From NCBI GenBank assembly GCA_009599575.1, contig VWND01000072.1, forward strand, positions 62,001 through 126,000: a stretch of 64,000 nucleotides of DNA, read 5' to 3'. This document shows, in pieces, positions 1 to 64,000 of this stretch. Source of the stretch: Blumeriella jaapii. Its lineage: Eukaryota > Ascomycota > Leotiomycetes > Helotiales > Drepanopezizaceae. Within the stretch, counting starts at the first letter, position 1. Every line of letters begins with the position of its first letter. Under the pieces are notes generated by a model. The model was not told where the DNA came from. It searched no databases and worked only from the letters and a program-made list of their open reading frames with translations. Both the position numbers and the translations under genes were made by a program.

Positions 1-25
1 GATCAACCACCACCATATACCCACA

Positions 26-1540
26 ACCGCGAATAGATTTAATCGAAAACGATCGGAATAAGCCGATTAACGACGAAAATAAATTTTTAATCGATAATTA
101 CGAAACCGAAGATTTTTATTTAATCGTATATTATTTGATTATTTTATTCAAATTATTTAACGTGCTAAATTATCAATTTAAATTATTTAAAAACCAGGTT
201 TTCGATTATATTTTAGCCGATAAAAAGCTGTACAAAATAAAAAATAATATATTAAAAACGATTAATAATAAATAATAAAGCCGATAAATTTTAAATTATA
301 AAAAAAGCTTACGAAAAAGTGTTTTATAAAAAAGCTAAAGCCATTTATTACCGAATTAAAAACGATTTTTAATAAAAAAAATGTTTCGAAAATTGCAAAG
401 CTTTCGTTAAAAGCTGTATTTTTTGCTAAAAACGAAAGTTTGGCCGAAAAAAATATTTATTATATTCGACGTGGTTTTTTGAAATTTAGAAAAAAATCAA
501 TTTCGACGTTATACGCGTATCGATCACCGACCGCGGGTATACGTGCTTCGTATTTGTTATTAACGATTTATTTAAATAATCTGAAAAGCGACTTTTTCGA
601 AACGCTATTTCCGAAATTATAACGATTTTTTTTTGGAAAAACGTTGTATATCGATACGATTTGTTTAGCAAATTAAATATCGATAATAAATTCGAAAATA
701 AAAGCGTTATCGAAATTTTTATAAAAAAATACGAGATTTAACGTATTTAAATCTTAGCCTATAATTCGAAAAGCAACGGATTTGTTAAACGAAATTATAA
801 AAATATTTTTAACGGCTTTTTAAAAGCTATTCGAAAAAATTATAAACGTTGGTCGCGGAAATTCTCGGAAATGCTTTTTGCTATACGCATATATATATAC
901 GCTTTTATTAAAATAATTTTATTTTTTATTTAATACGGCAAAAACGCTCGATTATTTCTGAAAATAAAATGGCTTATATAAAGGTTTTATAACGTAGTTA
1001 AAATAAAAACGAAAACTGATTTATTAATAATAAGATTTAAGCAATTCGATTACCGCGATATAAATATAAAAAAAATGATTTTTAAAAAAAAAAATATAAA
1101 AAAACGATTAAAAAAATTTAAAATAAAACTAAGATTTTAAAAAAAACGCTAATCAAAAAAAAAGATTTGATTTTAATTTACGACGTTCAGCGCGTTATTA
1201 ATAAATCGGCCGATATTAAGCTTAATTATAAATGGCTCGGATTTTACGAAGTATACGAAGCCGAATTAAATAAAAGTTATTATAAGCTTACGAAACTCGA
1301 TAGGATAAAACTGAAAAAAACGTTCGCCGCCAATCGATTAAAGCGATTTTACAAAAAAAATCAGCAAATTTATTCTTTGGATTTTAATTTAAACAGCGAT
1401 TCCGATTCTAGCGATTCCGACGACGATTCCGATCAAAGCGATTATATTTTTAAAAAAAAATTTTTTTTTGGAAAAGTCTGAAAACAGCCGAACGACGATT
1501 CTGCTGCTGAAAGCATAATTCAAGTCGTGATTCTACTTAT
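26..1540 (+). pseudogene. Integrase, family 1 copy A (RIP-inactivated)
   Basis: Retroviral-type integrase that would insert element cDNA into the chromosome. Translation in shifting open stretches shows a zinc-binding remnant (YYRIKNDF... then SCIFC and KRKFGRK near 345-440), a core starting INFDVIRV near 500, a second Asp in NIDNKFENK near 677, and the NGFVKRNYKNIF stretch near 778, where the third acidic residue appears replaced by Lys. A KWLG(P/F)YEV GPY/F-type module ends the protein. Numerous TAA/TAG codons fit RIP. Other Ty3 integrases of fungi share this order; catalysis is lost here. Confidence 0.8.
1167..1481 (+). CDS. Integrase C-terminal fragment with acidic Ser/Asp tail (open 104 codons)
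   Basis: This is the longest open stretch of the copy A integrase. It contains the GPY/F-type module (KLNYKWLGFYEVYEAELNK) followed by TFAANRLKRFY, typical of the end of fungal Ty3 integrases, and then a tail of alternating Ser and Asp (positions about 1396-1446). It is a fragment of the larger pol frame and not an independent gene; the Met at 1167 is internal. The same block is readable but more damaged in C (near 14807-15110) and D (near 29510-29830, minus strand). Confidence 0.7.
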   Translation: MILIYDVQRVINKSADIKLNYKWLGFYEVYEAELNKSYYKLTKLDRIKLKKTFAANRLKRFYKKNQQIYSLDFNLNSDSDSSDSDDDSDQSDYIFKKKFFFGKV

Positions 1541-1995
1541 AACCGAAAAAAAGAAAAATATATATAAAATTATTTACTAATTGTTTTACTGTTTTTATTA
1601 TTTATTGTTTTTTTTTTTATTATATGCTGTTTTATTATTTTTGTTTTTATATATACTGTTTATTCTTAAAACCTTTTTTTATATTATTTAAGACATTTAC
1701 TATACTTTTTTTTATTTAACTGTATTTTTGTTTATTAGAACAAAAGTTTTGTATATGTTTAAGCCGCATATTTAATATATTTATATTGCTCGTATATTTT
1801 ACGAAAACTATCTTTTATGCATTTTATTATTTGCTATTTTCTGTATTGTTTATTTTTTTCGTTATTTTAAACGGATGCTTGCCTGAATAATTATAATTTA
1901 TTAAAAAAACAATATACGGATTTCCGTAACTTTTAAATATAAATATTTTACAATTTCCGTATTTTTTTTTAATTATTTTTTAATAAATATAATAT
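1541..1995 (+). other. Spacer between pol and the extra ORF, family 1 copy A
   Basis: AT-rich, T-run-dominated DNA with no coding signal. It is conserved in position in C (about 15180-15685) and D (about 28970-29440). It separates the end of pol from the extra ORF, so it could hold a promoter or leader for a separate transcript, but no such element is identifiable. Confidence 0.5.
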
Positions 1996-4900
1996 ATTTT
2001 TTTAATTAACAAACTTATCGATATTATATCGTTTCTTAAGCAAAGCGTTATTAAATTTAGCAAATTTATTTTTAATTTATTTTGGAACGGAATTATTATA
2101 CGCAATTTTTCCGAATTTAAATAAGCATATAATGCCGCTATCCCAGATTAATAAACAGTTTTCGTAAAGATATTTATAAAACAATTCGATATAATAATTA
2201 AAAACGTCAACGAATTTTTATTCGATTACGAAAACTTCGTTAAAGCTGAATTCGTTCGCAAAAGCTTTAATTACGATAAGTTTTTGCTAAATTACGACAA
2301 CGTTTTAAAAGCTTTCGCCGGAGCAAAAAAAGCTCGAAATAATAAAAAGAAAATAACAGACCGAGTATTGCGCTTTTTATTAAATCAACGAAAAAAAAAT
2401 ATTTAAAAATACGTTTTTAATAAAATCACCGGTATTATTTTATTTCGGCATTTCGTTCGCTTTTTCGAAACTATTATTTTTAAAAAAAAAGTTTGAATAT
2501 TAAACGCTTATATTTTTAAAACGCAAGCTCTGAAAACTAATAATTTAAAAATCCGCAAATTTATAAGTTTTTTTATAACTGTTTGCAAACTGGTCGACGA
2601 CGTTATATAATCGTAAAAAAAGTTTTAATCGGCTGCGAAACCCTAAATCTGATTTTTTTTTAAAGCAAAAAATTAAGCGTCGCTAAATGCGGCATTTTTA
2701 TACCGAACGAAAAAAACGACGTTATTTCGATATTTTAAACTTACGAAAACGAAGAAAACGAAAAGGCTAATATTATTTTCGTTTAATTCGAAAAAATACA
2801 CGTAATAATAATTAATATTTTTAAAGCAGCTAAAACAATTCGGCGACTTTTATTTTCAATTATCGAAAACGAATCCGAAAACGAAATCAAAAGCGTAATA
2901 ACAAATAATCGTTTATTCGAATATAAGAAATTTATTATATCGGTGAAAACGATTTCGGAAAAAATAAAAACAAAAAACGTAAAAAAGCGCGTCGACATTT
3001 TCGAAACATTTTTTATTCGGAAAAAAAAATTATTCGCGTCGTTAGCAAAAAAGGCACCGCGAATAAAAGCAGCCGGAAATCAACGCCGAATTATAAGTTT
3101 TAAATTAATTAATAGAAAACGCGACGATTTTACGAAATTAAATTCAAAAAACGCCGGCATTCCGAAAAAAAAAAGTTCAAACGATTCTGAATCTAACCTT
3201 TCGAAGCTAAACACGCAAACATTAAAAACGTTTGTTACGTTTAAAAACATCGTATTAATATCGCTAATATTCGAAACTTTAATAAAAGCATTTAAAATCT
3301 CGATTATTATACGATTCGACCGAAAAAGCTTAAAAAGAAATATCGAAATTATCGCGAAAAAAATTATATAAAAAATATAAAATTAAATTATCCTGTTTAA
3401 AACTTTCGCTTTCGACGACGAAACGATCCAGAAATTTTACTTCGATATTTTTATATAAAAACCAAATAAATCCGTCAGCTTTTTTTCTTTTGCTTCGAAC
3501 GAAAACTGAATTAAGCTTTTTTCGGAAAACTGTAAGTATAATACGCCAAAGCAAATAAAAAAAATTTTTAAAAACGGTGATCCGTTTTTATTCGAGCTTT
3601 TTTTTGCTAAAAAACTTCGATTTTTTAATTTCGTTTTTACAAATAATATTAACGCTAAAAAAAACGGCAAGTTTTGCTATTTTTATATATATTATTACGC
3701 GGCGTATTACGATTTAATTATAAAAAAAATTAACGTTATCGGCTTTGCTGATCGATTCGCTGCTATTAAAAATTCGAATTACGACGTATTCGAAATTAAT
3801 TTTAATAATTAATTTATATTTCGACGGAAAACTGCGAGAATTATTTAAGCGCGTGCTAAAGTTTATTTAAACTACGTAAATTTTAAAACAGATTCTAAAA
3901 CTTTTAGCGCGATTATAAAATTCGATTAAAACGTAAAAAAATAAAAGCAACGAGTATTTTCAAAAGCCGACTTTTTTAGCTTTTCGACCGAAGAAATATT
4001 TTAAAATTTATTTAAATTAAGCTGCGAATTCGTTAATTACGTAAGATTTCATAACGGAGAAAACAAGCTATTATTATATTTTATAAAAAAAAAAGTGGCT
4101 ATATATAAATATTATTTCCGACTGGTTAAAATTTAAAAAGCGCTTATAGCTTTTTTCGCTAATATGTTTTACAGTTTTATTTAATAAGCTTTTAAAATAC
4201 ATTCCGGCCTTTATTTCGCTGTTTTAATTATCCGGAACTTTGAAAACTGCCGTTTCGTGGCATATTCTGACGTTCCGATCGTTTTAAGCTTCGCTGGCTC
4301 TAACCGTATTACAGTTACAAAATTCGATATCGCCGATTTTTAAAAAAAAAAAAGAATCGAAAATCTTATCGACGCTATTTTCGACTATTACGTTTTGCTT
4401 GCATTTGTATATAATTCGGAAATAATCGAAGCTTATTTGTAATTATATTACGACGTTAAATTAATTAAAACCATTCAGAAAAATCCAGCTTTTTTATATT
4501 TTAGCGCGTTTAAAATAATGGTTTCGGCTATTTTATCGGATTACGAAACCGAAAGCTACGAAATAAAAAATAAAATGATTTTTGTTAGCTTTTCGATTAA
4601 GCAAAAGGTTTTCGTCAAATTTAAAATTTAAAAAACCGACGGCGCGATGCTAATTTATTCGAATAATTATACGGCGTAAAAATACAAAAACTACTTCGAA
4701 AACGATAATCCGATAAGCAATTTAATATTATTTATATTGCGGCGAAAGCAATTATAATATTTTCGGTGGTTTCGACTGCAAACGATTATTTTCGAATTAT
4801 TTCGTAAAATAGTTTTTTTTATAAACTTCGGAGCTTTTTTAAAAATATTCGTCGGTAAACAATCGTGATTCGATTTATTAATTTTACGCGAAGCAAAAGC

Positions 4901-5273
4901 GTTAATCGGTTTTAATTACGACGAATTAATCGATTACTTTTACGATTTTAATACAAAACTTTTCAGCGCTTTTTGCAAAGCGTAGAATTACGTTAAAAGC
5001 TGGAATTTATTATTTACGAAAAAAAGTCGTAAAAAGCATTCGTCGCGGCGATATTTAATAATATTATCGACGAAAAAGCTATTAAAACGTTCGTAAATTT
5101 AAACGATACTTCGATTAATATTTTATCGAGCTATTTTTTAAAAAAGCAAAATAAATAAAATAATTCAAACGATAAGCGAAACGCTACTCTTTCGCAAAAG
5201 CCAATAGCAAAAAGGCTAAAAACGGGCTAGAAAACCGAAAAAATATAGGGCTAAAAAGTTCGGTTTTAATTAA
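1996..5273 (+). pseudogene. Extra ORF downstream of pol (aORF), family 1 copy A
   Basis: A long reading frame on the pol strand between integrase and the 3' LTR, about 1,070 codons by comparison with C and D. I do not recognise a domain. Readable blocks include EFLFDYENF near 2210, an Asn/Lys/Glu-rich block near 2850-2990, 142 uninterrupted codons at 2943-3371, SDYETESYE near 4536 and YSNNYTA near 4653. It ends in a basic Lys/Gln/Asn-rich tail. Relative to C and D, copy A has single-base deletions near 2615 and 4993, so it is frameshifted as well as RIP-stopped. No convincing signal peptide or membrane anchor typical of env was seen. Confidence 0.65.
3032..3064 (+). repeat. 33-bp palindromic repeat, copy A extra ORF
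   Basis: Arms ATTCGCGTCGT and GCACCGCGAAT with loop TAGCAAAAAAG. In the aORF frame it encodes FASLAKKAPRI. Arms are conserved, loop differs from pol copies. Confidence 0.85.
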
Positions 5274-5375
5274 TTGGTTTTTAGATTATATAAAATAAAT
5301 TAAATTGCATTTATTAAAATTATGTTTTTTTTTGGTTATAATCAAAAACGATTACGTATATTATTTGGGACAAAA

Positions 5376-5641
5376 TATAAAACGGTAATATTTTGTATTA
5401 ATAAAAATTGGTAGTTTTAGCTATAATCGAGGCATAAACTTTTCCGAGACTCTCTGCTATTAATTATTTTTAACAGGTATAAAAGCAAAGCATTTTTTAA
5501 ATAGTACTATAAGCACGCAATCCAATTTATACTTTTATTCATTTTTTTTTTCTTTTTTTCAGTTTTTTCTAGGAATTCCCTAGACTATTTTACCCACCGA
5601 TATATGGCCGTATCAGTCTGGTTTTCCTACCTACTTTTACA
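5376..5641 (+). repeat. 3' LTR of family 1 copy A
   Basis: 266-bp LTR aligned with the 267-bp LTRs of B, C and D. It starts TATAAAACGG (from TGTAAAACGG by RIP) and ends CTACTTTTACA, giving TGTAAAA/TTTTACA inverted ends. A TATAAAAGCAAAGCAT block inside is a possible TATA region. The preceding TTTGGGACAAAA at about 5364-5375 is a candidate polypurine tract. Confidence 0.88.
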
Positions 5642-6741
5642 TTATTTAATTCGGCTTCGCATATTTCGTAAGATCCGAGCTATTTATAATTAAGCTTAGT
5701 ATCGGCCGATTTATCGATAGCGCGCTAAACGTCGTAAATTAAAATCAGATTTTTTTTTTTAATTAGCGTTTTTTTTAAAATTTTAGTTTTATTTTAAATT
5801 TTTTTAGCTGCTTTTTTATACTTTTTTTTTTTTAAGATTATTTTTTTTATATTTATATTTCGGTAGTTTAATTATTTAAATTTTATTGCTAATAAATCCG
5901 TTTTCGTTTTTATTTTAATTACGTTATAAAACCTTTATATAGGCTATTTTATTTCCAAAAGTAATCGAGCGTTTTTGCTATATTGCATAAAAAATAGAAT
6001 TATTTTAATAAAAGCGTGTATATATATACGTATAACGAAACATATTTCCGAGAATTTCCGCGACTAATATTTATAATTTTTTCGAATAGCTTTTGAAAAG
6101 CCGTCGAAAATGTTTTTATAATTTCGTTTAACGAATCCGTTGTTTTTCGAATTATAAACTAAGATTTAAATGCGCTAAATCCCGTATTTTTTTGTAAAGG
6201 TTTCGATAACGCTTTTGTTTTCGAATTTATTATCGACGTTTAATTTGCTAAATAAACCGTATCGATATATAACGTTTTTTTAAAAAAAAATCGTTATAAC
6301 TTCGAAAATAGCGTTTCGAAAAAATCGCTTTTTAAATTATTTAAATAGATCGTTAATAGCGAATACGAAATATATATAACCGCGATCGGTAATTAATACG
6401 CGTATAACGTCGAAATTGATTTTTTTTTAAATTTTAAAAGATTATATCGGATATAATAAATTTTTTTTTCGGCCAGATTTTCGTTTTTAATAAAAAATAT
6501 AGCTTTTGACGAAAGCTTTGTAGTTTTCGAAGTATTTTTTTTATTAAAAATCGTTTTTGATTCGGTAATAAATGGTTTTAGCTTTTTTATAAAACACTTT
6601 TTTATAAGTTTTTTTTATAATTTGAAACTTATCGGCTTTATTATTTATTATTAAGCGTTTTTAATATATATTATTTTTTATTTTGTATAGTTTTTTATCG
6701 GCTAAAATATAATCGAAAACCTGGTTTTTAAATAATTTAAA
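5642..6741 (-). pseudogene. Integrase, family 1 copy B (truncated by A)
   Basis: Minus-strand counterpart of the copy A integrase, about 80-85 percent identical by eye and with differences that are mostly C/T or G/A. It stops at 5642 at the equivalent of the YEAELNK residues because copy A interrupts it. Many in-frame stops fit RIP. Confidence 0.75.
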
Positions 6742-6972
6742 TTAATAATTTAATACGTTAAATAGTTTAAATAAAATAATTAAATAATATGCGATTAAAT
6801 AAAAGTTTTCGGTTTCGTAATTGTCGATTAATAATTTATTTTCGTCGTTAATCGGCTTATTCCGATTGTTTTCGGTTAAATTTATTCGCGGTGCTAGCCG
6901 AAATAATAACGCGAATGCTTTTTCGGCCCGAAAATTAATATTTTTTATTCGCGGTGCCAGCCGAAATAGCAA
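6742..6972 (-). CDS. RNase H-integrase linker fragment with duplicated palindrome-encoded peptide, copy B
   Basis: A 76-codon open stretch of pol between RNase H and the integrase zinc region. Its N-terminal part contains the peptide (FA)LLFRLAPRI twice, and each occurrence is encoded by a 33-bp palindrome. The rest (NRNKPINDENKLLIDNY, then a hydrophobic ILFKLFNVLNY) is linker. The same open segment exists in C (13583-13813) and D (30789-31019). It is part of pol and not an independent gene. Confidence 0.65.
   Translation of the reverse strand: MLFRLAPRIKNINFRAEKAFALLFRLAPRINLTENNRNKPINDENKLLIDNYETENFYLIAYYLIILFKLFNVLNY
6884..6916 (-). repeat. 33-bp palindromic repeat, copy B linker, site 2
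   Basis: Plus text arms ATTCGCGGTGC and ATAACGCGAAT. Encodes FALLFRLAPRI on the minus strand. Confidence 0.9.
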
Positions 6973-6979
6973 CGCGAAT
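6947..6979 (-). repeat. 33-bp palindromic repeat, copy B linker, site 1
   Basis: Arms ATTCGCGGTGC and GCAACGCGAAT, loop CAGCCGAAATA. 10 of 11 arm positions pair; the best preserved example. Confidence 0.92.
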
Positions 6980-6984
6980 GGTTT

Positions 6985-8860
6985 TAGTTTTGTAAAATCA
7001 AAAGCGCAAATAGCAAAGCAGCCGATTTCGTTAGCGATTTATTCGTCGATATTTTATTCGTTTTATTTAACGAAATTAAACGAATAGAAACGTTTTCGTT
7101 TAGAAAAGCCGTTTGCCGTTGTATTAATTATTTTTTTAATATATTTAATTTCGAAGTTTATAAATCGTATTTAAATTATTTAATTAATAACGAATGCTTT
7201 TAGCAAATTACTAGCTTTTTTATTTAATTAATCGATAAAAACTTTCGCGTTTGTTTTTAAAATAAAATATACGCCGTATAATTCGCTTTTTATTTTTTTT
7301 TTTTTTTTAAAAGCGCTTCGATATTTTTATTTAATAATATTATAACGTATTTTCGCGAAGGATTATAGGCCGTTTTCGAATCGTAAAAAGTGCCGTTTTT
7401 TGTTTTTATCGATTTATTGCAATACAGCTTTTTAACCGAAAATATTGGCGTCGACAATTAAAATGATTTTTTTTGCGTTTGAATTGTAATCGATCCGCAT
7501 AAACGATAAGATCGATAAAAAATCGTTTTTAAAAACTTTTATAATTTTGCTCTGCTTTTTTTCTTAAACGAAATCGATTTTTTTTATCGTAGCGTAAATA
7601 AATGCAGCTTTTTAAGAAAAATTTTTAATTTAATTGCGATAATAAATTATAACGCTAATAAAAGCTTTAGCTTCGGTAATATTTTTATATTTTTTTTATT
7701 CGCAGATTTTTTTAATTTTTTTTTGTTAAAAATAACGGCCAGCGCTATTAGTTATATAACCGACGATATTTATTTCGAACATATGAAATTTTAATCGAAG
7801 GCTAATAATAGCTTTGGCTTTTTCGAAACAAATTATAATTTTATCGATATTTTAAATATGTTTTATTATATAACGTCGAATTTTAAAAAAGATTTTTTTA
7901 TTATTATAATATAATTTAAGATTTTTTATTCCGACGTCGTTAACGTAAAGCAAAGCAATATCGGAAATACAAATTATAAAAATCTTATATACGATTTTTA
8001 CGAATTAAGCGATTAAATTAATAGTTTTTATAAGTATTTTCGTTATACGCAATAAACCGATTAAAATTTAAATTGCTATTATATTTCGAAATCGTAAATT
8101 AAATATTAAATAATCGTAGTTTAAAAACAAATCGAAAAAAAAAACGATTATTAATTTTGCGAATTCGTTTGAAAATTAATCGATATTAAATAGCACGTTA
8201 GCGTTTCGTATTATTATTTTGTTTATTTCGACGATTGCGATAATAAATTTGTAAATGCTTTTTTTTTTTTTCGCAACGATAAATTATTTATTTTTATATA
8301 AATTATAGCAGAATTCGAAAATTTTTTGCTTAATTTGTTTTTTTAATATTTCGATTATTTTATTTTAAAAAGCTTTAAGAATTAAAAAGGTTTTTTTTTG
8401 CCAGGCTTCGTAAAACACGGTTTTAATATCGATATAAGACGTAACGTTAAAACTGAATTAATTTATTTCGGTAAAATCGAAAATTATAGTTTTTTTTCGG
8501 TTGCGTAGAATTTTGTATAAAACTTTTTTTTTTTTAGCAAAAGTTGGGTTTCGATTATTAAATTATTAAATCGTTTTTTTGTAAATCGGCTATTAAATAA
8601 TAAGCTGGAAAATCGGCCGGTGATAAATTCTTCGAGTTCGCCAGTAATTGATTAAAATAGTTTTATTGCTTCGTTTTTTTCGAATTAATCGTTTATTTTT
8701 TCGAAAATATTTTTATCGGATTTGCTAAGATTTACGAATCGTATTTTATTAGCTTTGCGCTTATAAAAAATGCTGATATTAATATAAAAAAATAAAATAT
8801 ATAAGTCGGATTTATTTAATACGAAAACGAAATTTTCGGAATTTTTATTTCCGAATTAAT
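6985..8860 (-). pseudogene. Reverse transcriptase-RNase H, family 1 copy B
   Basis: Ty3-type RT and RNase H that would make and process cDNA. On the minus strand the palm motif reads YVND (from YVDD), with a following NIVGYIINSAGRHF connection. RNase H shows DYSPDAEKIILIVDA near 7460, RFESGL, then KREYRSAFKAIKKIKSELYGV and ANGFFKR before the linker. These match the Asp-Glu-Asp scaffold of fungal Ty3 RNase H. Stops such as W/Q to TAG/TAA are frequent. Confidence 0.78.
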
Positions 8861-8889
8861 AATTAAAAATATTAATATTAATTAATTTT

Positions 8890-8922
8890 ATTCGCGATGC
8901 TATTTCGATTAATAACGTAAAT
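8890..8922 (-). repeat. 33-bp palindromic repeat, copy B PR-RT linker
   Basis: Plus text arms ATTCGCGATGC and ATAACGTAAAT; the right arm is RIP-mutated. On the minus strand it lies between protease and RT. Confidence 0.8.
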
Positions 8923-9133
8923 GCTTTTAGCCGAATATTTTCCAGATTTTATTATAATTTAGCGTTTGTTTTGGAATTAAAGCCGGCTATTTGTTTTTTA
9001 ATAAAACGTCGATTAAAAAGATTTTGTCGCCGGCGACGGTAATTTGCTTTTGAAAAAACCGGTTTTAGTTTTAAAAAAAAGCTTTTATTTGGCCGTTTTC
9101 GGTGTATTTAAAGCTGACGAAACTTTCCAGAAT

Positions 9134-9475
9134 TTAAAACATTTTAAAAATAATAAAATAAAAGTATTTTTTTATTATTAAAAAGTTTTTATAAATAATA
9201 ATATTTTCAACATCGATTTTTATATTTCGTATAATTTTATTAAATTCAATCGTATTTTTATTAACGATAATATAAATTATTCGCTTATCGGTAATAATCG
9301 GAATATTATTAGCTTCGGCTGTTTTCTGGTTTATATAATTGATTTCGGTTTTATTATCGAATAAAGCGAAAACGGTCGTATTTTTTTTAAGTATTGTTTT
9401 TATTTTTAATATTTTTATAATCGTGTAAAAGCAGTTTCGTCGTTTTGACTTTTGGGTTTTTATAGCGAGAATCAA
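9134..9475 (-). CDS. Aspartic protease region, family 1 copy B (open 113 codons, damaged active site)
   Basis: Retropepsin-like segment between gag and RT. ALFDNKTEINYINQKTA corresponds to the ALxDSGAEINYI pattern of Ty3 proteases, with the catalytic D kept but SG replaced by NK, consistent with G/C to A/T mutation. It is followed by an IYIIVNKNTIEF strand and the second half. The equivalent in D is 33228-33524. It would cleave the Gag-Pol polyprotein, but activity is unlikely. Confidence 0.7.
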   Translation of the reverse strand: MILAIKTQKSKRRNCFYTIIKILKIKTILKKNTTVFALFDNKTEINYINQKTAEANNIPIITDKRIIYIIVNKNTIEFNKIIRNIKIDVENIIIYKNFLIIKKYFYFIIFKMF

Positions 9476-9499
9476 AAAGCTGATTTTTTCCGAAGATTT

Positions 9500-11492
9500 T
9501 TTTTCGTCGGCTAAATTAATTGCGGTGTTATAAATTTTTCTGGTTTTTTTTTAATTTAAAATCGTTTTTTTTTCGAGTGATTTTAATTTTTTCGTTTTTT
9601 TTTAATGCAAAAATTTGTTTATTAATAATTTTGTCGAATTTCTTTTTTATATTAAATAAGTCGTTGAATTTTAATTTAATTTTTTGTTTTATAATTTTTT
9701 TAATAATTTCGTCGACGGCTTCGAGGCTAATATATTTATCGATTTATTTTTCGCTTCGTATTAATAATGGGCGTTTAAAAGCTGGTATTTTCTGAATAAT
9801 TTAAACCGAAATATCGGTGTCGATATTTTTTATATTATTGTTAATTTTTTTTATTATAAACGTTTTTTTAATAGTTTTATCAGATTTTTTTCGAATTTCG
9901 AAATTTTTTTTTTTTTCGATTTTGACGTTTTTATATTAGCTGGTTTGGCGAATAAAATAAAAGCATTTTGCTTTTTTATAATTCGCTAGCTTAATTATGC
10001 AGTTATAATATTTGCAAATGCGATATTTGTATTAGCAATATATATATTTGTTTTTTATTTATATATTTAAATTTTATTTACGCTTGAAATAAAAGTTTTT
10101 TTTTTAATTAATACGTTTTCGGAAATGTTTTTTTTTTATTAATAAAAATCGTTTTTGCATTTTTTCTGTTTTTTAAGCAATCGTTCTATTTCGTATCTTT
10201 TATTTTTAAGCGAATAATATTTAATTAGTTTTGGTATTTAGTTTTATTAAAAGGGTTTATTTTCGTTTCCGTCGGTCCGAAGCAAATCGCTTCGTATTTG
10301 TTAATATAACAGATATTATTATTTATATAAAAATTAAATGCTTTGCATTTTAAACGAATATAAGATTTTTCGTAATAAATTTTTTTATTATTATAAAATT
10401 TATATTTAAAACTATAAGGTTTGTTTTAATAATTATTTTTATTATTTTAATAGCCGCGATTTTGGTTTTCGCGTTGGGTTTTTTTTTTTTTCTGATAATC
10501 GTTATTATAATTAATATTTCGCTGATTTTGATCGTTAGTACGAAAAAGTTGCTATTGGGCAGCTATTATTTCTACGATAGCTTAACGAAATTAATCGCTT
10601 CGTGTATTTTAAAAGAAGTAGTTATTATAAAAGTTATTTTAATCGTTTTTATTATTCGAGTTAACGTATAAAAGTTTTTTTTGCTATTGTATAAGATTTT
10701 CGATTTTGCTTAAAATTTTTAAATTTTAATATCGGTAAATTTTAATACGAAAATTTCGATATTTTTATTAAGCTTTTTCAAATTAATAGATTTTGTAAAA
10801 CGATTAAATAATATAATAATTGATTGTTTTTTAGCGATTTCGGTAATTTTTAGCGGTTGGGCATGTTTTTGTATTAAAGCTTTTATATTTTTTTTATAAA
10901 TAAAAAAAAGAAATTTCTTTTGATTTATAGCTTTAATAATACGTTCGTTTTGGTTTTGCTTAAAAACGAATTTTATAAATTTGAAATATTAATCGAAGGT
11001 TTCAGGGTTTTGTTTATTAATTTTAAAATGCTTAATGGTTTTGTTGCGAATACTAGTTAAAAAGCTAAGTAAAAACAATTTTTTTTATTTAATTTCGCTT
11101 AAAACTTTTTTATTAATAAAAACGTTAGAAATTTTCGTATAAGTACGATAATAAATTTTGAGTTTTTTGGCTTAGCGAATTATTATAACAAACTGCTTAA
11201 AAAAAGCGATAGTATTGCGAATTTGCTAGCGATCGTGGTTTCGGAATTCCGATTTTAAAGTTTTAATTAGCTTACGTTAATTTCGAGCTTTAATAGCTTT
11301 TTATTTATTTATCGATTTGATAATATTTTTGATGGTTGGGTTATAATAGCGAAAGAGTTTGTCGAATATTTCAGTTTTAAAAATTTCGAAATTTTTATAA
11401 GTTTTTTTATATTTTTCGATAAAATCGGTAACGTTGGCGCTATTAAATAAAAATGTATCAGAAAAGTTAAAAAAAGGCATGCGGCCTCGCAT
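9500..11492 (-). pseudogene. gag, family 1 copy B
   Basis: Capsid-type gene directly after the leader. The start region (MRGRMPFFNF then LFNSANVTDFIEKYKKTYKNFEIF, 11301-11492) resembles the N-terminal capsid segment of fungal Ty3 Gag (F-DGxNVTxFLE type). Downstream the frame is a Lys-rich stretch with RIP stops and a Tyr/Cys-rich block around 10000-10440 that may be a decayed zinc-binding nucleocapsid. The plus-strand open stretches at 9520-9795 and 10462-10671 are antisense shadows. Confidence 0.65.
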
Positions 11493-12264
11493 AAGAAAAC
11501 GAAAAGCGTTGTTATTTATAATATTAGCGAAAATGTTAGTAAAGTTTGAATTAAATAAATAAGTGTTTTTTGAAATTGCAAATTAAAAGTTTTTAATATA
11601 AAAAAAATCGTTTTTAATAGGAAAGCTATTAAAAAAGTTTTTGTATTTTTTAAAAAAATTAAATAAAATAAAATTGCGTTCAGATATTTAAATAGCGTAT
11701 TAAAAAACTTGTTTTTTAATAAGTTAATTAAATTGATATAATATTATTATATAATTTACGGTTTCGATATTCCGTGGCTTAGGCTAATATACGTACAGCC
11801 ATTTTTTTATTATTTTTAATAAAAAGCCGCAAATTATAATTGTTATAATTATAAAGCGTAAAATCAAAAAATTAAGTTTTCGCCAAGCGTTTAACCAAAA
11901 GAAATTTAATTTAAAAGGGCCGAGCGCGGCGGTCGAAGCGTACGAATTAATATTCGATTTGTTATTTTTTAAATAAAGGAGCGATTTTCGAATTTTGAAT
12001 TTCGCACGGTTTAAAATTGCCTAACCGTAATTTCAAACGTTTTTGAAATATATTGCATTTTTGTAATTTAATAATTATGCGTAAAATAAGAAAAGTTATT
12101 AAAAGTTTTTTATATAATGCAGCTGCGAATAATATTATATAAAAAGTTTTTTAAGCCGTAATAGCGAAATATCGAAATCGATTTTGATTATGAATTTAAA
12201 AAATGCATCGGCGAATATATAAAAACGAAACACCGAAGTTTGAATTTTTACGTAAATTATCAAA
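11493..12264 (-). other. 5' leader of family 1 copy B
   Basis: About 770 bp between 5' LTR and gag with no coding potential. It includes a relatively GC-rich patch (CCGAGCGCGGCGGTCGAAGC near 11919) also present in D near 35978. The primer-binding site should abut 12264 (minus-strand TTTGATAATTTACG...), but it does not match a tRNA end that I recognise. Confidence 0.5.
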
Positions 12265-12531
12265 TGTAAAAATAGATAAGAAAACCAAATTGATACGGTT
12301 ATATATCGGTAAGTAAAATAATCTAGGGAATTTCTAGAAAAAACTAAAAAAAGGAAAAAAAGGATAAGTGAAAGTATAAATTGGATTGCGTGCTTATGAT
12401 ATTATTTAAGGGAATATTTTGCTTTTATATTTATTAAAGGTAGTCAGTGGCAGGGGGTTTCGGAGGGGTCCATGCCTCGACTATAGCTAAAACTACCAAC
12501 TTCTATTAATACAAGGTATCACCGTTTTATA
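12265..12531 (-). repeat. 5' LTR of family 1 copy B
   Basis: 267 bp, written TGTAAAAATAGATAAG... to ...CCGTTTTATA on the plus strand; element orientation is minus. It keeps a lightly mutated segment (CAGTGGCAGGGGGTTTCGGA near 12446) that is RIP-degraded in C. It abuts copy C RT sequence at 12532. Confidence 0.9.
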
Positions 12532-13575
12532 TTAATTTAATCGCTTAATTCGTAAAAGTCGTATATAAAGTTTTATAATTTGTATTTCTGATATTGCTTT
12601 TTTTTACGTTGACGACGTTGAAATAAAAAGCTTTAAATTATATTATAATAATAAAAAAATCTTTTTTAAAATTCGACGTTATATAATAAAATATATTTAA
12701 AACATTAATAAAATTATAATTTGCTTCGAAAAAGCCAAAGCTATTATTAGCCTTCGATTAAAATTTTGTATGCCCGAAATAAATATCGTTGGTTATATAA
12801 TTAATAGCGCTGGCCGCCACTTTTAACGAAAAAAAATTAAAAAGATTTGCGAATAAAAAAAATATAAAAATATTACCGAAGCCAAAGCTTTTATTAGCGT
12901 TGTGATTTATTACCGCAATTGGATTAAAAACTTTTTTCAGAAAGCTGCATTTATTTACGCTACGATAAAAAAAAAAATCGATTTCGTTTAAAAAGAAAAA
13001 CAAAACAAAATTATAAAAGTTTTTAAAAATAATTTTTTATCGGCTTTATCGCTTATACGAATCGATTATAGTCCAGACGCAGAAAAAATCATTTTAATTA
13101 TCGACGTTAATATTTTCGGTTAAAAAGCTGTATTATAACAAATCGACGAAAACAAAAAACGGCATTTTTCACGATTCGAAAGCGATTTATAGTTTTTCGC
13201 TAAAGCATGTTACGATGTTATTAAACGAGAATATCGAAGCGCTTTTAAAGCAATAAAAAAAATAAAAAGCGAATTGTACGGCGTATATTTTATTTTGAAA
13301 ATAAACGCAAAAGTTTTTGTCGATTAATTAAATAAAAAAGCCAATGATTTGCCAAAAGCATTCGTTATTAATTAAATAGTCTGAATGCGATTTATAAACT
13401 TCGAAATTAAATATATTAAAAAAACAATTAATACCGCGGCAAACGGCTTTTTCAAACGAAAACGTTTTTATCCGTTTAATTTCGCTAAATAAAGCGAATA
13501 AAACATCGACGAATAAATTATTAACAAAATCGGCTGTTTCGCTATTTGCGTCCTAAGTTTTATAAAGCCAAAACC
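12532..13575 (+). pseudogene. RT C-terminal part and RNase H, family 1 copy C
   Basis: Starts just upstream of the YVxD palm motif, which is degraded here (TTTTACGTTGACGACG near 12602 encodes FYVDD in one frame, so the aspartates survive). It continues with FCIPE(M)-type residues, the connection, and RNase H DYSPDAEKIILIVD near 13071, RFES near 13176, KREYRSAFKAIKKIKSELYGV near 13222 and AANGFFKRKRF near 13438. Stops are RIP-type. Confidence 0.75.
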
Positions 13576-13608
13576 ATTCGCGTTGCTATTTCGGCTGGCA
13601 CCGCGAAT
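13576..13608 (+). repeat. 33-bp palindromic repeat, copy C linker, site 1
   Basis: Arms ATTCGCGTTGC and GCACCGCGAAT, loop TATTTCGGCTG. Confidence 0.92.
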
Positions 13609-13813
13609 AAAAAATATTAATTTTCGGACCGAAAAAGCATTCGCGTTATTATTTCGGCTAGTACCGCGAATAAATTTGATCGAAAACGATCGGAATAAGC
13701 CGATTAACGACGAAAATAAACTTTTAATCGATAATTACGAAACCGAAGATTTTTATTTAATCGCATATTATTTAATTATTTTGTTTAAATTATTTAACGT
13801 ATTAAATTATTAG
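13583..13813 (+). CDS. RNase H-integrase linker fragment with two palindrome-encoded peptides, copy C
   Basis: Open 76 codons equivalent to 6742-6972 on the other strand. It encodes LLFRLAPRI and LLFRLVPRI from two 33-bp palindromes separated by a 30-bp spacer, then NDRNKPINDENKLLIDNY and a hydrophobic end. Part of pol, not a separate gene. Confidence 0.65.
   Translation: MLFRLAPRIKNINFRTEKAFALLFRLVPRINLIENDRNKPINDENKLLIDNYETEDFYLIAYYLIILFKLFNVLNY
13639..13671 (+). repeat. 33-bp palindromic repeat, copy C linker, site 2
   Basis: Arms ATTCGCGTTAT and GTACCGCGAAT, loop TATTTCGGCTA. Separated from site 1 by 30 bp holding a perfect 7-1-7 palindrome (13621-13635). Confidence 0.9.
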
Positions 13814-15180
13814 TTTAAATTATTTAAAAATCAAGCTTTCGATTATATTTTAGCCGATAAAAAGCTATATAAAATAAAAAATAATATATATTAAAAACGC
13901 TTAGTAATAAATAATAAAGCCGATAAATTTTAAATTATAAAAAAAGCTTACGAAAAAGTGTTTTATAAAAAAGCTGAAGCTATTTACTACCGAATTAAAA
14001 ACGACTTCTGATAAAAAAAGTGTTTCGAAAACTGCAAAGCTTTCGTTAAAAGCTGTATTTCTTATTAAAAACGAAAGCTTGGCCGAAAAAAAAACTTATT
14101 ATATCCGACGTAGTTTTTTAAAATTTAAAAAAAAATTAATTTCGATATTATACGCGTATTAATTACCGATCGCGGTTATATATATTTCGTATTCGTTATT
14201 AACGATTTATTTAAATAGCTTAAAAAACGACTTTTCCGAAACGCTATTTTCGAAATTATAACAATTTTTTTTTAGAAAAACGTCGTATATCGATATAATT
14301 TGTTTAGCAAATTAAACGTCGATAATAAATCCGAAAACAAAAGCGTTATCGAGACTTTTATAAAAAAATACGGCATTTAACGCATTTAAATTTCAGTTTA
14401 CAATTCGAAAAGCAACGGATCCGTTAAACGAAAATACAAAAATATTTTCGACGGCTTTTTAAAAGCTATTCGAAAAAGCTATAAGCGTTAATCGCGGAAA
14501 TTTTTAGAAATGCTTTTTGTTATGCGTATATGCATATACGCTTTTACTAAAATAATTTTATTTTTTATTTAATACGGCAAAAACGCTCGATTGCTTTTAA
14601 AAACAAAATGGCCTGTATAAAGGTTTTATAACGTAGTTAAAATAAAAACGAAAGCAGATCTGCTAGTAATAAAGTTTAAACAGCTAAATTACCGCGATAT
14701 AAATATAAAAAAAATAATTTTAAAAAAGAAAAAATATAAAAAAGTAATTAAAAAAATCTGAAATAAAACTAAGGTTTTAAAAAAAACGCTAATTAAAAAA
14801 AAAGATTTAATTTTAATTTACGACGTTTAGCGCGCTATTAATAAATCGGCCGATATTAAGCTTGATTATAAATAGCTCGGATTCTACGAGGTATGCGAGG
14901 CCGAATTAAATAAAAGCTATTATAAGCTTACGAAACTCGATGAAACAAAACTGAAAAAAACGTTCGCCGTTAATCGATTAAAGCGATTTTATAAAAAAAA
15001 CTAGCAAATTTACCTTTTGGATTTTAAATTAAAAAGCGATTTCGATTTCAGCGAATCCGACGACGATTCCGACTAAAGCGATTATATTTCTGAAAAAAAA
15101 AAACCTTTTGAAAAGGTTTGGAAACAACCGAACGATAATCCCGCTGCTAAAAACATAATTTAAATCGTAATTCCATTTAT
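13814..15180 (+). pseudogene. Integrase, family 1 copy C
   Basis: Collinear with the copy A integrase. The zinc region lies near 13950-14080, core motif remnants near 14110-14480, and the GPY/F-type module (DYK.LGFYEVCEAELNKSYYKL) near 14855-14940. A Phe/Ser/Asp acidic tail follows near 15041-15090. RIP stops interrupt every long frame. Confidence 0.72.
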
Positions 15181-15689
15181 GACCGAAAAAAAGAAAAGTA
15201 TATACAAAATTGTTTACTAATTGTTTTACTGTTTTTATTATTTATTATTTTCTTTTTTATTATATATTATTTTATTGTTTTTAGCTTGCTTTGCTTGTAT
15301 ACAATTTAATTATTTTATTTTATATATATTATTTTATTTTTAAGATTTTTTTTTATATTATTTAAAATATTTACTGTATTTTTTTTTATTTAACTATACT
15401 TTTGTTTACCAAAACAAAAGCTTTGTATATATTTAAGCCGTATATTTAATATATTTATATCGCTCGCATATTTTACGAAAACTATCTTTTATGTATTTTA
15501 TTATTTGCTACTTTCTGCATTGTTTATTTTTTTCGTTGTTCTGAACGAGTGCTTATCTAAACAATTATAATTTATTAAAAAAATAATATGCGGATTTCCG
15601 TGATTTTTAAATACAAATATTTTACAATTTCCGTATTTTTTTTTAATTATTTTTTAATAAATATAATATATTTTTTTTAATTAATAAAT

Positions 15690-16003
15690 CTATCGATATT
15701 ATATCGTTTTTTAAGCAAAGCGTTGCTAAATTTGGCAAATTTATTTTTAATTTATTTTAAAACGGAATTATTATACGCAATTTCTTCGAATTTAAGCAAA
15801 TATATAATGCCGCTATCCCAAATTAATAAGCAGCTTTCGTAAAAACATTTATAAAGCAATTCGATATAATAATTAAAAACGTTAACGAATTTCTATTCGA
15901 TTACGAAAGTTTTATTAAAATTAAATTCGTTCGCAAAAGCTTTGATTACGATAAATTTCTGCTGAATTACGATAACGTTTTAAAAGCTTTTGCCGAAGCA
16001 AAA
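15690..16003 (+). pseudogene. Extra ORF (aORF), family 1 copy C, N-terminal part before element L
   Basis: The frame reads from about SIDIISFFKQSVAKFGKF through EFKQIYNAAIP, FVKTFIKQFDIIIKNV, EFLFDYESF, FVRKSFDYDKFLL and NVLKAFAEAK, where L inserts in the poly-A codons at 15999-16003. A start codon is not evident; the beginning is set by where the frame opens. The protein is not recognised. Confidence 0.6.
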
Positions 16004-16177
16004 TGTGAGGGGATAGGACGTCAGTTCGTTGGTCACGTGGTCCGAAGGTCACGTTGTTATTACATGACATCGGAGCCCGCATATATTATATTTTAGACTT
16101 TACGACACCTTTAAATTTAAAACCTCGTAGTCAATGCAATTTATCCACGAACCTTCTGCTCGTTCATACCCTTAACA
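16004..16177 (+). repeat. 5' LTR of element L
   Basis: 174 bp, starting TGTGAGGGGATAGGACGTCA and ending CCCTTAACA. It retains many CA/TG dinucleotides, whereas the 3' copy shows G to A changes at its start. Confidence 0.93.
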
Positions 16178-16204
16178 TATTAACTATTAAACCCTCTTTA
16201 ACAT

Positions 16205-17675
16205 TCCTATTTCAGCCTTTAAGCTGAAAAGGCCTGCCAATTCTGTTTTGCCTTTGCGCATACGAAAAGTTAACAAACCGCGATAACAATTTTTACGACT
16301 TTTCAAAAATAATCTTCACGATACGAAACTACGAAACGACAATTTCTTTTAATATAAAACTCATATTCAAAAAACCCCGTTCTGCTTTTGCCTATATCCC
16401 GAACAAAATACATTTCACGCTTCTTTTTTAACGAATTATATCGGACCATCCCAAATTGTCGGAATCCCTTAATTGTTTTATTTTAAAGCATTTTAAATAT
16501 TCCGACCAAATCGTTGCCGCTCTGATCGCTAATACGAAAGCCTGCTTTTAAAAAATTTTCGATATTTTCGCTTACGCGGTAAAGCAGAACGATATAATAA
16601 TATTATTCAAAATTAAACTAAATGATTTCGCTTAAAAGCTAAATGTTCAGACGGTATAATATTGGGAAGAAAAAGCCTTTTAAAAGAAAATAATTTAAAA
16701 CCGCGAAGCCGAGCTTGCCAATTTCCGAAAACAAGCTTTTACCAATCAAAATACACCGAACATCTTGAATATAAAAAAAAAAACATCTGCCTTTCCCGAT
16801 TTCGATAAATTCACAGATTCGAATAACACCGGTAACGTTACGAAGCATTTTACCACTTTTTTTTAAAATATAATCCTAAAGCTCCGTTTTAATCAAAATT
16901 AATATACGACCGAACAAAATCGCATAAATTACTTTTTTTCCCGCTTTTTCGATACAGCCAAAAACGCTTTATAAAAAGGTTTACGTACGAACGGCACTTT
17001 TTTTTATCTAACTATTACAAAAATAATTTAAATCTTTTAATAATCGTTCGGTATTTTTAATTAACAGGCAGATGCATTTAAAAAAATTTTATTTTTTAAG
17101 CAAAACAATTAATTTCTGTTTATTTTTTTTTCTATTTAACTGGAAATTAAAAGTTATATTAAATTTAATAACGAAGCCGCTATCGTTATTTTACGCGAAG
17201 CTTTTTATTCTAATATAGTTATCCGTTTGTCGTATATTAACTTTTCCGATTTAAAAACCGATTTTATTGGTTTTTGCGTTTAAATGCGCGAAACCGATAC
17301 CGTTTTTCGACAATTAAATCTTAATTATTACAAAACCGAAAGCCGCAATACGGGAATCATTTTTTCTTCCGCCCCTATATTTAAAACTATTATCACGATT
17401 ATTATTCAAAGCGATTTTATAAATTTTAGCGCTATTTAAATTAAAACAATTATATAAACCGCAGCTGATATAACAAAAAACAAACGCTTAATCGATGACG
17501 CCGAAAAGCTAGCTCGCCGAACCTATCTTTTTGCTAATAATTTCTGCTTATAATATATTAGCGATAAACACCGAACTGCTAACTGTTCCGATTTTCTTTA
17601 AATCAAAAAAACTAAAGCCGAGGCAAAAAAATCGGAAAACTAACTGTTTCTGATAATTATTATTATCAAAAACTT
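16205..17675 (+). pseudogene. gag, element L
   Basis: A frame with scattered stops reads through SESLNCFILKHFKYSDQIVA, a capsid-type segment with HFTTFF, YTTEQNRINYFF and FDTAKNAL, and ends with RRTYLFANNFCL followed by DKHRTANC. The last part is the expected position of a CCHC zinc knuckle, with one Cys lost. This order fits chromoviral Gag. The minus-strand open stretch at 16639-16848 is antisense. Confidence 0.65.
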
Positions 17676-17687
17676 TTAAAAAATAAA

Positions 17688-17924
17688 TTGGAATTATTTG
17701 CTTTGAATAGCGTTCCGAAATTATATTTAATATTGCTTTGTATTATAACTGCTAATAATATATATATCAAAATCTATTTTTTGAACGATTCCGGAGCTAC
17801 CGATAATTTTATTAATTATGCTTTCGTGCAATACTACGAATTGACTTTTGTTTTATTTACTAATTTACGTAAACTTACCGTGGTTAACGAACGTTTTTCC
17901 ATTTACGGCGACGTTATTTATTAA
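17688..17924 (+). CDS. Aspartic protease region, element L (open 78 codons)
   Basis: Retropepsin with an intact-looking active site, FLNDSGATDNFINYAF (from 17785), the DSGAT pattern of Ty3 proteases, followed by RKLTVVNERFSIYGD, the flap/second-half region. The frame stops at 17922 (TAA) and resumes (ERITAFIIILGKYDLILGKPWL) through 18030. It is the N-terminal domain of pol. Confidence 0.78.
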   Translation: MELFALNSVPKLYLILLCIITANNIYIKIYFLNDSGATDNFINYAFVQYYELTFVLFTNLRKLTVVNERFSIYGDVIY

Positions 17925-18199
17925 ATTTTTTTTCAAATTAATATCGCTCGCTATACCGAACGAATTACAGCTTTTATTATAATACTCGGGAAATACGACC
18001 TTATTCTAGGCAAACCTTGGCTTAAAATACACAATTTCCATATTAATTAAACTACAAATACTTTTTGCTTTAATTCAGATTTCTGCCGTTCGAACTGTTT
18101 ATCTTAAAACTTTTATTAATTGGCTGTTTTAAGCTTAGTTTAAAAACGCCACTTTTATAAATCAATCGTTTAATCAGCCTCTTCTCGCCGTACAAAAGC

Positions 18200-19320
18200 T
18201 GCTGCTTTTAATATCTTATTTTTTCAGTCCGGAATCGAAGTATTTTCAGCCTTATTATACGAAATCGACCAACGTTTACAAAAACTCGGCGCTATAATTA
18301 AAAACGATTTTAATTCTGCATTACCAAAAATAAACCAGTTACGATAAAAACTTTTTTAAACTAAACGGCAACATTTATCAACTGAATTTTATTTCGCTAA
18401 AGCTTTTTTAAAAAATATTCGTTTGGCCTTTCAAACCAAACTATTAATCGACCTCCGAATAAAACTTTTTTAATATTATTATTATTATTTAGCCGCTTTC
18501 GATTTTATTAAAACTGATAAATTTGCGCTTTATAAAAAAGGCGTTGATTATACGATAAAATTCCGTTTTGACGCAGTATTTTTATACGGCTTTTTATATA
18601 ATATATCAGTTAACGAATTTTAAGTTTTACGCAAATTTCTAAAGAAAAATCTCGAAAAAGACTGAATTCGAGCTAGCTTTTTCTTCGCCGCATTTCCAGT
18701 TTTATTTGCGAAAAAACCAAAAAGCGGATTACGTTTTTGCGTCGATTACAAAGCTTTTAACGCTATTATAATTAAAACCGGTATTTTTTGCTATTAATTT
18801 AAAAAATACTTTTTCGATTAAATAAAACGAAGTTTTATATCAAACTTAACGTTTTTGCCGCTTTTAATAAGATTCGAATAAAAAAGGACATAAATGGCTT
18901 ATTGCGTTTAATACGAAATACGGTTTATTCGAATCGTTGGTCATGCTTTTCGGTTTATACAACGCTTCTGCCACTTTTCAATTCCGCATAAACGATATTC
19001 TACGATTTTATTTAAATATCTTTTGCATAGCTTATATAAACGATATTTTAGTTTATTTAAACGATTTTTAAAAACATAAAAAACACGTTAATTTCGTTTT
19101 TTAAGCTTTTTCCGACGCTGGCCTGCAATTAAATATAAAAAAATGCGAATTTAAAGTTTAAAAAATCGTTTATCTAAAAATGATTATTTTTATTACTGAA
19201 ATCAAAATGGATTTTAAAAAGTTAAAAGCTATTATTAGCTGGAATCTTCTATTCAACGTTAAAAACGTATAAGCGTTTTTAAGTTTTGCAAATTTTTACC
19301 GACGCTTTATTAAAAGTTTT
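18200..19320 (+). pseudogene. Reverse transcriptase, element L
   Basis: Ty3 RT blocks in order: [21 protein letters not shown] near 18708-18770, AFNKIRIK near 18857, [19 protein letters not shown] near 18891-18945, [18 protein letters not shown] near 18949-19002, and the palm YIND (from YIDD) near 19033, then KKCEFKV. In-frame TAA/TAG codons fit RIP, and a frame change occurs between blocks. Confidence 0.8.
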
Positions 19321-19399
19321 TTTCGCATCGTTATTTTTTTGGTAAATTTAACGAAAAAAAATACTAAATAGGATTTTAATAATAATTATATTAAAACTT

Positions 19400-19860
19400 T
19401 CGAATTTCTTAAATCAGCTTTTATTATTGCATTTATATTATTTTATTTTAATTTTAATAAAAAGATTTTCGTTAAAACCGACGCTTTTGATTACGTTTTT
19501 TTAAAGATTTTTTCTTAAAAAAACGATGCAGAAATATTTTATTTAATCGCTTTTATATCGAAAAAGTTCGATTTAGCCGAGTGTAATTACGAGATTTATA
19601 ACAAAAAACTTTTCGCTATTATACGTTGCTTCGAAAATTAGCGAGCCGAATTATAAAAAGCTGCTTATTTAATTCGAATATTTACAAACCACCGAAACTT
19701 AAAATATTTCATAACGACTAAGCAATTTAATAAGCGTTAAATACGCTGAAGCGAGTTTTTAGCTGGTTTTGATTTTGTAATTATATTTAGATTTGAAAAA
19801 CAAAATAGCAAATCTGACTTTTTAACCCGACGTTTTCAAAATCTTTCCCAGAATTTTTCA
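19400..19860 (+). pseudogene. RNase H, element L
   Basis: KTDAFDYVF near 19476, the first catalytic Asp, followed by [20 protein letters not shown] and [10 protein letters not shown] near 19549-19640 carrying the Glu, then RIFTNHRNLKYF near 19677 and FLAGFDFVIIFRFEKQNSKSD near 19758 for the last acidic residues. The order is that of chromoviral RNase H. Confidence 0.78.
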
Positions 19861-20361
19861 AACGAAAAAATTCAGTTTCAAAATCAAGCTTTTTTTAAAA
19901 AGCATTATTTAATTAAAGTTTTAAACGCTTTTCCAGTTTTGCTTAAATAAATACCCGAAGCAAACGACGAAAAGCTTTTACGATTGTTAAACGAATATTA
20001 TTCCATTAATAAGCTATGGATTGCTATTAAAAAAAAAATGCTTAAATCAAAAAGTATTCCGAAATTAAAAAACTTATAATTTTCCGAATACTTTATACGC
20101 AATAATAAATTATATTTTCGAAACCGATTATACGTTTTAGATACATCGAATTTGAATATTTCTATTCGCATTTAGCTTTTGCAAATAGCCTATAATTTAA
20201 TAAAAACAGGCTATTTCGGAAAAAACAAATTATACGAGATTATTAACAGAAATTATTATTAATTATTAATTTCTGAAAATTGCAAAAAATTTGTACGCAA
20301 TTACAACGGCTGTTTTCGTAATATAAGTATTAATCAACGCTACTAAAGACTTTTCAAATCT

Positions 20362-21318
20362 TTGCTTATTTTTTTACGCCGTTGGAGCTATATATTAATC
20401 GATTTTATAGGCCCTTTTCCCGTAAAAAAGCATAAAAGTCGAAACAATTTGATTATGATAATAATATGTCGCTTTACTAAAAAACGATATTATATAACCT
20501 GCTATTTAGCTATAAAAGCGTCAAATCTAGCCAAACTGTTTTATAGAAATATCTGGCGTTTATATAACCTTTCGGATTTTATAGTTTTAAACCGAAGCTT
20601 TTTGTTTATTTTACAATTCTGGAAAGCTATTAATCACCGTTTCGGAACTAATATTACGTTATTTATCAGCTTTTATTTCGAAACAAATGGCCAAACCGAA
20701 AACGCAAACGCTTACCTACTTTTTTATTTAAAACAATTCGTTAAATACGCCCAAAAAGACTGGGAAAACTGGCTTTTTTTAGCCGAATTCGCAGCAAATA
20801 ACGCTGTAAACGCTTTTACCGAAATCTTTCTTTTTTACGCCAACAAAAACTTTTATTTCCGACTAAGCTTTTCTCCATCCAAATCTATTTTAGCCTCGAT
20901 TTTTCGCACGTTACAAATAGCAAACGCGAAAAAAAACGATTTTGCAAATAAAATAAAAATAAAGCTATTGTTACGCACGAATCTGATTTCAGCGCTGGCC
21001 GATCAAAAATACTATTCTAACCGATACCGCCAATTAGCATTTGCTTACCGAATAAGAAATAGCGTGTTTTTTAATAAGCGTAATATTATTTTTATTAAAC
21101 CAATTAAAAAGCTCGATAACAAGTTTTACGGTTTTTATAAAATCGCCGAAGTTTTAGGTTTTTATAATTATAAATTAAAACTATTTTTCGAGCAAAGATT
21201 ATTACATTCCGTTTTTTATACTAATTTGTTTAAATTTGCTTACAACGATTCTTTTCCAGGGCAGAAAAACCCTTTTTTACTATTTGTTTTTATCGACGCC
21301 GACGGCAGCTTGTTATAG
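20362..21318 (+). CDS. Integrase, element L (open 318 codons)
   Basis: Longest uninterrupted frame in the window. The core starts WSYILIDFIGPFPV (first Asp), the second Asp site is damaged (IVLNRSFLF for the usual SDRG), and the third acidic residue is kept in ETNGQTENANAYL. It is followed by QKDWENWLFLAEFAANNAV, typical of chromoviral integrases, and a C-terminal KKLDNKFYGFYKIAEVLGFY GPY/F module. The zinc-binding N-terminus lies upstream near 20210-20340 (CKKFVRNYNGC). The Met at 20362 is internal and the real protein is the pol polyprotein. The frame ends in TAG (likely TGG) and leads into the chromodomain. Confidence 0.85.
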   Translation: MLIFLRRWSYILIDFIGPFPVKKHKSRNNLIMIIICRFTKKRYYITCYLAIKASNLAKLFYRNIWRLYNLSDFIVLNRSFLFILQFWKAINHRFGTNITLFISFYFETNGQTENANAYLLFYLKQFVKYAQKDWENWLFLAEFAANNAVNAFTEIFLFYANKNFYFRLSFSPSKSILASIFRTLQIANAKKNDFANKIKIKLLLRTNLISALADQKYYSNRYRQLAFAYRIRNSVFFNKRNIIFIKPIKKLDNKFYGFYKIAEVLGFYNYKLKLFFEQRLLHSVFYTNLFKFAYNDSFPGQKNPFLLFVFIDADGSLL

Positions 21319-21480
21319 GTTATAAACGCTATTTTCGATTCTAAACGAAACTTTAACTTTTTTTATTTTATATAATAGCGCGGCTACAACGCCGAAGATT
21401 AGTTTTAAAAATTATTAAAAAACGTTATCAACGCATACAATTTTATAATTAAATTCGCTATACGTTTTTTTAAAAACCTT
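21319..21480 (+). pseudogene. Chromodomain, element L
   Basis: Downstream of integrase in the same frame: VINAIFDSKR, FFYFI, QRGYNAED, KNVINAYNFI. This fits the pattern of a chromodomain (repeated aromatic residues, RGYxxxxxxWEPxxN). The Trp codons are RIP stops. In related elements such a domain directs integration to modified histone-rich chromatin. Confidence 0.62.
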
Positions 21481-21810
21481 ATCCGACCAAAGCAAAATTG
21501 GCTAAAGCCGGAATTGCTAATAAAAAACGTGCTAAATCGACGAATAACGAAAACGAGCTTTTATTATTAAAAAAGATTTTTACAACCGTTACTAAACATA
21601 AGAAAACTGTTATTAATTCCTTTTCTATTATAAAAAAATTAATTATTTTGCTTCCGAAACTAAGAAAACCTGCCTTTTTTACTATTTCTTTTATTATTCC
21701 AGCTGAACCCCGCATTCGTTTATAAAAACGCCTCGCAAACGAAGCTCGATTCGTAAAAATAAATTCCGACGATGAAAAAATTAAGTAAAAAAATAGGAAA
21801 AAGAATTATA

Positions 21811-21984
21811 TATAAAAGGATAGAACGTCAGTTCGTTGGTTACGTGGTCCGAAGATTACGTTGTTATTACGTAATATCGGAGCCCGCACACATTGTATTT
21901 TAGACTTTACGACACTTCTAAATTTAGAACCCCGTAGTTAATGTAATTCATCTACGAACCTTCTGCTCGTTCACACCCCTGACA
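21811..21984 (+). repeat. 3' LTR of element L
   Basis: 174 bp, the same length as the 5' LTR. It starts TATAAAAGGATAGAACGTCA, equal to the 5' LTR after G to A changes, and ends CACACCCCTGACA. It is followed by the target duplication CAAAA. Confidence 0.93.
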
Positions 21985-24940
21985 CAAAAAAAGCTCGAAA
22001 TAATAAAAAAAAAATAACAAATCGAATATTACGCTTTTTATTAAATTAACGAAAAAAAAATATTTAAAAATACGTTTTTAATAAAATCATCGGTATTATT
22101 TTATTTCGGCATTTCGTTCGCTTTTTCGAAATTATTATTTTTATAAAAAAAAAAGTCTAAGTATTAAACGTTTATATTTTTAAAGCGCAAGTTTTAAAAG
22201 CCAACAATCCAAAAGCCCGTAGGTTTATAAGCTTTTTTACAGTTATTTGCAAATTAATCGACGACGTTATACAATCGTTAGAAAAAGTTTTAATCGGCTG
22301 CGAAATCCTAAGTCTGATTTTTTTTTAAAATAAAAAACTAAGCGTCGTCAAATACGGCATTTTTATATCGAAAAAAAAAAACGACGCCATTCCGATATTT
22401 TAAATTTACGACAACGAAAAAAACGAGAAAATTAATATTATTTTCGTTTAATTCGAAAAAATATACGCGATAATAATTAATATTTTTAAAACAGCTAAAA
22501 TAATTCGACGATTTTTATTTTTAATTATCGAAAACGAATCCGAAAACGAAATTAAAAACGTAATAATAAACAACCGCTTATTCGAATATAAAAAACTTAT
22601 TGTATTTATAAAAATAATTCCGGAAAAAATAAAAACAAAAAACGTAAAAAAGCGCGCCGATATTTCCGAAACTTTTTTTATTCGAAAAAAAAAACTATTT
22701 ACGTCGTTAGCAAAAAAGATACCGCGAGTAAAAATAGCCGGAAATCGACGCCGAGCTATAAGCTTTAAGTTAATTAATAAAAAACACGACGATTTTACGG
22801 AATCAGATTTAAAAAACGCCGGCATTTCGAAAAAAAAAGGTTTAAACGATTTTGAATTTAATCTTTCGAAGCTAAATACGCAAATATTAAAAACGCTTGC
22901 TGCGTTTAAAAACATCGTATTAATATCGCTAATATTTTAAATTTTAATAAAAGCATTTAAAATCTCGATTATTATACGACTCGACCGAAAAAGTTTAAAA
23001 AAAAATATCGAAATTATCGCGGAAAAAATTACGTAAAAAGCATAAAATTAAATTATTTTATTTAAAACTTTCGCTTTCGACGACGAAACGATTTAAAAGT
23101 TTTATTTCGATATTTTTATACAAAAACCAAATAAATCCGTCAGCTTTTTTTTTTTTTTTTCGAACGAAAACTAAACCAAGCTTTTTTCGGAAAATTGCAA
23201 ATATAATACGCCGAAACAAATAAAAAAAACTTTTGAAAACGGTGACCCGTTTTTATTCAAGTTTTTTTTCGTTAAAAAACTTCGATTTTTTAATTTCGTT
23301 TTTACGAATAATATTAATACTAAAAAAAACGGCAAGTTCTGTTATTTCTACGTGCGCTATTACGCGGCGTACTGCGATTCAATTATAAAAAAAATTGACG
23401 TTATCGGCTTTGCTAATCGATTCGCGGCTATTAAAAATTCGGATTACGATATATTCGAAATTAATTTTAATAATCAATTTATATTCCGACGAAAAACTGC
23501 GAAAACTATTTAAGCACGTATTAAAGCTTATTTGGGCTACGCAAATTTTAAAGCAGACCTTAAGGTTTTCAACGCGATTATAAAATTTAATTAAAACGTA
23601 AAAAAATGGAAGCAATAAGTATTTTTAAAAGCCGATTTTTTTAGCTTTTCGATTAAAAGTATATTTTAAAATCTATTTAAATTAAGCTGCGAATTCGTTA
23701 ATTACGTAAAATCTTATAACGGAAAAAATAAGTTATTGCTGTATTTTATAAAAAAAAAAATAGCTATATACAAATACTATTTCCGATTGATTAAAACTTA
23801 AAAGGCGCTTATAGCTTTTTTCGCTAATATATTTTATAATTTTATTTAATAAGCTTTTAAAATGCATCCCGGCTTTTACCTCGCTGCTTTAATTATTCGA
23901 AACTTTGGGAACTGCCGCCTCGTAGTATATTTTAACGTTCCGATCGCTTTAGGTTTCGCTGATTCCGACCGTATTATAATTACAAAATTCGATATCGCCG
24001 ATTTTTAAAAAAAAAAAAAAATCGAAAACTCTACCGACGCTATTTTCGATTATTACGTTTTGTTTGTATTCGCATATAATTCGGAAATAATCGAAGCTTA
24101 TTTGCAATTATACCACGACGCCAAGCTAATTAAAACCATTTAAAAAAACTTAGTTTTTTCGTATTTTAGCGCGTTTAAAATAATAGCCTCGGCTATTTTA
24201 TCGGATTACGAAACCGAAGGCTACGGAATAAAAAATAAAATAATTTTTATTAGCTTTTCGATTAAGCAAAAAGTTTTCGTTAAATTTAAAATTTAAAAAA
24301 CCGACGGCGCGATATTAATTTATTCGAATAATTATACGGCGCAGAAATACAAAAACTATTTCGAAAACGATAATTCGATAAGCAATCTGATATTATTTGT
24401 ATTACGGCGAAAACAATTATAATATTTTCGGTAGTTTCGATTGCAAACGATTATTTTCGAATTATTTCGTAAAATAGTTTTTTTTATAAGCTTCGGAGTT
24501 TTTTCAAAAGCATTCGTCGGCAAATAACCGTAGTCCGACCTATTAGTTTTACGCGAAGTAAAAGCGTTAATCGATTTTAATTACAACGAATTAATCGATT
24601 ATTTTTACGATTTTAATATAAAATTTTTCAATGCTTTTTGCAAAGCGTAAAATCACGTTTAAAAGCTGAAATTTATTATTTACGAAAAAAAATCGTAAAA
24701 AATATTCGTCGCTGCGACGTTTGATAATATTATCGACGAAAAAGCTATTAAAACGTTCGTAAATTTAAACGATATTTCGATTAATATTTTATTAAGCTAT
24801 TTTTCAAAAAAGCAAAATAAATAAAATAATTTAAACGATAAGCGAAACGTTATTCCTCCGCAGAAGCCAACAGCAAAAAGGCTAAAAACGGGTTAAAAAA
24901 CCGAAAAAATATAAAGTTAAAAAGTTCGGTTTTTAATTAA
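21985..24940 (+). pseudogene. Extra ORF (aORF), family 1 copy C, remainder after element L
   Basis: Continues the frame broken at 16003. Key blocks are DDVIQSLEKVLIGCEIL (near 22260), ENESENE (near 22530), a palindrome-encoded LFTSLAKKIPRV (near 22693), FFNFVFTNNINTKKNGKFCYFY (near 23286), RFAAIKNSDYDIFEINF, SDRIIITKFDIADF (near 23966), DAIFDYYVLF and SDYETEGYG (near 24202). Unlike copy A there is no frameshift between these blocks, only stops, so the ancestor was one long ORF. It ends in a Lys/Gln-rich tail near 24940. No known family is assigned. Confidence 0.62.
22697..22729 (+). repeat. 33-bp palindromic repeat, copy C extra ORF
   Basis: ATTTACGTCGT arm, loop TAGCAAAAAAG, arm ATACCGCGAGT. 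Same site as 3032-3064, with transitions. Confidence 0.82.
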
Positions 24941-25042
24941 TTAGTTTTTAAATTATATAAAATAAACTAAATTGCATTTATTAAAATTATATTTTTTTTT
25001 AATCGTAATTAAAAACGACTACGTATATTATTTAAAACAAAA

Positions 25043-25309
25043 TATAAAACGGTAATATTTTGTATTAATAAAAATTAATAATTTTAATTATAGTTAAGAT
25101 ATGGACTTTTTTAAAACCTTCTGCTATTAATTATTTTTAATAAATATAAAAGCAAAGCATTCTTTTAAATAATATTATAAGCACGCAGTTTAATTTATAC
25201 TTTTATTTATTTTTCTTTTCCTTTTTTCAATTTCTTCTAGGGATTTCCTAGATTATTTTATTCACCGATATATGGCCGTATCAGTTTGGTTTTTCTATCT
25301 ACTTTTATA
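25043..25309 (+). repeat. 3' LTR of family 1 copy C
   Basis: 267 bp, TATAAAACGG to CTACTTTTATA, heavily RIP-mutated. It faces the left LTR of D across 4 bp and so forms the arm of a large inverted repeat. Confidence 0.9.
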
Positions 25310-25313
25310 ATAG

Positions 25314-25580
25314 TGTAAAAATAAATAGGAAAACCAGATTAATACGGCCATATATCGGTAAATAAAATAATCTAGGAAATCCCTAGAAAAGATTAAAAAA
25401 AGGAAAAAAAAAATAAATAAAAGTATAAATTAAACTGCGTGCTTATAATATTATTTAAAAGAATGCTTTGCTTTTATATTTATTGAAAATAATTAATAGC
25501 AAAAGGTTTCGAAAAAGTTTATGCTTCGATTATAGCTAAAATTATTAATTTTTATTAATATAAAATATTACCGTTTTATA
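25314..25580 (-). repeat. 3' LTR of family 1 copy D
   Basis: 267 bp, TGTAAAAATAAATAGG to CCGTTTTATA in plus-strand text. Preceded by the ATAG duplication. Confidence 0.92.
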
Positions 25581-25680
25581 TTTTGTTTTAAATAATATAC
25601 GTAATCGTTTTTAATTACGATTAAAAAAAAATATAATTTTAATAAATGCAATTTAATTTATTTTATATAATTTAAAAATC

Positions 25681-28600
25681 AATTAATTAAAAACCGAATT
25701 TTTTAATTTTATATTTTTTCGGTTTTCTAATTCGTTTTTGGCTTTTTTGCTGTTGGCTTTTGCGAAGAAATAGCGTTTCGCTTATCGTTTAAATTATTTT
25801 GTTTATTTTGCTTTTTTGAAAAATAACTCGATAAAATATTAATCGAGGTATCGTTTAAATTTACGAACGTTTTAATAGCTTTTTCGTCGATAATATTATT
25901 AAGCGTCGCTGCGACGAATGCTTTTTACGATTTTTTTTCGTAAATAATAAATTTCAGCTTTTAAACGTAGTTTTACGTTTTGCAAAAGGCGTTAAAAAGT
26001 TTTATATTAAAATCGTAAAAATAATCGATTAATTCGTCGTAATTAAAACCGATTAACGCTTTTGCTTCGCGTAAAACTGATAAATCGAATTACGGTTGTT
26101 TATCGACGAATGCTTTTAAAAAAGCTTTAAAGCTTGTAAAAAAAATTATTTTACGAAATGGTTCGGAAATAATCGTTTGCAATCGAAACTACCGAAAATA
26201 TTATAATTGTTTTCGTCGCAGTATAAATAATATAAGATTGCTTATCGAATTATCGTTTTCGAAATAGTTTTTGTATTTTTGCGTCGTATAATTATTCGAA
26301 TAAATTAGTATTACGCCGTCGGTTTTTTAAGTTTTAAATTTGACGAAAACCTTTTGCTTAGTCGAAAAGCTGATAAAAGTTATTTTATTTTTTATTTCGT
26401 AGTTTTCGATTTCGTAATCCGATAAAATAGCCGAGGCCATTGTTTTAAACGCGCTGAAATACGAAAAAGCTAAGCTTTTTTAAATAGTTTTAATCAATTT
26501 GGCGTCGTAGTATAATTGCAGATAAATTTCGATTATTTCCGAATTGTATACGAATGCAAATAAAACGTAATAATCGAAAATAGCGTCGGTAAGATTTTCG
26601 ATTTTTTTTTTTTTTTAAAAATCGGCGATATCGAATTTTATAACCGTAATACGGTCGAAACTAGCGAAACCTAAAGCGATCGGAACGTTAAAATATATTA
26701 TAAAGCGGCAGTTTTTAAAATTTCGAATAATTAAAACAGCGAAATAAAAGCCGGAATGTATTTTGAAAGTTTATTAAATAAGGTTATAAAATATATTAGC
26801 GAAAAAAGCTATAAACGCTTTTTGAGTTTTAATTAATCGGAAATAATATTTATATATAATTATTTTTTTTTTTATAAAATATAATAATGGTTTGTTTTTT
26901 CCGTTGTAAAACTTTACGTAATTAACGAATTCGCAATTTAATTCGAGTAAATTTTAAAAAACATTTTCGGTCGAAAAGCCAAAAAAGTCGGCTTTTAAAA
27001 ATATTCGTTGTTTTTACTTTTTTACGTTTCAGTCGAGCTTTATAATCGCGCTAAAAGTTTTAGGATTTGTTTTAAAATTTGCGTAGCTTAAATAAATTTT
27101 CGCACGCGTTTAAATAATTTTCGCAGTTTTTCGTCGGAATATAAATTAATTATTAAAATCAATTTCGAATACGTCGTAATTCGAATTTTTAATAACAGCG
27201 AATCGATTAGCAAAACCGATAACGTTAATTTTTTTTATAATTAAATCGCAATACGCCGCGTAACAGCGTATATAAAAATAACAGAATTTGCCGTTTTTTT
27301 TAACGTTAACGTTATTCGTAAAAACGAAATTAAAAAATCGAAGTTTTTTAGCGAAAAAAAGCTCGAATAAAAACGGATTACCGTTTTTAAAAGTTTTTTT
27401 AATTTGCTTTAGCGTATTATATTTGTAATTTTTCGAAAAAAGCTTGGTTTAATTTTCGTTCGAAGCAAAAAAAAAAAAGCTAACGAATTTATTTGATTTT
27501 TATATAAAAATATCGAAATAAAATTTTTAAATCGTTTCGTCGTCGAAAACGAAAATTTTAAATAAAATAATTTAATTTTATACTTTTTGTATAATTTTTT
27601 TCGCGATAATTTCGATATTTTTTTCCAAGCTTTTTCGATCGAAACGTATAATAATCGAAATTTTAAATGCTTTTATTAAAATCTGAAATATTAGCGATAG
27701 CGGTACGACGTTTTTAAATACAATAAGCGTTTTTAATATTTGTATATTTAGTTTCGAAAAGTTAGATTCCGAATCGTTTAAGTTTTTTTTTTTCGGAATA
27801 CCGGTGTTTTTTAAATTTAATTTTGTAAAATCGTCGCGTTTTTTATTAATTAGCTTAAAATTTATAATTTGACGTCGATTTCCGGCTGTTTTTATTCGCG
27901 GTGTTTTTTTTGCTAACGACGTAAATAATTTTTTTTTCCGAATAAAAAAAGTTTCGAAAATATCGACGCGTTTTTTTACGTTTTTTGTTTTTTTCGAAAT
28001 TATTTTTATAAATATAATAGGTTTTTTATATTCGAATAAGCGGTTGTTTGTTATTACGCTTTTAGTTTCGTTTTCGAATTCGTTTTCGATAATTAAAAAT
28101 GAAAATCGCCGAATTATTTTAGCTGTTTTAAAAATATTAATTATTATTACGTATATTTTTTCGAATTAAACGAAAATAATATTAGCTTTTTCGTTTTTTT
28201 CGTCGTCGTAAATTTAAAGCGTTAAAATAGCGTCGTTTTTTTCGTTTAATATAAAAATGCCGTATTTAACGACGCTTAATTTTTTGCTTTAAAAAAAAAT
28301 CAGATTTAAGATTTCGCAGCCGATTAAAACTTTTTTTAACGATTGTATAGCGTCGTCGATTAATTTGCAAACAGCTGTAAAAAAGCTTATAAACCTGCGG
28401 GCTTTTGAATTATTAGCTTTCAAAGCTTGCGCTTTAAAAATATAAACGTTTAATATCCAAACTTTTTTTTTAATAAAAGTAATAATTTCGAAAAAGCGAG
28501 CGAAATGCCGAAATAAAATAATACCGGTGATTTTATTAAAAACGTATTTTTAAATATTTTTTTTTCGTTAATTTAGTAAAAAGCGCAAAACCCGGTTTAT

Positions 28601-28960
28601 TATTTTTTTTTTTTTTTCGAGCTTTTTTTGCTTCGGCGAAAGCTTTTAAAACGTTATCGTAGTTTAGCAGAAATTTATCGTAGTTAAAGCTTTTGCGAAC
28701 GAATTCAGTTTTAATAAAGCTTTCGTAATCGAATAAAAATTCGTTAACGTTTTCAGTTATTATATCGAATTGTTTTATAAATGTTTTTACGAAAATTGTT
28801 TATTAATTTAAAATAACGGTATTATATATTTGTTTAAATTCGGAAAAATTACGTATAATAGTTCCGTTTTAAAATAAATTAAAAATAAATTTGCTAGGTT
28901 TAGCAACGCTTTGTTTAAAAACGATATAATATCGATAAATTTATTAATTAGAAAAATGTA
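25681..28960 (-). pseudogene. Extra ORF (aORF), family 1 copy D
   Basis: Minus-strand frame of about 1,090 codons with RIP stops but without the two deletions seen in A. It is in frame across the blocks compared with C. Visible blocks are RFLLNQRKKNI, KITGIILFRHF, VLIGCEILNLIFF, ENEFENETKSVITNN, a palindrome-encoded LFASLAKKTPRI (near 27890-27930), NGKFCYFYIR, RFAVIKNSNYDVF, KFDIADF and YDELIDYFYDFN. The composition is Lys/Asn/Ile/Phe-rich partly because of RIP. It is not similar to gag, pol or any env that I know. Same strand as pol and downstream of a spacer. Confidence 0.62.
27894..27926 (-). repeat. 33-bp palindromic repeat, copy D extra ORF
   Basis: Plus text arms ATTCGCGGTGT and ACGACGTAAAT. 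Third copy of the aORF site. Confidence 0.82.
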
Positions 28961-29500
28961 TTATATTTGTTAAAAAATAAAAAAGCAAAAGTACGAAAAT
29001 TGTAAAATATTTATATCCAAAAGCCACGGGAATTCGCATGCTGTTTTTTTAATAAATTATAATTATTTAAATAAGTATTCGTTCAGAATAACGAAAAAAA
29101 TAAACAGCGCAGAAAATAGCAAATAATAAAATGTATAAAAAATAGTTTTCGTAAAATATACGAATAATATAAATATATTAAATATACGGCTTAAATATAT
29201 ATAAAGCTTTTGTTTTAATAAACAAAAAATACAATTAAACAAAAAAAAATATAATAAGTGTTTTAAATAATATAAAAAAAGGTTTTAAAAATAAACAGTT
29301 TGTATATAAGCAAAGCAAAACAAAAACAATAGAATAGTATATAATAAAAAAAAAAATAATAAATAATAAAAATAATAAAACAATTAGTAAACAATTTTAT
29401 AAGCATTTTTTTTTTCGGTTATAAATAAAATTACGATTTAAATTATAATTTTAGCAGCAAAATTATTATTCGGTTGTTTTTAAATTATTTCAAAAAGTTT
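28961..29500 (-). other. Spacer between extra ORF and pol, copy D
   Basis: AT-rich noncoding spacer equivalent to 1541-1995, containing alternating TATA/T-rich runs. No gene seen. Confidence 0.5.
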
Positions 29501-30788
29501 TTTTTTTTTCAGAAATATAATCGCTTTGGTCGGAATCGTCGTCGGATTCGCTGAAATCGGAATCGCTTTTTGATTTAAAATCCAAAAGATAAATTTGCTG
29601 GTTTTTTTTGTAAAATCGCTTTAACCGGTTGGCGGCGAACGTTTTTTTCAGTTTTGTTTTATCGAGTTTCGTAAACTTATAATAACTTTTATTTAATTCG
29701 GCCTCGTATATTTCGTAAAATCCGAGCCATTTATAATTAAGTTTAGTATCGGCCGATTTGTCGATAGCGCGCTAAACGTCGTAAATTAAAATCAGATTTT
29801 TTTTTTTAATTAGCGTTTTTTTTTAAATTTTAGTTTTATTTTAAATTTTTTTAGCTGCTTTTTTATATTTTTTTTTTTTTAAAATTATTTTTTTTATATT
29901 TATATTTCGATAATTTAATTATTTAAATTTTATTATTAATAAATCCGCTTTCGTTTTTATTTTAATTACGTTATAAAGCTTTTATATAAGCTATTTTGTT
30001 TTTAGAAATAATCGAACGTTTTTGCCGTATTATATAAAAAATAGAATTATTTTAATAAAAGCGTATATATATATACGTATAGCGAAAAGCATTTCCGAAA
30101 ATTTTCGCGATTAACGTTTATAGCTTTTTCGAATAACTTTTAAAAAGCCGTCGAAAATATTTTTATAACTTCGTTTAACGAATCCGTTGCTTTTCGAATT
30201 ATAAATTAAAATTTAAATACGCTAGATTTTGTATTTTTTTATAAAAGTTTCGATAACGCTTTTGTTTTCGAATTTATTATCGACGTTTAATTTGCTAAAT
30301 AAACCGTATTAATATATAACGTTTTTTTAAAAAAAAATCGTTATAATTTCGGAAATAACGTTTCGGAAAAGTCGCTTTTTAAGCTATTTAAATAAATCGT
30401 TAATAACGAATACGAAGCATATATAACCGCGATCGATAATTAATACGCGTATAACGTCGAAATTGATTTTTTCTTAAATTTTAAAAAATTATATCGGATA
30501 TAATAAATTTTCTTTTCGGCCAGATTTTCGTTTTTAATAAAAAATGCAGTTTTTAACGAAAGCTTTGCAATTTTCGAAGTATTTTTTTTATTAAAAATCG
30601 TTTTTGATTCGGTAATAAATAGCTTTAGTTTTTTTATAAAACACTTTTTCGTAGGTTTTTTTTATAATTTAAAACTTATCGATTTTATTATTTATTATTA
30701 AGCGTTTTTAATATATATTGTTTTTTATTTTATATAGCTTTTTATCGGCTAAAATATAATCAAAAGTCTGGTTTTTAAATAATTTAAA
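29501..30788 (-). pseudogene. Integrase, family 1 copy D
   Basis: Minus-strand integrase with the same layout as copy A. The zinc region lies near 30540-30660, the core lies near 30140-30520, and the GPY/F module and acidic Ser/Asp tail lie near 29520-29770 (KLNYKWLGFYEIYEAELNKSYYK and NRLKRFYKKNQQI). RIP stops throughout. Confidence 0.75.
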
Positions 30789-31019
30789 CTAATAATTTAA
30801 TACGTTAAATAATTTAAATAAAATAATTAAATAATATACGATTAAATAAAAGTTTTCGATTTTGTAATTATCGATTAATAATTTATTTTCGTCGTTAATC
30901 GGCTTATTCCGATCGTTTTCGGTTAAATTTATTCGCGATGCTAGCCGAAATAATAACGCGAATACTTTTTCGGCCCGAAAATTAATATTTTTTATTCGCG
31001 GTGCCAGCCGAAATAACAA
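30789..31019 (-). CDS. RNase H-integrase linker fragment with two palindrome-encoded peptides, copy D
   Basis: Open 76 codons. Contains LLFRLAPRI and LLFRLASRI, each encoded by a 33-bp palindrome, separated by KNINFRAEKVFA. Equivalent to 6742-6972 and 13583-13813. Part of pol. Confidence 0.65.
   Translation of the reverse strand: MLFRLAPRIKNINFRAEKVFALLFRLASRINLTENDRNKPINDENKLLIDNYKIENFYLIVYYLIILFKLFNVLNY
30931..30963 (-). repeat. 33-bp palindromic repeat, copy D linker, site 2
   Basis: Arms ATTCGCGATGC and ATAACGCGAAT. Followed by the 15-bp palindrome TTTTCGGCCCGAAAA at 30967-30981. Confidence 0.9.
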
Positions 31020-31026
31020 CGCGAAT
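30994..31026 (-). repeat. 33-bp palindromic repeat, copy D linker, site 1
   Basis: Arms ATTCGCGGTGC and ACAACGCGAAT, loop CAGCCGAAATA. Confidence 0.92.
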
Positions 31027-31029
31027 GAT

Positions 31030-32935
31030 TTTGGTTTTATAAAATCAAAAGCGTAAATAACGAAGCAGCCGATTTCGTCAGCGATTTATTCGTTGATATT
31101 TTATTCGTTTTGTTTAGCGAAATCAAACGGATAGAAACGTTTCCGTTTAAAAAAGCCGTTTGCCGTTATATTAATTGTTTTTTTAATATATTTGATTTCG
31201 AAGTTTATAAATCGTATTTAAACTATTTAATTAATAACGAATGCTTTTAATAAATTATTAGCTTTTTTATTTAATTAATCGATAAGAATTTTCGCGTTTG
31301 TTTTTAAAATAAAATATACGCCGTATAATTCGCTTTTTATTTTTTTTATTATTTTAAAAGCGCTTCGATATTTTCGTTTGATAATATCGTAATATATTTC
31401 CGCGAAGGATTATAAATCGCTTTCGAATCGTAAAAAATATTATTTTTTGTTTTTATCGATTTGTTATAATATAGTTTCTTAATCGAAAATATTAGCGTCG
31501 ATAATCAAAATGATTTTTTTTGCGTTTGGGCTGTAATCGATCCGCATAAGCGATAAGGCCGATAAAAGATCGTTTTTAAAAATTTTTATAATTTTATTTT
31601 GTTTTTTTTTCTAAACGAAATCGACTTTTTTTTTTATCGTAACGTAAATAAATACAGTTTTTTATAAAAAGTTTTTAATTTAATTACGATAATAAATTAT
31701 AACGCTAATAAAAGCTTTGGCTTCGGTAATATTTTTACATTTTTTTTATTCGCAGATTTTCTTAATTTTTTTTCGTTAAAAATAGCGGCTAGCGCTGTTA
31801 ATTATATAACCGACGATATTTATTTCGAATATACAAAATTTTAATCGAAAGCTAATAATAGCTTTAGCTTTTTCGAAACAAATTATAATTTTGTCGATGT
31901 TTTAAATATGTTTTATTATATAACGTCGAATTTTAAAAAAGATTTTTTTATTATTATAATATAATTTAAAACTTTTTATTCCGACGTCGTTAACGTAAAA
32001 CAAAGCAATATCGAAAATGCAAATTATAAAAATTTTATATACGATTTTTACGAATTAAACGATTAAATTAATAATTTTTATAAGTATTTTCGTTATACGT
32101 AATAAACCGATTAAAATTTAAATTGCTATTATATTTCGAAATCGTAAATTAAATATTAAATGATCGTAGTTTAAAAACAAATCGAAAAAAAAAGCGATTA
32201 TTAATTTTGCGAATTCGTTTGAAAATTAATCGACGTTAAATAGCACGTTAGCGTTTCGTATCGTTATTTTATTTATTTCGACGATTGCGATAATAAATTT
32301 ATAAATACTTTTTTTTTTTTTCGCAACGATAAACTATTTGTTTTTATATAGGTCGTGGCAGAATTCGAAAATTTTTTGTTTAATTTGTTTTTTTAATATT
32401 TCGATTATTTTATTTTAAAAAGTTTTGAAAATTAAAAAAGTTTTTTTTTGCCAGGCTTCGTAAAATACGGTTTTAATATCGATATGAGGCGTAACGTTAA
32501 AATTGAATTAGCTTATTTCGGTAAAATCGAAAGCTATAGCTTTTTTTCGGTTGCGTAGAATTTCGTACAAAATTTTTTTTTTTTTAACAAAAATTAGGTT
32601 CCGATTATTAAATTATTAAATCGTTTTTTTATAAATCGGCTGTTAAATAATAAATTGAAAAATCGGCCGGTAATAAATCTTTCGAATTCGCTAATAATTG
32701 GTTAAAATAATCTTATTGCTTCGTTTTTTTCGAATTAATCGTTTATTTTTTCGAAAATATTTTTATCGGATTCGCTAAGATTTACGAATCGTATTTTATT
32801 AGCTTTGCGCTTATAAAAAATGCTAATATTAATATAAAAAAGTAAAATATATAGGTCGGATTTATTTAATACGAAAACGAAATCTTCGGAACTTTTATTT
32901 CCGAATTAATAATTAAAAATATTAATATTAATTAA
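31030..32935 (-). pseudogene. Reverse transcriptase-RNase H, family 1 copy D
   Basis: Minus-strand blocks: EFCHDLYKNK, FIVAKKKK, FIIAIVEINKITIRNANV, FFDLFLNYD, then ALFYVNDVGIKS near 31985-32011 (YVDD to YVND). The RT connection INIVGYIIN follows, then RNase H DYSPNAKKIILIIDANIF near 31500, FESDL, KRKYRSAFK and TANGFFKRKRFYPF near 31150. This is the standard Ty3 order; multiple RIP stops. Confidence 0.78.
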
Positions 32936-32939
32936 TTTT

Positions 32940-32972
32940 ATTCGCGGTGTTATTTTGATTAGTAACGTAAAT
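32940..32972 (-). repeat. 33-bp palindromic repeat, copy D PR-RT linker
   Basis: Arms ATTCGCGGTGT and GTAACGTAAAT. Encodes FTLLIKITPRI on the minus strand. Confidence 0.8.
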
Positions 32973-33227
32973 GCTTTTAATCGAATATTTTCCAGGTTTT
33001 GTTATAATCTAGCGTTTATTTTAAAACTAAAGCCGGCTATTCGTTTTTCGATAAAACGTCGATTAAAAAAATTTTGTCGCCGGCGACGGTGATTTGCTTT
33101 TAAAAAAACCGGTTTTAGTTTCAAAAAAAAGCTTTTATTTGGCCGTTTTCGGTATATTTGAAATTAACGAAACTTTCCAAAATTTAAAATATTTTAAAAA
33201 TAATAAAATAAAAGCATTTTTTTATTA

Positions 33228-33524
33228 TTAAAAATTTTTTATAAATAATAATATTTTAACGTCGATTTTTATATTTCGTATAATTTTATTAAATTCAATC
33301 GTATTTTTATTAACGATAATATAAATTATTCGCTTATCGATAATAATCGAAATATTATTAGTTTCGGCTGTTTTTTGGTTTATATAATTAATTTCGGCTT
33401 TATTATCGAATAAAGCAAAAGCGGTCGTATTTTTTTTAAATATTGTTTTTATTTTTAATGTTTTTATAACCGTGTAGAAGTAATTTCGTCGTTTTGATTT
33501 TTGGGTTTTTATGGCGAGAGCCAA
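33228..33524 (-). CDS. Aspartic protease region, family 1 copy D (open 98 codons)
   Basis: Counterpart of 9134-9475. AFALFDNKAEINYINQKTA aligns with the ALxDSGAEINYI pattern; the catalytic Asp is kept and SG changed to NK. Lies between gag and RT on the minus strand. Confidence 0.7.
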   Translation of the reverse strand: MALAIKTQKSKRRNYFYTVIKTLKIKTIFKKNTTAFALFDNKAEINYINQKTAETNNISIIIDKRIIYIIVNKNTIEFNKIIRNIKIDVKILLFIKNF

Positions 33525-33559
33525 AAAGCTGACTTTTTCCGAGGATTTCTTTTCGTCGG

Positions 33560-35549
33560 CTAAATTAATTACGATATTATAAATTTTTTTTTAATTTTTT
33601 TTTAATTTAAAATCGTTTTTTTTTCGGATAATTTTAATTTTTTCGTTTTTTTTTAATATAAAAATTTATTTATTAATAACTTTGTCGAATCTTTTTTTTG
33701 TATTAAATAAGTCGTTAAATTTCAATTTAATTTTTTATTTTATAATTTTTTTAATAATTTCGTCGACGGCTTCGAAGCTGATATATTTGTCGATTTATTT
33801 TTCGCTTCGTATTAATAATAGGCGTTCAAAAACTGGTATTTTCTGAATGATTTAAATCGGAATATCGGTGTCGATATTTTTTATATCGTCGTTAATTTTT
33901 TTTATTATAAGCGTTTTTTTAATAATTTTATCGAATTTTTTTCGAATTTCGAAATCTTTTTTTTTTTCGATTCTAACGTTTTTTTTTATATCAGCTGATT
34001 TAGCGAATAAAACAAAAGCATTTTGCTTTTTTATAATTCGCTGGCTTAATTATATAATTATAATATTTGCAAATGCGATATTTATATTAATAATATATAT
34101 ATTTGTTTTTCATTTATATATTTGAATTTTATTTACGCTTAGAATAAAAGTTTTTTTTTTGATTAATACGTTTTCGAAAATATTTTCTTTTTTATTAATA
34201 AAAATCGTTTTTGCATTTTTTTTGTTTTTTAAGCAATCGTTCCATTTTGTATTTTTTATTTTTAAGCGAATAATATTTAACCAGCTTTGATTTTCAGCTT
34301 TGTTAAAAGGGTTTATTTCCGCTTCCGTCGGTCCGAAGCAAATCGTTCCGTATTTGTTAATATAACAGATATTATTATTTATACAAAAATTAAATGTTTT
34401 GTATTTTAAGCGAATATAAGATTTTTCGTAATAAATTTTTTTATTATTACAAAATTTATATTTAGGGCTACGGAATTTGTTTTAATAATTATTTTTATTA
34501 TTTTAATAGCCGCGATTTTGGTTTCCGCGTTAGTTTTCTTTTTTTTTCTAATAATCGTTATTATAATTAATATTCCGCTAATTCTGATCGCTAATACGAA
34601 GAAATTGCTATTGGACAGTTATTATTTTTACGGTAGCTTAGCGAAATTAATCGCTTCGTGCATTTTAAAAAAAGTAGTTATTATAAAAGCTATTTTAATT
34701 GTTTTTATTATCCGAATTAATATATAAAAGTTTTTTCTGCTATTATATAAAACCTTCGATTTTGTTTTAAAGTTTTTGAATTTTAATATCGGTAAATTTT
34801 AATACGAAAATTTCGATATTTTTATTAAGCTTTTCCAAGCCAATAGATTTTGCAAAATAATTAAATAATATAATCATTAGTTGTTTTTTAGCGATTTCGG
34901 TAATTTTTAGCGGCTGGACATGTTTTTGCATTAAAGCTTTCACGTTTTTTTTGTAAATAAAAAAAGGAGATTTCTTTTAGTTTATAGCTTTAATAATACG
35001 TTCGTTTTGATTTTGCTTAAAAACGAATTTTACAAATTTAAAATACTAATCGAAAGTTTCAGAGTTTTGTTTATTAATTTTAAAATGCTTAATGGTTTTG
35101 TTGCGAATGCTAGTTGAAAGGCTAAATAAAAACAATTTTTTTTATTTAATTTCGTTTAAAAACTTTTTATTAACGAAAACGTTAAAAACTTTCGTATAAA
35201 TACGATAATAAGCTTTAAGTTTTTTAGCTTAGCGAATTATTATAACAAATTGTTTAAAAAAAGCGATAATATCGCGAATTTGCTAGCGATCGTGGTTTCG
35301 GAACTTCGATTTCAAAGCTTTAATTAATTTACGTTAGTTTCGAGCCTTAATAGCTTTTTATTTATTTATCGATTTGATAATATTTTTAATGGTTGGGTCA
35401 TAATAGCAAGAAAGTTTGTCGAACATTTTAATTTTAAAAACTTCGAAATTTTTACAGGTTTTTTTATATTTTTCGATAAAATCGGTAACGTTGGCGCCAT
35501 TAAATAAAAATGCATTAAAAAAGTTAAGAAAAGGCATGCGGCCTCGCAT
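33560..35549 (-). pseudogene. gag, family 1 copy D
   Basis: N-terminal open block at 35358-35549 (MRGRMPFLNF then LFNGANVTDFIEKYKKTCKNF) is a capsid-type start; the likely initiator is the second Met. The downstream frame is broken by RIP stops. A Cys/Tyr-rich zinc-binding-like patch lies near 34310-34480 (FCNNKKIYYEKSYIRLKCKAF and NKYGTICFG). Plus-strand open stretches at 33868-34125, 34518-34727 and 35416-35619 are antisense shadows. Confidence 0.65.
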
Positions 35550-36319
35550 AAAAAAACGAAAAGCGTCGTTGTTTATAATATTAACGAAAATGTTAATAAA
35601 ATTTGAATTAAATAAATAAATGTTTTCTAGAATTGTAAATTAAAGGTTTTTAATATAAAAAAAATCGTTTTTAATAAGGGAATTATTAAAAAGGTTTTTA
35701 TGTTTTTTAAAAAAATTAAATAAAATAAAATTACGTCCAGATATTTAAATAGCGTATTAAAAAATTTGTTTTTTGATAAATTAATTGAATTGATATAATA
35801 TTATTATATAATCCACGGTTTCGATATTCTGTGGTTTAAGTTAATATACGTACAGTTATTTTTTTATTATTTTTAATAAAAAGCCGCAAATTGTAATTAT
35901 TATAATTACAAAGCGTAAAATCAAAAAATTAAGTTTTCGCCAAGCGTTTAATTAAAAGAGATTTAATTTAGAAAAGCCGAACGCGGCGGTCGAAACGTAC
36001 GAACTAATATTCGATTTGTTATTTTTAAACAAAAAAGCGATTTTCGAACTTTAAATTTCGTACGGTTCAGAATTGCTTAACCGTAATTTCAAACGTTTTT
36101 AAAATATATTGCATTTTTGTAATTTAATAATTATGCGCAAAATAAAAAAAGCTATTAAAAATCTTTTATATAATACAGCTGCGAATAATATTATATAAAA
36201 AGTTTTTAAGCCGTAATAGCGAAATATCGAAATCGATTTTAATTATGAATTTAAAAAATATATCGGCGAATATATAAAAACGAAACACCGGAGTTTAAAT
36301 TTTTGCGTAAATTATTAAA
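35550..36319 (-). other. 5' leader of family 1 copy D
   Basis: About 770 bp noncoding leader between gag and 5' LTR, matching 11493-12264 of B in length and sequence. The primer-binding site is expected at its right edge but is not identified. Confidence 0.5.
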
Positions 36320-36586
36320 TGTAAAAATAAATAGAAAAACCAAACTGATACGGCTATATATCGGTAAGTAAAATAGTTTAAGGAATTTTTAAAAAAAACT
36401 GAAAAAAGGAAAAAAAGAATAAATAAAAGTATGAATTGGACTGCGTGCCTATAGTATTATTTAAAGAAATGCTTTGCTTTTATATCTGTTGAAAATAGTT
36501 AGTGGCAGGGGGTTTCGGAGGGGTTTATGCCTCGACTATAGCTAAAACTACCAACTCCTATTAATACAAGGTATCACCGTTTTACA
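36320..36586 (-). repeat. 5' LTR of family 1 copy D
   Basis: 267 bp, TGTAAAAATAAATAG to CACCGTTTTACA in plus-strand text. It retains the GGCAGGGGGTTTCGGAGGGG segment (36503-36522), which is degraded in the 3' LTR of the same element. It is followed by ATAG. Confidence 0.92.
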
Positions 36587-36695
36587 ATAGTAAAAACGAA
36601 AATCTTTTTTCAAACGATTTTTAAAACGCATACGAAAAAATTAAAAGTTTTTCCGCTAATCGAAAAAACGCTCAGATTTAAGCAAAGCTTTTTTT

Positions 36696-36896
36696 TTGGA
36701 CGTATTACGCGATATGCGTTATTTTAACGTTCGAAAGCTTTTTAATAGCGATTTATTAATAATTTCCGTTATATTTACTAAAAATAGCTTTTCGTATAAA
36801 ATAAAAGCGCTCGCCGATTTTAAAGCGAACGGTTATGCGTTAATCGATTCGGCGTTAATTAAATTCTTTTTTTTTTTTTTAAAACTTTTGATTTAA
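36696..36896 (+). CDS. Aspartic protease region, family 2 copy H (open 66 codons)
   Basis: YFNVRKLFNSDLL precedes KIKALADFKANGYALIDSALI, which corresponds to the ADSGANGYxxID active-site pattern of this group of fungal Ty3 proteases. The catalytic Asp is kept and SG mutated to FK. Same segment in F (53380-53604) and K (59994-60185). Confidence 0.68.
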   Translation: MDVLRDMRYFNVRKLFNSDLLIISVIFTKNSFSYKIKALADFKANGYALIDSALIKFFFFFLKLLI

Positions 36897-37283
36897 TTTT
36901 TTTCGGCTTTTTTTTTTATAAAAAAGTATAATAAAGCTCGTGGCTATTTAATTATATATTTTACGCTTTTTAATTTTATTATTAACAACCGAATATAATC
37001 GTTTACTTTTTTTTTAATTATTAATTTCGGAAATTATAATATGATTTTAGAAAAAGTTTGGTTGGCCGAACATTAAGTTTTATTAAACTGTAATAAACGC
37101 AAGCTTTATTGGCCGAAGTTTTACTCTTCCATAGCTTTTTACGCTCGTTGTATTAAAGTCTTTTATTTGCATTTCCGAAAGATTTAATTTCGTTATTAAA
37201 ACGATGTTATAAAACGTAATAAAAACCTTAACCAATTATAACAGATTTACGACGCTATGCGAAGCGCGAAAAAGTCGAATTTT

Positions 37284-37316
37284 ACTTGCGGTGCCAATTT
37301 CGATAGCGACGCTAAT
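37284..37316 (+). repeat. 33-bp palindromic repeat, family 2 copy H
   Basis: Arms ACTTGCGGTGC and GCGACGCTAAT, loop CAATTTCGATA. Orientation relative to coding is opposite to that in family 1. Confidence 0.82.
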
Positions 37317-37349
37317 GGAATAATACAAAAAATTACACCATCTTCCCAA

Positions 37350-37673
37350 TGTGACGATCTAATCAGTCGAAGGGCTGGGATATCAGTCAACTGGTCGCCG
37401 TGTTCATATGGTATAAAAACGAGCCTTTGGTTCTATAACAAAAATATTCACTTAGAATTAACAACTGCAAAAGGCAGAAGTTGCTAAAAAAAAAAAGCTT
37501 TATATATATAAATAATTTCTACAGTTAATAGAAAGACCCACCAGGAGACCAGAAAGCTTGCAACTATACGTAGTTGCTAAGGAGCTTGCAGCTATACGTA
37601 ATTGCTGGGGAGCTTGCAGCTATACGTAATTGCTGGAGTGACACGAGAGGTGGCAACAGAATGAATCGTTACA
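37350..37673 (-). repeat. 3' LTR of family 2 copy F (lightly RIPed)
   Basis: 324 bp from TGTGACGATCTAATCAG to GAATGAATCGTTACA (plus-strand text). It retains CA/TG dinucleotides through most of its length and contains three 28-bp tandem units. Confidence 0.93.
37552..37635. repeat. 28-bp minisatellite in the F 3' LTR (three units)
   Basis: Three consecutive 28-bp units based on GCTTGCAGCTATACGTAGTT, at 37552-37579, 37580-37607 and 37608-37635. They lie in the U3 side of the LTR when read in the coding orientation. Confidence 0.92.
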
Positions 37674-37695
37674 TTACCCCCCCGTCCGAAAAAAG
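37674..37695 (-). promoter_or_regulatory. Polypurine tract of element F
   Basis: On the minus strand, TTTTTTCGGACGGGGGGGTAA lies immediately before the 3' LTR. It is the expected second-strand primer site. The same motif occurs in G and I. Confidence 0.75.
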
Positions 37696-38007
37696 CGCGC
37701 CCTCGAGCTTTTATCCATTGCTACGTCATTATCCAAATAATCGTACGAATCCAAATCTTCGAAATACGCTTTTAGCCAATTTATAAGTTTTGCAGGAAAA
37801 CCGGGGAGCTTTTTATGCGCCAAATAAAAGTCGCGCATCTTTAAAAGAACATATATAAAATCAGACGCGAAATATCACGTGAGATTTTTATTTAAGCCTA
37901 TTTAAAAAGCTTTGTACTAAAAGGTTTTCCGTTGTATTCGATAAGCGATTAATTTTTCGATTTCGTATTCGAGCTTACCAGTTATATTAATAAATTCAAA
38001 AGCTAAG
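37690..38007 (-). pseudogene. Chromodomain and pol C-terminus, family 2 copy F
   Basis: The minus strand reads GKLEYEIEKLIAYRIQRKTF near 37915-37978, the start of a chromodomain (E-YEVEKILxxR pattern). It continues through KMRDFYLAHKKLPGFPAKLI, NWLKAYFEDLDSYDY and ends in SSRALFSDGG overlapping the polypurine tract. The junction with integrase is interrupted by M at 38008. Confidence 0.68.
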
Positions 38008-38309
38008 TGTCGTGCATAGCCGAATAGTCGGTAGGAATCCTCACCGGAGGCTGGGACGGATAAATTGTATGCAGTAAGATGTTATTTGTATTGTTCTAAG
38101 TCTGATTGACGAGCTTTCCGTAAAAAACGGAAGGTTCGGGCTCGCTTAATTAGTCGCTCGGAAAAACTAGTTTCCGAAAAGGCTCGTTATTACGTAATTA
38201 CGAGCTTTTCCGAGCTCCAGAAACATTTAATTATTAAAAGCGTATAAGAAAAATAAATCTGGAATAAAAAAAATAAAAAGAAATAAAAAAATATAAATAT
38301 AGCGCAATA
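38008..38309 (-). repeat. 3' LTR of element M
   Basis: 302 bp starting TGTCGTGCATAGCCG and ending GCGCAATA (from GCGCAACA). The first ~230 bp are lightly mutated and the remainder RIPed. Confidence 0.92.
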
Positions 38310-39890
38310 TACTTTTTAATTAATTGCTAATCCGGCGATCAGTTATTTTTAAAACGCGAAAAGGTTTTTTTATCGTTCGAATACGGCCGTAACGCGATAT
38401 TATAATATTTATATGATTTGTTTATATTTTTTATCGTTGCGAAGCGTAAATAAGGCCAATTCAGCTTAAATAAGCGTTTCGTCGCTTTTGAAAATTTTAA
38501 CTTTTTTATTTTTTTACCAGTTTTTTAATAAATTCAGATTTTATTATTTTAATTAAAAATATCGATATAGCCTTTTTTATATCTAAAAAAGATCGTCCGC
38601 GTAGTTTTACGCGATAAATTAGCTCAGCTTTTCGGACTTTTAATTTTCGGCGCTTGCGCAATCGGAGTTTTGCGAAATTTATTTTACGCAATTAATCGGC
38701 TTTTTCGGCCAATTCGTTTTTTTTTAACCTTTTCGAAAAAGGCGACCTTTTCGATATTTCGTTTTTAAACGGTTTTTCTCGAAGATTTATATTTGCCCGG
38801 CCTCGAAAATGCCGATATAACGCCTGGAAATAAAAAAAAACGCTGCTGGCGTAAAAAAAAGCTATTAGCGGTGGTTTCGGTTCTGATAGCATTTCCGGAA
38901 AAAAAAAAAAAAATATTAACGCTTTTGGAAAAAAAAACGGCCGGAAGTTATTAAAACGAAAGAATTGAAAATAAAAATAACAACGATAATCGTTTTTTAA
39001 AAAACGCGCTCGCACCGAAACCAAAAAGCCTGTTATTCCTGGGCCTTTTAATTCTATTTTTTATATAATTTATATATTATTCGCGAAATAATTAAAAACT
39101 TAAATTACGACTGCTTATCGAATTTAACTAAAACTCGTTGTTATCGATGCTACGCAATTAGCACGTCGTATATTCCGGCCGACGCGAACGTTTTAACTGC
39201 GTAATTTTCCGTTTTTAAAACTCGGATTAATAAAATTATTAAAACGGTCAGTTTTATCGAAAAACTTTATCGTTTTAATTAATCGATTTTTAAAATATAA
39301 CGGTTATTTTTTATTCTACGGTTAAAACGGCTTTAAAAATATAAAAAAATAAGCTTTTAAATCGATCGTAATTTAAAAGCAAAATTAATAAATACAAAGC
39401 GTATTATTAACGCGAAGTTCGCCGCGGCTCGTAAAGTTTTTTAAACTTCTGCTTTTCGAATAAAAACTTTTACGCTTGTTTTACGTGCTAGCGGAATAGG
39501 GCCTGGCCACGACCCATCAGAAAATGCTTCCGTTCCTAAAAGTTCAAAAAGAAATTTCGCGGCGACCTTTTTGTCAAACGTCTTTAGTCTTTAGCCTGGT
39601 AAAGCTTCGCAAAAAAAAAGGAATGTTCCGGCTGCATAGCCGGCGGCAGTATAGCCGGCGGCAGCTGTTTCTGAAAGGGCTATCGAAAGGTTTATTTCAG
39701 ATCTGATTGTCGCGAAGCGTCGGGCGCGGATTATTATTTTGGCGGGTTATATTTTTAACCTTTTGCAAAGCTGAACGGTTTGGTTTTTAGGTTTTTGGGT
39801 TTGCTTAGAAGATGGTTTTTGCTATGTTTTAAATTTTAATAAAAATCTGTTAAAATAAATATATATTTGCAAAATACAAGCTTTTCAGTT
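38310..39890 (-). other. Long post-pol segment of element M, possible degraded second ORF
   Basis: Lies between the end of RNase H (about 39890) and the 3' LTR. Two adjacent minus-strand open stretches, 38692-39024 and 38506-38691, read on through one TAA into a basic protein end (NFAKLRLRKRRKLKVRKAEL). Upstream blocks such as YDVLIAQHR need stop read-through. Composition is richer in G+C than the rest of M between about 39480 and 39740. It may be a decayed extra ORF or noncoding DNA; I do not recognise it. Confidence 0.4.
39635..39664. repeat. 15-bp direct repeat in M post-pol segment
   Basis: Two tandem units ATAGCCGGCGGCAG (39635-39649 and 39650-39664), GC-rich in a GC-poor surrounding. 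Confidence 0.85.
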
Positions 39891-40490
39891 CGATTAATCG
39901 AGCTTTTCGATAAAGCTTCGAAAATCCCGTAGATTAAAAAGTTTAACGAAACTTTCGTGTTTTTATCGGATTAGATTTTTAATAAAACCGTTTGCGTATA
40001 TTTTATTTATTGGAAAATATATGATTTTGAACTTTTTATTTTAATACTTTTAGCGAATTTATATATTGCTTATATCGACGTAGCGAAATTTTATAAAAAT
40101 TTTTTTTTTCTTTTTTACGATTAATTTGATTATTTGCTGATTATCGTAATATACGTTTTATTTAGAAATAATATCGAATCGAAGCTTTTTAAAAAAACGT
40201 TAAAATACTATTATTTTTTTTACGGTCGTTATATACGCAAATAATTCCGTTTTAATAAAAAAAATAATAATTGTGTTTTATCGTATAGCTTTTTACAAAA
40301 TAGCATTTCCGAAAAAAAAAAAATATAATTTTAAAAAGATTTCCGAGTTTTTAAATCGTCGGCGAAAAAAGCGTCGGTGGAAATTATCAATTGGTTTTTT
40401 CGCTTTTTCCGATTATAAACGATTTTTAAAAATCTCGTTTTATAAAAATATCGAAGCGTTTAATTAGCTGCTTCGAAATATTAAAAACTT
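39891..40490 (-). pseudogene. RNase H, element M (copia)
   Basis: Minus-strand reading: STDAFFADDLKTRKSF near 40350-40400 (DASFADDxxTRRS pattern), FFGNAI then KTELFAYITTVKK near 40180-40300 (TEAELLAL pattern), then RYVDI, YFPINKIYA and SFVKLFNL near 39900-40110, the standard copia pol terminus. RIP stops are common. Plus-strand 40273-40467 is antisense. Confidence 0.75.
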
Positions 40491-41950
40491 AAATTAATAA
40501 AAAAGTAAAAAAGCTGAAAGATTACGAAAGCTACGTCGGATCGAAGTATAATAATCGTATACAAAATTAAACCGATTTTTTTTTAATACTTTTTAATTTG
40601 CGAAAGCGTGATTACGCCTGGGTTTTTAATAAATTCGCAAATTAAAAAAAGCGTATTTAAAAAGCGCTTTTTACATATATTAAATTTCGTAGCGATTTTT
40701 TCGATATACGAATCGTAAAGTAAAAAAACTTTTTTTTTTATTTGTTTCGTAAAATACGAACTTCGAAAAAGTAATTCAAATTTTTTATATTTGTAAGCTC
40801 GTAGGCCTTTTTCAAACCGAAAATAATTTCGTCGGCTTTTAACGAATAAAAAGCGTGGTATAAAACTTAAATATCGTCGACGTAAAACGCTATATATACG
40901 CTTCGCATTTCGTTAACGAATATACAAAACTTTTCGTTTATTAATTCGAGCTTTAGCTTTTTTAAAATATTAGCGAATTCGTTATATTATAAGACTAAAA
41001 AGTTTTTTAACTTATACAAAGCTCGGTTTAATTATATTATTATATTTGATTATTTAAATCCATTAGATAAATAATACGTAATTAGCTTATTTTTAAAATT
41101 TCGTTTTGCATTAACGAAAATATTAATTATATCGAATTGCTTAATTTCCAGATCGAAATAAGCCGTTAGCGTTATAACCGTTCGGAAAAAACGAACTGCG
41201 AATATAGCTGCGTATATAAAAAAAATTAAAGTTTCGTTTTGTAAATTTTTTTTTACGACTAGTTTCGATTTGCACCGCTGCAATTCGCCTAAGCTGTTTG
41301 TTTTATATATAAAAATTTATTTAAATAAAATAAGTTTTATAATTTTATTTCTTTTGATAATCTTTTAGCATTTTCTGGTTTTTAAATTTTTAATTTCGGT
41401 TTTTGCTTTTTTTCTAAACTGCTTTTCTATCTGGTGGTTTTTTAATTCGTTTCAGTTTTTTAAAGCTTTCGGAAAGTTGTTCCGATATTATTTTTAATCG
41501 AAAGATTAAATATTTTTTATCGATTTTTTTTTTATCGAAGCCGCTATTACTGCGTGGACAGCCTGAAAGTTTTTTTCATTTATTTAAATCGGCTCGTTTA
41601 TTTAAAACGTATAAACGAATTCGTCGATTTGTTATTTAATAAATAAAATTATTAATTAAAAGATTTCGCATATCGTAGCGTATATTTTCGATTTATCCGG
41701 CTAATATAAAATAGAATTTATACGATTTCGTTTAGCAATTTCTGAAATCAGCTGTTTTTTATCGCTTATCGGAAATTTCGATTTGTTTTTTTTATTTTTT
41801 TTAAATAATATTTTTTTTTTAATAATCAGCTTTGAAAAAGCTTCCAAAAGCAAGCGTTTAAATAGCTGTTTTATTTTAAATCGATTTGACGTCTGATTTG
41901 CCGGGCGATAGTTTTTAATTATAATTTAAAAAGTTGAATTGCGCGTTTTT
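40491..41950 (-). pseudogene. Reverse transcriptase, element M (copia)
   Basis: The open stretch 41050-41283 reads KSKLVVKKNLQNETLI, TVITLTAYFDLEIKQFDI and NIFVNAKRNF, the KARLVxxG/AxxxxDLExxQFDVxxAFLN pattern of copia RT. The palm motif AFYVDDI is intact near 40875-40895. Upstream, blocks near 41500-41950 form the start of RT. Confidence 0.82.
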
Positions 41951-42639
41951 TCGTATAAAACCATTTTTATATTCGCGCCGAAAAACTTTCTAAAGCTTTG
42001 CTTCGTTTTATTTTGTTTTGTAATAATAAACTTTATTAGTTTATTTTTTTTTTTTAAACTTTTATGATTTTTTAACGCTTTTATCGCATTAATTAAAATG
42101 TTTCGGATATGCTTTGTATATTTCCGATTAATAATTAGTTTTAAAAATTAAAATTGGTCGGTAATAGCTTTATCGAAAAAGCTTTTATAAAAAATTATTA
42201 TTTTCGAGCTTTAAACGTTTTAAATCGATCGTAAAAAAAGGCTCGATCGCCTCGATTTTTTATTAAATTTTTTATTTCCGAGGATTTGACTTTTTTTTTA
42301 AAATATTTAAATCCATTAGTATTAAAATATTTTTTTTTTCTATCGTAGACCTTGAAAATTTATCAAAAGGGCCTGAAATAAATTTTGATTCTAATAGCGG
42401 CTCCGGTGGAAAAAAACTTTTATTTCTTTTTGTAAAATCTGAAAATTGCTCGTTTTATAATAATAGTTTTTCTTTTGTATCATTTCTTTTTCAGCACACC
42501 GAGTTTTGCTGGTTTGCGCCGCCACTAAAACCGCCCGCTAATATTTAATACTTAACGTTCTAAGCTTTTTCGTTTTTCGCGTTTTCGATAAATTTTACGA
42601 TTTTCTGAAGCTTTAATTTAGTTATAAAACTTGGATTTT

Positions 42640-43640
42640 CAGCTTTCGAAAAATAAAATTTAAATTCGTCAAATATTACGTTTCGGCTCGTAATTATACG
42701 TATTAATTAAAACATTTAGATTTTGTAAATATTAAAAGCGCTATATTTAATTAAATATCCGATATGTTTTTTCGAAAAGATTTTAAATTTTTTTTTGTGT
42801 TTTATAGCCTTCCGATTTTTTATTATTAAATACGCACGAATTTCGTACGCATAAACTTTGCTTCAGTTTGATTTAAGATCGGCCGTACGCGCTTTTATAA
42901 TAGCAGGATCGTAATACCTGAAATATTACCTAAACCAGCTATATAAAATTTTATTTAAAAATTTAAATTGTTTTTTCGCAAGCGGCGATATATTATATAA
43001 ATACGCTGCTGTTTTTATCGTTTCGGGCCAAAAAAAAATTAAAAATCCCGTTTTAATTTTTATTTTTATCGAACGTTTAATTATTTTTCTTTTTGCTCGT
43101 TCGATCGAGCCGTTTAGCTGATGCACGTAAAATAAAATTAATTTTTAAATCGATATTCTCGCGCTCCGTTTATTTTTAATATTCCGAAATAATATTTTTT
43201 TATTTTAAAATTATCGACGATTCGTTATTTTATCGAATTTTGCAAATGGAAAAAATTGTATTAGCGTTTTATTTATATATCGAACGTTTGAAAACGGTCC
43301 AAAACGATTTTTTATACTTTTCGTTTTAATAACAAAAGCCTAAATCTTTTTATTATATTCGTTTTTTATTAAAAATATCTACGTCGAGCCGTTGTAAGCT
43401 TTTTTACGATTTTTAAAATAATCGTAAAAATCTTAGCCGATACAAAAAAAAAAAACCTGGAAAATTTGTTTTCTGATATTACTTTTGAAATCATTTGCTT
43501 TAAATACGTGATAATACACTTTTCGCATTCTATTTTAATTAAGCTTTTGATTTTTATTTTACGAATATTTTCGACCAGCTTTTCGAACGCGTTTTTATCT
43601 AAATAGCCCGAACGAAAATATTATAAACGCGTATTATTAT
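42640..43640 (-). pseudogene. GAG-preintegrase and integrase, element M (copia)
   Basis: The CEKCIITYLKQ segment near 43470-43530 is the zinc-binding pre-integrase end. The integrase core ends in the open stretch 42926-43126: LNGSIERAKRKIIKRS (QNGxxERxxxxI, carrying the catalytic Glu) and FWPETIKTAAYLYNISPL, hallmark copia sequence. The first Asp lies near 43385 (DVDIF). RIP stops are present. Confidence 0.8.
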
Positions 43641-44269
43641 TCCGATCGTACGTAAATACGCTGCTTTTTTTAAATTTATAACGCGTACGACGTTTCGAAA
43701 TTATATAAATTATTAAACCGAGCGAATTACGTTTTAAAAAGTTTAAATTATTACGTAGAAAATGCGAATAAAAAAAACAATTGATTTTAATATATTTAAA
43801 TATATAAAAATCGGCGATCGTCTGATATTAACGTTTCAAAATAAAACTTTCAAAGCTTTTAAAACGAAAAGTATTATTTAATCTTTAGAATTAATAATCT
43901 TTTTTAATTAAAAAACTAACGGAAATAATATTAATAATAAAATCTGAAACGAACGCTACGTTGTTAAAAATTATATTCCAAGACTTTTTATTTTTTTTAC
44001 GAAAAGCCTTTTTTATCAAACGACTTTTTTTCCCGACAATTAAAAAATTTTGTATATTTGCATAAACGCTATTAATAAAATTATCAACTTTTTTGTAAAA
44101 TCTTTCGATGAAAAAATCTTTGTCGTTTATTAAATAAGTTTTAAAACAATTGTTAAAAAAAGTACTTTTGTTTAAAAAATAATATTAATTAGGTTTTAAA
44201 GCCAAAACGTTAATTCCGAAATGCTTTTTAATCGCATTAAAGTAAAAAAAACAGAAAGTTGCGGTAAAA

Positions 44270-45900
44270 AACTTTTTCTAATCGTTTTTAAAAATTGATT
44301 TTAGAATTTGTTTTGGCTTAATTATTAAAATTTTAAGGATTTTGTTAATTACGACTATTTGAATACCTTTTTTATTTAAAGCTTTTAAAGCTTTTTTATA
44401 ATTAAAAAACAGCTTTTTTCGTATTTCAGCAATTTTCTGCTTATTTAAAAAATTAAAAAAAGTTTTTTTTTTACGACGATTATTTATTACGTACAAAAGC
44501 TTTTTATAATCGGTTGGAAAAATAAAAATAACGCTTTTTAAAAGTGTCGTATAAACAATTATATCTTTTTTTTTTTTTTTTTTTTTTTTTGCTTTTTTTT
44601 CTTTTTTTTTTCACGACTTTTCGAAATATCGTTATTTTCAAAATCGAAAAAAAAAAATAGCGAAAACTCCGACCTTTCGGCCTGAATTATCGAATTCTCG
44701 GTTATTTTTAAAAAAAGAAATTATAAAGCTTAATTCGATTAAAATCTTTTTTATTAAAAAGCCGGCAAATTCGTTTTTCAAATATTTAGTTTTTTTGCCG
44801 TTCGTCTATTATAAATTAATATATGCGACGATTGCGTCGAGAAAATCGATAGCAGCGTAACGGCTATTTATATCAAAAATCTTATATTCGACAGCTGTTT
44901 TATAAACGGTCTGCTATTTTTTCATTTATTCGGTTATATTTACTTTTCCGCTATACGCTTTGCGAAAAGTATTTTTATAATTAAATCTGACGGAATTAAC
45001 TACGGAAAAGTATGCAAAAGTAATATTTTTTTTTAAAATACGAACGAATGCCTGAAATAATTTCTGTTTTCTTTTATAATATGAATTTTTAATTTTTCGC
45101 ATATTTTTATTTATTAACGCATTTTTTTGCAAATTAATATAAAAAATAACGTACGCTTTTTTATTATTAATAGCGTTAATTTCCGATTAAGCAATTGCAA
45201 AATTTATCAAATTGGTTTTCATAATTAAAAAAATCTAATCGAATAACTTCTGATAGGCAATAACGTATTTCTGCCATTTTTTAAGCTTTTTTAAATGGTT
45301 TTTCGAAAAGTAATCGATTTTATTTTTTAAATCGTCGAAAATTAAATTAGCTGATCGAGGTCTGTCGGAAAAGTTATTAGTCGTAACGGCGGCCCTTTTT
45401 ACTTCGGTTATATTATTATATTCGGCGTATTTTCGATCGTAGTTTGCTTAGCGCTTTTTGTTTTTTTAATCGATAAATTAATAAAAAAACTGTTTTTATA
45501 ATCGTTTATTAATAAAAAAGCGAAATGGAAAGTTAGAATCGGTGTAATCGAGGGAAAAAATCCTTGATCGATAAAATTTGTACGCTTCTAATCAAAAGAT
45601 TTACGATTTTGGGTCGTGAAAAAAAATCTTTTTTTTCGTAAAGGCCGATATATTATTTTCGTTGTAGAAAGTCGATTAATTGAATTGAAAAAAATAAAAA
45701 AATAAAAATAAGATTTGTAAATTGAAAAAATCGAAAAATTAGTGCTTTCCGCATTTTCAATAGCTTTATCGATTCGTATTTTTTTGCCAAATAAGGAAAA
45801 CTCTGCAAAATATAACCTTTTACGAATATTTTTTGATAATTCGAATAAATTAACCGATAAGGGCTCCCAACGAGTTTCTTAACGTATGCATTATAAAAAA
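44270..45900 (-). pseudogene. gag (and possible protease) region, element M
   Basis: Minus-strand open stretches at 44926-45132 and 44278-44496 lie between the 5' LTR and integrase, where copia gag is expected. The segments are Lys-rich (KNSYYKRKQKLFQAFVRILK; INKILKILIIKPKQIL) and carry no recognisable zinc knuckle. Assignment rests on position. A T/C tract at 44569-44612 interrupts the region. Confidence 0.45.
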
Positions 45901-45931
45901 AAGCTTATTAATTGGCTCCGGGGCTTATAAT

Positions 45932-46162
45932 TGTCGTGCATAGCCGAATAATCGGTAGGAATTTTTACCGAAAGCTAGAATAAATAAATTATATGCAATA
46001 AAATATTACTTGTATTATTTTAAGTTTGACTGGCGAGCTTTCCGCAGAAAACGGAAGATTCGGGCTCGCTTAGTCAATCGCTCGGAAAAACTAGTCTTCG
46101 AGGAGGCTCGTTATCACGTAACTACGAGCCTTTCCGAGCTCCAGAAACATCTAACTACTGAA
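45932..46162 (-). repeat. 5' LTR of element M, left part
   Basis: First 231 bp of the 302-bp LTR; the other 71 bp are at 48262-48332 beyond element G. The lengths sum exactly to that of the 3' LTR. Confidence 0.93.
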
Positions 46163-46333
46163 TGTAACGGCCCGGCCTTTCGGCTGTTCGGCTTTCGGCT
46201 GTTCAGTCTTCCGTTACAGTTCTGGCGTAGCGCCAGGGGCAGGGGGGTTCTACAGTGTATATAATTCGCCCCGAGCTTCCTTCCTTTCAGCTCTCTGTCT
46301 GTATCTTAAGGGAAATATATGAGATTCGTCACA
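46163..46333 (+). repeat. 5' LTR of element G
   Basis: 171 bp with internal short repeats of TTCGGCTG. Identical in length to the 3' LTR. Confidence 0.93.
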
Positions 46334-46680
46334 CTATACAAACCCTTCGTTCGGAGTGACGTCGTATTATTAATTATTAATTATTGATTTATTAACTTTA
46401 TTAATATTGGTTCATTGATTTATTGGCTTATTAATTATTGATTATTGGTTCATTGACCCCTTTTATCGATTACAACTTTCGCCATTTTATCGTCTCCGGT
46501 GTATCCGACCTCTCGCACCATTCTACACCTACCGAAATTTATTGTTTCAGGCGCTTCCGATCAATTGCGCCACCTACCTACTTCTATTACTACGATTATT
46601 ACACCTTCTCGAACGCTACCGCCACACTAGCGTTCAGTTTAACACTTCAATACGACTACTCCCACCGATAACTTAGTACT

Positions 46681-48036
46681 TCCGACCCAAAAGCACCTCC
46701 GACAGCTACTACAGCAACAACCTCCCCTTTGTTCTTTCGCTTCTAGACTAGCTACGTTATAGCTATATCTACACCACTTCCTAAAGGCTCTGCCAATTCT
46801 AGTTCTATTCAATTGCAAATGCAACAGCGCATTCTAGAACTCGAGCAGCAGCTTGAAAACCTCGATACACGAATCGACGATCTGACCGAAAATCGTCGGC
46901 CCAGGCCGTATTTACCCGATCCTGTCAAGTTTGATAAAACCAAATGAGATACATAGTACCCCTTAATTAAAGCCAAATTACGAGTCGACGGCCAGTCAAT
47001 CGGCAACGCCACCGCCCAATTCTACTACGTCTTTGCAAATCTCGAAAACAACTGCCAATCGCTAGTCCTACCCCTGCTTTCTTCGGCCGAATCACATCAA
47101 TCTTGGAATTATCATACTTTACTCGAAGAACTGCGCCGAATGTACGATAACCCGAATAAGATTCAGAAGGCAAAAGACCGACTACTAGCGTGCAAACAAG
47201 GTTCCAGCTCTTTGCAGATTTATATTGCGACCTTTCAGCGTTTATTACACGAAAGTCGTATTGATTGGAATAACGTAGCCAAAATCGTCGCATTTCGGAA
47301 CGGTTTAGCCGACCCGGTAAAAAGGCTACTCCGGGGCCATATGGACCTTCCTACCACTTGGATTGCATACGTTGCATTTTTACAGCGTTTAGTTGATTCG
47401 GATTCCCGATCAGCCAATTTCGGCCCTTCCAGTTTCGGCCCCTCTTTTTCTTTTCCTTCGGGCCAGCCCGGTCCTAGCATCCCTCGAAACGCCCCTCGAA
47501 ATAACCCTCTTAGAATAGTCGGTATGCGTACGAATACACCGACCCGCCGGCTGACATACGACGCTAGCGACCCGATGAATATAACCCAAATCGAGGAACA
47601 AAAGAAGCTCGAACGCATTAACGAATTAAGAGCAATCGAGGTTTTAAAGGCGATTAACAAAGACGAAACCTTAACCTTGGACCAAAAATACCCAGTTTTA
47701 CCAAAGGCTCCTACCTCGTCGATAGCTCAAAAAAAAGACTGGCGTCGTGCAGGCTGTTGCACTAGATGCGGCGGTACAAATCACTGGATTGCGGGCTGCA
47801 AATTCAGACCCGCCATACTTCGCGACGTTTTAAGACGAAAGCAAATGGCTGCAATCGGTTTGTACGGCGACGAAGATGAGGCTGAAATCGAAGCTGCACT
47901 GGCTGAGGAGTTTTCGGACGGTTCGGAATGGGGGTTTTCAGTAGTGGTTTTCTTTCATTTTTACACTCCTTTATTTTTTGATTGCAATTGCAGTCGTTCG
48001 TTCATTTCATTTCGGTGTGCCGAACCTTCGGTATAA
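46681..48036 (+). pseudogene. Gag-like protein of element G (898-bp open C-terminal part 47140-48036)
   Basis: The frame is read from the Thr/Pro-rich start near 46681, a coiled-coil-like QQRILELEQQLENLD at about 46825-46870, the capsid start RPYLPDPVKFDKTK, and then MYDNPNKIQKAKDRLLACKQ at 47140 onward. A CCHC knuckle follows: C-TR-C-GGTN-H-WIAG-C at about 47758-47802. It ends at TAA 48034-48036. Nonsense codons at 46744 (TAG), 46945 (TGA) and 46954 (TAG) replace expected Gln/Trp codons, typical of RIP. From 47140 it is open for 298 codons. It would form virus-like particles that package element RNA. Minus-strand frames at 46967-47660 are antisense. Confidence 0.82.
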
Positions 48037-48069
48037 TTTTCTGTACAGTCAGCTGGAGGCCAGCTTTTT

Positions 48070-48085
48070 TCGGAGGGGGGGGTAG
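48070..48085 (+). promoter_or_regulatory. Polypurine tract of element G
   Basis: TCGGAGGGGGGGGTAG directly abuts the 3' LTR. It resembles the tracts of F and I. Confidence 0.8.
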
Positions 48086-48256
48086 TGTAACGGCCCGGCC
48101 TTTCGGCTGTTCGGCTTTCGGCTGTTCAGTCTTCCGTTACAGTTCTGGCGTAGCGCCAGGGGCAGGGGGGTTCTACAGTGTATATAGTTCGCCCCGAGCT
48201 TCCTTCCTTTCAGCTCTCTGTCTGTATCTTAAGGGAAATATATGAGGTTCGTCACA
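48086..48256 (+). repeat. 3' LTR of element G
   Basis: 171 bp, TGTAACGGCCCGG to GAGGTTCGTCACA, preceded by the polypurine tract. Confidence 0.93.
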
Positions 48257-48261
48257 CTGAA

Positions 48262-48332
48262 AGCGTACAGGAAGAATGAATCTGGAACAAAAGAAATGAA
48301 AGGAAATAAAAGAATGTAAATATAGCGCAACA
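48262..48332 (-). repeat. 5' LTR of element M, right part
   Basis: 71 bp ending TATAGCGCAACA, completing the LTR split by G. Followed by the M target duplication CTAAG. Confidence 0.92.
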
Positions 48333-48337
48333 CTAAG

Positions 48338-49810
48338 TTAACCTGATCTGAAAGCGCGTCGTTAGCTGTTTTACGCAGTCGACTAGCGTAAAAAACTGGG
48401 TGTACGTTTATAATATTAAAAAAGTTTAGCTTAAAAGCGTTATCGAAAATTTTGGCTACAATCTTAAAAAAGCCGTTTGTAGAATTGTCGAGCTTGCGAA
48501 AAGGCCGGAAGATCGGAAATAGACGCATATCGAATTATATATAATCGCCAACGTTAAAATCGATCGCGCGGCGAAATTTATTCGTATTTTTTTTTATTTT
48601 GTCGTAAACTTATTAAAAATGCGATTTAGCGAGATTCCAGGCATCGTAGTAACGGCGAGCGTACGCACGAGCTTCGTTTACGTTTAACTTATATAAAAAA
48701 TTGGGAAAAGGGGAAGTATCGAGCTTCCAGTTTCAATTAGTATGGAAAGTATAACCGTATACAATTTCAAAGAATGAAAAGCCATCTAGATTCTCGTAAA
48801 AAAAGATTATTTGAGCGAAGTCTATTATTAAAAGAAATTCGTTTTAATCGTTTTAATAGAAATTTACGAAGGGTCGAAAGCGTTTTTGCAAATATTAGTT
48901 GTAAATTTCGGTTTAATTATTAGTTTTAAAATAAGCGGCTATCGAAAGCTTTAATTGCGTACCGAATATTTTGTTTAATTCAGATCAGAAAATAAATTAA
49001 TATTAAAGGCTACGATCGCTAATAATATTTTTTAAAAAGCTAAAATATTTGTATACATGGAATATATACAATTTGGCGAGGCTTCGAGCGTCGATATTTT
49101 TATAACAGAAAATCGAAATAGCTTGCTTAGAAAAGCGATTTATTATTACAAATACGTTATCGTAGCCGTGTTTATTTTTATTAAAATTGCAAAAGTCTAT
49201 TATAACGTGTTTTTAAAAATGGTCAAAAACAAAAAAAGGCTAAAAAAGGCCGGAGCGCTTATTTTTTAAAATAAAACTCTTTCGATAAGCATAGCAATTG
49301 CGATAATATTATTTTACGAAAATTATTATATTTCGTTAATAATATTGGTCCGAAAGCAATTGCGTAGTTTTGCGAGCGCTAAAATAAGCGGTGGAAATCT
49401 GGTCGTGTATTTTTCGTACAAAAGCCAAACGAAAATAATCGACGTTTAGTATTATTAAACGATCGTAATATAATAGCAGATCGCGTTTAAATATATACGA
49501 AAACGAAATATTATTATCGTCGTTTTTTTTCGTAGCGTTTCGTACAGCTTTTTTTCGAAGGGTTATTAGACTATTAGCTGTGCGATTAGCGTAGAAAATT
49601 TGATTAATAATACGAAATGCGGAAAAGAAATTAGCTATTTCAACGATAAAAACAGCTGTTTCGAAGGCCGTGAAAAATCGAAGTTTTTTAATTAAAAGTC
49701 GGTGATCGATCTGATTTGTTCGAAAAAGGATTTGCAGGCGCTAAATGCGTTTAAAAAAGTTTTGGCGGTCGAATTCGCTCGTACGACGCGTTAATACGTC
49801 AGTCAGAAAG
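48338..49810 (-). pseudogene. Integrase, family 2 copy F
   Basis: The minus-strand C-terminal block (within 48229-48528) reads MRLFPIFRPFRKL, FDNAFKLNFFNII, NVHPVFYASRLRK and NDALSDQVN, the post-core module of this family. Core remnants run through 48800-49520 and the zinc-binding N-terminus lies near 49480-49760 (KRDLLLY, FVRKIHDQ equivalents as in K). The 49057-49269 plus-strand stretch is antisense. Confidence 0.72.
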
Positions 49811-50210
49811 TTGTGTTTATTTGTTTATACGTAATAAAAAAATTGTAATCGGCGAAAAGCTCGGCCCAGCGTATTTATCGAGCGTTTAAAAGTTTAAAGG
49901 TTATAAAGTATTTTAAAGCTTTGTGATTAATAATAATTTTAATCTAATAAATTAAACTAGCTAATTTAATACGAAAATTGCTTAAAAATCTTACGATTGC
50001 GAATATTTTTTTGTCGTATACGACGTAGTTTAGCTTTGCGAAAGCTATAGTTTTGCTAAAATAAGCGATTAAAAACTAGTCGTCGCTATAGAATTGCGAA
50101 AGCATAAAAACTATTACGCCGTCGAAAGCGTTAGTTTTTAATATGCAAAAAAGGTTTTACCTGTAATATTATAAAACTGGTGTAATAATAAAAGCTAGTA
50201 TAAGAAGGTC
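49811..50210 (-). pseudogene. RNase H, family 2 copy F
   Basis: Minus-strand KTNAFDGVIVFML near 50105-50145 (first Asp of RNase H) is followed by IAYFSKTIAFAKLNYVVYDKKIFAIV equivalents near 49960-50060 and TNHKALKYF near 49900. Same order as H (57030-57310) and K (62100-62401). Confidence 0.7.
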
Positions 50211-51344
50211 GAAATTTTTTTAATATTCAAAAATGAAATTAAAAAAAACGTTAGCTTTAATTAAATAAATCAAAAGTTTTGCAATTATATCGTAGTTTCG
50301 AATAAAACGTCGGTAAAAGTTATAAAAACTAAAAAAGTTTTATACATCTTTTATAGTAGTAGAAAGCTTCTAGTAGGCGATTACGAAAACTTTTTTTGAA
50401 TTTACTTCTAAGCTTTTAATCGAAATAATAAAGCTTAAATAACGGGTCCGAATAACGTTGAATTCAGATTTTCGAATATCGGCCTGTAATCCAGCGTTAG
50501 CAAGCTTTTAAAGTATTTTGCGAACGTATATAGCGTGTTTCAAAAAGTCGAACGAATAAATAAAAATATTATTTAGATATGCAATACAAAAATCGTTTAA
50601 ATAATCGAAAAAAACGTCGTTTATATAGCGTTGATAAATTGCGGGTTTATTAGTAAGGCTAAAAGATAGCATTTTGTATTTATAGGCGTCGTAACGCGTA
50701 CAAAACGTCGTTAGTTTTTTATTAGCGGAGTTTATTCGAATTTTATAAAAGGTTTAACGAATATCAAATTTCGTAAAAATTCGCGCTTCCGAAAAACGAA
50801 CAAAAGTCTTATCGATAAAAAGGAAGAGGTAACGATTTTTACGGATAATATTATTAAAAATTCGATAATCGATATAAAAACGTAATAAACCGTCGGGTTT
50901 TTTAGCGAAAAGTATTAGAACAGCGAAAAGAGCGGTAAAAAGTTCGATAAAGTTTTTGTTAAAATTGTTTTGCAAATAAGTTTTAATAATCTCGAGCTTT
51001 AAAATCGATATTTTATACAAAAAAGTATATTTCAGCTTTTTTTTATTTATAATAAGTTCGATTTTATGGTCGTAAGGCCGGTAAGAGGCTAGCTCGTTAC
51101 TGGCGGCTTTAGAAAACACGTGTTCGAAGTTTTTGTATTCCGGGGGGAAAGATTCGAAAAAGGTTTATTCGAAGTTAATTCTGCTAAGCTGGTTGAAAAA
51201 GTCGAAATCGATATTTTATTAATTTTGAAACGTTCGAAAAAATTATGAAATTAGATTTTAAAAAAAGTGTTATACGTAAGGTCGTTTAGTATTCTGTCGA
51301 TTTCGTACAGGAAGATTGAAAATACTTCAATTGCTTTTTTTCTG
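50211..51344 (-). pseudogene. Reverse transcriptase, family 2 copy F (open 121 codons at 50754-51119)
   Basis: The open part reads MFSKAASNELASYRPYDHKI, FAKKPDGLLRFYIDYRIFNN and FARIFTKFDIR-like residues, the first half of Ty3 RT with the D of the LDxR motif kept. The palm motif is YLNN (from YLDD) near 50565-50596. Interrupted 5' of the domain by element I at 51350. Confidence 0.8.
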
Positions 51345-51349
51345 GAAAT

Positions 51350-51553
51350 TGTGACGACACGTATGCTGGAGAACAGGTAGGCGAAGGGCTTAGAATATCA
51401 AGGTGCAGAACCTGGAAGAGGTTCTGCTGGAAGAAGCTATATACATATGGGTTTAAGGTTCGGCAAGGGCCGGAAGGCCGAAGGGCCGAGGGCCAAGGGG
51501 CCAAGGGCCGGGAAGCCGAAGGGCCGAGGGGCCGAACGGGCCACGTCGTCACA
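51350..51553 (-). repeat. 3' LTR of element I, GGCC-rich
   Basis: 204 bp, TGTGACGACACGTATGC to CCACGTCGTCACA, with about 90 bp of degenerate GGGCCGA/GGGCCAA repeats at 51464-51543. The 51286-51552 open frame is only a by-product of this repeat. Confidence 0.93.
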
Positions 51554-51575
51554 TTACCCCTCCGTCCGAAAAAGA
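51554..51575 (-). promoter_or_regulatory. Polypurine tract of element I
   Basis: Minus strand TTTTTCGGACGGAGGGGTAA abuts the 3' LTR. Nearly the same as the tract of F. Confidence 0.78.
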
Positions 51576-51694
51576 ACGGAGTTATAGCGTAGTGAACGTT
51601 CGCCCTCGAACGTAGAAATCAATCCAAAATTGTAATACAGCTCTCGCATACGTCCTTTTGCAAGCCATTTTGCATATAAGTCGCTATTTACTCC

Positions 51695-52400
51695 TTAACT
51701 AACCCTATCGATAACAAAATTCATTTGCTCGGCTTGGTTTAATATCAGGCCCTCCATATTACGCGTTACATCGATGATTTCCTGCAAAAAAGGGGTATAA
51801 TCGCGTTCCGGCGCTGGCGCTGGTGGTGGAGGTGGGGGCTTTGCAGCTAATTTGTCGTATATTAATACCGAAAGTCGAGTTAATTTGGCTTGATAGTCGG
51901 CTAAGGTAGAAACAGAAGTGAAAGGGGTGGCAGGAGCCTTATGTCGACTAGTAATAGCTTTAACCAAATTCCGCGTACACGTATCGAGGCTGCGCGTATA
52001 CTGGTGTTTCGCGTTTATAAGGTTTTGCAGCCAAAAGGCTAGTCGAATAACGGCAGGCTTTATCAGAACAGCTATATCGAAAGAAAACGTCGAAATACTG
52101 AAAAGGAAGGCGCGTATTCGAAGAAATCGGTCGAGTAGCTGATTCGGTCGGAACGCTTAATAAAAAGGTCCGAATTTGCCGGTTTGTAAATAGTATCTCG
52201 GTGTTTAGCGGAAATGGTGCAGGGGGAGGGGTAAATTGCCGGAAAAATCGTCGGCCTTCTCGCGGAGTTTTTACCGCAGCGTGCTCGGGCGAGGAAAATT
52301 AGCTGAATTTTAGTAGGCTCGAAGAAGTTTTAATCGATAAGAGTTTCAAAAGTGGTGTAACGTTTGCTGCAAAGGCTGGCTACAGCGAAAAGCGGTGTGG
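51695..52400 (-). pseudogene. Gag-like or unknown protein of element I
   Basis: Minus-strand frame of about 235 codons. Uninterrupted part 51695-51967 contains TPFTSVSTLADYQAKLTRLS, a Pro run (KPPPPPPAPAP) and ILNQAEQMNFVIDRVS. Upstream the same frame reads FWLQNLINAKHQYTRSL, GKFGPFYQAFRP and REKADDFSGNLPLPLHHF. It is broken by at least five TAA/TGA codons, each explained by CAA or TGG mutation. There is no start codon in the visible part and no known domain. Position suggests a Gag-like or packaging role, but this is inference. Confidence 0.55.
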
Positions 52401-52491
52401 CGGCGTCGCAGTAAAAAGGTTACAAACGCCGAAGTAATCTGAAAAATAAAGATGTAGCTTCGAGGCTGAAAAGGGTTTGATTTTGATATAA

Positions 52492-52695
52492 TGTAACGAC
52501 ACGTATGCTAGAGAACAGGTAGGCGAAGGGCTTAGAATATCAAGGTGCAGAACCTGGAAGAGGTTCTGCTGGAAGAAGCTATATACATATGGGTTTAAGG
52601 TTCGGCAAGGGCCGGAAGGCCGAAGGGCCGAGGGCCAAGGGGCCAAGGGCCGGGAAGCCGAAGGGCCGAGGGGCCGAACGGGCCACGTCGTCACA
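52492..52695 (-). repeat. 5' LTR of element I
   Basis: 204 bp, TGTAACGACACG to GGCCACGTCGTCACA, with the same GGCC-rich array at 52606-52685. Confidence 0.93.
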
Positions 52696-52700
52696 GAAAT

Positions 52701-53379
52701 CAGCTTAAAAGTGTATGCAATAATCTGGCAGATGGAAATTGGGTAAGCAGTAAATTAAAAGATTCGTTTTCGAATTAGTCGTTTGGAAAGTTCAGAAGAA
52801 GGTTGCTTATCTGAATTATCGATTATATTAAGCTGAAAGGCTATCGCGGCGAAAGCTTTTTTTCGGTTTTTAATATAATTGTTTTTCGTAAAACGAGGAA
52901 GCTGTTTTGACGAAAGGAAAAAAGAAAAAAAAGAAATAACAGAAGAGGGATCGTCAGCCTAAAAAGGTAATAATGTGATTTTTTATATTATTCTATTAGC
53001 GTCGCTATCGAAATTGGCATCGCGAATGAAATTCGATTTTTTCGCGCTTCGCACAGCGTCGTAGGTCTGCTATAATTAATTAAAGTTTTTATTACGTTTC
53101 ACAGCGTCGTTTTGATGGCGAAATTGAATTTTTCGGAGATATAAATAAAAAATTTTAATATAACGAACGTAAAAAACTGTAAAAAGGTAAAACTTCGGCC
53201 AATAAAGCTTGCGTTTATTACAGTTTAATAAAACTTAGTGTTCGGCCAACCAAGCTTTTTTTAGAATTATATTATAATTTCCGAGATTGATAATTAAAAA
53301 AAAAGTAAACGATTGTATTCGGTTGTTAATAATAAGATTAAAAAGCGTAAAATATATAATTAAATAGCCACGAGTTTTA
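52701..53379 (-). pseudogene. PR-RT linker of pol, family 2 copy F
   Basis: Continues pol upstream of element I (NAANQLL-independent region). Reads WLAEH, LLNCNKRKLYWPKFY and SAKKSNFI in related copies, then the 33-bp palindrome at 52995-53027 and a Lys/Pro-rich segment. No catalytic motif. Confidence 0.55.
52995..53027 (-). repeat. 33-bp palindromic repeat, family 2 copy F
   Basis: Plus text arms ATTAGCGTCGC and GCATCGCGAAT, loop TATCGAAATTG. Confidence 0.87.
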
Positions 53380-53604
53380 TTATATTTTTTTATAGAAAAA
53401 AAAGCCGGAAAAGATTAAATTAAAAGTTTTAAAAAAAAAAAAGGATTTGATCAGCGCCGAATCGATTAACGTATAATCGTTCGCTTTAGAATCGGCGAGC
53501 GCTTTTATTTTGTACGAAAAACCATTTTTGATAAATATAACGAAAATTATTAATAAATCGCTATTAAAAAGCTTTCGAATATTAAAATAACGCATATCGC
53601 GCAA
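53380..53604 (-). CDS. Aspartic protease region, family 2 copy F (open 74 codons)
   Basis: MRDMRYFNIRKLFNSDLL, then KIKALADSKANDYTLIDSALI. This is the least damaged family 2 active site, ADSKAN for ADSGAN, so only Gly is changed. Located between gag and RT. Confidence 0.7.
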   Translation of the reverse strand: MRDMRYFNIRKLFNSDLLIIFVIFIKNGFSYKIKALADSKANDYTLIDSALIKSFFFFKTFNLIFSGFFFYKKI

Positions 53605-53739
53605 TACGCTTAAAAAAAAAGCTTTGCTTAGGCCTGGGCGTTTTTCCGATTGGCGGAAAAGCTTTTAATTTTCTTATATGCGTTTTGAAAATCGTTTGGA
53701 AAAGGGTTTTCGTTTTTATTATTATTATCAAAGGGCGAA

Positions 53740-54830
53740 TTTTCGGCCGGTTCGATCTCGTTTATATTTATTAATTTGAAAAGGCTTTTGGATAGAACCG
53801 AGAATCGGCCCGTAAAAGGTCGTACAGATTAGCTTCGAACTTTCTGATATAAAATAAAAAACGAACGTTATCGTTGGTCCGATCGAAAAGAAAAAACGCC
53901 AAAAGGGGCGTTTTGGCGTGAAGAAAAAAAAAGAATAGCAAAGGGCTGAAAAAGGGCTTGTGAAGCATTTGAACGACTTTCGTACGTACGATTTGACTCG
54001 TAATACGCTTTGGTTAAAAATTTACCATTTTAATAAATAGTAGATTTAATAAAAAAGCGATTCGCGTATAAAATTCGTTTAGCTAATTGATTTTGTTTTT
54101 TTTGTCGGACGGCGGTAAGCCAATTTTTGAAAGTTATTATACGCGCTTATTTCAAATACAGCTTTTTCGTAAACGCTTTAGTATTTTATCGCGGAAAGCG
54201 TTTCGAAGCTGTTTGTTAGTTCGTATTTGAGCGTTTGCTGCGAAAATGGAAAATCGCAGATAAAATCGCTAAAAATCGTCGTGCGTATTTATTGCAAGCA
54301 TTTTAAATTTGTTTTCGGCTTTCTGAACGTCGGAAAAGTCGGCCAAAAAATCGGCGATTTTTTTTATTAATTTTTCGAAAAGTGTAAGATCGGAACGGTT
54401 TAAAATACGCGGAATGAGGAATTTTTTTGCCACGCTTTCGGTCTGATCGAATATATAATTTTTGCGAAATCGATCGCTAGCGAAATAATCGTGGTAGAAT
54501 TCGAAGTTGTCGAAAACTTTAGTTTTTTAATAGCGTGCTTTATAATTTTTATTATTATTTAATTTAAATTTAAAATTCGGAACGCGTTTTATACGAGCTA
54601 GTCGAGAATCAGCAAATAAATAAAAGCTATAGCGTTTAAAAAGCGCGCTAAAATCTTGGCCGTTATAAAAAGATTTAAAAAAAGTTCGCGAAAAGCGTAA
54701 AAGTTGATTTGCAGCGTTTATTAATTGAAATAAAACGTTGCGAAAAGAAGCAGCAGATTCGCGATTAGCAAAAGCACGTTCGATAAATTTTACCAAACGC
54801 TCTGATTAAAAGGTCTGTCGCAATCGTATA
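53740..54830 (-). pseudogene. gag, family 2 copy F
   Basis: Open parts at 54527-54796 (VKFIERAFANRESAASF, NAANQLLRFSRTFFKSFYN, KRYSFYLFADSRL) and 53771-53968 (FFLHAKTPLLAFFLFDRTND, EANLYDLLRADSRF). Between them lie FDNFEFYHDYF and LADFSDVQKAENKFKML. It sits at the gag position and precedes PR; no CCHC knuckle was found. Confidence 0.55.
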
Positions 54831-55235
54831 ATTTCCAGAAGTTGTCGTTTACGCTTTTGCGCTTTTTTCAGTTAATTTTACAAGAGTTTCAACTGAATGC
54901 TTTCAGCGCTAGGCTGCAAAAAAAAAGTGGCAAGCGAAATGGTTAGCGCTTTGCTTTTTCTTTTATTCTTTTTTTCGGGGGGAGGACTGTTTTTCAGAAA
55001 AAGAAGCTTTTGAAAAAAGCTGCTTCTTCGCTAATTAAAAAGAAAAAGATTGAGATATAATAGCAAAAGCTGAAAAGCTCTGCTGAAAAAAAGATCGTTG
55101 AATAAAAGCTATTTTTCGCAAAATGCGGAAATAGGCCTTTTTACGACCGATCGATTATTTTGGTATGACCCGTAAGAAATTCGAAGGAAAAAATAATTTA
55201 CGCCGTCGCTAGCGTAGAAAAAAAGTTGTTAATAA
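54831..55235 (-). other. 5' leader of family 2 copy F
   Basis: About 400 bp between gag and 5' LTR, with A/G-rich tracts; no gene. The equivalent in K is 58357-58750. Confidence 0.5.
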
Positions 55236-55560
55236 TATAACGATTTAATCAATCGAAGGGCTGAAAGATTAATTAATTAATCGCCGTGTTTATATAATAT
55301 AAAAAACGAGCTTTTAGTTTTGTAATAAAAATATTTATTTAAAATTAACAATTGCAAAAAGCAGAAGTTGCTAAAAAAAAAAAGTTTTATATATATAAAT
55401 AGTTTCCACAGTTAATAGAAAGACCCATCAGGAGACCAGGGAGCTTGCAGCTATACGTAGTTGCTGAGAAGCTTGCAGCTATACGTAGTTGCTGGGAAGC
55501 TTGCAGCTATACGTAGTTGCTGGGGTGACACGAGAGGTGGCAACAGAGTGAATCGTCACA
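55236..55560 (-). repeat. 5' LTR of family 2 copy F
   Basis: 325 bp. The left half (55236-55400) is strongly RIPed relative to the 3' LTR, while the right half, containing three 28-bp units, is almost unmutated. Followed by CCCAA. Confidence 0.93.
55439..55522. repeat. 28-bp minisatellite in the F 5' LTR (three units)
   Basis: Units at 55439-55466, 55467-55494 and 55495-55522; the same array as in the 3' LTR of F. Confidence 0.92.
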
Positions 55561-55569
55561 CCCAAGCTG

Positions 55570-57020
55570 CCGATTCTTTTTTTATTATTTTTTTTTTTTT
55601 TCTTTTCCTTTCGTTAAAACAGCTTTTTCGTTTTACGAAAAACAATTATATTAAAAACCGAAAAAAAACCTTCGCCGCGATAACCTTTCAGCTTAATATA
55701 ATCGATAATTCAAACAAGCTACTTTTTGAATTTTTTAAACGACCAGTTCGAAAACGAATCCTTTAATCCACTGCTTATCCAATTTTTATTTGCCAAATTA
55801 CTGCATACGCTTTTAAGCTGATTTTTAAAAAAAAAAAATTTAAAATATTTTTAATTTTTTTATACGAGATCGACAGAATACTAAACGATTTCACGTATAA
55901 CATTTTTTTTAAAACTTAATTTTATAGTTTTTTCGAACGTTTTAAAACCAATGAAATATCGATTTCGACTTTTTTAATTAGCTTAACAAAGCTAATTTCG
56001 AATAAACCTTTTTTCGAATTTTTTTCCCCGAAATACAAAAACTTCGAATACGTGTTTTTTAAAGCCGCCAGTAACGAATTAGCCTTTTACCGGTTCTACG
56101 ATTACAAAATCGAGCTTATTATAAATAAAAAAAAGCTGAAATATATTTTTTTATATAAAATATCGATTTTAAAATTCGAAATTATTAAGATTTATTTGCA
56201 AAATAATTTTAATAAAAGCTTTATCGAATTTTTACCGCTTTTTTCGCTGTTTTAATGTTTTTCGCCAAAAAACCCGACGGTTTATTACGTTTTTGTATCG
56301 ATTATCGAGCTTTTAATAATATTATTCGTAAAAATCGCTATTCCTTTTTTTTTATCGATAAGATTTTTGCTTGTTTTTCGGAAGCGCGAATTTTTACGAA
56401 GCTCGATATTCGTTAAGCCTTTTATAAAATTCGAATAAATTTTGCTAATAAAAAACTGACGACGTTTCGTACGCGTTACGGCGCTTATAAATATAAAATG
56501 CTACTTTTTGGCTTTATTAATAAATTCGCAATTTATTAACGCTATATAAACGACGTTTTTTTCGATTATTTAAACGATTTTTGTATTGTATATTTAAATA
56601 ATATTTTTATTTATTTATCCGACTTTTTAAAATACGTTATACACGTTCGTAAAATGTTTCAAAAGCTCGTTAACGCTGAATTACAGGCCGATATTCGAAA
56701 ATCTGAATTTAACGTTATTCGGACCCGTTACCTAAGCTTTATTATTTTTATTAAAAGCCTAGAAATAAACTTAGAGAAAGTTTCCGTAGTCGTTTATTAA
56801 AAGCTTTCTACTACTGTAAAAAGTGTATAAAGCTTTTTTAGTTTTTGTAATTTTTACCGACGTTTTATTCGAAACTACGATATAATTGCAAAGTTTTTGA
56901 TTTATTTAACTAAGGCTAACGTTTTTTATAATTTTATTTTTAAATATCAAAAAAGTTTCGACCTTTTTATATTAGCTTTTATTATTGCACCAGTTTTATA
57001 ATATTATAAACAAGACTTTT
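55570..57020 (+). pseudogene. Reverse transcriptase, family 2 copy H
   Basis: FFKAASNELAFYRFYDYKIE (56052-56110), FAKKPDGLLRFCIDYRAFNN across a frameshift near 56254-56320, EARIFTKLDIR near 56384-56415, YKMLLFGFINKFAIY equivalents near 56490, and palm YLNN near 56583-56600. Frameshifted and RIP-stopped. Confidence 0.75.
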
Positions 57021-57400
57021 TTTGTATATTAAAAACTAACGCTTTCGACGGCGTAATAGCTTTTATGCTTTCGCAATTCTATAGCGACGACTGGTTTTTA
57101 ATCGCTTATTTTAGCAAAATTATAACTTTCGCAAAACTAAACTACGTCGTATATAATAAAAAAATATTCGCAATCGTAAGATTTTTAAGCAATTTTCGTA
57201 TTAAATTAATTAGCTTAATTTATTAAATTAAAATAATTATTAATTATAAAATTTTAAAATACTTTATAACTTTTAAATTCTTAAACGCTCGACAAGCACG
57301 CTAGGCCGAGTTTTTCGCCGATTACAACTTTTTTATTATATACAAATCAAATAAACACAATTTTTTGGCTGACGCATTAACACGTTGTACGAACGAATTC
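57021..57400 (+). pseudogene. RNase H, family 2 copy H
   Basis: KTNAFDGVIAFMLSQFYSDD near 57029-57090, LIAYFSKIITFAKLNYVVYN near 57096-57160, NYKILKYFITF near 57241. Typical Ty3 RNase H order with stops. Confidence 0.72.
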
Positions 57401-57433
57401 GACCGCTAAAACTTTTTTAAACGCATTCAGCGC

Positions 57434-58087
57434 TTGCAAATTTTTTTTCGAGCAAATCAAATCGATTACCGATTTTTAATTAAAAAATTTCGATTTTTTA
57501 CGGCTTTCGAAACAGCTGTTTTTATCGTTAAAATAATTGATTTTTTTTTCGTACTTCGTATTGTTAATCAAATTTTCCACGCTAATCGCATAGCTAACAG
57601 TTTGATAGCTTTCCGAAAAAAAGCTATACGAAACGCTACGAAAAAAAACAACGATAATAACATTTCGTTTTCGTATATATTTAAACGCGATTTGCTGCTA
57701 TATTACGGCCGCCTGATAATACCAAACGTCGATTATTTTCGTTTGGCCTTTGTACGAAAAATACACGACCAGATTTCCACCGCTTATCCCAGCGTTCGCA
57801 AAACTACGCAATTGCTTTCGGACTAATATTATTAACGAGGTATAACAGCTTTCGTAAAATAATATTATCGCAACTGCTACGCTTATCGAAAAAGTTTTGT
57901 TTTAAAAAATAAGCGCTCCGGCCTTTTTCAGCTTTTTTCTGTTTTTAATCATTTTTAAAAACACGTTATAATAGATTTTTGCAATTTTAATAAAAACAAA
58001 CACGGTTACGATAACGTATTCGTAATAATAAATCGCTTTTCCAAACAAGCTATTTCGATTTTTTATTATAAAAATATCGACGCTCGA
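57434..58087 (+). pseudogene. Integrase N-terminal part, family 2 copy H (open 130 codons at 57434-57826)
   Basis: Open block MQIFFRANQIDYRFLIKKFR, then YIFKRDLLLYYGRLIIPNVD and FVRKIHDQISTAYPSVRKT, the zinc-binding HHCC region (H in KIHDQ kept). After TAA the core begins (DFCNFNKNKHGYD, VFVIINRFSKQAI near 57975-58060) and is cut by K. Confidence 0.75.
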
Positions 58088-58356
58088 TATGACGATTCAT
58101 TCTGTTGCCACCTCTCGTGTCACCCCAGCAACTACGTATAGCTGCAAGCTCCCTGGTCTCCTAGTGGGTCTCCCTATCAATTGTGGAAACTATTTATATA
58201 TATAAAGCTCTTTCTTTTTAGCAATTTCTGCCTTTTGCAATTATTAATTTTAAATAAATATTTTTATTACAAAACCAAAAGCTCGTTTTTTATATTATAT
58301 AAATACGGCGATTAATTAACTGATTTCTCAGCCTTTCGACTGATTAAATCGTTATA
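58088..58356 (+). repeat. 5' LTR of family 2 copy K
   Basis: 269 bp, starting TATGACGATTCATTC (from TGTGACG) and ending AATCGTTATA. It carries one 28-bp unit (58126-58153) where F has three, which accounts exactly for the 56-bp length difference. Only the first ~110 bp are free of heavy RIP. Confidence 0.92.
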
Positions 58357-58756
58357 TTATTAACAATTTTTTTTTTACGCTGGCGACAGCGTAAATTATT
58401 TCTTTTTTCGAATTCCTTACGGATTATACTAAAATAATCGACCGGTCGTGAAAAAACCTATTTCCGCACTTCGCGAAAAATGGCTTTTGTTCAACGATTC
58501 TTCCTTTAGCAAAGCTTTTCAGCTTTTGCTATTACATCTTAATTTTTCTTTTTTTAATCAGCGAAAAAGCAATTTTTTCCAAAAGCTTTTTTTTTTAAAA
58601 AACAATCCTTCCCCCGAGAAAAAAAAAACAAAAGAAAAGACAAAGCGCCAACTATTTCGCCTGCCACTTTTTTTTTGCAGCTTAGCGCTGAAAGCGTTCA
58701 GTTGAAACTTTTGCAAAATTAACTGAAAAAAGCGCAAAAGCGTAAACGATAATTCT
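58357..58756 (+). other. 5' leader of family 2 copy K
   Basis: About 400 bp; the open stretch 58448-58705 is Lys/Phe-rich and not homologous to a known Gag, so it is treated as leader. No other feature. Confidence 0.45.
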
Positions 58757-59990
58757 TAAAGATTATACGATTGCGACAAATCTTTTAATTAAAGCGTTTG
58801 ATAGAATCTATCGAACGTGCTTCTGCCAGTCGCGAATCTACTGCTTTTCCTTTTTTTCGTAATGTTTTATTTTAACTAACAAACGCTGCAAACCAACCTT
58901 TACGCTTTTCGCGAATTCTTTTTAAATCTTTTTTTAACGGCCAAAACCTTAGCGCGCCTTTTAAACGCTATAATTTCCATTTATCTGCTGATTTTCGATT
59001 AGCTCGCATAAAACGCGTTCCGAATCTTAAGTTTAAACTAAATAATAATAAAAATTACAAAGCACGCTATTAAAAAACTAAAGTTTTCGACAACTTCGAA
59101 TTTTACCACGATTATTTCGCTAACGATCGATTTCGTAAAAATTACATATTCGATCAGACCGAAAGCGTAGCAAAAAAGTTTCTGACCTCGCGTATTTTAA
59201 ACCGTTCCGATTTTACATTTTTCGAAAAATTAATAAAAAAAGTCGCCGATTTTCTAGCCGATTTTTTAAACGTTTAAAAAGCGAAAAACGAATTCAAAAT
59301 GCTTATAATAAATACGTACGACGATTTTTAGCGTTTTTATCTGCGATTTTTCATTTTCGTAGCGAACGCTTAAATACGAATTAATAAATAGCTTCGAAAC
59401 GCTTTTCGCGATAAAATACCAAAGCGTTTACAAGAAAAGTTGCACTTGGAATAAGCGCGTACAACGATTTTTAAAAATTAATTTACCGCCGTCCGATAAA
59501 AAAAACAAAATTAATTAGCTAAACGAATTTTATACGCAAATCGTTTTTTAACCAAGTTTACCATTTATCAAAATAGTAAGTTTTTAATCAAAGCGTATTA
59601 CGAATTAAATCGTACGTACGAAAATCGTTCAAATGCTTTATAAGCTTTTTTTTAACCTTTTGTTTTTCTTTTTTTTTTACGCCAAAACGCCCCCTTTGGC
59701 GTTTTTTTTTTTCGATCGGACCAACGACAACGTTTATTTTTTATTTTATATTAAAAAGTTCGAAGTCAATTTGCACGATCTTTTACGAGCCGATCCTCGG
59801 TTCTATCCAAAAGCCCTTTTAGGCTGGTAAATGTAAACGAGGTCGAACCGGCCGAAAATTCGCTTTTTAATAATAATAATAAAAACGAAAATTTTTTTTC
59901 AAACGATTTTCAAAACGCATACGAGAAAATTAAAAGCTTTTCCGCTAATCGAGGAAACGCCCAAGCCTAAGCAAAACCTTTTTCTTAAGC
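58757..59990 (+). pseudogene. gag, family 2 copy K
   Basis: Collinear with F gag. IIEIYRTCF-region remnants near 58800, FDNFEFYHDYFANDRFRKNY near 59085, and the open stretch 59633-59830 with FFYAKTPPLAFFFFDRTND and EVNLHDLLRADPRF. It continues towards PR with a basic stretch. RIP-stopped. Confidence 0.55.
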
Positions 59991-59993
59991 GTA

Positions 59994-60185
59994 TTGCGCG
60001 ATATGCGTTATTTTAACGTTCGAAAGCTTTTTAATAGCGATTTATTAACAATTTCCGTTATATTTATTAAAAATGGCCTTTTGTACAAAGTGAAAGCGCT
60101 CGCCGATTTTAAAGCGAACGGTTATACGTTAATCGATTCGGCGCTGATTAAATTCTTTTTTTTTTTTTTAAAACTTTTGATTTAA
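59994..60185 (+). CDS. Aspartic protease region, family 2 copy K (open 63 codons)
   Basis: MRDMRYFNVRKLFNSDLL, then KVKALADFKANGYTLIDSALI. Active-site Asp present; SG changed to FK as in H. Confidence 0.68.
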   Translation: MRDMRYFNVRKLFNSDLLTISVIFIKNGLLYKVKALADFKANGYTLIDSALIKFFFFFLKLLI

Positions 60186-60866
60186 TTTTTCCCGGTTTTT
60201 TTTTTTGTAAAAAAGTATAATAAAGCTCGTGGCCATTTAATTATATATTTTACGTTTTTTAATTTTATTATTAATAATCGAATACAATCGTTTACTTTTT
60301 TTTTAATTATTAATTTCGGAAATTATAATATGATTTTAGAAAAAGCTTGGTTGGCCGAACATTAAATTTTATTAAATTGTAATAAACGCAAGCTTTATTA
60401 GCCGAAGTTTTACTTTTCCACAGCCTTTTACGCTCGTTGTATTAAAATCTTTTATTTGCATTTCCGAAAAATTCAATTTCGCCATTAAAACGACGTTATA
60501 AAACGTAATAAAAATCTTAATTAATTATGGCAGATTTACGACGCTATACGAAGCGCGAAAAAGTCGAATTTTATTCGCGGTGCCAATTTCGATAGCGACG
60601 CTAATAGAATAATACAAAAAATTATATTATTTTTCCAGGCTGACGATTCTTTTTTTAATTTTTTTTTTTTCTTCTTTTCTTTTTCTTTCGTTAAAACAAC
60701 TTTTTCGTTTTACGAAAAACAGTTATATTAAAAACCGAAAAAAAACCTTCGCCGCGATAGCTTTTCAGTTTAATATAATCGATAATTCAAACAAGCCATC
60801 TTTTAAATCTTTCAAACGACCAATTCGAAAACGAATTCCTTAATTTACTGTTTATCCAATTTTTAT
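60186..60866 (+). pseudogene. PR-RT linker of pol, family 2 copy K
   Basis: Reads KAWLAEH near 60339, NCNKRKLY near 60377, SAKKSNFI then the palindrome-encoded IRGANFDSDAN (60573-60605), and ADDSFFNFFFF onward. Linker without catalytic motifs. Confidence 0.55.
60573..60605 (+). repeat. 33-bp palindromic repeat, family 2 copy K
   Basis: Arms ATTCGCGGTGC and GCGACGCTAAT, loop CAATTTCGATA; encodes IRGANFDSDAN. Confidence 0.88.
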
Positions 60867-62040
60867 TTGCCAAATTATTATATACGCTTTCAAGCTGATT
60901 TCCAAAAAAAAGCAATTAAAATGTTTTTAATTTTTTTATACGAAATCGACAAAATACTAAACGATTTTACGTATAACATTTTTCTTAAAATTCAATTTCA
61001 TAATCTTTTCGAACGTTTCAAAACCAACGAAATATCGATTTCGACCTTTTTAATTAGCTTAACAAAACTAACTTCGAATAAACCTTTTTTCGAATTTTTT
61101 TCTCCGGAATACAAAAATTTCGAACACGTGTTTTTTAAAGCCGCTAATAACGAATTAATTTCTCACCGGCCCTACGATTACAAAATCGAGCTTATTATAA
61201 ATAAAAAAAAGCTGAAATATATTTTTTTGTATAAAATATCGATTTCAAAGCTCGAAATTATTAAGACTTATTTGTAAAATAACTTTAATAAAAGCTTTAT
61301 CGAATTTTCCACCGCTTTTTTCGCTGTTCCAATGCTTTTCGTTAAAAAACCCGACGGTTACTGCGTTTTTGTATCGATTATCGAGCTTTTAATAATATTA
61401 TTCGTAAAAATCGCTATTTTTTTTCTTTTATCGATAAAATTTTTATTCGTTTTTCGAAAGCACGAATTTTTACGAAACTCAATATTCGTTAAGCCTTTCA
61501 CAAAATTCGAATGGACCTCGCTAATAAAAAACTAACGACGTTTCGTACGCGTTACAGCGCTTATAAATGCAAAATGCTATCTTTTGGTTTTATTAATAAA
61601 TTCGTAATTTATCAACGTTATATAAACGACGTTTTTTTCGATTATTTAAACGATTTTTGTATTGCATACCTGAATAATATTTTTATTTATTCGTCCGACC
61701 TTTTGAAACACGCCATATACGTTCGCAAAATGTTTTAAAGGCTCGCTAACGCTAGATTACAGGCCGATATTCGGAAATTTAAATTTAACGTTATTCGGAC
61801 CCGTTATTTAGGCTTTATTATTTCGATTAAAAGCTTAGAAGTAAATCCAAAAAAAGTTTTCGTGGTCGCTTACTAAAAGCTTTCTATTATTATAAAAAAT
61901 ATATAAAGCTTTTTTGGTTTTTATAACTTTTACCGACGTTTTATTCGAAACTACGGTATAATTGCAAAGCTTCTGGTTTATTTAACCAAAACTAACGTTT
62001 TTTTCAATTTTATTTCTGAATATTAAAAGAGTTTCGACCT
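60867..62040 (+). pseudogene. Reverse transcriptase, family 2 copy K
   Basis: Open segments 60867-61277, 61332-61535 and 61511-61738 overlap through frameshifts. Motifs: FFKAANNELISHRPYDYKIE, FVKKPDGYCVFV (damaged), then LANKKLTTFRTRYSAYKCKM, FGFINKFVIYQRYINDVFF and palm AYLNNIFIY (from YLDD) near 61660-61690. Confidence 0.78.
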
Positions 62041-62440
62041 TTTTATATTAGCCTTTATTACTGTATCAATTCTATAATATTACAGGCAAAACCTTTCTTG
62101 CATATTAGAAACTGACGCTTCAGACGGCGTAATAGCTTTTGTGCTTTCGCAACTTTATAATAACGACTGGCTCCCAGTCGCTTATTTCAGCAAAACCATA
62201 GCTTTCGCAGAACTGAACTACGTCGTATACGATAAAGAAATATTCGCAATCGTAAAATCTTTAAGCAATTTTCGTATTAAATTAATTAATTTAATTTATC
62301 AGATTAAAATTATTACTAATCATAAGGTTTTAAAATACTTTATAACTTTCAAACTTAAACGTTCGATAAGCACGCTAGGCCGAGCTTTTCGCCGACTATA
62401 ACTTTTTTATTATATATAAACCAGGTAAATATAATCTTTT
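62041..62440 (+). pseudogene. RNase H, family 2 copy K (open 86 codons at 62141-62401)
   Basis: ETDASDGVIAFVLSQLYNND near 62108-62165 keeps the first Asp. LPVAYFSKTIAFAELNYVVY and DKEIFAIVKSLSNF carry the catalytic Glu; TNHKVLKYF follows. Best preserved family 2 RNase H in the window. Confidence 0.78.
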
Positions 62441-62507
62441 GACTGACGCATTAATACGTCGTACGAGCGAACTCGACCGTCAAAATTCTTTTAAACGCAT
62501 CTAGCGT

Positions 62508-63705
62508 TTGCAAATATTTTTTCGAGCAAATCAGATCGATTACCGCTTTTTAACTAAAAAACTTCGATTTTTTACGGCTTTCGAAACAATTGTTTTTATC
62601 GTTGAAATAACTGATCTTTTTTTCGCATTCCGTATCGTTAACCAGCTTTTCTACGCTAATCGCATAATTAGCAGCCTAATAGCTTTCCGAAAAAAAGCTA
62701 TACGAAACGCTACGAAAAAAAACGACGATAATAATACTTCGTATATATTTAAACGCGATTTGCTGCTATATCACGATCGCCTGATAATACTAAATATCGA
62801 TCACTTTCGTTTGGCTTTTGTACGAAAAATGCACGATCAGATTTCCACCGTTTATTCCAACGCTCGCAAAACTACGCAATTGCTTTCGGACCAATATTAT
62901 TAGCGAGGTATAACAGCTTTCGTAAAACAATATTATCGCAATTATTACGCTTATCGAAAGAGTTTTATTTTAAAAAATAAGCGCTCCGGCCTTTTTTAAT
63001 TTTTTTTTATTCCTAACCACTTTTAAAAGTACGTTATAATAGATTTTTGCAGCTTTAACAAAAATAAACACGGTTACGATAACGTGTTCGTAATAATAAA
63101 TCGCTTTTTTAAACAAGCTATTTCGATTTTTTATTATAAAAATATCGATATTCGAAGCCTCGCTAAATTGTATATATTCTACGTGTACAAGTATTTTGGC
63201 CTTTTAAAAGTATTATTAGCGATCGTGGCCTTTAGTATTAATCTATCTTTTGGTTTGAATTAAATAAAATACTCGGTACGCAATTAAAGTTTTCGACAGC
63301 CGTTTATTCTGAAACCGACGGTCAGACCGAAATTTACAATTAATATTTGCAAAAACGCTTTCGACCTTTCGTAAATTTTTATTAAAACGATTAAAGCGAA
63401 TTTTTCTTAATAATAAATTTCGTTCAAATAATTCTTTTTTACGAAAATCTAGATGGCTTTTCACTTTTTAAAATTGTATACGATTATATTTCTTATATTA
63501 ATTAAAACTGGAAGCTCGATATTTCCTTTTTTTCTAATCTTTTATATAAGCTAAACGCAAACGAAGCTCGTACGTACGCTCGCCGCCATTACGACGTTTA
63601 AAACCTCGTTAAATCGCATTTTTAATAAACCTACGACAAAATAAAAAAAAGTGCGAATAAATCTCGCCGCGCAATCGATTTTAACGTTAACGATTACGTA
63701 TGGCT
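62508..63705 (+). pseudogene. Integrase, family 2 copy K
   Basis: Open zinc region 62508-62903 (MQIFFRANQIDYRFLTKKLR, YIFKRDLLLYHDRLIILNID, FVRKMHDQISTVYSNARKTT). Core: DFCSFNKNKHGYD, VFVIINRFFKQAISI near 63060-63130, a damaged second Asp site near 63235, and STAVYSETDGQTEIYNQYLQ near 63290-63350 with the third acidic residue. The 63243-63464 minus frame is antisense. Confidence 0.78.
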
Positions 63706-63709
63706 CGAT

Positions 63710-64000
63710 ATGCGTTTATTTCCGACTTCCCGGCCCTTTCGCAAGTTCGACAATTTTACAAACGGCTTTTTCAAAATTATAGCCAAAATTTTCGACAACG
63801 CTTTTAAGCTAAACCTTTCTAATATTATAAACGTACATCCAGTTTTTTACGCTAGTCGACTGCGTAAAGCAGCTAACGACGCGCTTTCAGATCAGGTTAA
63901 CCCAGCCCTTGAACTTATTAATATAATTAATAAGCTTAAATACGAAGTCGAAAAATTAATCGCCTGTCGAATACAACGGAAAACCTTTTAATACAAAGCT
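63710..64000 (+). CDS. Integrase C-terminus and start of chromodomain, family 2 copy K (open, runs to window end)
   Basis: MRLFPTSRPFRKFDNF, TNGFFKIIAKIFDNAFKLNL, INVHPVFYASRLRKAANDAL, SDQVNP, then YEVEKLIACRIQRKTF, the first strands of a chromodomain (YEVExI). The stop at 63989 is TAA. The matching part in F is split by element M. Confidence 0.75.

Follow-up and report, generated by a model that had tools for sequence, protein, structure and literature searches.

Five unrelated positions in the coding DNA of two Ty3-like LTR retrotransposon families of Blumeriella jaapii, here called R1 and R2, carry a 33-bp imperfect palindrome lying in the host reading frame. Four of the positions are in R1, where all copies share one frame and orientation, and the fifth is in R2, where the unit is antisense to its open reading frame and yet resembles one of the R1 units at the DNA level; as far as we have searched, the palindromes are confined to these two families. 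We describe them as in-frame palindromic inserts of LTR retrotransposons.

The window, by which we mean the whole 64,000-nucleotide stretch analysed here, occupies positions 62001–126000 of contig 70; the assembly searched comprises 47.4 Mb in 91 contigs. In a random genome sample of twenty 10-kb pieces (200 kb), gene-like blocks have a GC content of 41–57% and repeat-like blocks 25–35%. The window has a GC content of 28%, a (CA+TG)/(AC+GT) ratio of 0.66, CpG at 3.1 times expectation and CA/TG at 0.49, values that we take to be the marks of RIP. One host protein of this genome shows 77% identity to Drepanopeziza brunnea, and 70% to both Marssonina coronariae and Diplocarpon rosae, which places the host among the Helotiales, close to these species. 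The two retrotransposon families are represented by the following copies:

25309..36584, minus strand: R1, most complete copy in the window of the first Ty3-like family, 11.3 kb, RIP-mutated
58126..64000, plus strand: R2, partial copy of the second Ty3-like family, recognised by its Pfam domains

R1 is a dead retrotransposon family. Its direct terminal repeats (25314–25578 and 36320–36584) are about 265 bp long and 81.5% identical, and the only Pfam domain seen is RNase H, with matches at 31260–31520 on the minus strand that lie under the cut-off. A related Pol protein from a metagenome, P0001, has 38% identity to R1 across 94% of a stretch of 1010 residues, and it aligns to 32827–29601 on the minus strand, spanning the RT, RNase H and integrase. 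In R2, RVT_1, RT_RNaseH and RT_RNaseH_2 are found over their cut-offs, and SH3_Tf2-1 and Integrase_H2C2 under them. The features that define a Ty3-like element, LTRs and the Pol order protease–RT–RNase H–integrase, are thus seen in R1 through its terminal repeats, P0001 and a protease motif, and in R2 through its Pfam matches. Self-alignment suggests that the R1 and R2 copies of the window are nested within one another. Two further features lie among them: a small and little-mutated one at 46163–48258, with 173-bp direct repeats that are 98.8% identical and a 359-amino-acid frame matching Retrotrans_gag, which is probably a recent non-autonomous LTR element; and a 1.35-kb insert within an R2 copy (51350–52695), with 204-bp direct repeats that are 99% identical and a GC content above that of its surroundings.

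The preliminary description gave fourteen starts for the 33-bp unit, all of which are correct: at each, ends resembling ATTCGCG and CGCGAAT delimit a unit of 33 bp. It also counted at least five non-homologous sites, and we agree, as the flanks sort the fourteen into positions A, B, C and D in R1 and position E in R2:

3032..3064, plus strand: position A, R1 extra ORF; arms 33 bp apart
22697..22729, plus strand: position A; arms 33 bp apart
27894..27926, minus strand: position A, inside the R1 copy at 25309–36584; arms 33 bp apart
6884..6916, minus strand: position B, R1 RNase H–integrase linker; arms 33 bp apart
13639..13671, plus strand: position B; arms 33 bp apart
30931..30963, minus strand: position B; arms 33 bp apart
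6947..6979, minus strand: position C, R1 RNase H–integrase linker, 63 bp before B in the coding sense; from the full-pattern search
13576..13608, plus strand: position C, the site that headed the preliminary description; from the full-pattern search
30994..31026, minus strand: position C; arms 33 bp apart
8890..8922, minus strand: position D, R1 protease–RT linker; FTLLIEIASR in the coding sense
32940..32972, minus strand: position D; arms 33 bp apart
37284..37316, minus strand: position E, R2 protease–RT linker; antisense to R2 coding if read in the R1 orientation
52995..53027, plus strand: position E; arms 33 bp apart
60573..60605, minus strand: position E; R2 coding strand plus, peptide IRGANFDSDAN

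The coding order in R1 is D in the protease–RT linker, C and then B in the RNase H–integrase linker, and then A, which lies about 1.7 kb past the last P0001-aligned residue, in an extra open frame. B and C, separated by 63 bp, may not be independent of each other. R1 continues for about 4 kb beyond its integrase region (25309–29600), and it is here that two copies (2787–3371, plus strand; 27578–28165, minus strand) have the extra open frame, of 194–195 amino acids, which is basic around site A and has no Pfam match at E 0.1. We note also that a nested R2 copy (LTRs at 37348–37673 and 55234–55560) is inserted in its R2 host 21–32 bp from palindrome E (window 37317–37348).

If no more than one of the 14 outer arm bases may differ, nine pairs at 33 bp and two at 65 bp are present in the window, the latter being formed by a C site and a nearby half-site; two mismatches admit three further single pairs, at 35, 44 and 47 bp. 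The proposed architecture is 11+11+11, but the shared part is nearer to 13 bases, 8 variable ones and 12 bases, with A-rich right edges. Nor do the arms generally pair at about ten of eleven positions, as had been thought: Watson-Crick pairs number 5–10 of 11 per site, with 0–3 G-T pairs in addition, and only two C copies reach 10; these arms are terminal inverted repeats of the kind that MITEs have. An asymmetry of the arms recurs across the classes, with T and then Y at positions 8–9 on the left and AC or AY on the right. The loop of D (TAATCGAAATA) corresponds to that of C on the opposite strand, with differences that are transitions only, and the arm asymmetry is not flipped with it. No target duplication is apparent in the flanks of the five positions, which are blurred by RIP and age and offer no empty site for comparison.

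The recurrence of the unit is out of the ordinary. The full pattern has two exact matches in the window and none in 100 shuffles, and with up to three mismatches it yields 1300 + 1183 matches in the genome (where a site may count on both strands), as against none for the reversed control; when all 14 outer arm bases must match, at a separation of 19, the genome has 1083 sites and the reversed control gives none. The unusual feature is the presence of the same arms at five unrelated places, not palindromy; an excess of inverted repeats as such was rejected, with 36 in the window and 11–42 in ten Markov controls. In an all-against-all comparison of 33-mers from R1, R2 and R3, the last of which has an unrelated motif, C and B agree at 30 positions, D and A at 26 of 33, and A–E, C–E and D–E at 25. 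Because unrelated or ordinary 33-mer pairs also reach 26/33, single pairs other than C–B carry little weight in RIP-mutated DNA. The comparison of E in a less mutated R2 copy (L046) with A in L007 is stronger, with agreement at 32 of 38 bases and 28 for the next best pair, and all of 40 Markov-simulated L046 controls fall under this score (maximum 30/38). E agrees with C at 28/38 and with D at 27/38, neither of which is over the controls, so that the link between R1 and R2 depends mainly on E–A and the shared arms.

The unit had been proposed to be a dispersed mobile repeat, and this was not borne out by three exclusion searches of the 47.4-Mb assembly. A pattern leaving out the known loop types gave no exact-arm sites, and two patterns demanding a flank base absent from the R1 positions gave six rows each, corresponding to nine distinct sites, each of them set in R1 flanks; sites that have A at −3 and at +3, whose outer arms are mutated, or that lack T at position 8 escape these searches. 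The 200 random kb contain ten sites with no more than two mismatches, every one at positions A–E. In exact-arm sites the loop length is constant at 11: a scan for total lengths of 34–64 bp produced five rows, of which one is an A-type site of 34 bp and the other four are unrelated, as against two rows in the control. Current genome-wide mobility was rejected, since neither the exclusion patterns nor the random pieces gave a new locus, as was an origin shared with bacteria or viruses, a tolerant pattern having no exact matches in one scan each of prokaryote and IMG/VR collections. The alternative named at the outset, that the motif is old shared pol sequence, agrees with its confinement to two families and its presence in all copies scored, but the five positions lack homology with one another and such sequence does not explain it. 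At one of the nine distinct sites (L041, contig 17, at about 481670), another LTR-like sequence, starting TGTAACGATC, directly abuts the right side of the D palindrome.

The reading frame in use is open at all fourteen sites, as expected of eleven stop-free codons, but the further claim that either orientation is open fails, with one to three of the six frames stopped per site. In one R1 copy (L045), D, C and B share the RT frame, and in L046 E shares that of the protease and RT. Comparison of 8 + 20 + 20 + 8 + 6 distinct copies shows that the R1 peptides, FALL-IEI-APR, FALL-FRL-APR (C and B) and FASL-AKK-APR, plus mutated variants, are all read in one frame and orientation as FA[L/S]L-xxx-APR. 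E in the R2 sense is IRGANFDSDAN, and read backwards it is LASL-SKL-APR-I, near to the FASL-AKK-APR-I of A; the suggestions that R1 and R2 carry the unit in opposite coding orientations, and that its likeness is one of DNA and not of protein, are thus both upheld. Because E is antisense to its ORF, the R1 peptide cannot keep it alike. The R1 arms agree even at synonymous positions, and the three middle codons differ wholly. The inversion of the loop between C and D, and the likeness of E to A in spite of its orientation, favour copying of DNA, whereas the shared frame and orientation of the R1 copies, roughly 2–6% by chance, leave room for a peptide role. Among 127 related Pol proteins (8 plus the best 120 of 244, one in common), none matches five loose expressions for the encoded peptides. 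Linker anchors are recognisable in 80 of the 127, with linkers of 18–125 residues, some of them mis-anchored, and one of 81 in R1; in 77 proteins no repeat of the palindrome-peptide kind connects the linkers. These proteins were rejected as a source of empty sites, the linker variation being too great to place 11 residues.

Alleles without the 33 bp were sought with probes of joined flanks (220 bases), scoring the best 40 places for each. Full-span copies number 39 at E (249–266 bp; best 40 of 684 candidates), with one other split by 33 bp, 38 at D (245–253 bp; best 40 of 481) and 39 at A (246–259 bp; best 40 of 473). No scored copy at A, D or E is empty, and hence neither clean insertion nor target duplication is demonstrable. 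With the B/C probe (best 40 of 475), 36 of 40 copies span 284–288 bp and keep both palindromes, and four (L047–L050) span 218–223 bp and are without 63 bp, equal to one palindrome and the 30-bp spacer. In each of the four, a single 33-mer lies between the left flank of C and the right flank of B, and a tree of 24 flanks, itself of low support, does not group them. The third codon of L050 is TCG, like that of A and E, where C and B have TTG or TTA. We read this pattern as probable repeated slippage between the direct copies B and C, although the four could be relics of a single-palindrome ancestor that preceded the second copy. One apparently empty R1 copy, on contig 76, to which P0001 aligned through the RNase H–integrase linker, was discarded: both palindromes, B and C, are still present, and the part lost is about 73 bp farther along.

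The history that we propose, and to which we give as much credence as doubt, is that of an old palindromic cassette of 33–40 bp that was duplicated in frame among the R1 linkers, moved a single time, in inverted orientation, between R1 and R2, and thereafter spread only as a passenger. A 33-bp imperfect palindrome, extending perhaps to about 40 bp with A/T-rich edges, would have been copied as DNA into linker-coding parts of R1, namely the protease–RT linker (D), the RNase H–integrase linker (C and B) and the extra ORF (A), each copied piece adding 11 codons where the proteins may tolerate extra residues; a single inverted transfer would connect R1 with the R2 protease–RT linker (E). We infer the direction of this transfer and the order of events, as well as the copying step, presumably template switching by reverse transcriptase during reverse transcription. 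The complementary arms would serve as microhomology that flips the loop, allows either orientation and deletes one of two direct copies. The palindromes would then have reached fixation in the ancestor of each family, been carried to more than 1000 sites as passengers, and all been mutated by RIP. Template switching through the arms would explain the confinement to retroelements, the loop inversion, the antisense transfer and the slippage, but alone it does not predict that all R1 copies have a common frame and orientation. The agreement of D with A (26/33), no better than that of the best unrelated pair, and that of E with C or D (27–28/38), no better than the controls, also weigh against this history, and insertion itself was not observed, there being no intermediate, donor or empty allele in the R1 and R2 copies scored. 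In a bolder and somewhat unlikely version, the arms of a fold-back cassette would let reverse transcriptase copy, invert and delete it, so that it takes over polyprotein linkers inside an element and jumps between co-packaged families with no transposase.

Several other explanations can be considered. It is fairly unlikely that the peptide K-x-FA[LS]L-xxx-APR-I is kept in R1 for a role in the polyprotein, as a flexible spacer or protease processing site separating protease, RT–RNase H, integrase and extra ORF, with the palindrome a by-product of codon choice and E a non-functional antisense capture. Positions A–D do share one frame and orientation, most copies have the K two residues before and the I after, and three of the sites are at polyprotein linkers; as about four of the six frames of an unmutated unit are open, chance agreement is roughly estimated at 1.6% for four independent copies and 6% for three. 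This role does not account for arms that are alike at synonymous positions around three wholly different middle codons, for the lack of any match in the 127 Pol proteins or of any such repeat in the linkers of 77, for the location of A in an extra ORF away from a known cleavage boundary, or for E. An extinct and independent miniature palindromic element, entering the coding DNA of both families by itself or through a host transposase, would accord with the occurrence of one unit at five unrelated places in both coding orientations and with the in-frame outcome known for Rickettsia palindromic elements (PMC10969869). We consider it distinctly unlikely, because no site beyond R1 and R2 appears in the exclusion searches or in 200 random kb, no target duplication is visible at the five positions, and we judge the arms too short for a known transposase terminus.

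A cis-acting function, either as a dyad for a dimeric DNA-binding protein or as an RNA hairpin used by the elements, is suggested by arms two helical turns apart and by more than 1000 copies, but seems very unlikely. The hairpins are ordinary, six 63-nt stretches having z-scores of −0.3 to −2.1 with 5–67 of 200 shuffles equally or more stable, on which grounds a special RNA hairpin was rejected; pairing is often broken, and the number of copies per element differs (four and one). The A arms vary no less than their flanks (0.122 vs 0.112) and the D arms hardly less (0.129 vs 0.142), and selection on the arms in present copies was rejected on this comparison; the lower arm variation in B and C stems from copies partly chosen by exact arms. 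Finally, CpG-rich, CpA-poor words that survive RIP might resemble each other by chance, and the window's composition (CpG 3.1 times expected, CA/TG 0.49), its unenriched inverted repeats and the unrelated 33-mers that reach 26/33 are all compatible with such an artefact. It is nonetheless scarcely credible, given exact arms at one spacing at 1083 genome sites with none in the reversed control, the 32/38 agreement of L046 with L007 over 40 of 40 controls, and 200 random kb without an arm pair at unrelated sites.

The palindromes bear comparison with several known systems. Rickettsia palindromic elements are about 150 bp long, in ten families, and present in bacterial host genes of many kinds (PMC10969869). 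The likeness lies in palindromic units in frame at unrelated protein-coding sites and tolerated as extra residues (PMC10969869); the fungal unit differs in its 33-bp length, its occurrence in only two retrotransposon families and its lack of any sign of recent movement. The analogy drawn in the preliminary description is fair as to outcome but not as to activity, and presence in many unrelated genes was not seen, the exclusion searches giving no locus outside R1 and R2. The GC clusters of yeast mitochondria are short palindromic GC-rich pieces in AT-rich DNA, mostly intergenic and polymorphic between strains (PMC4464245), which also enter the VAR1/rps3 reading frame and alter its length (PMC4464245). 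The fungal palindromes, by contrast, are nuclear and lie, as far as searched, only in transposon coding DNA, and every copy scored at A, D and E has one. As the dispersal and the empty sites that define these systems were looked for and not found, we do not file them as members of either. MITEs and bacterial REP sequences are likewise short inverted repeats in many copies, but amplification of the host retrotransposons explains the present copies here, no target duplication is visible in their RIP-blurred flanks, and no free-standing copy was found. Direct-repeat deletion and template switching occur in retroelements. The 4 of 40 copies scored at B/C that have lost one repeat together with the spacer resemble products of the former; the gain of palindromes at unrelated sites, once inverted, which we tentatively attribute to the latter, would not be an ordinary outcome. 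In the open-licence PMC literature, searched with specific wordings, no account of palindromes lying in frame within nuclear LTR retrotransposons came to light.

If the palindromes are only an old internal duplication, they are a tidy fossil of intra-element copying. If the proposed history is true, they would be the equivalent, in a eukaryotic nucleus, of palindromes inserted in frame elsewhere, carried by retrotransposons and probably also made by them. They would show how the linkers of a single polyprotein can come to share duplicated short peptide modules, and how unrelated elements can exchange such modules, even in inverted form. The B. jaapii genome, with about a thousand copies, would then be one in which arm-mediated loss and loop inversion could be counted.
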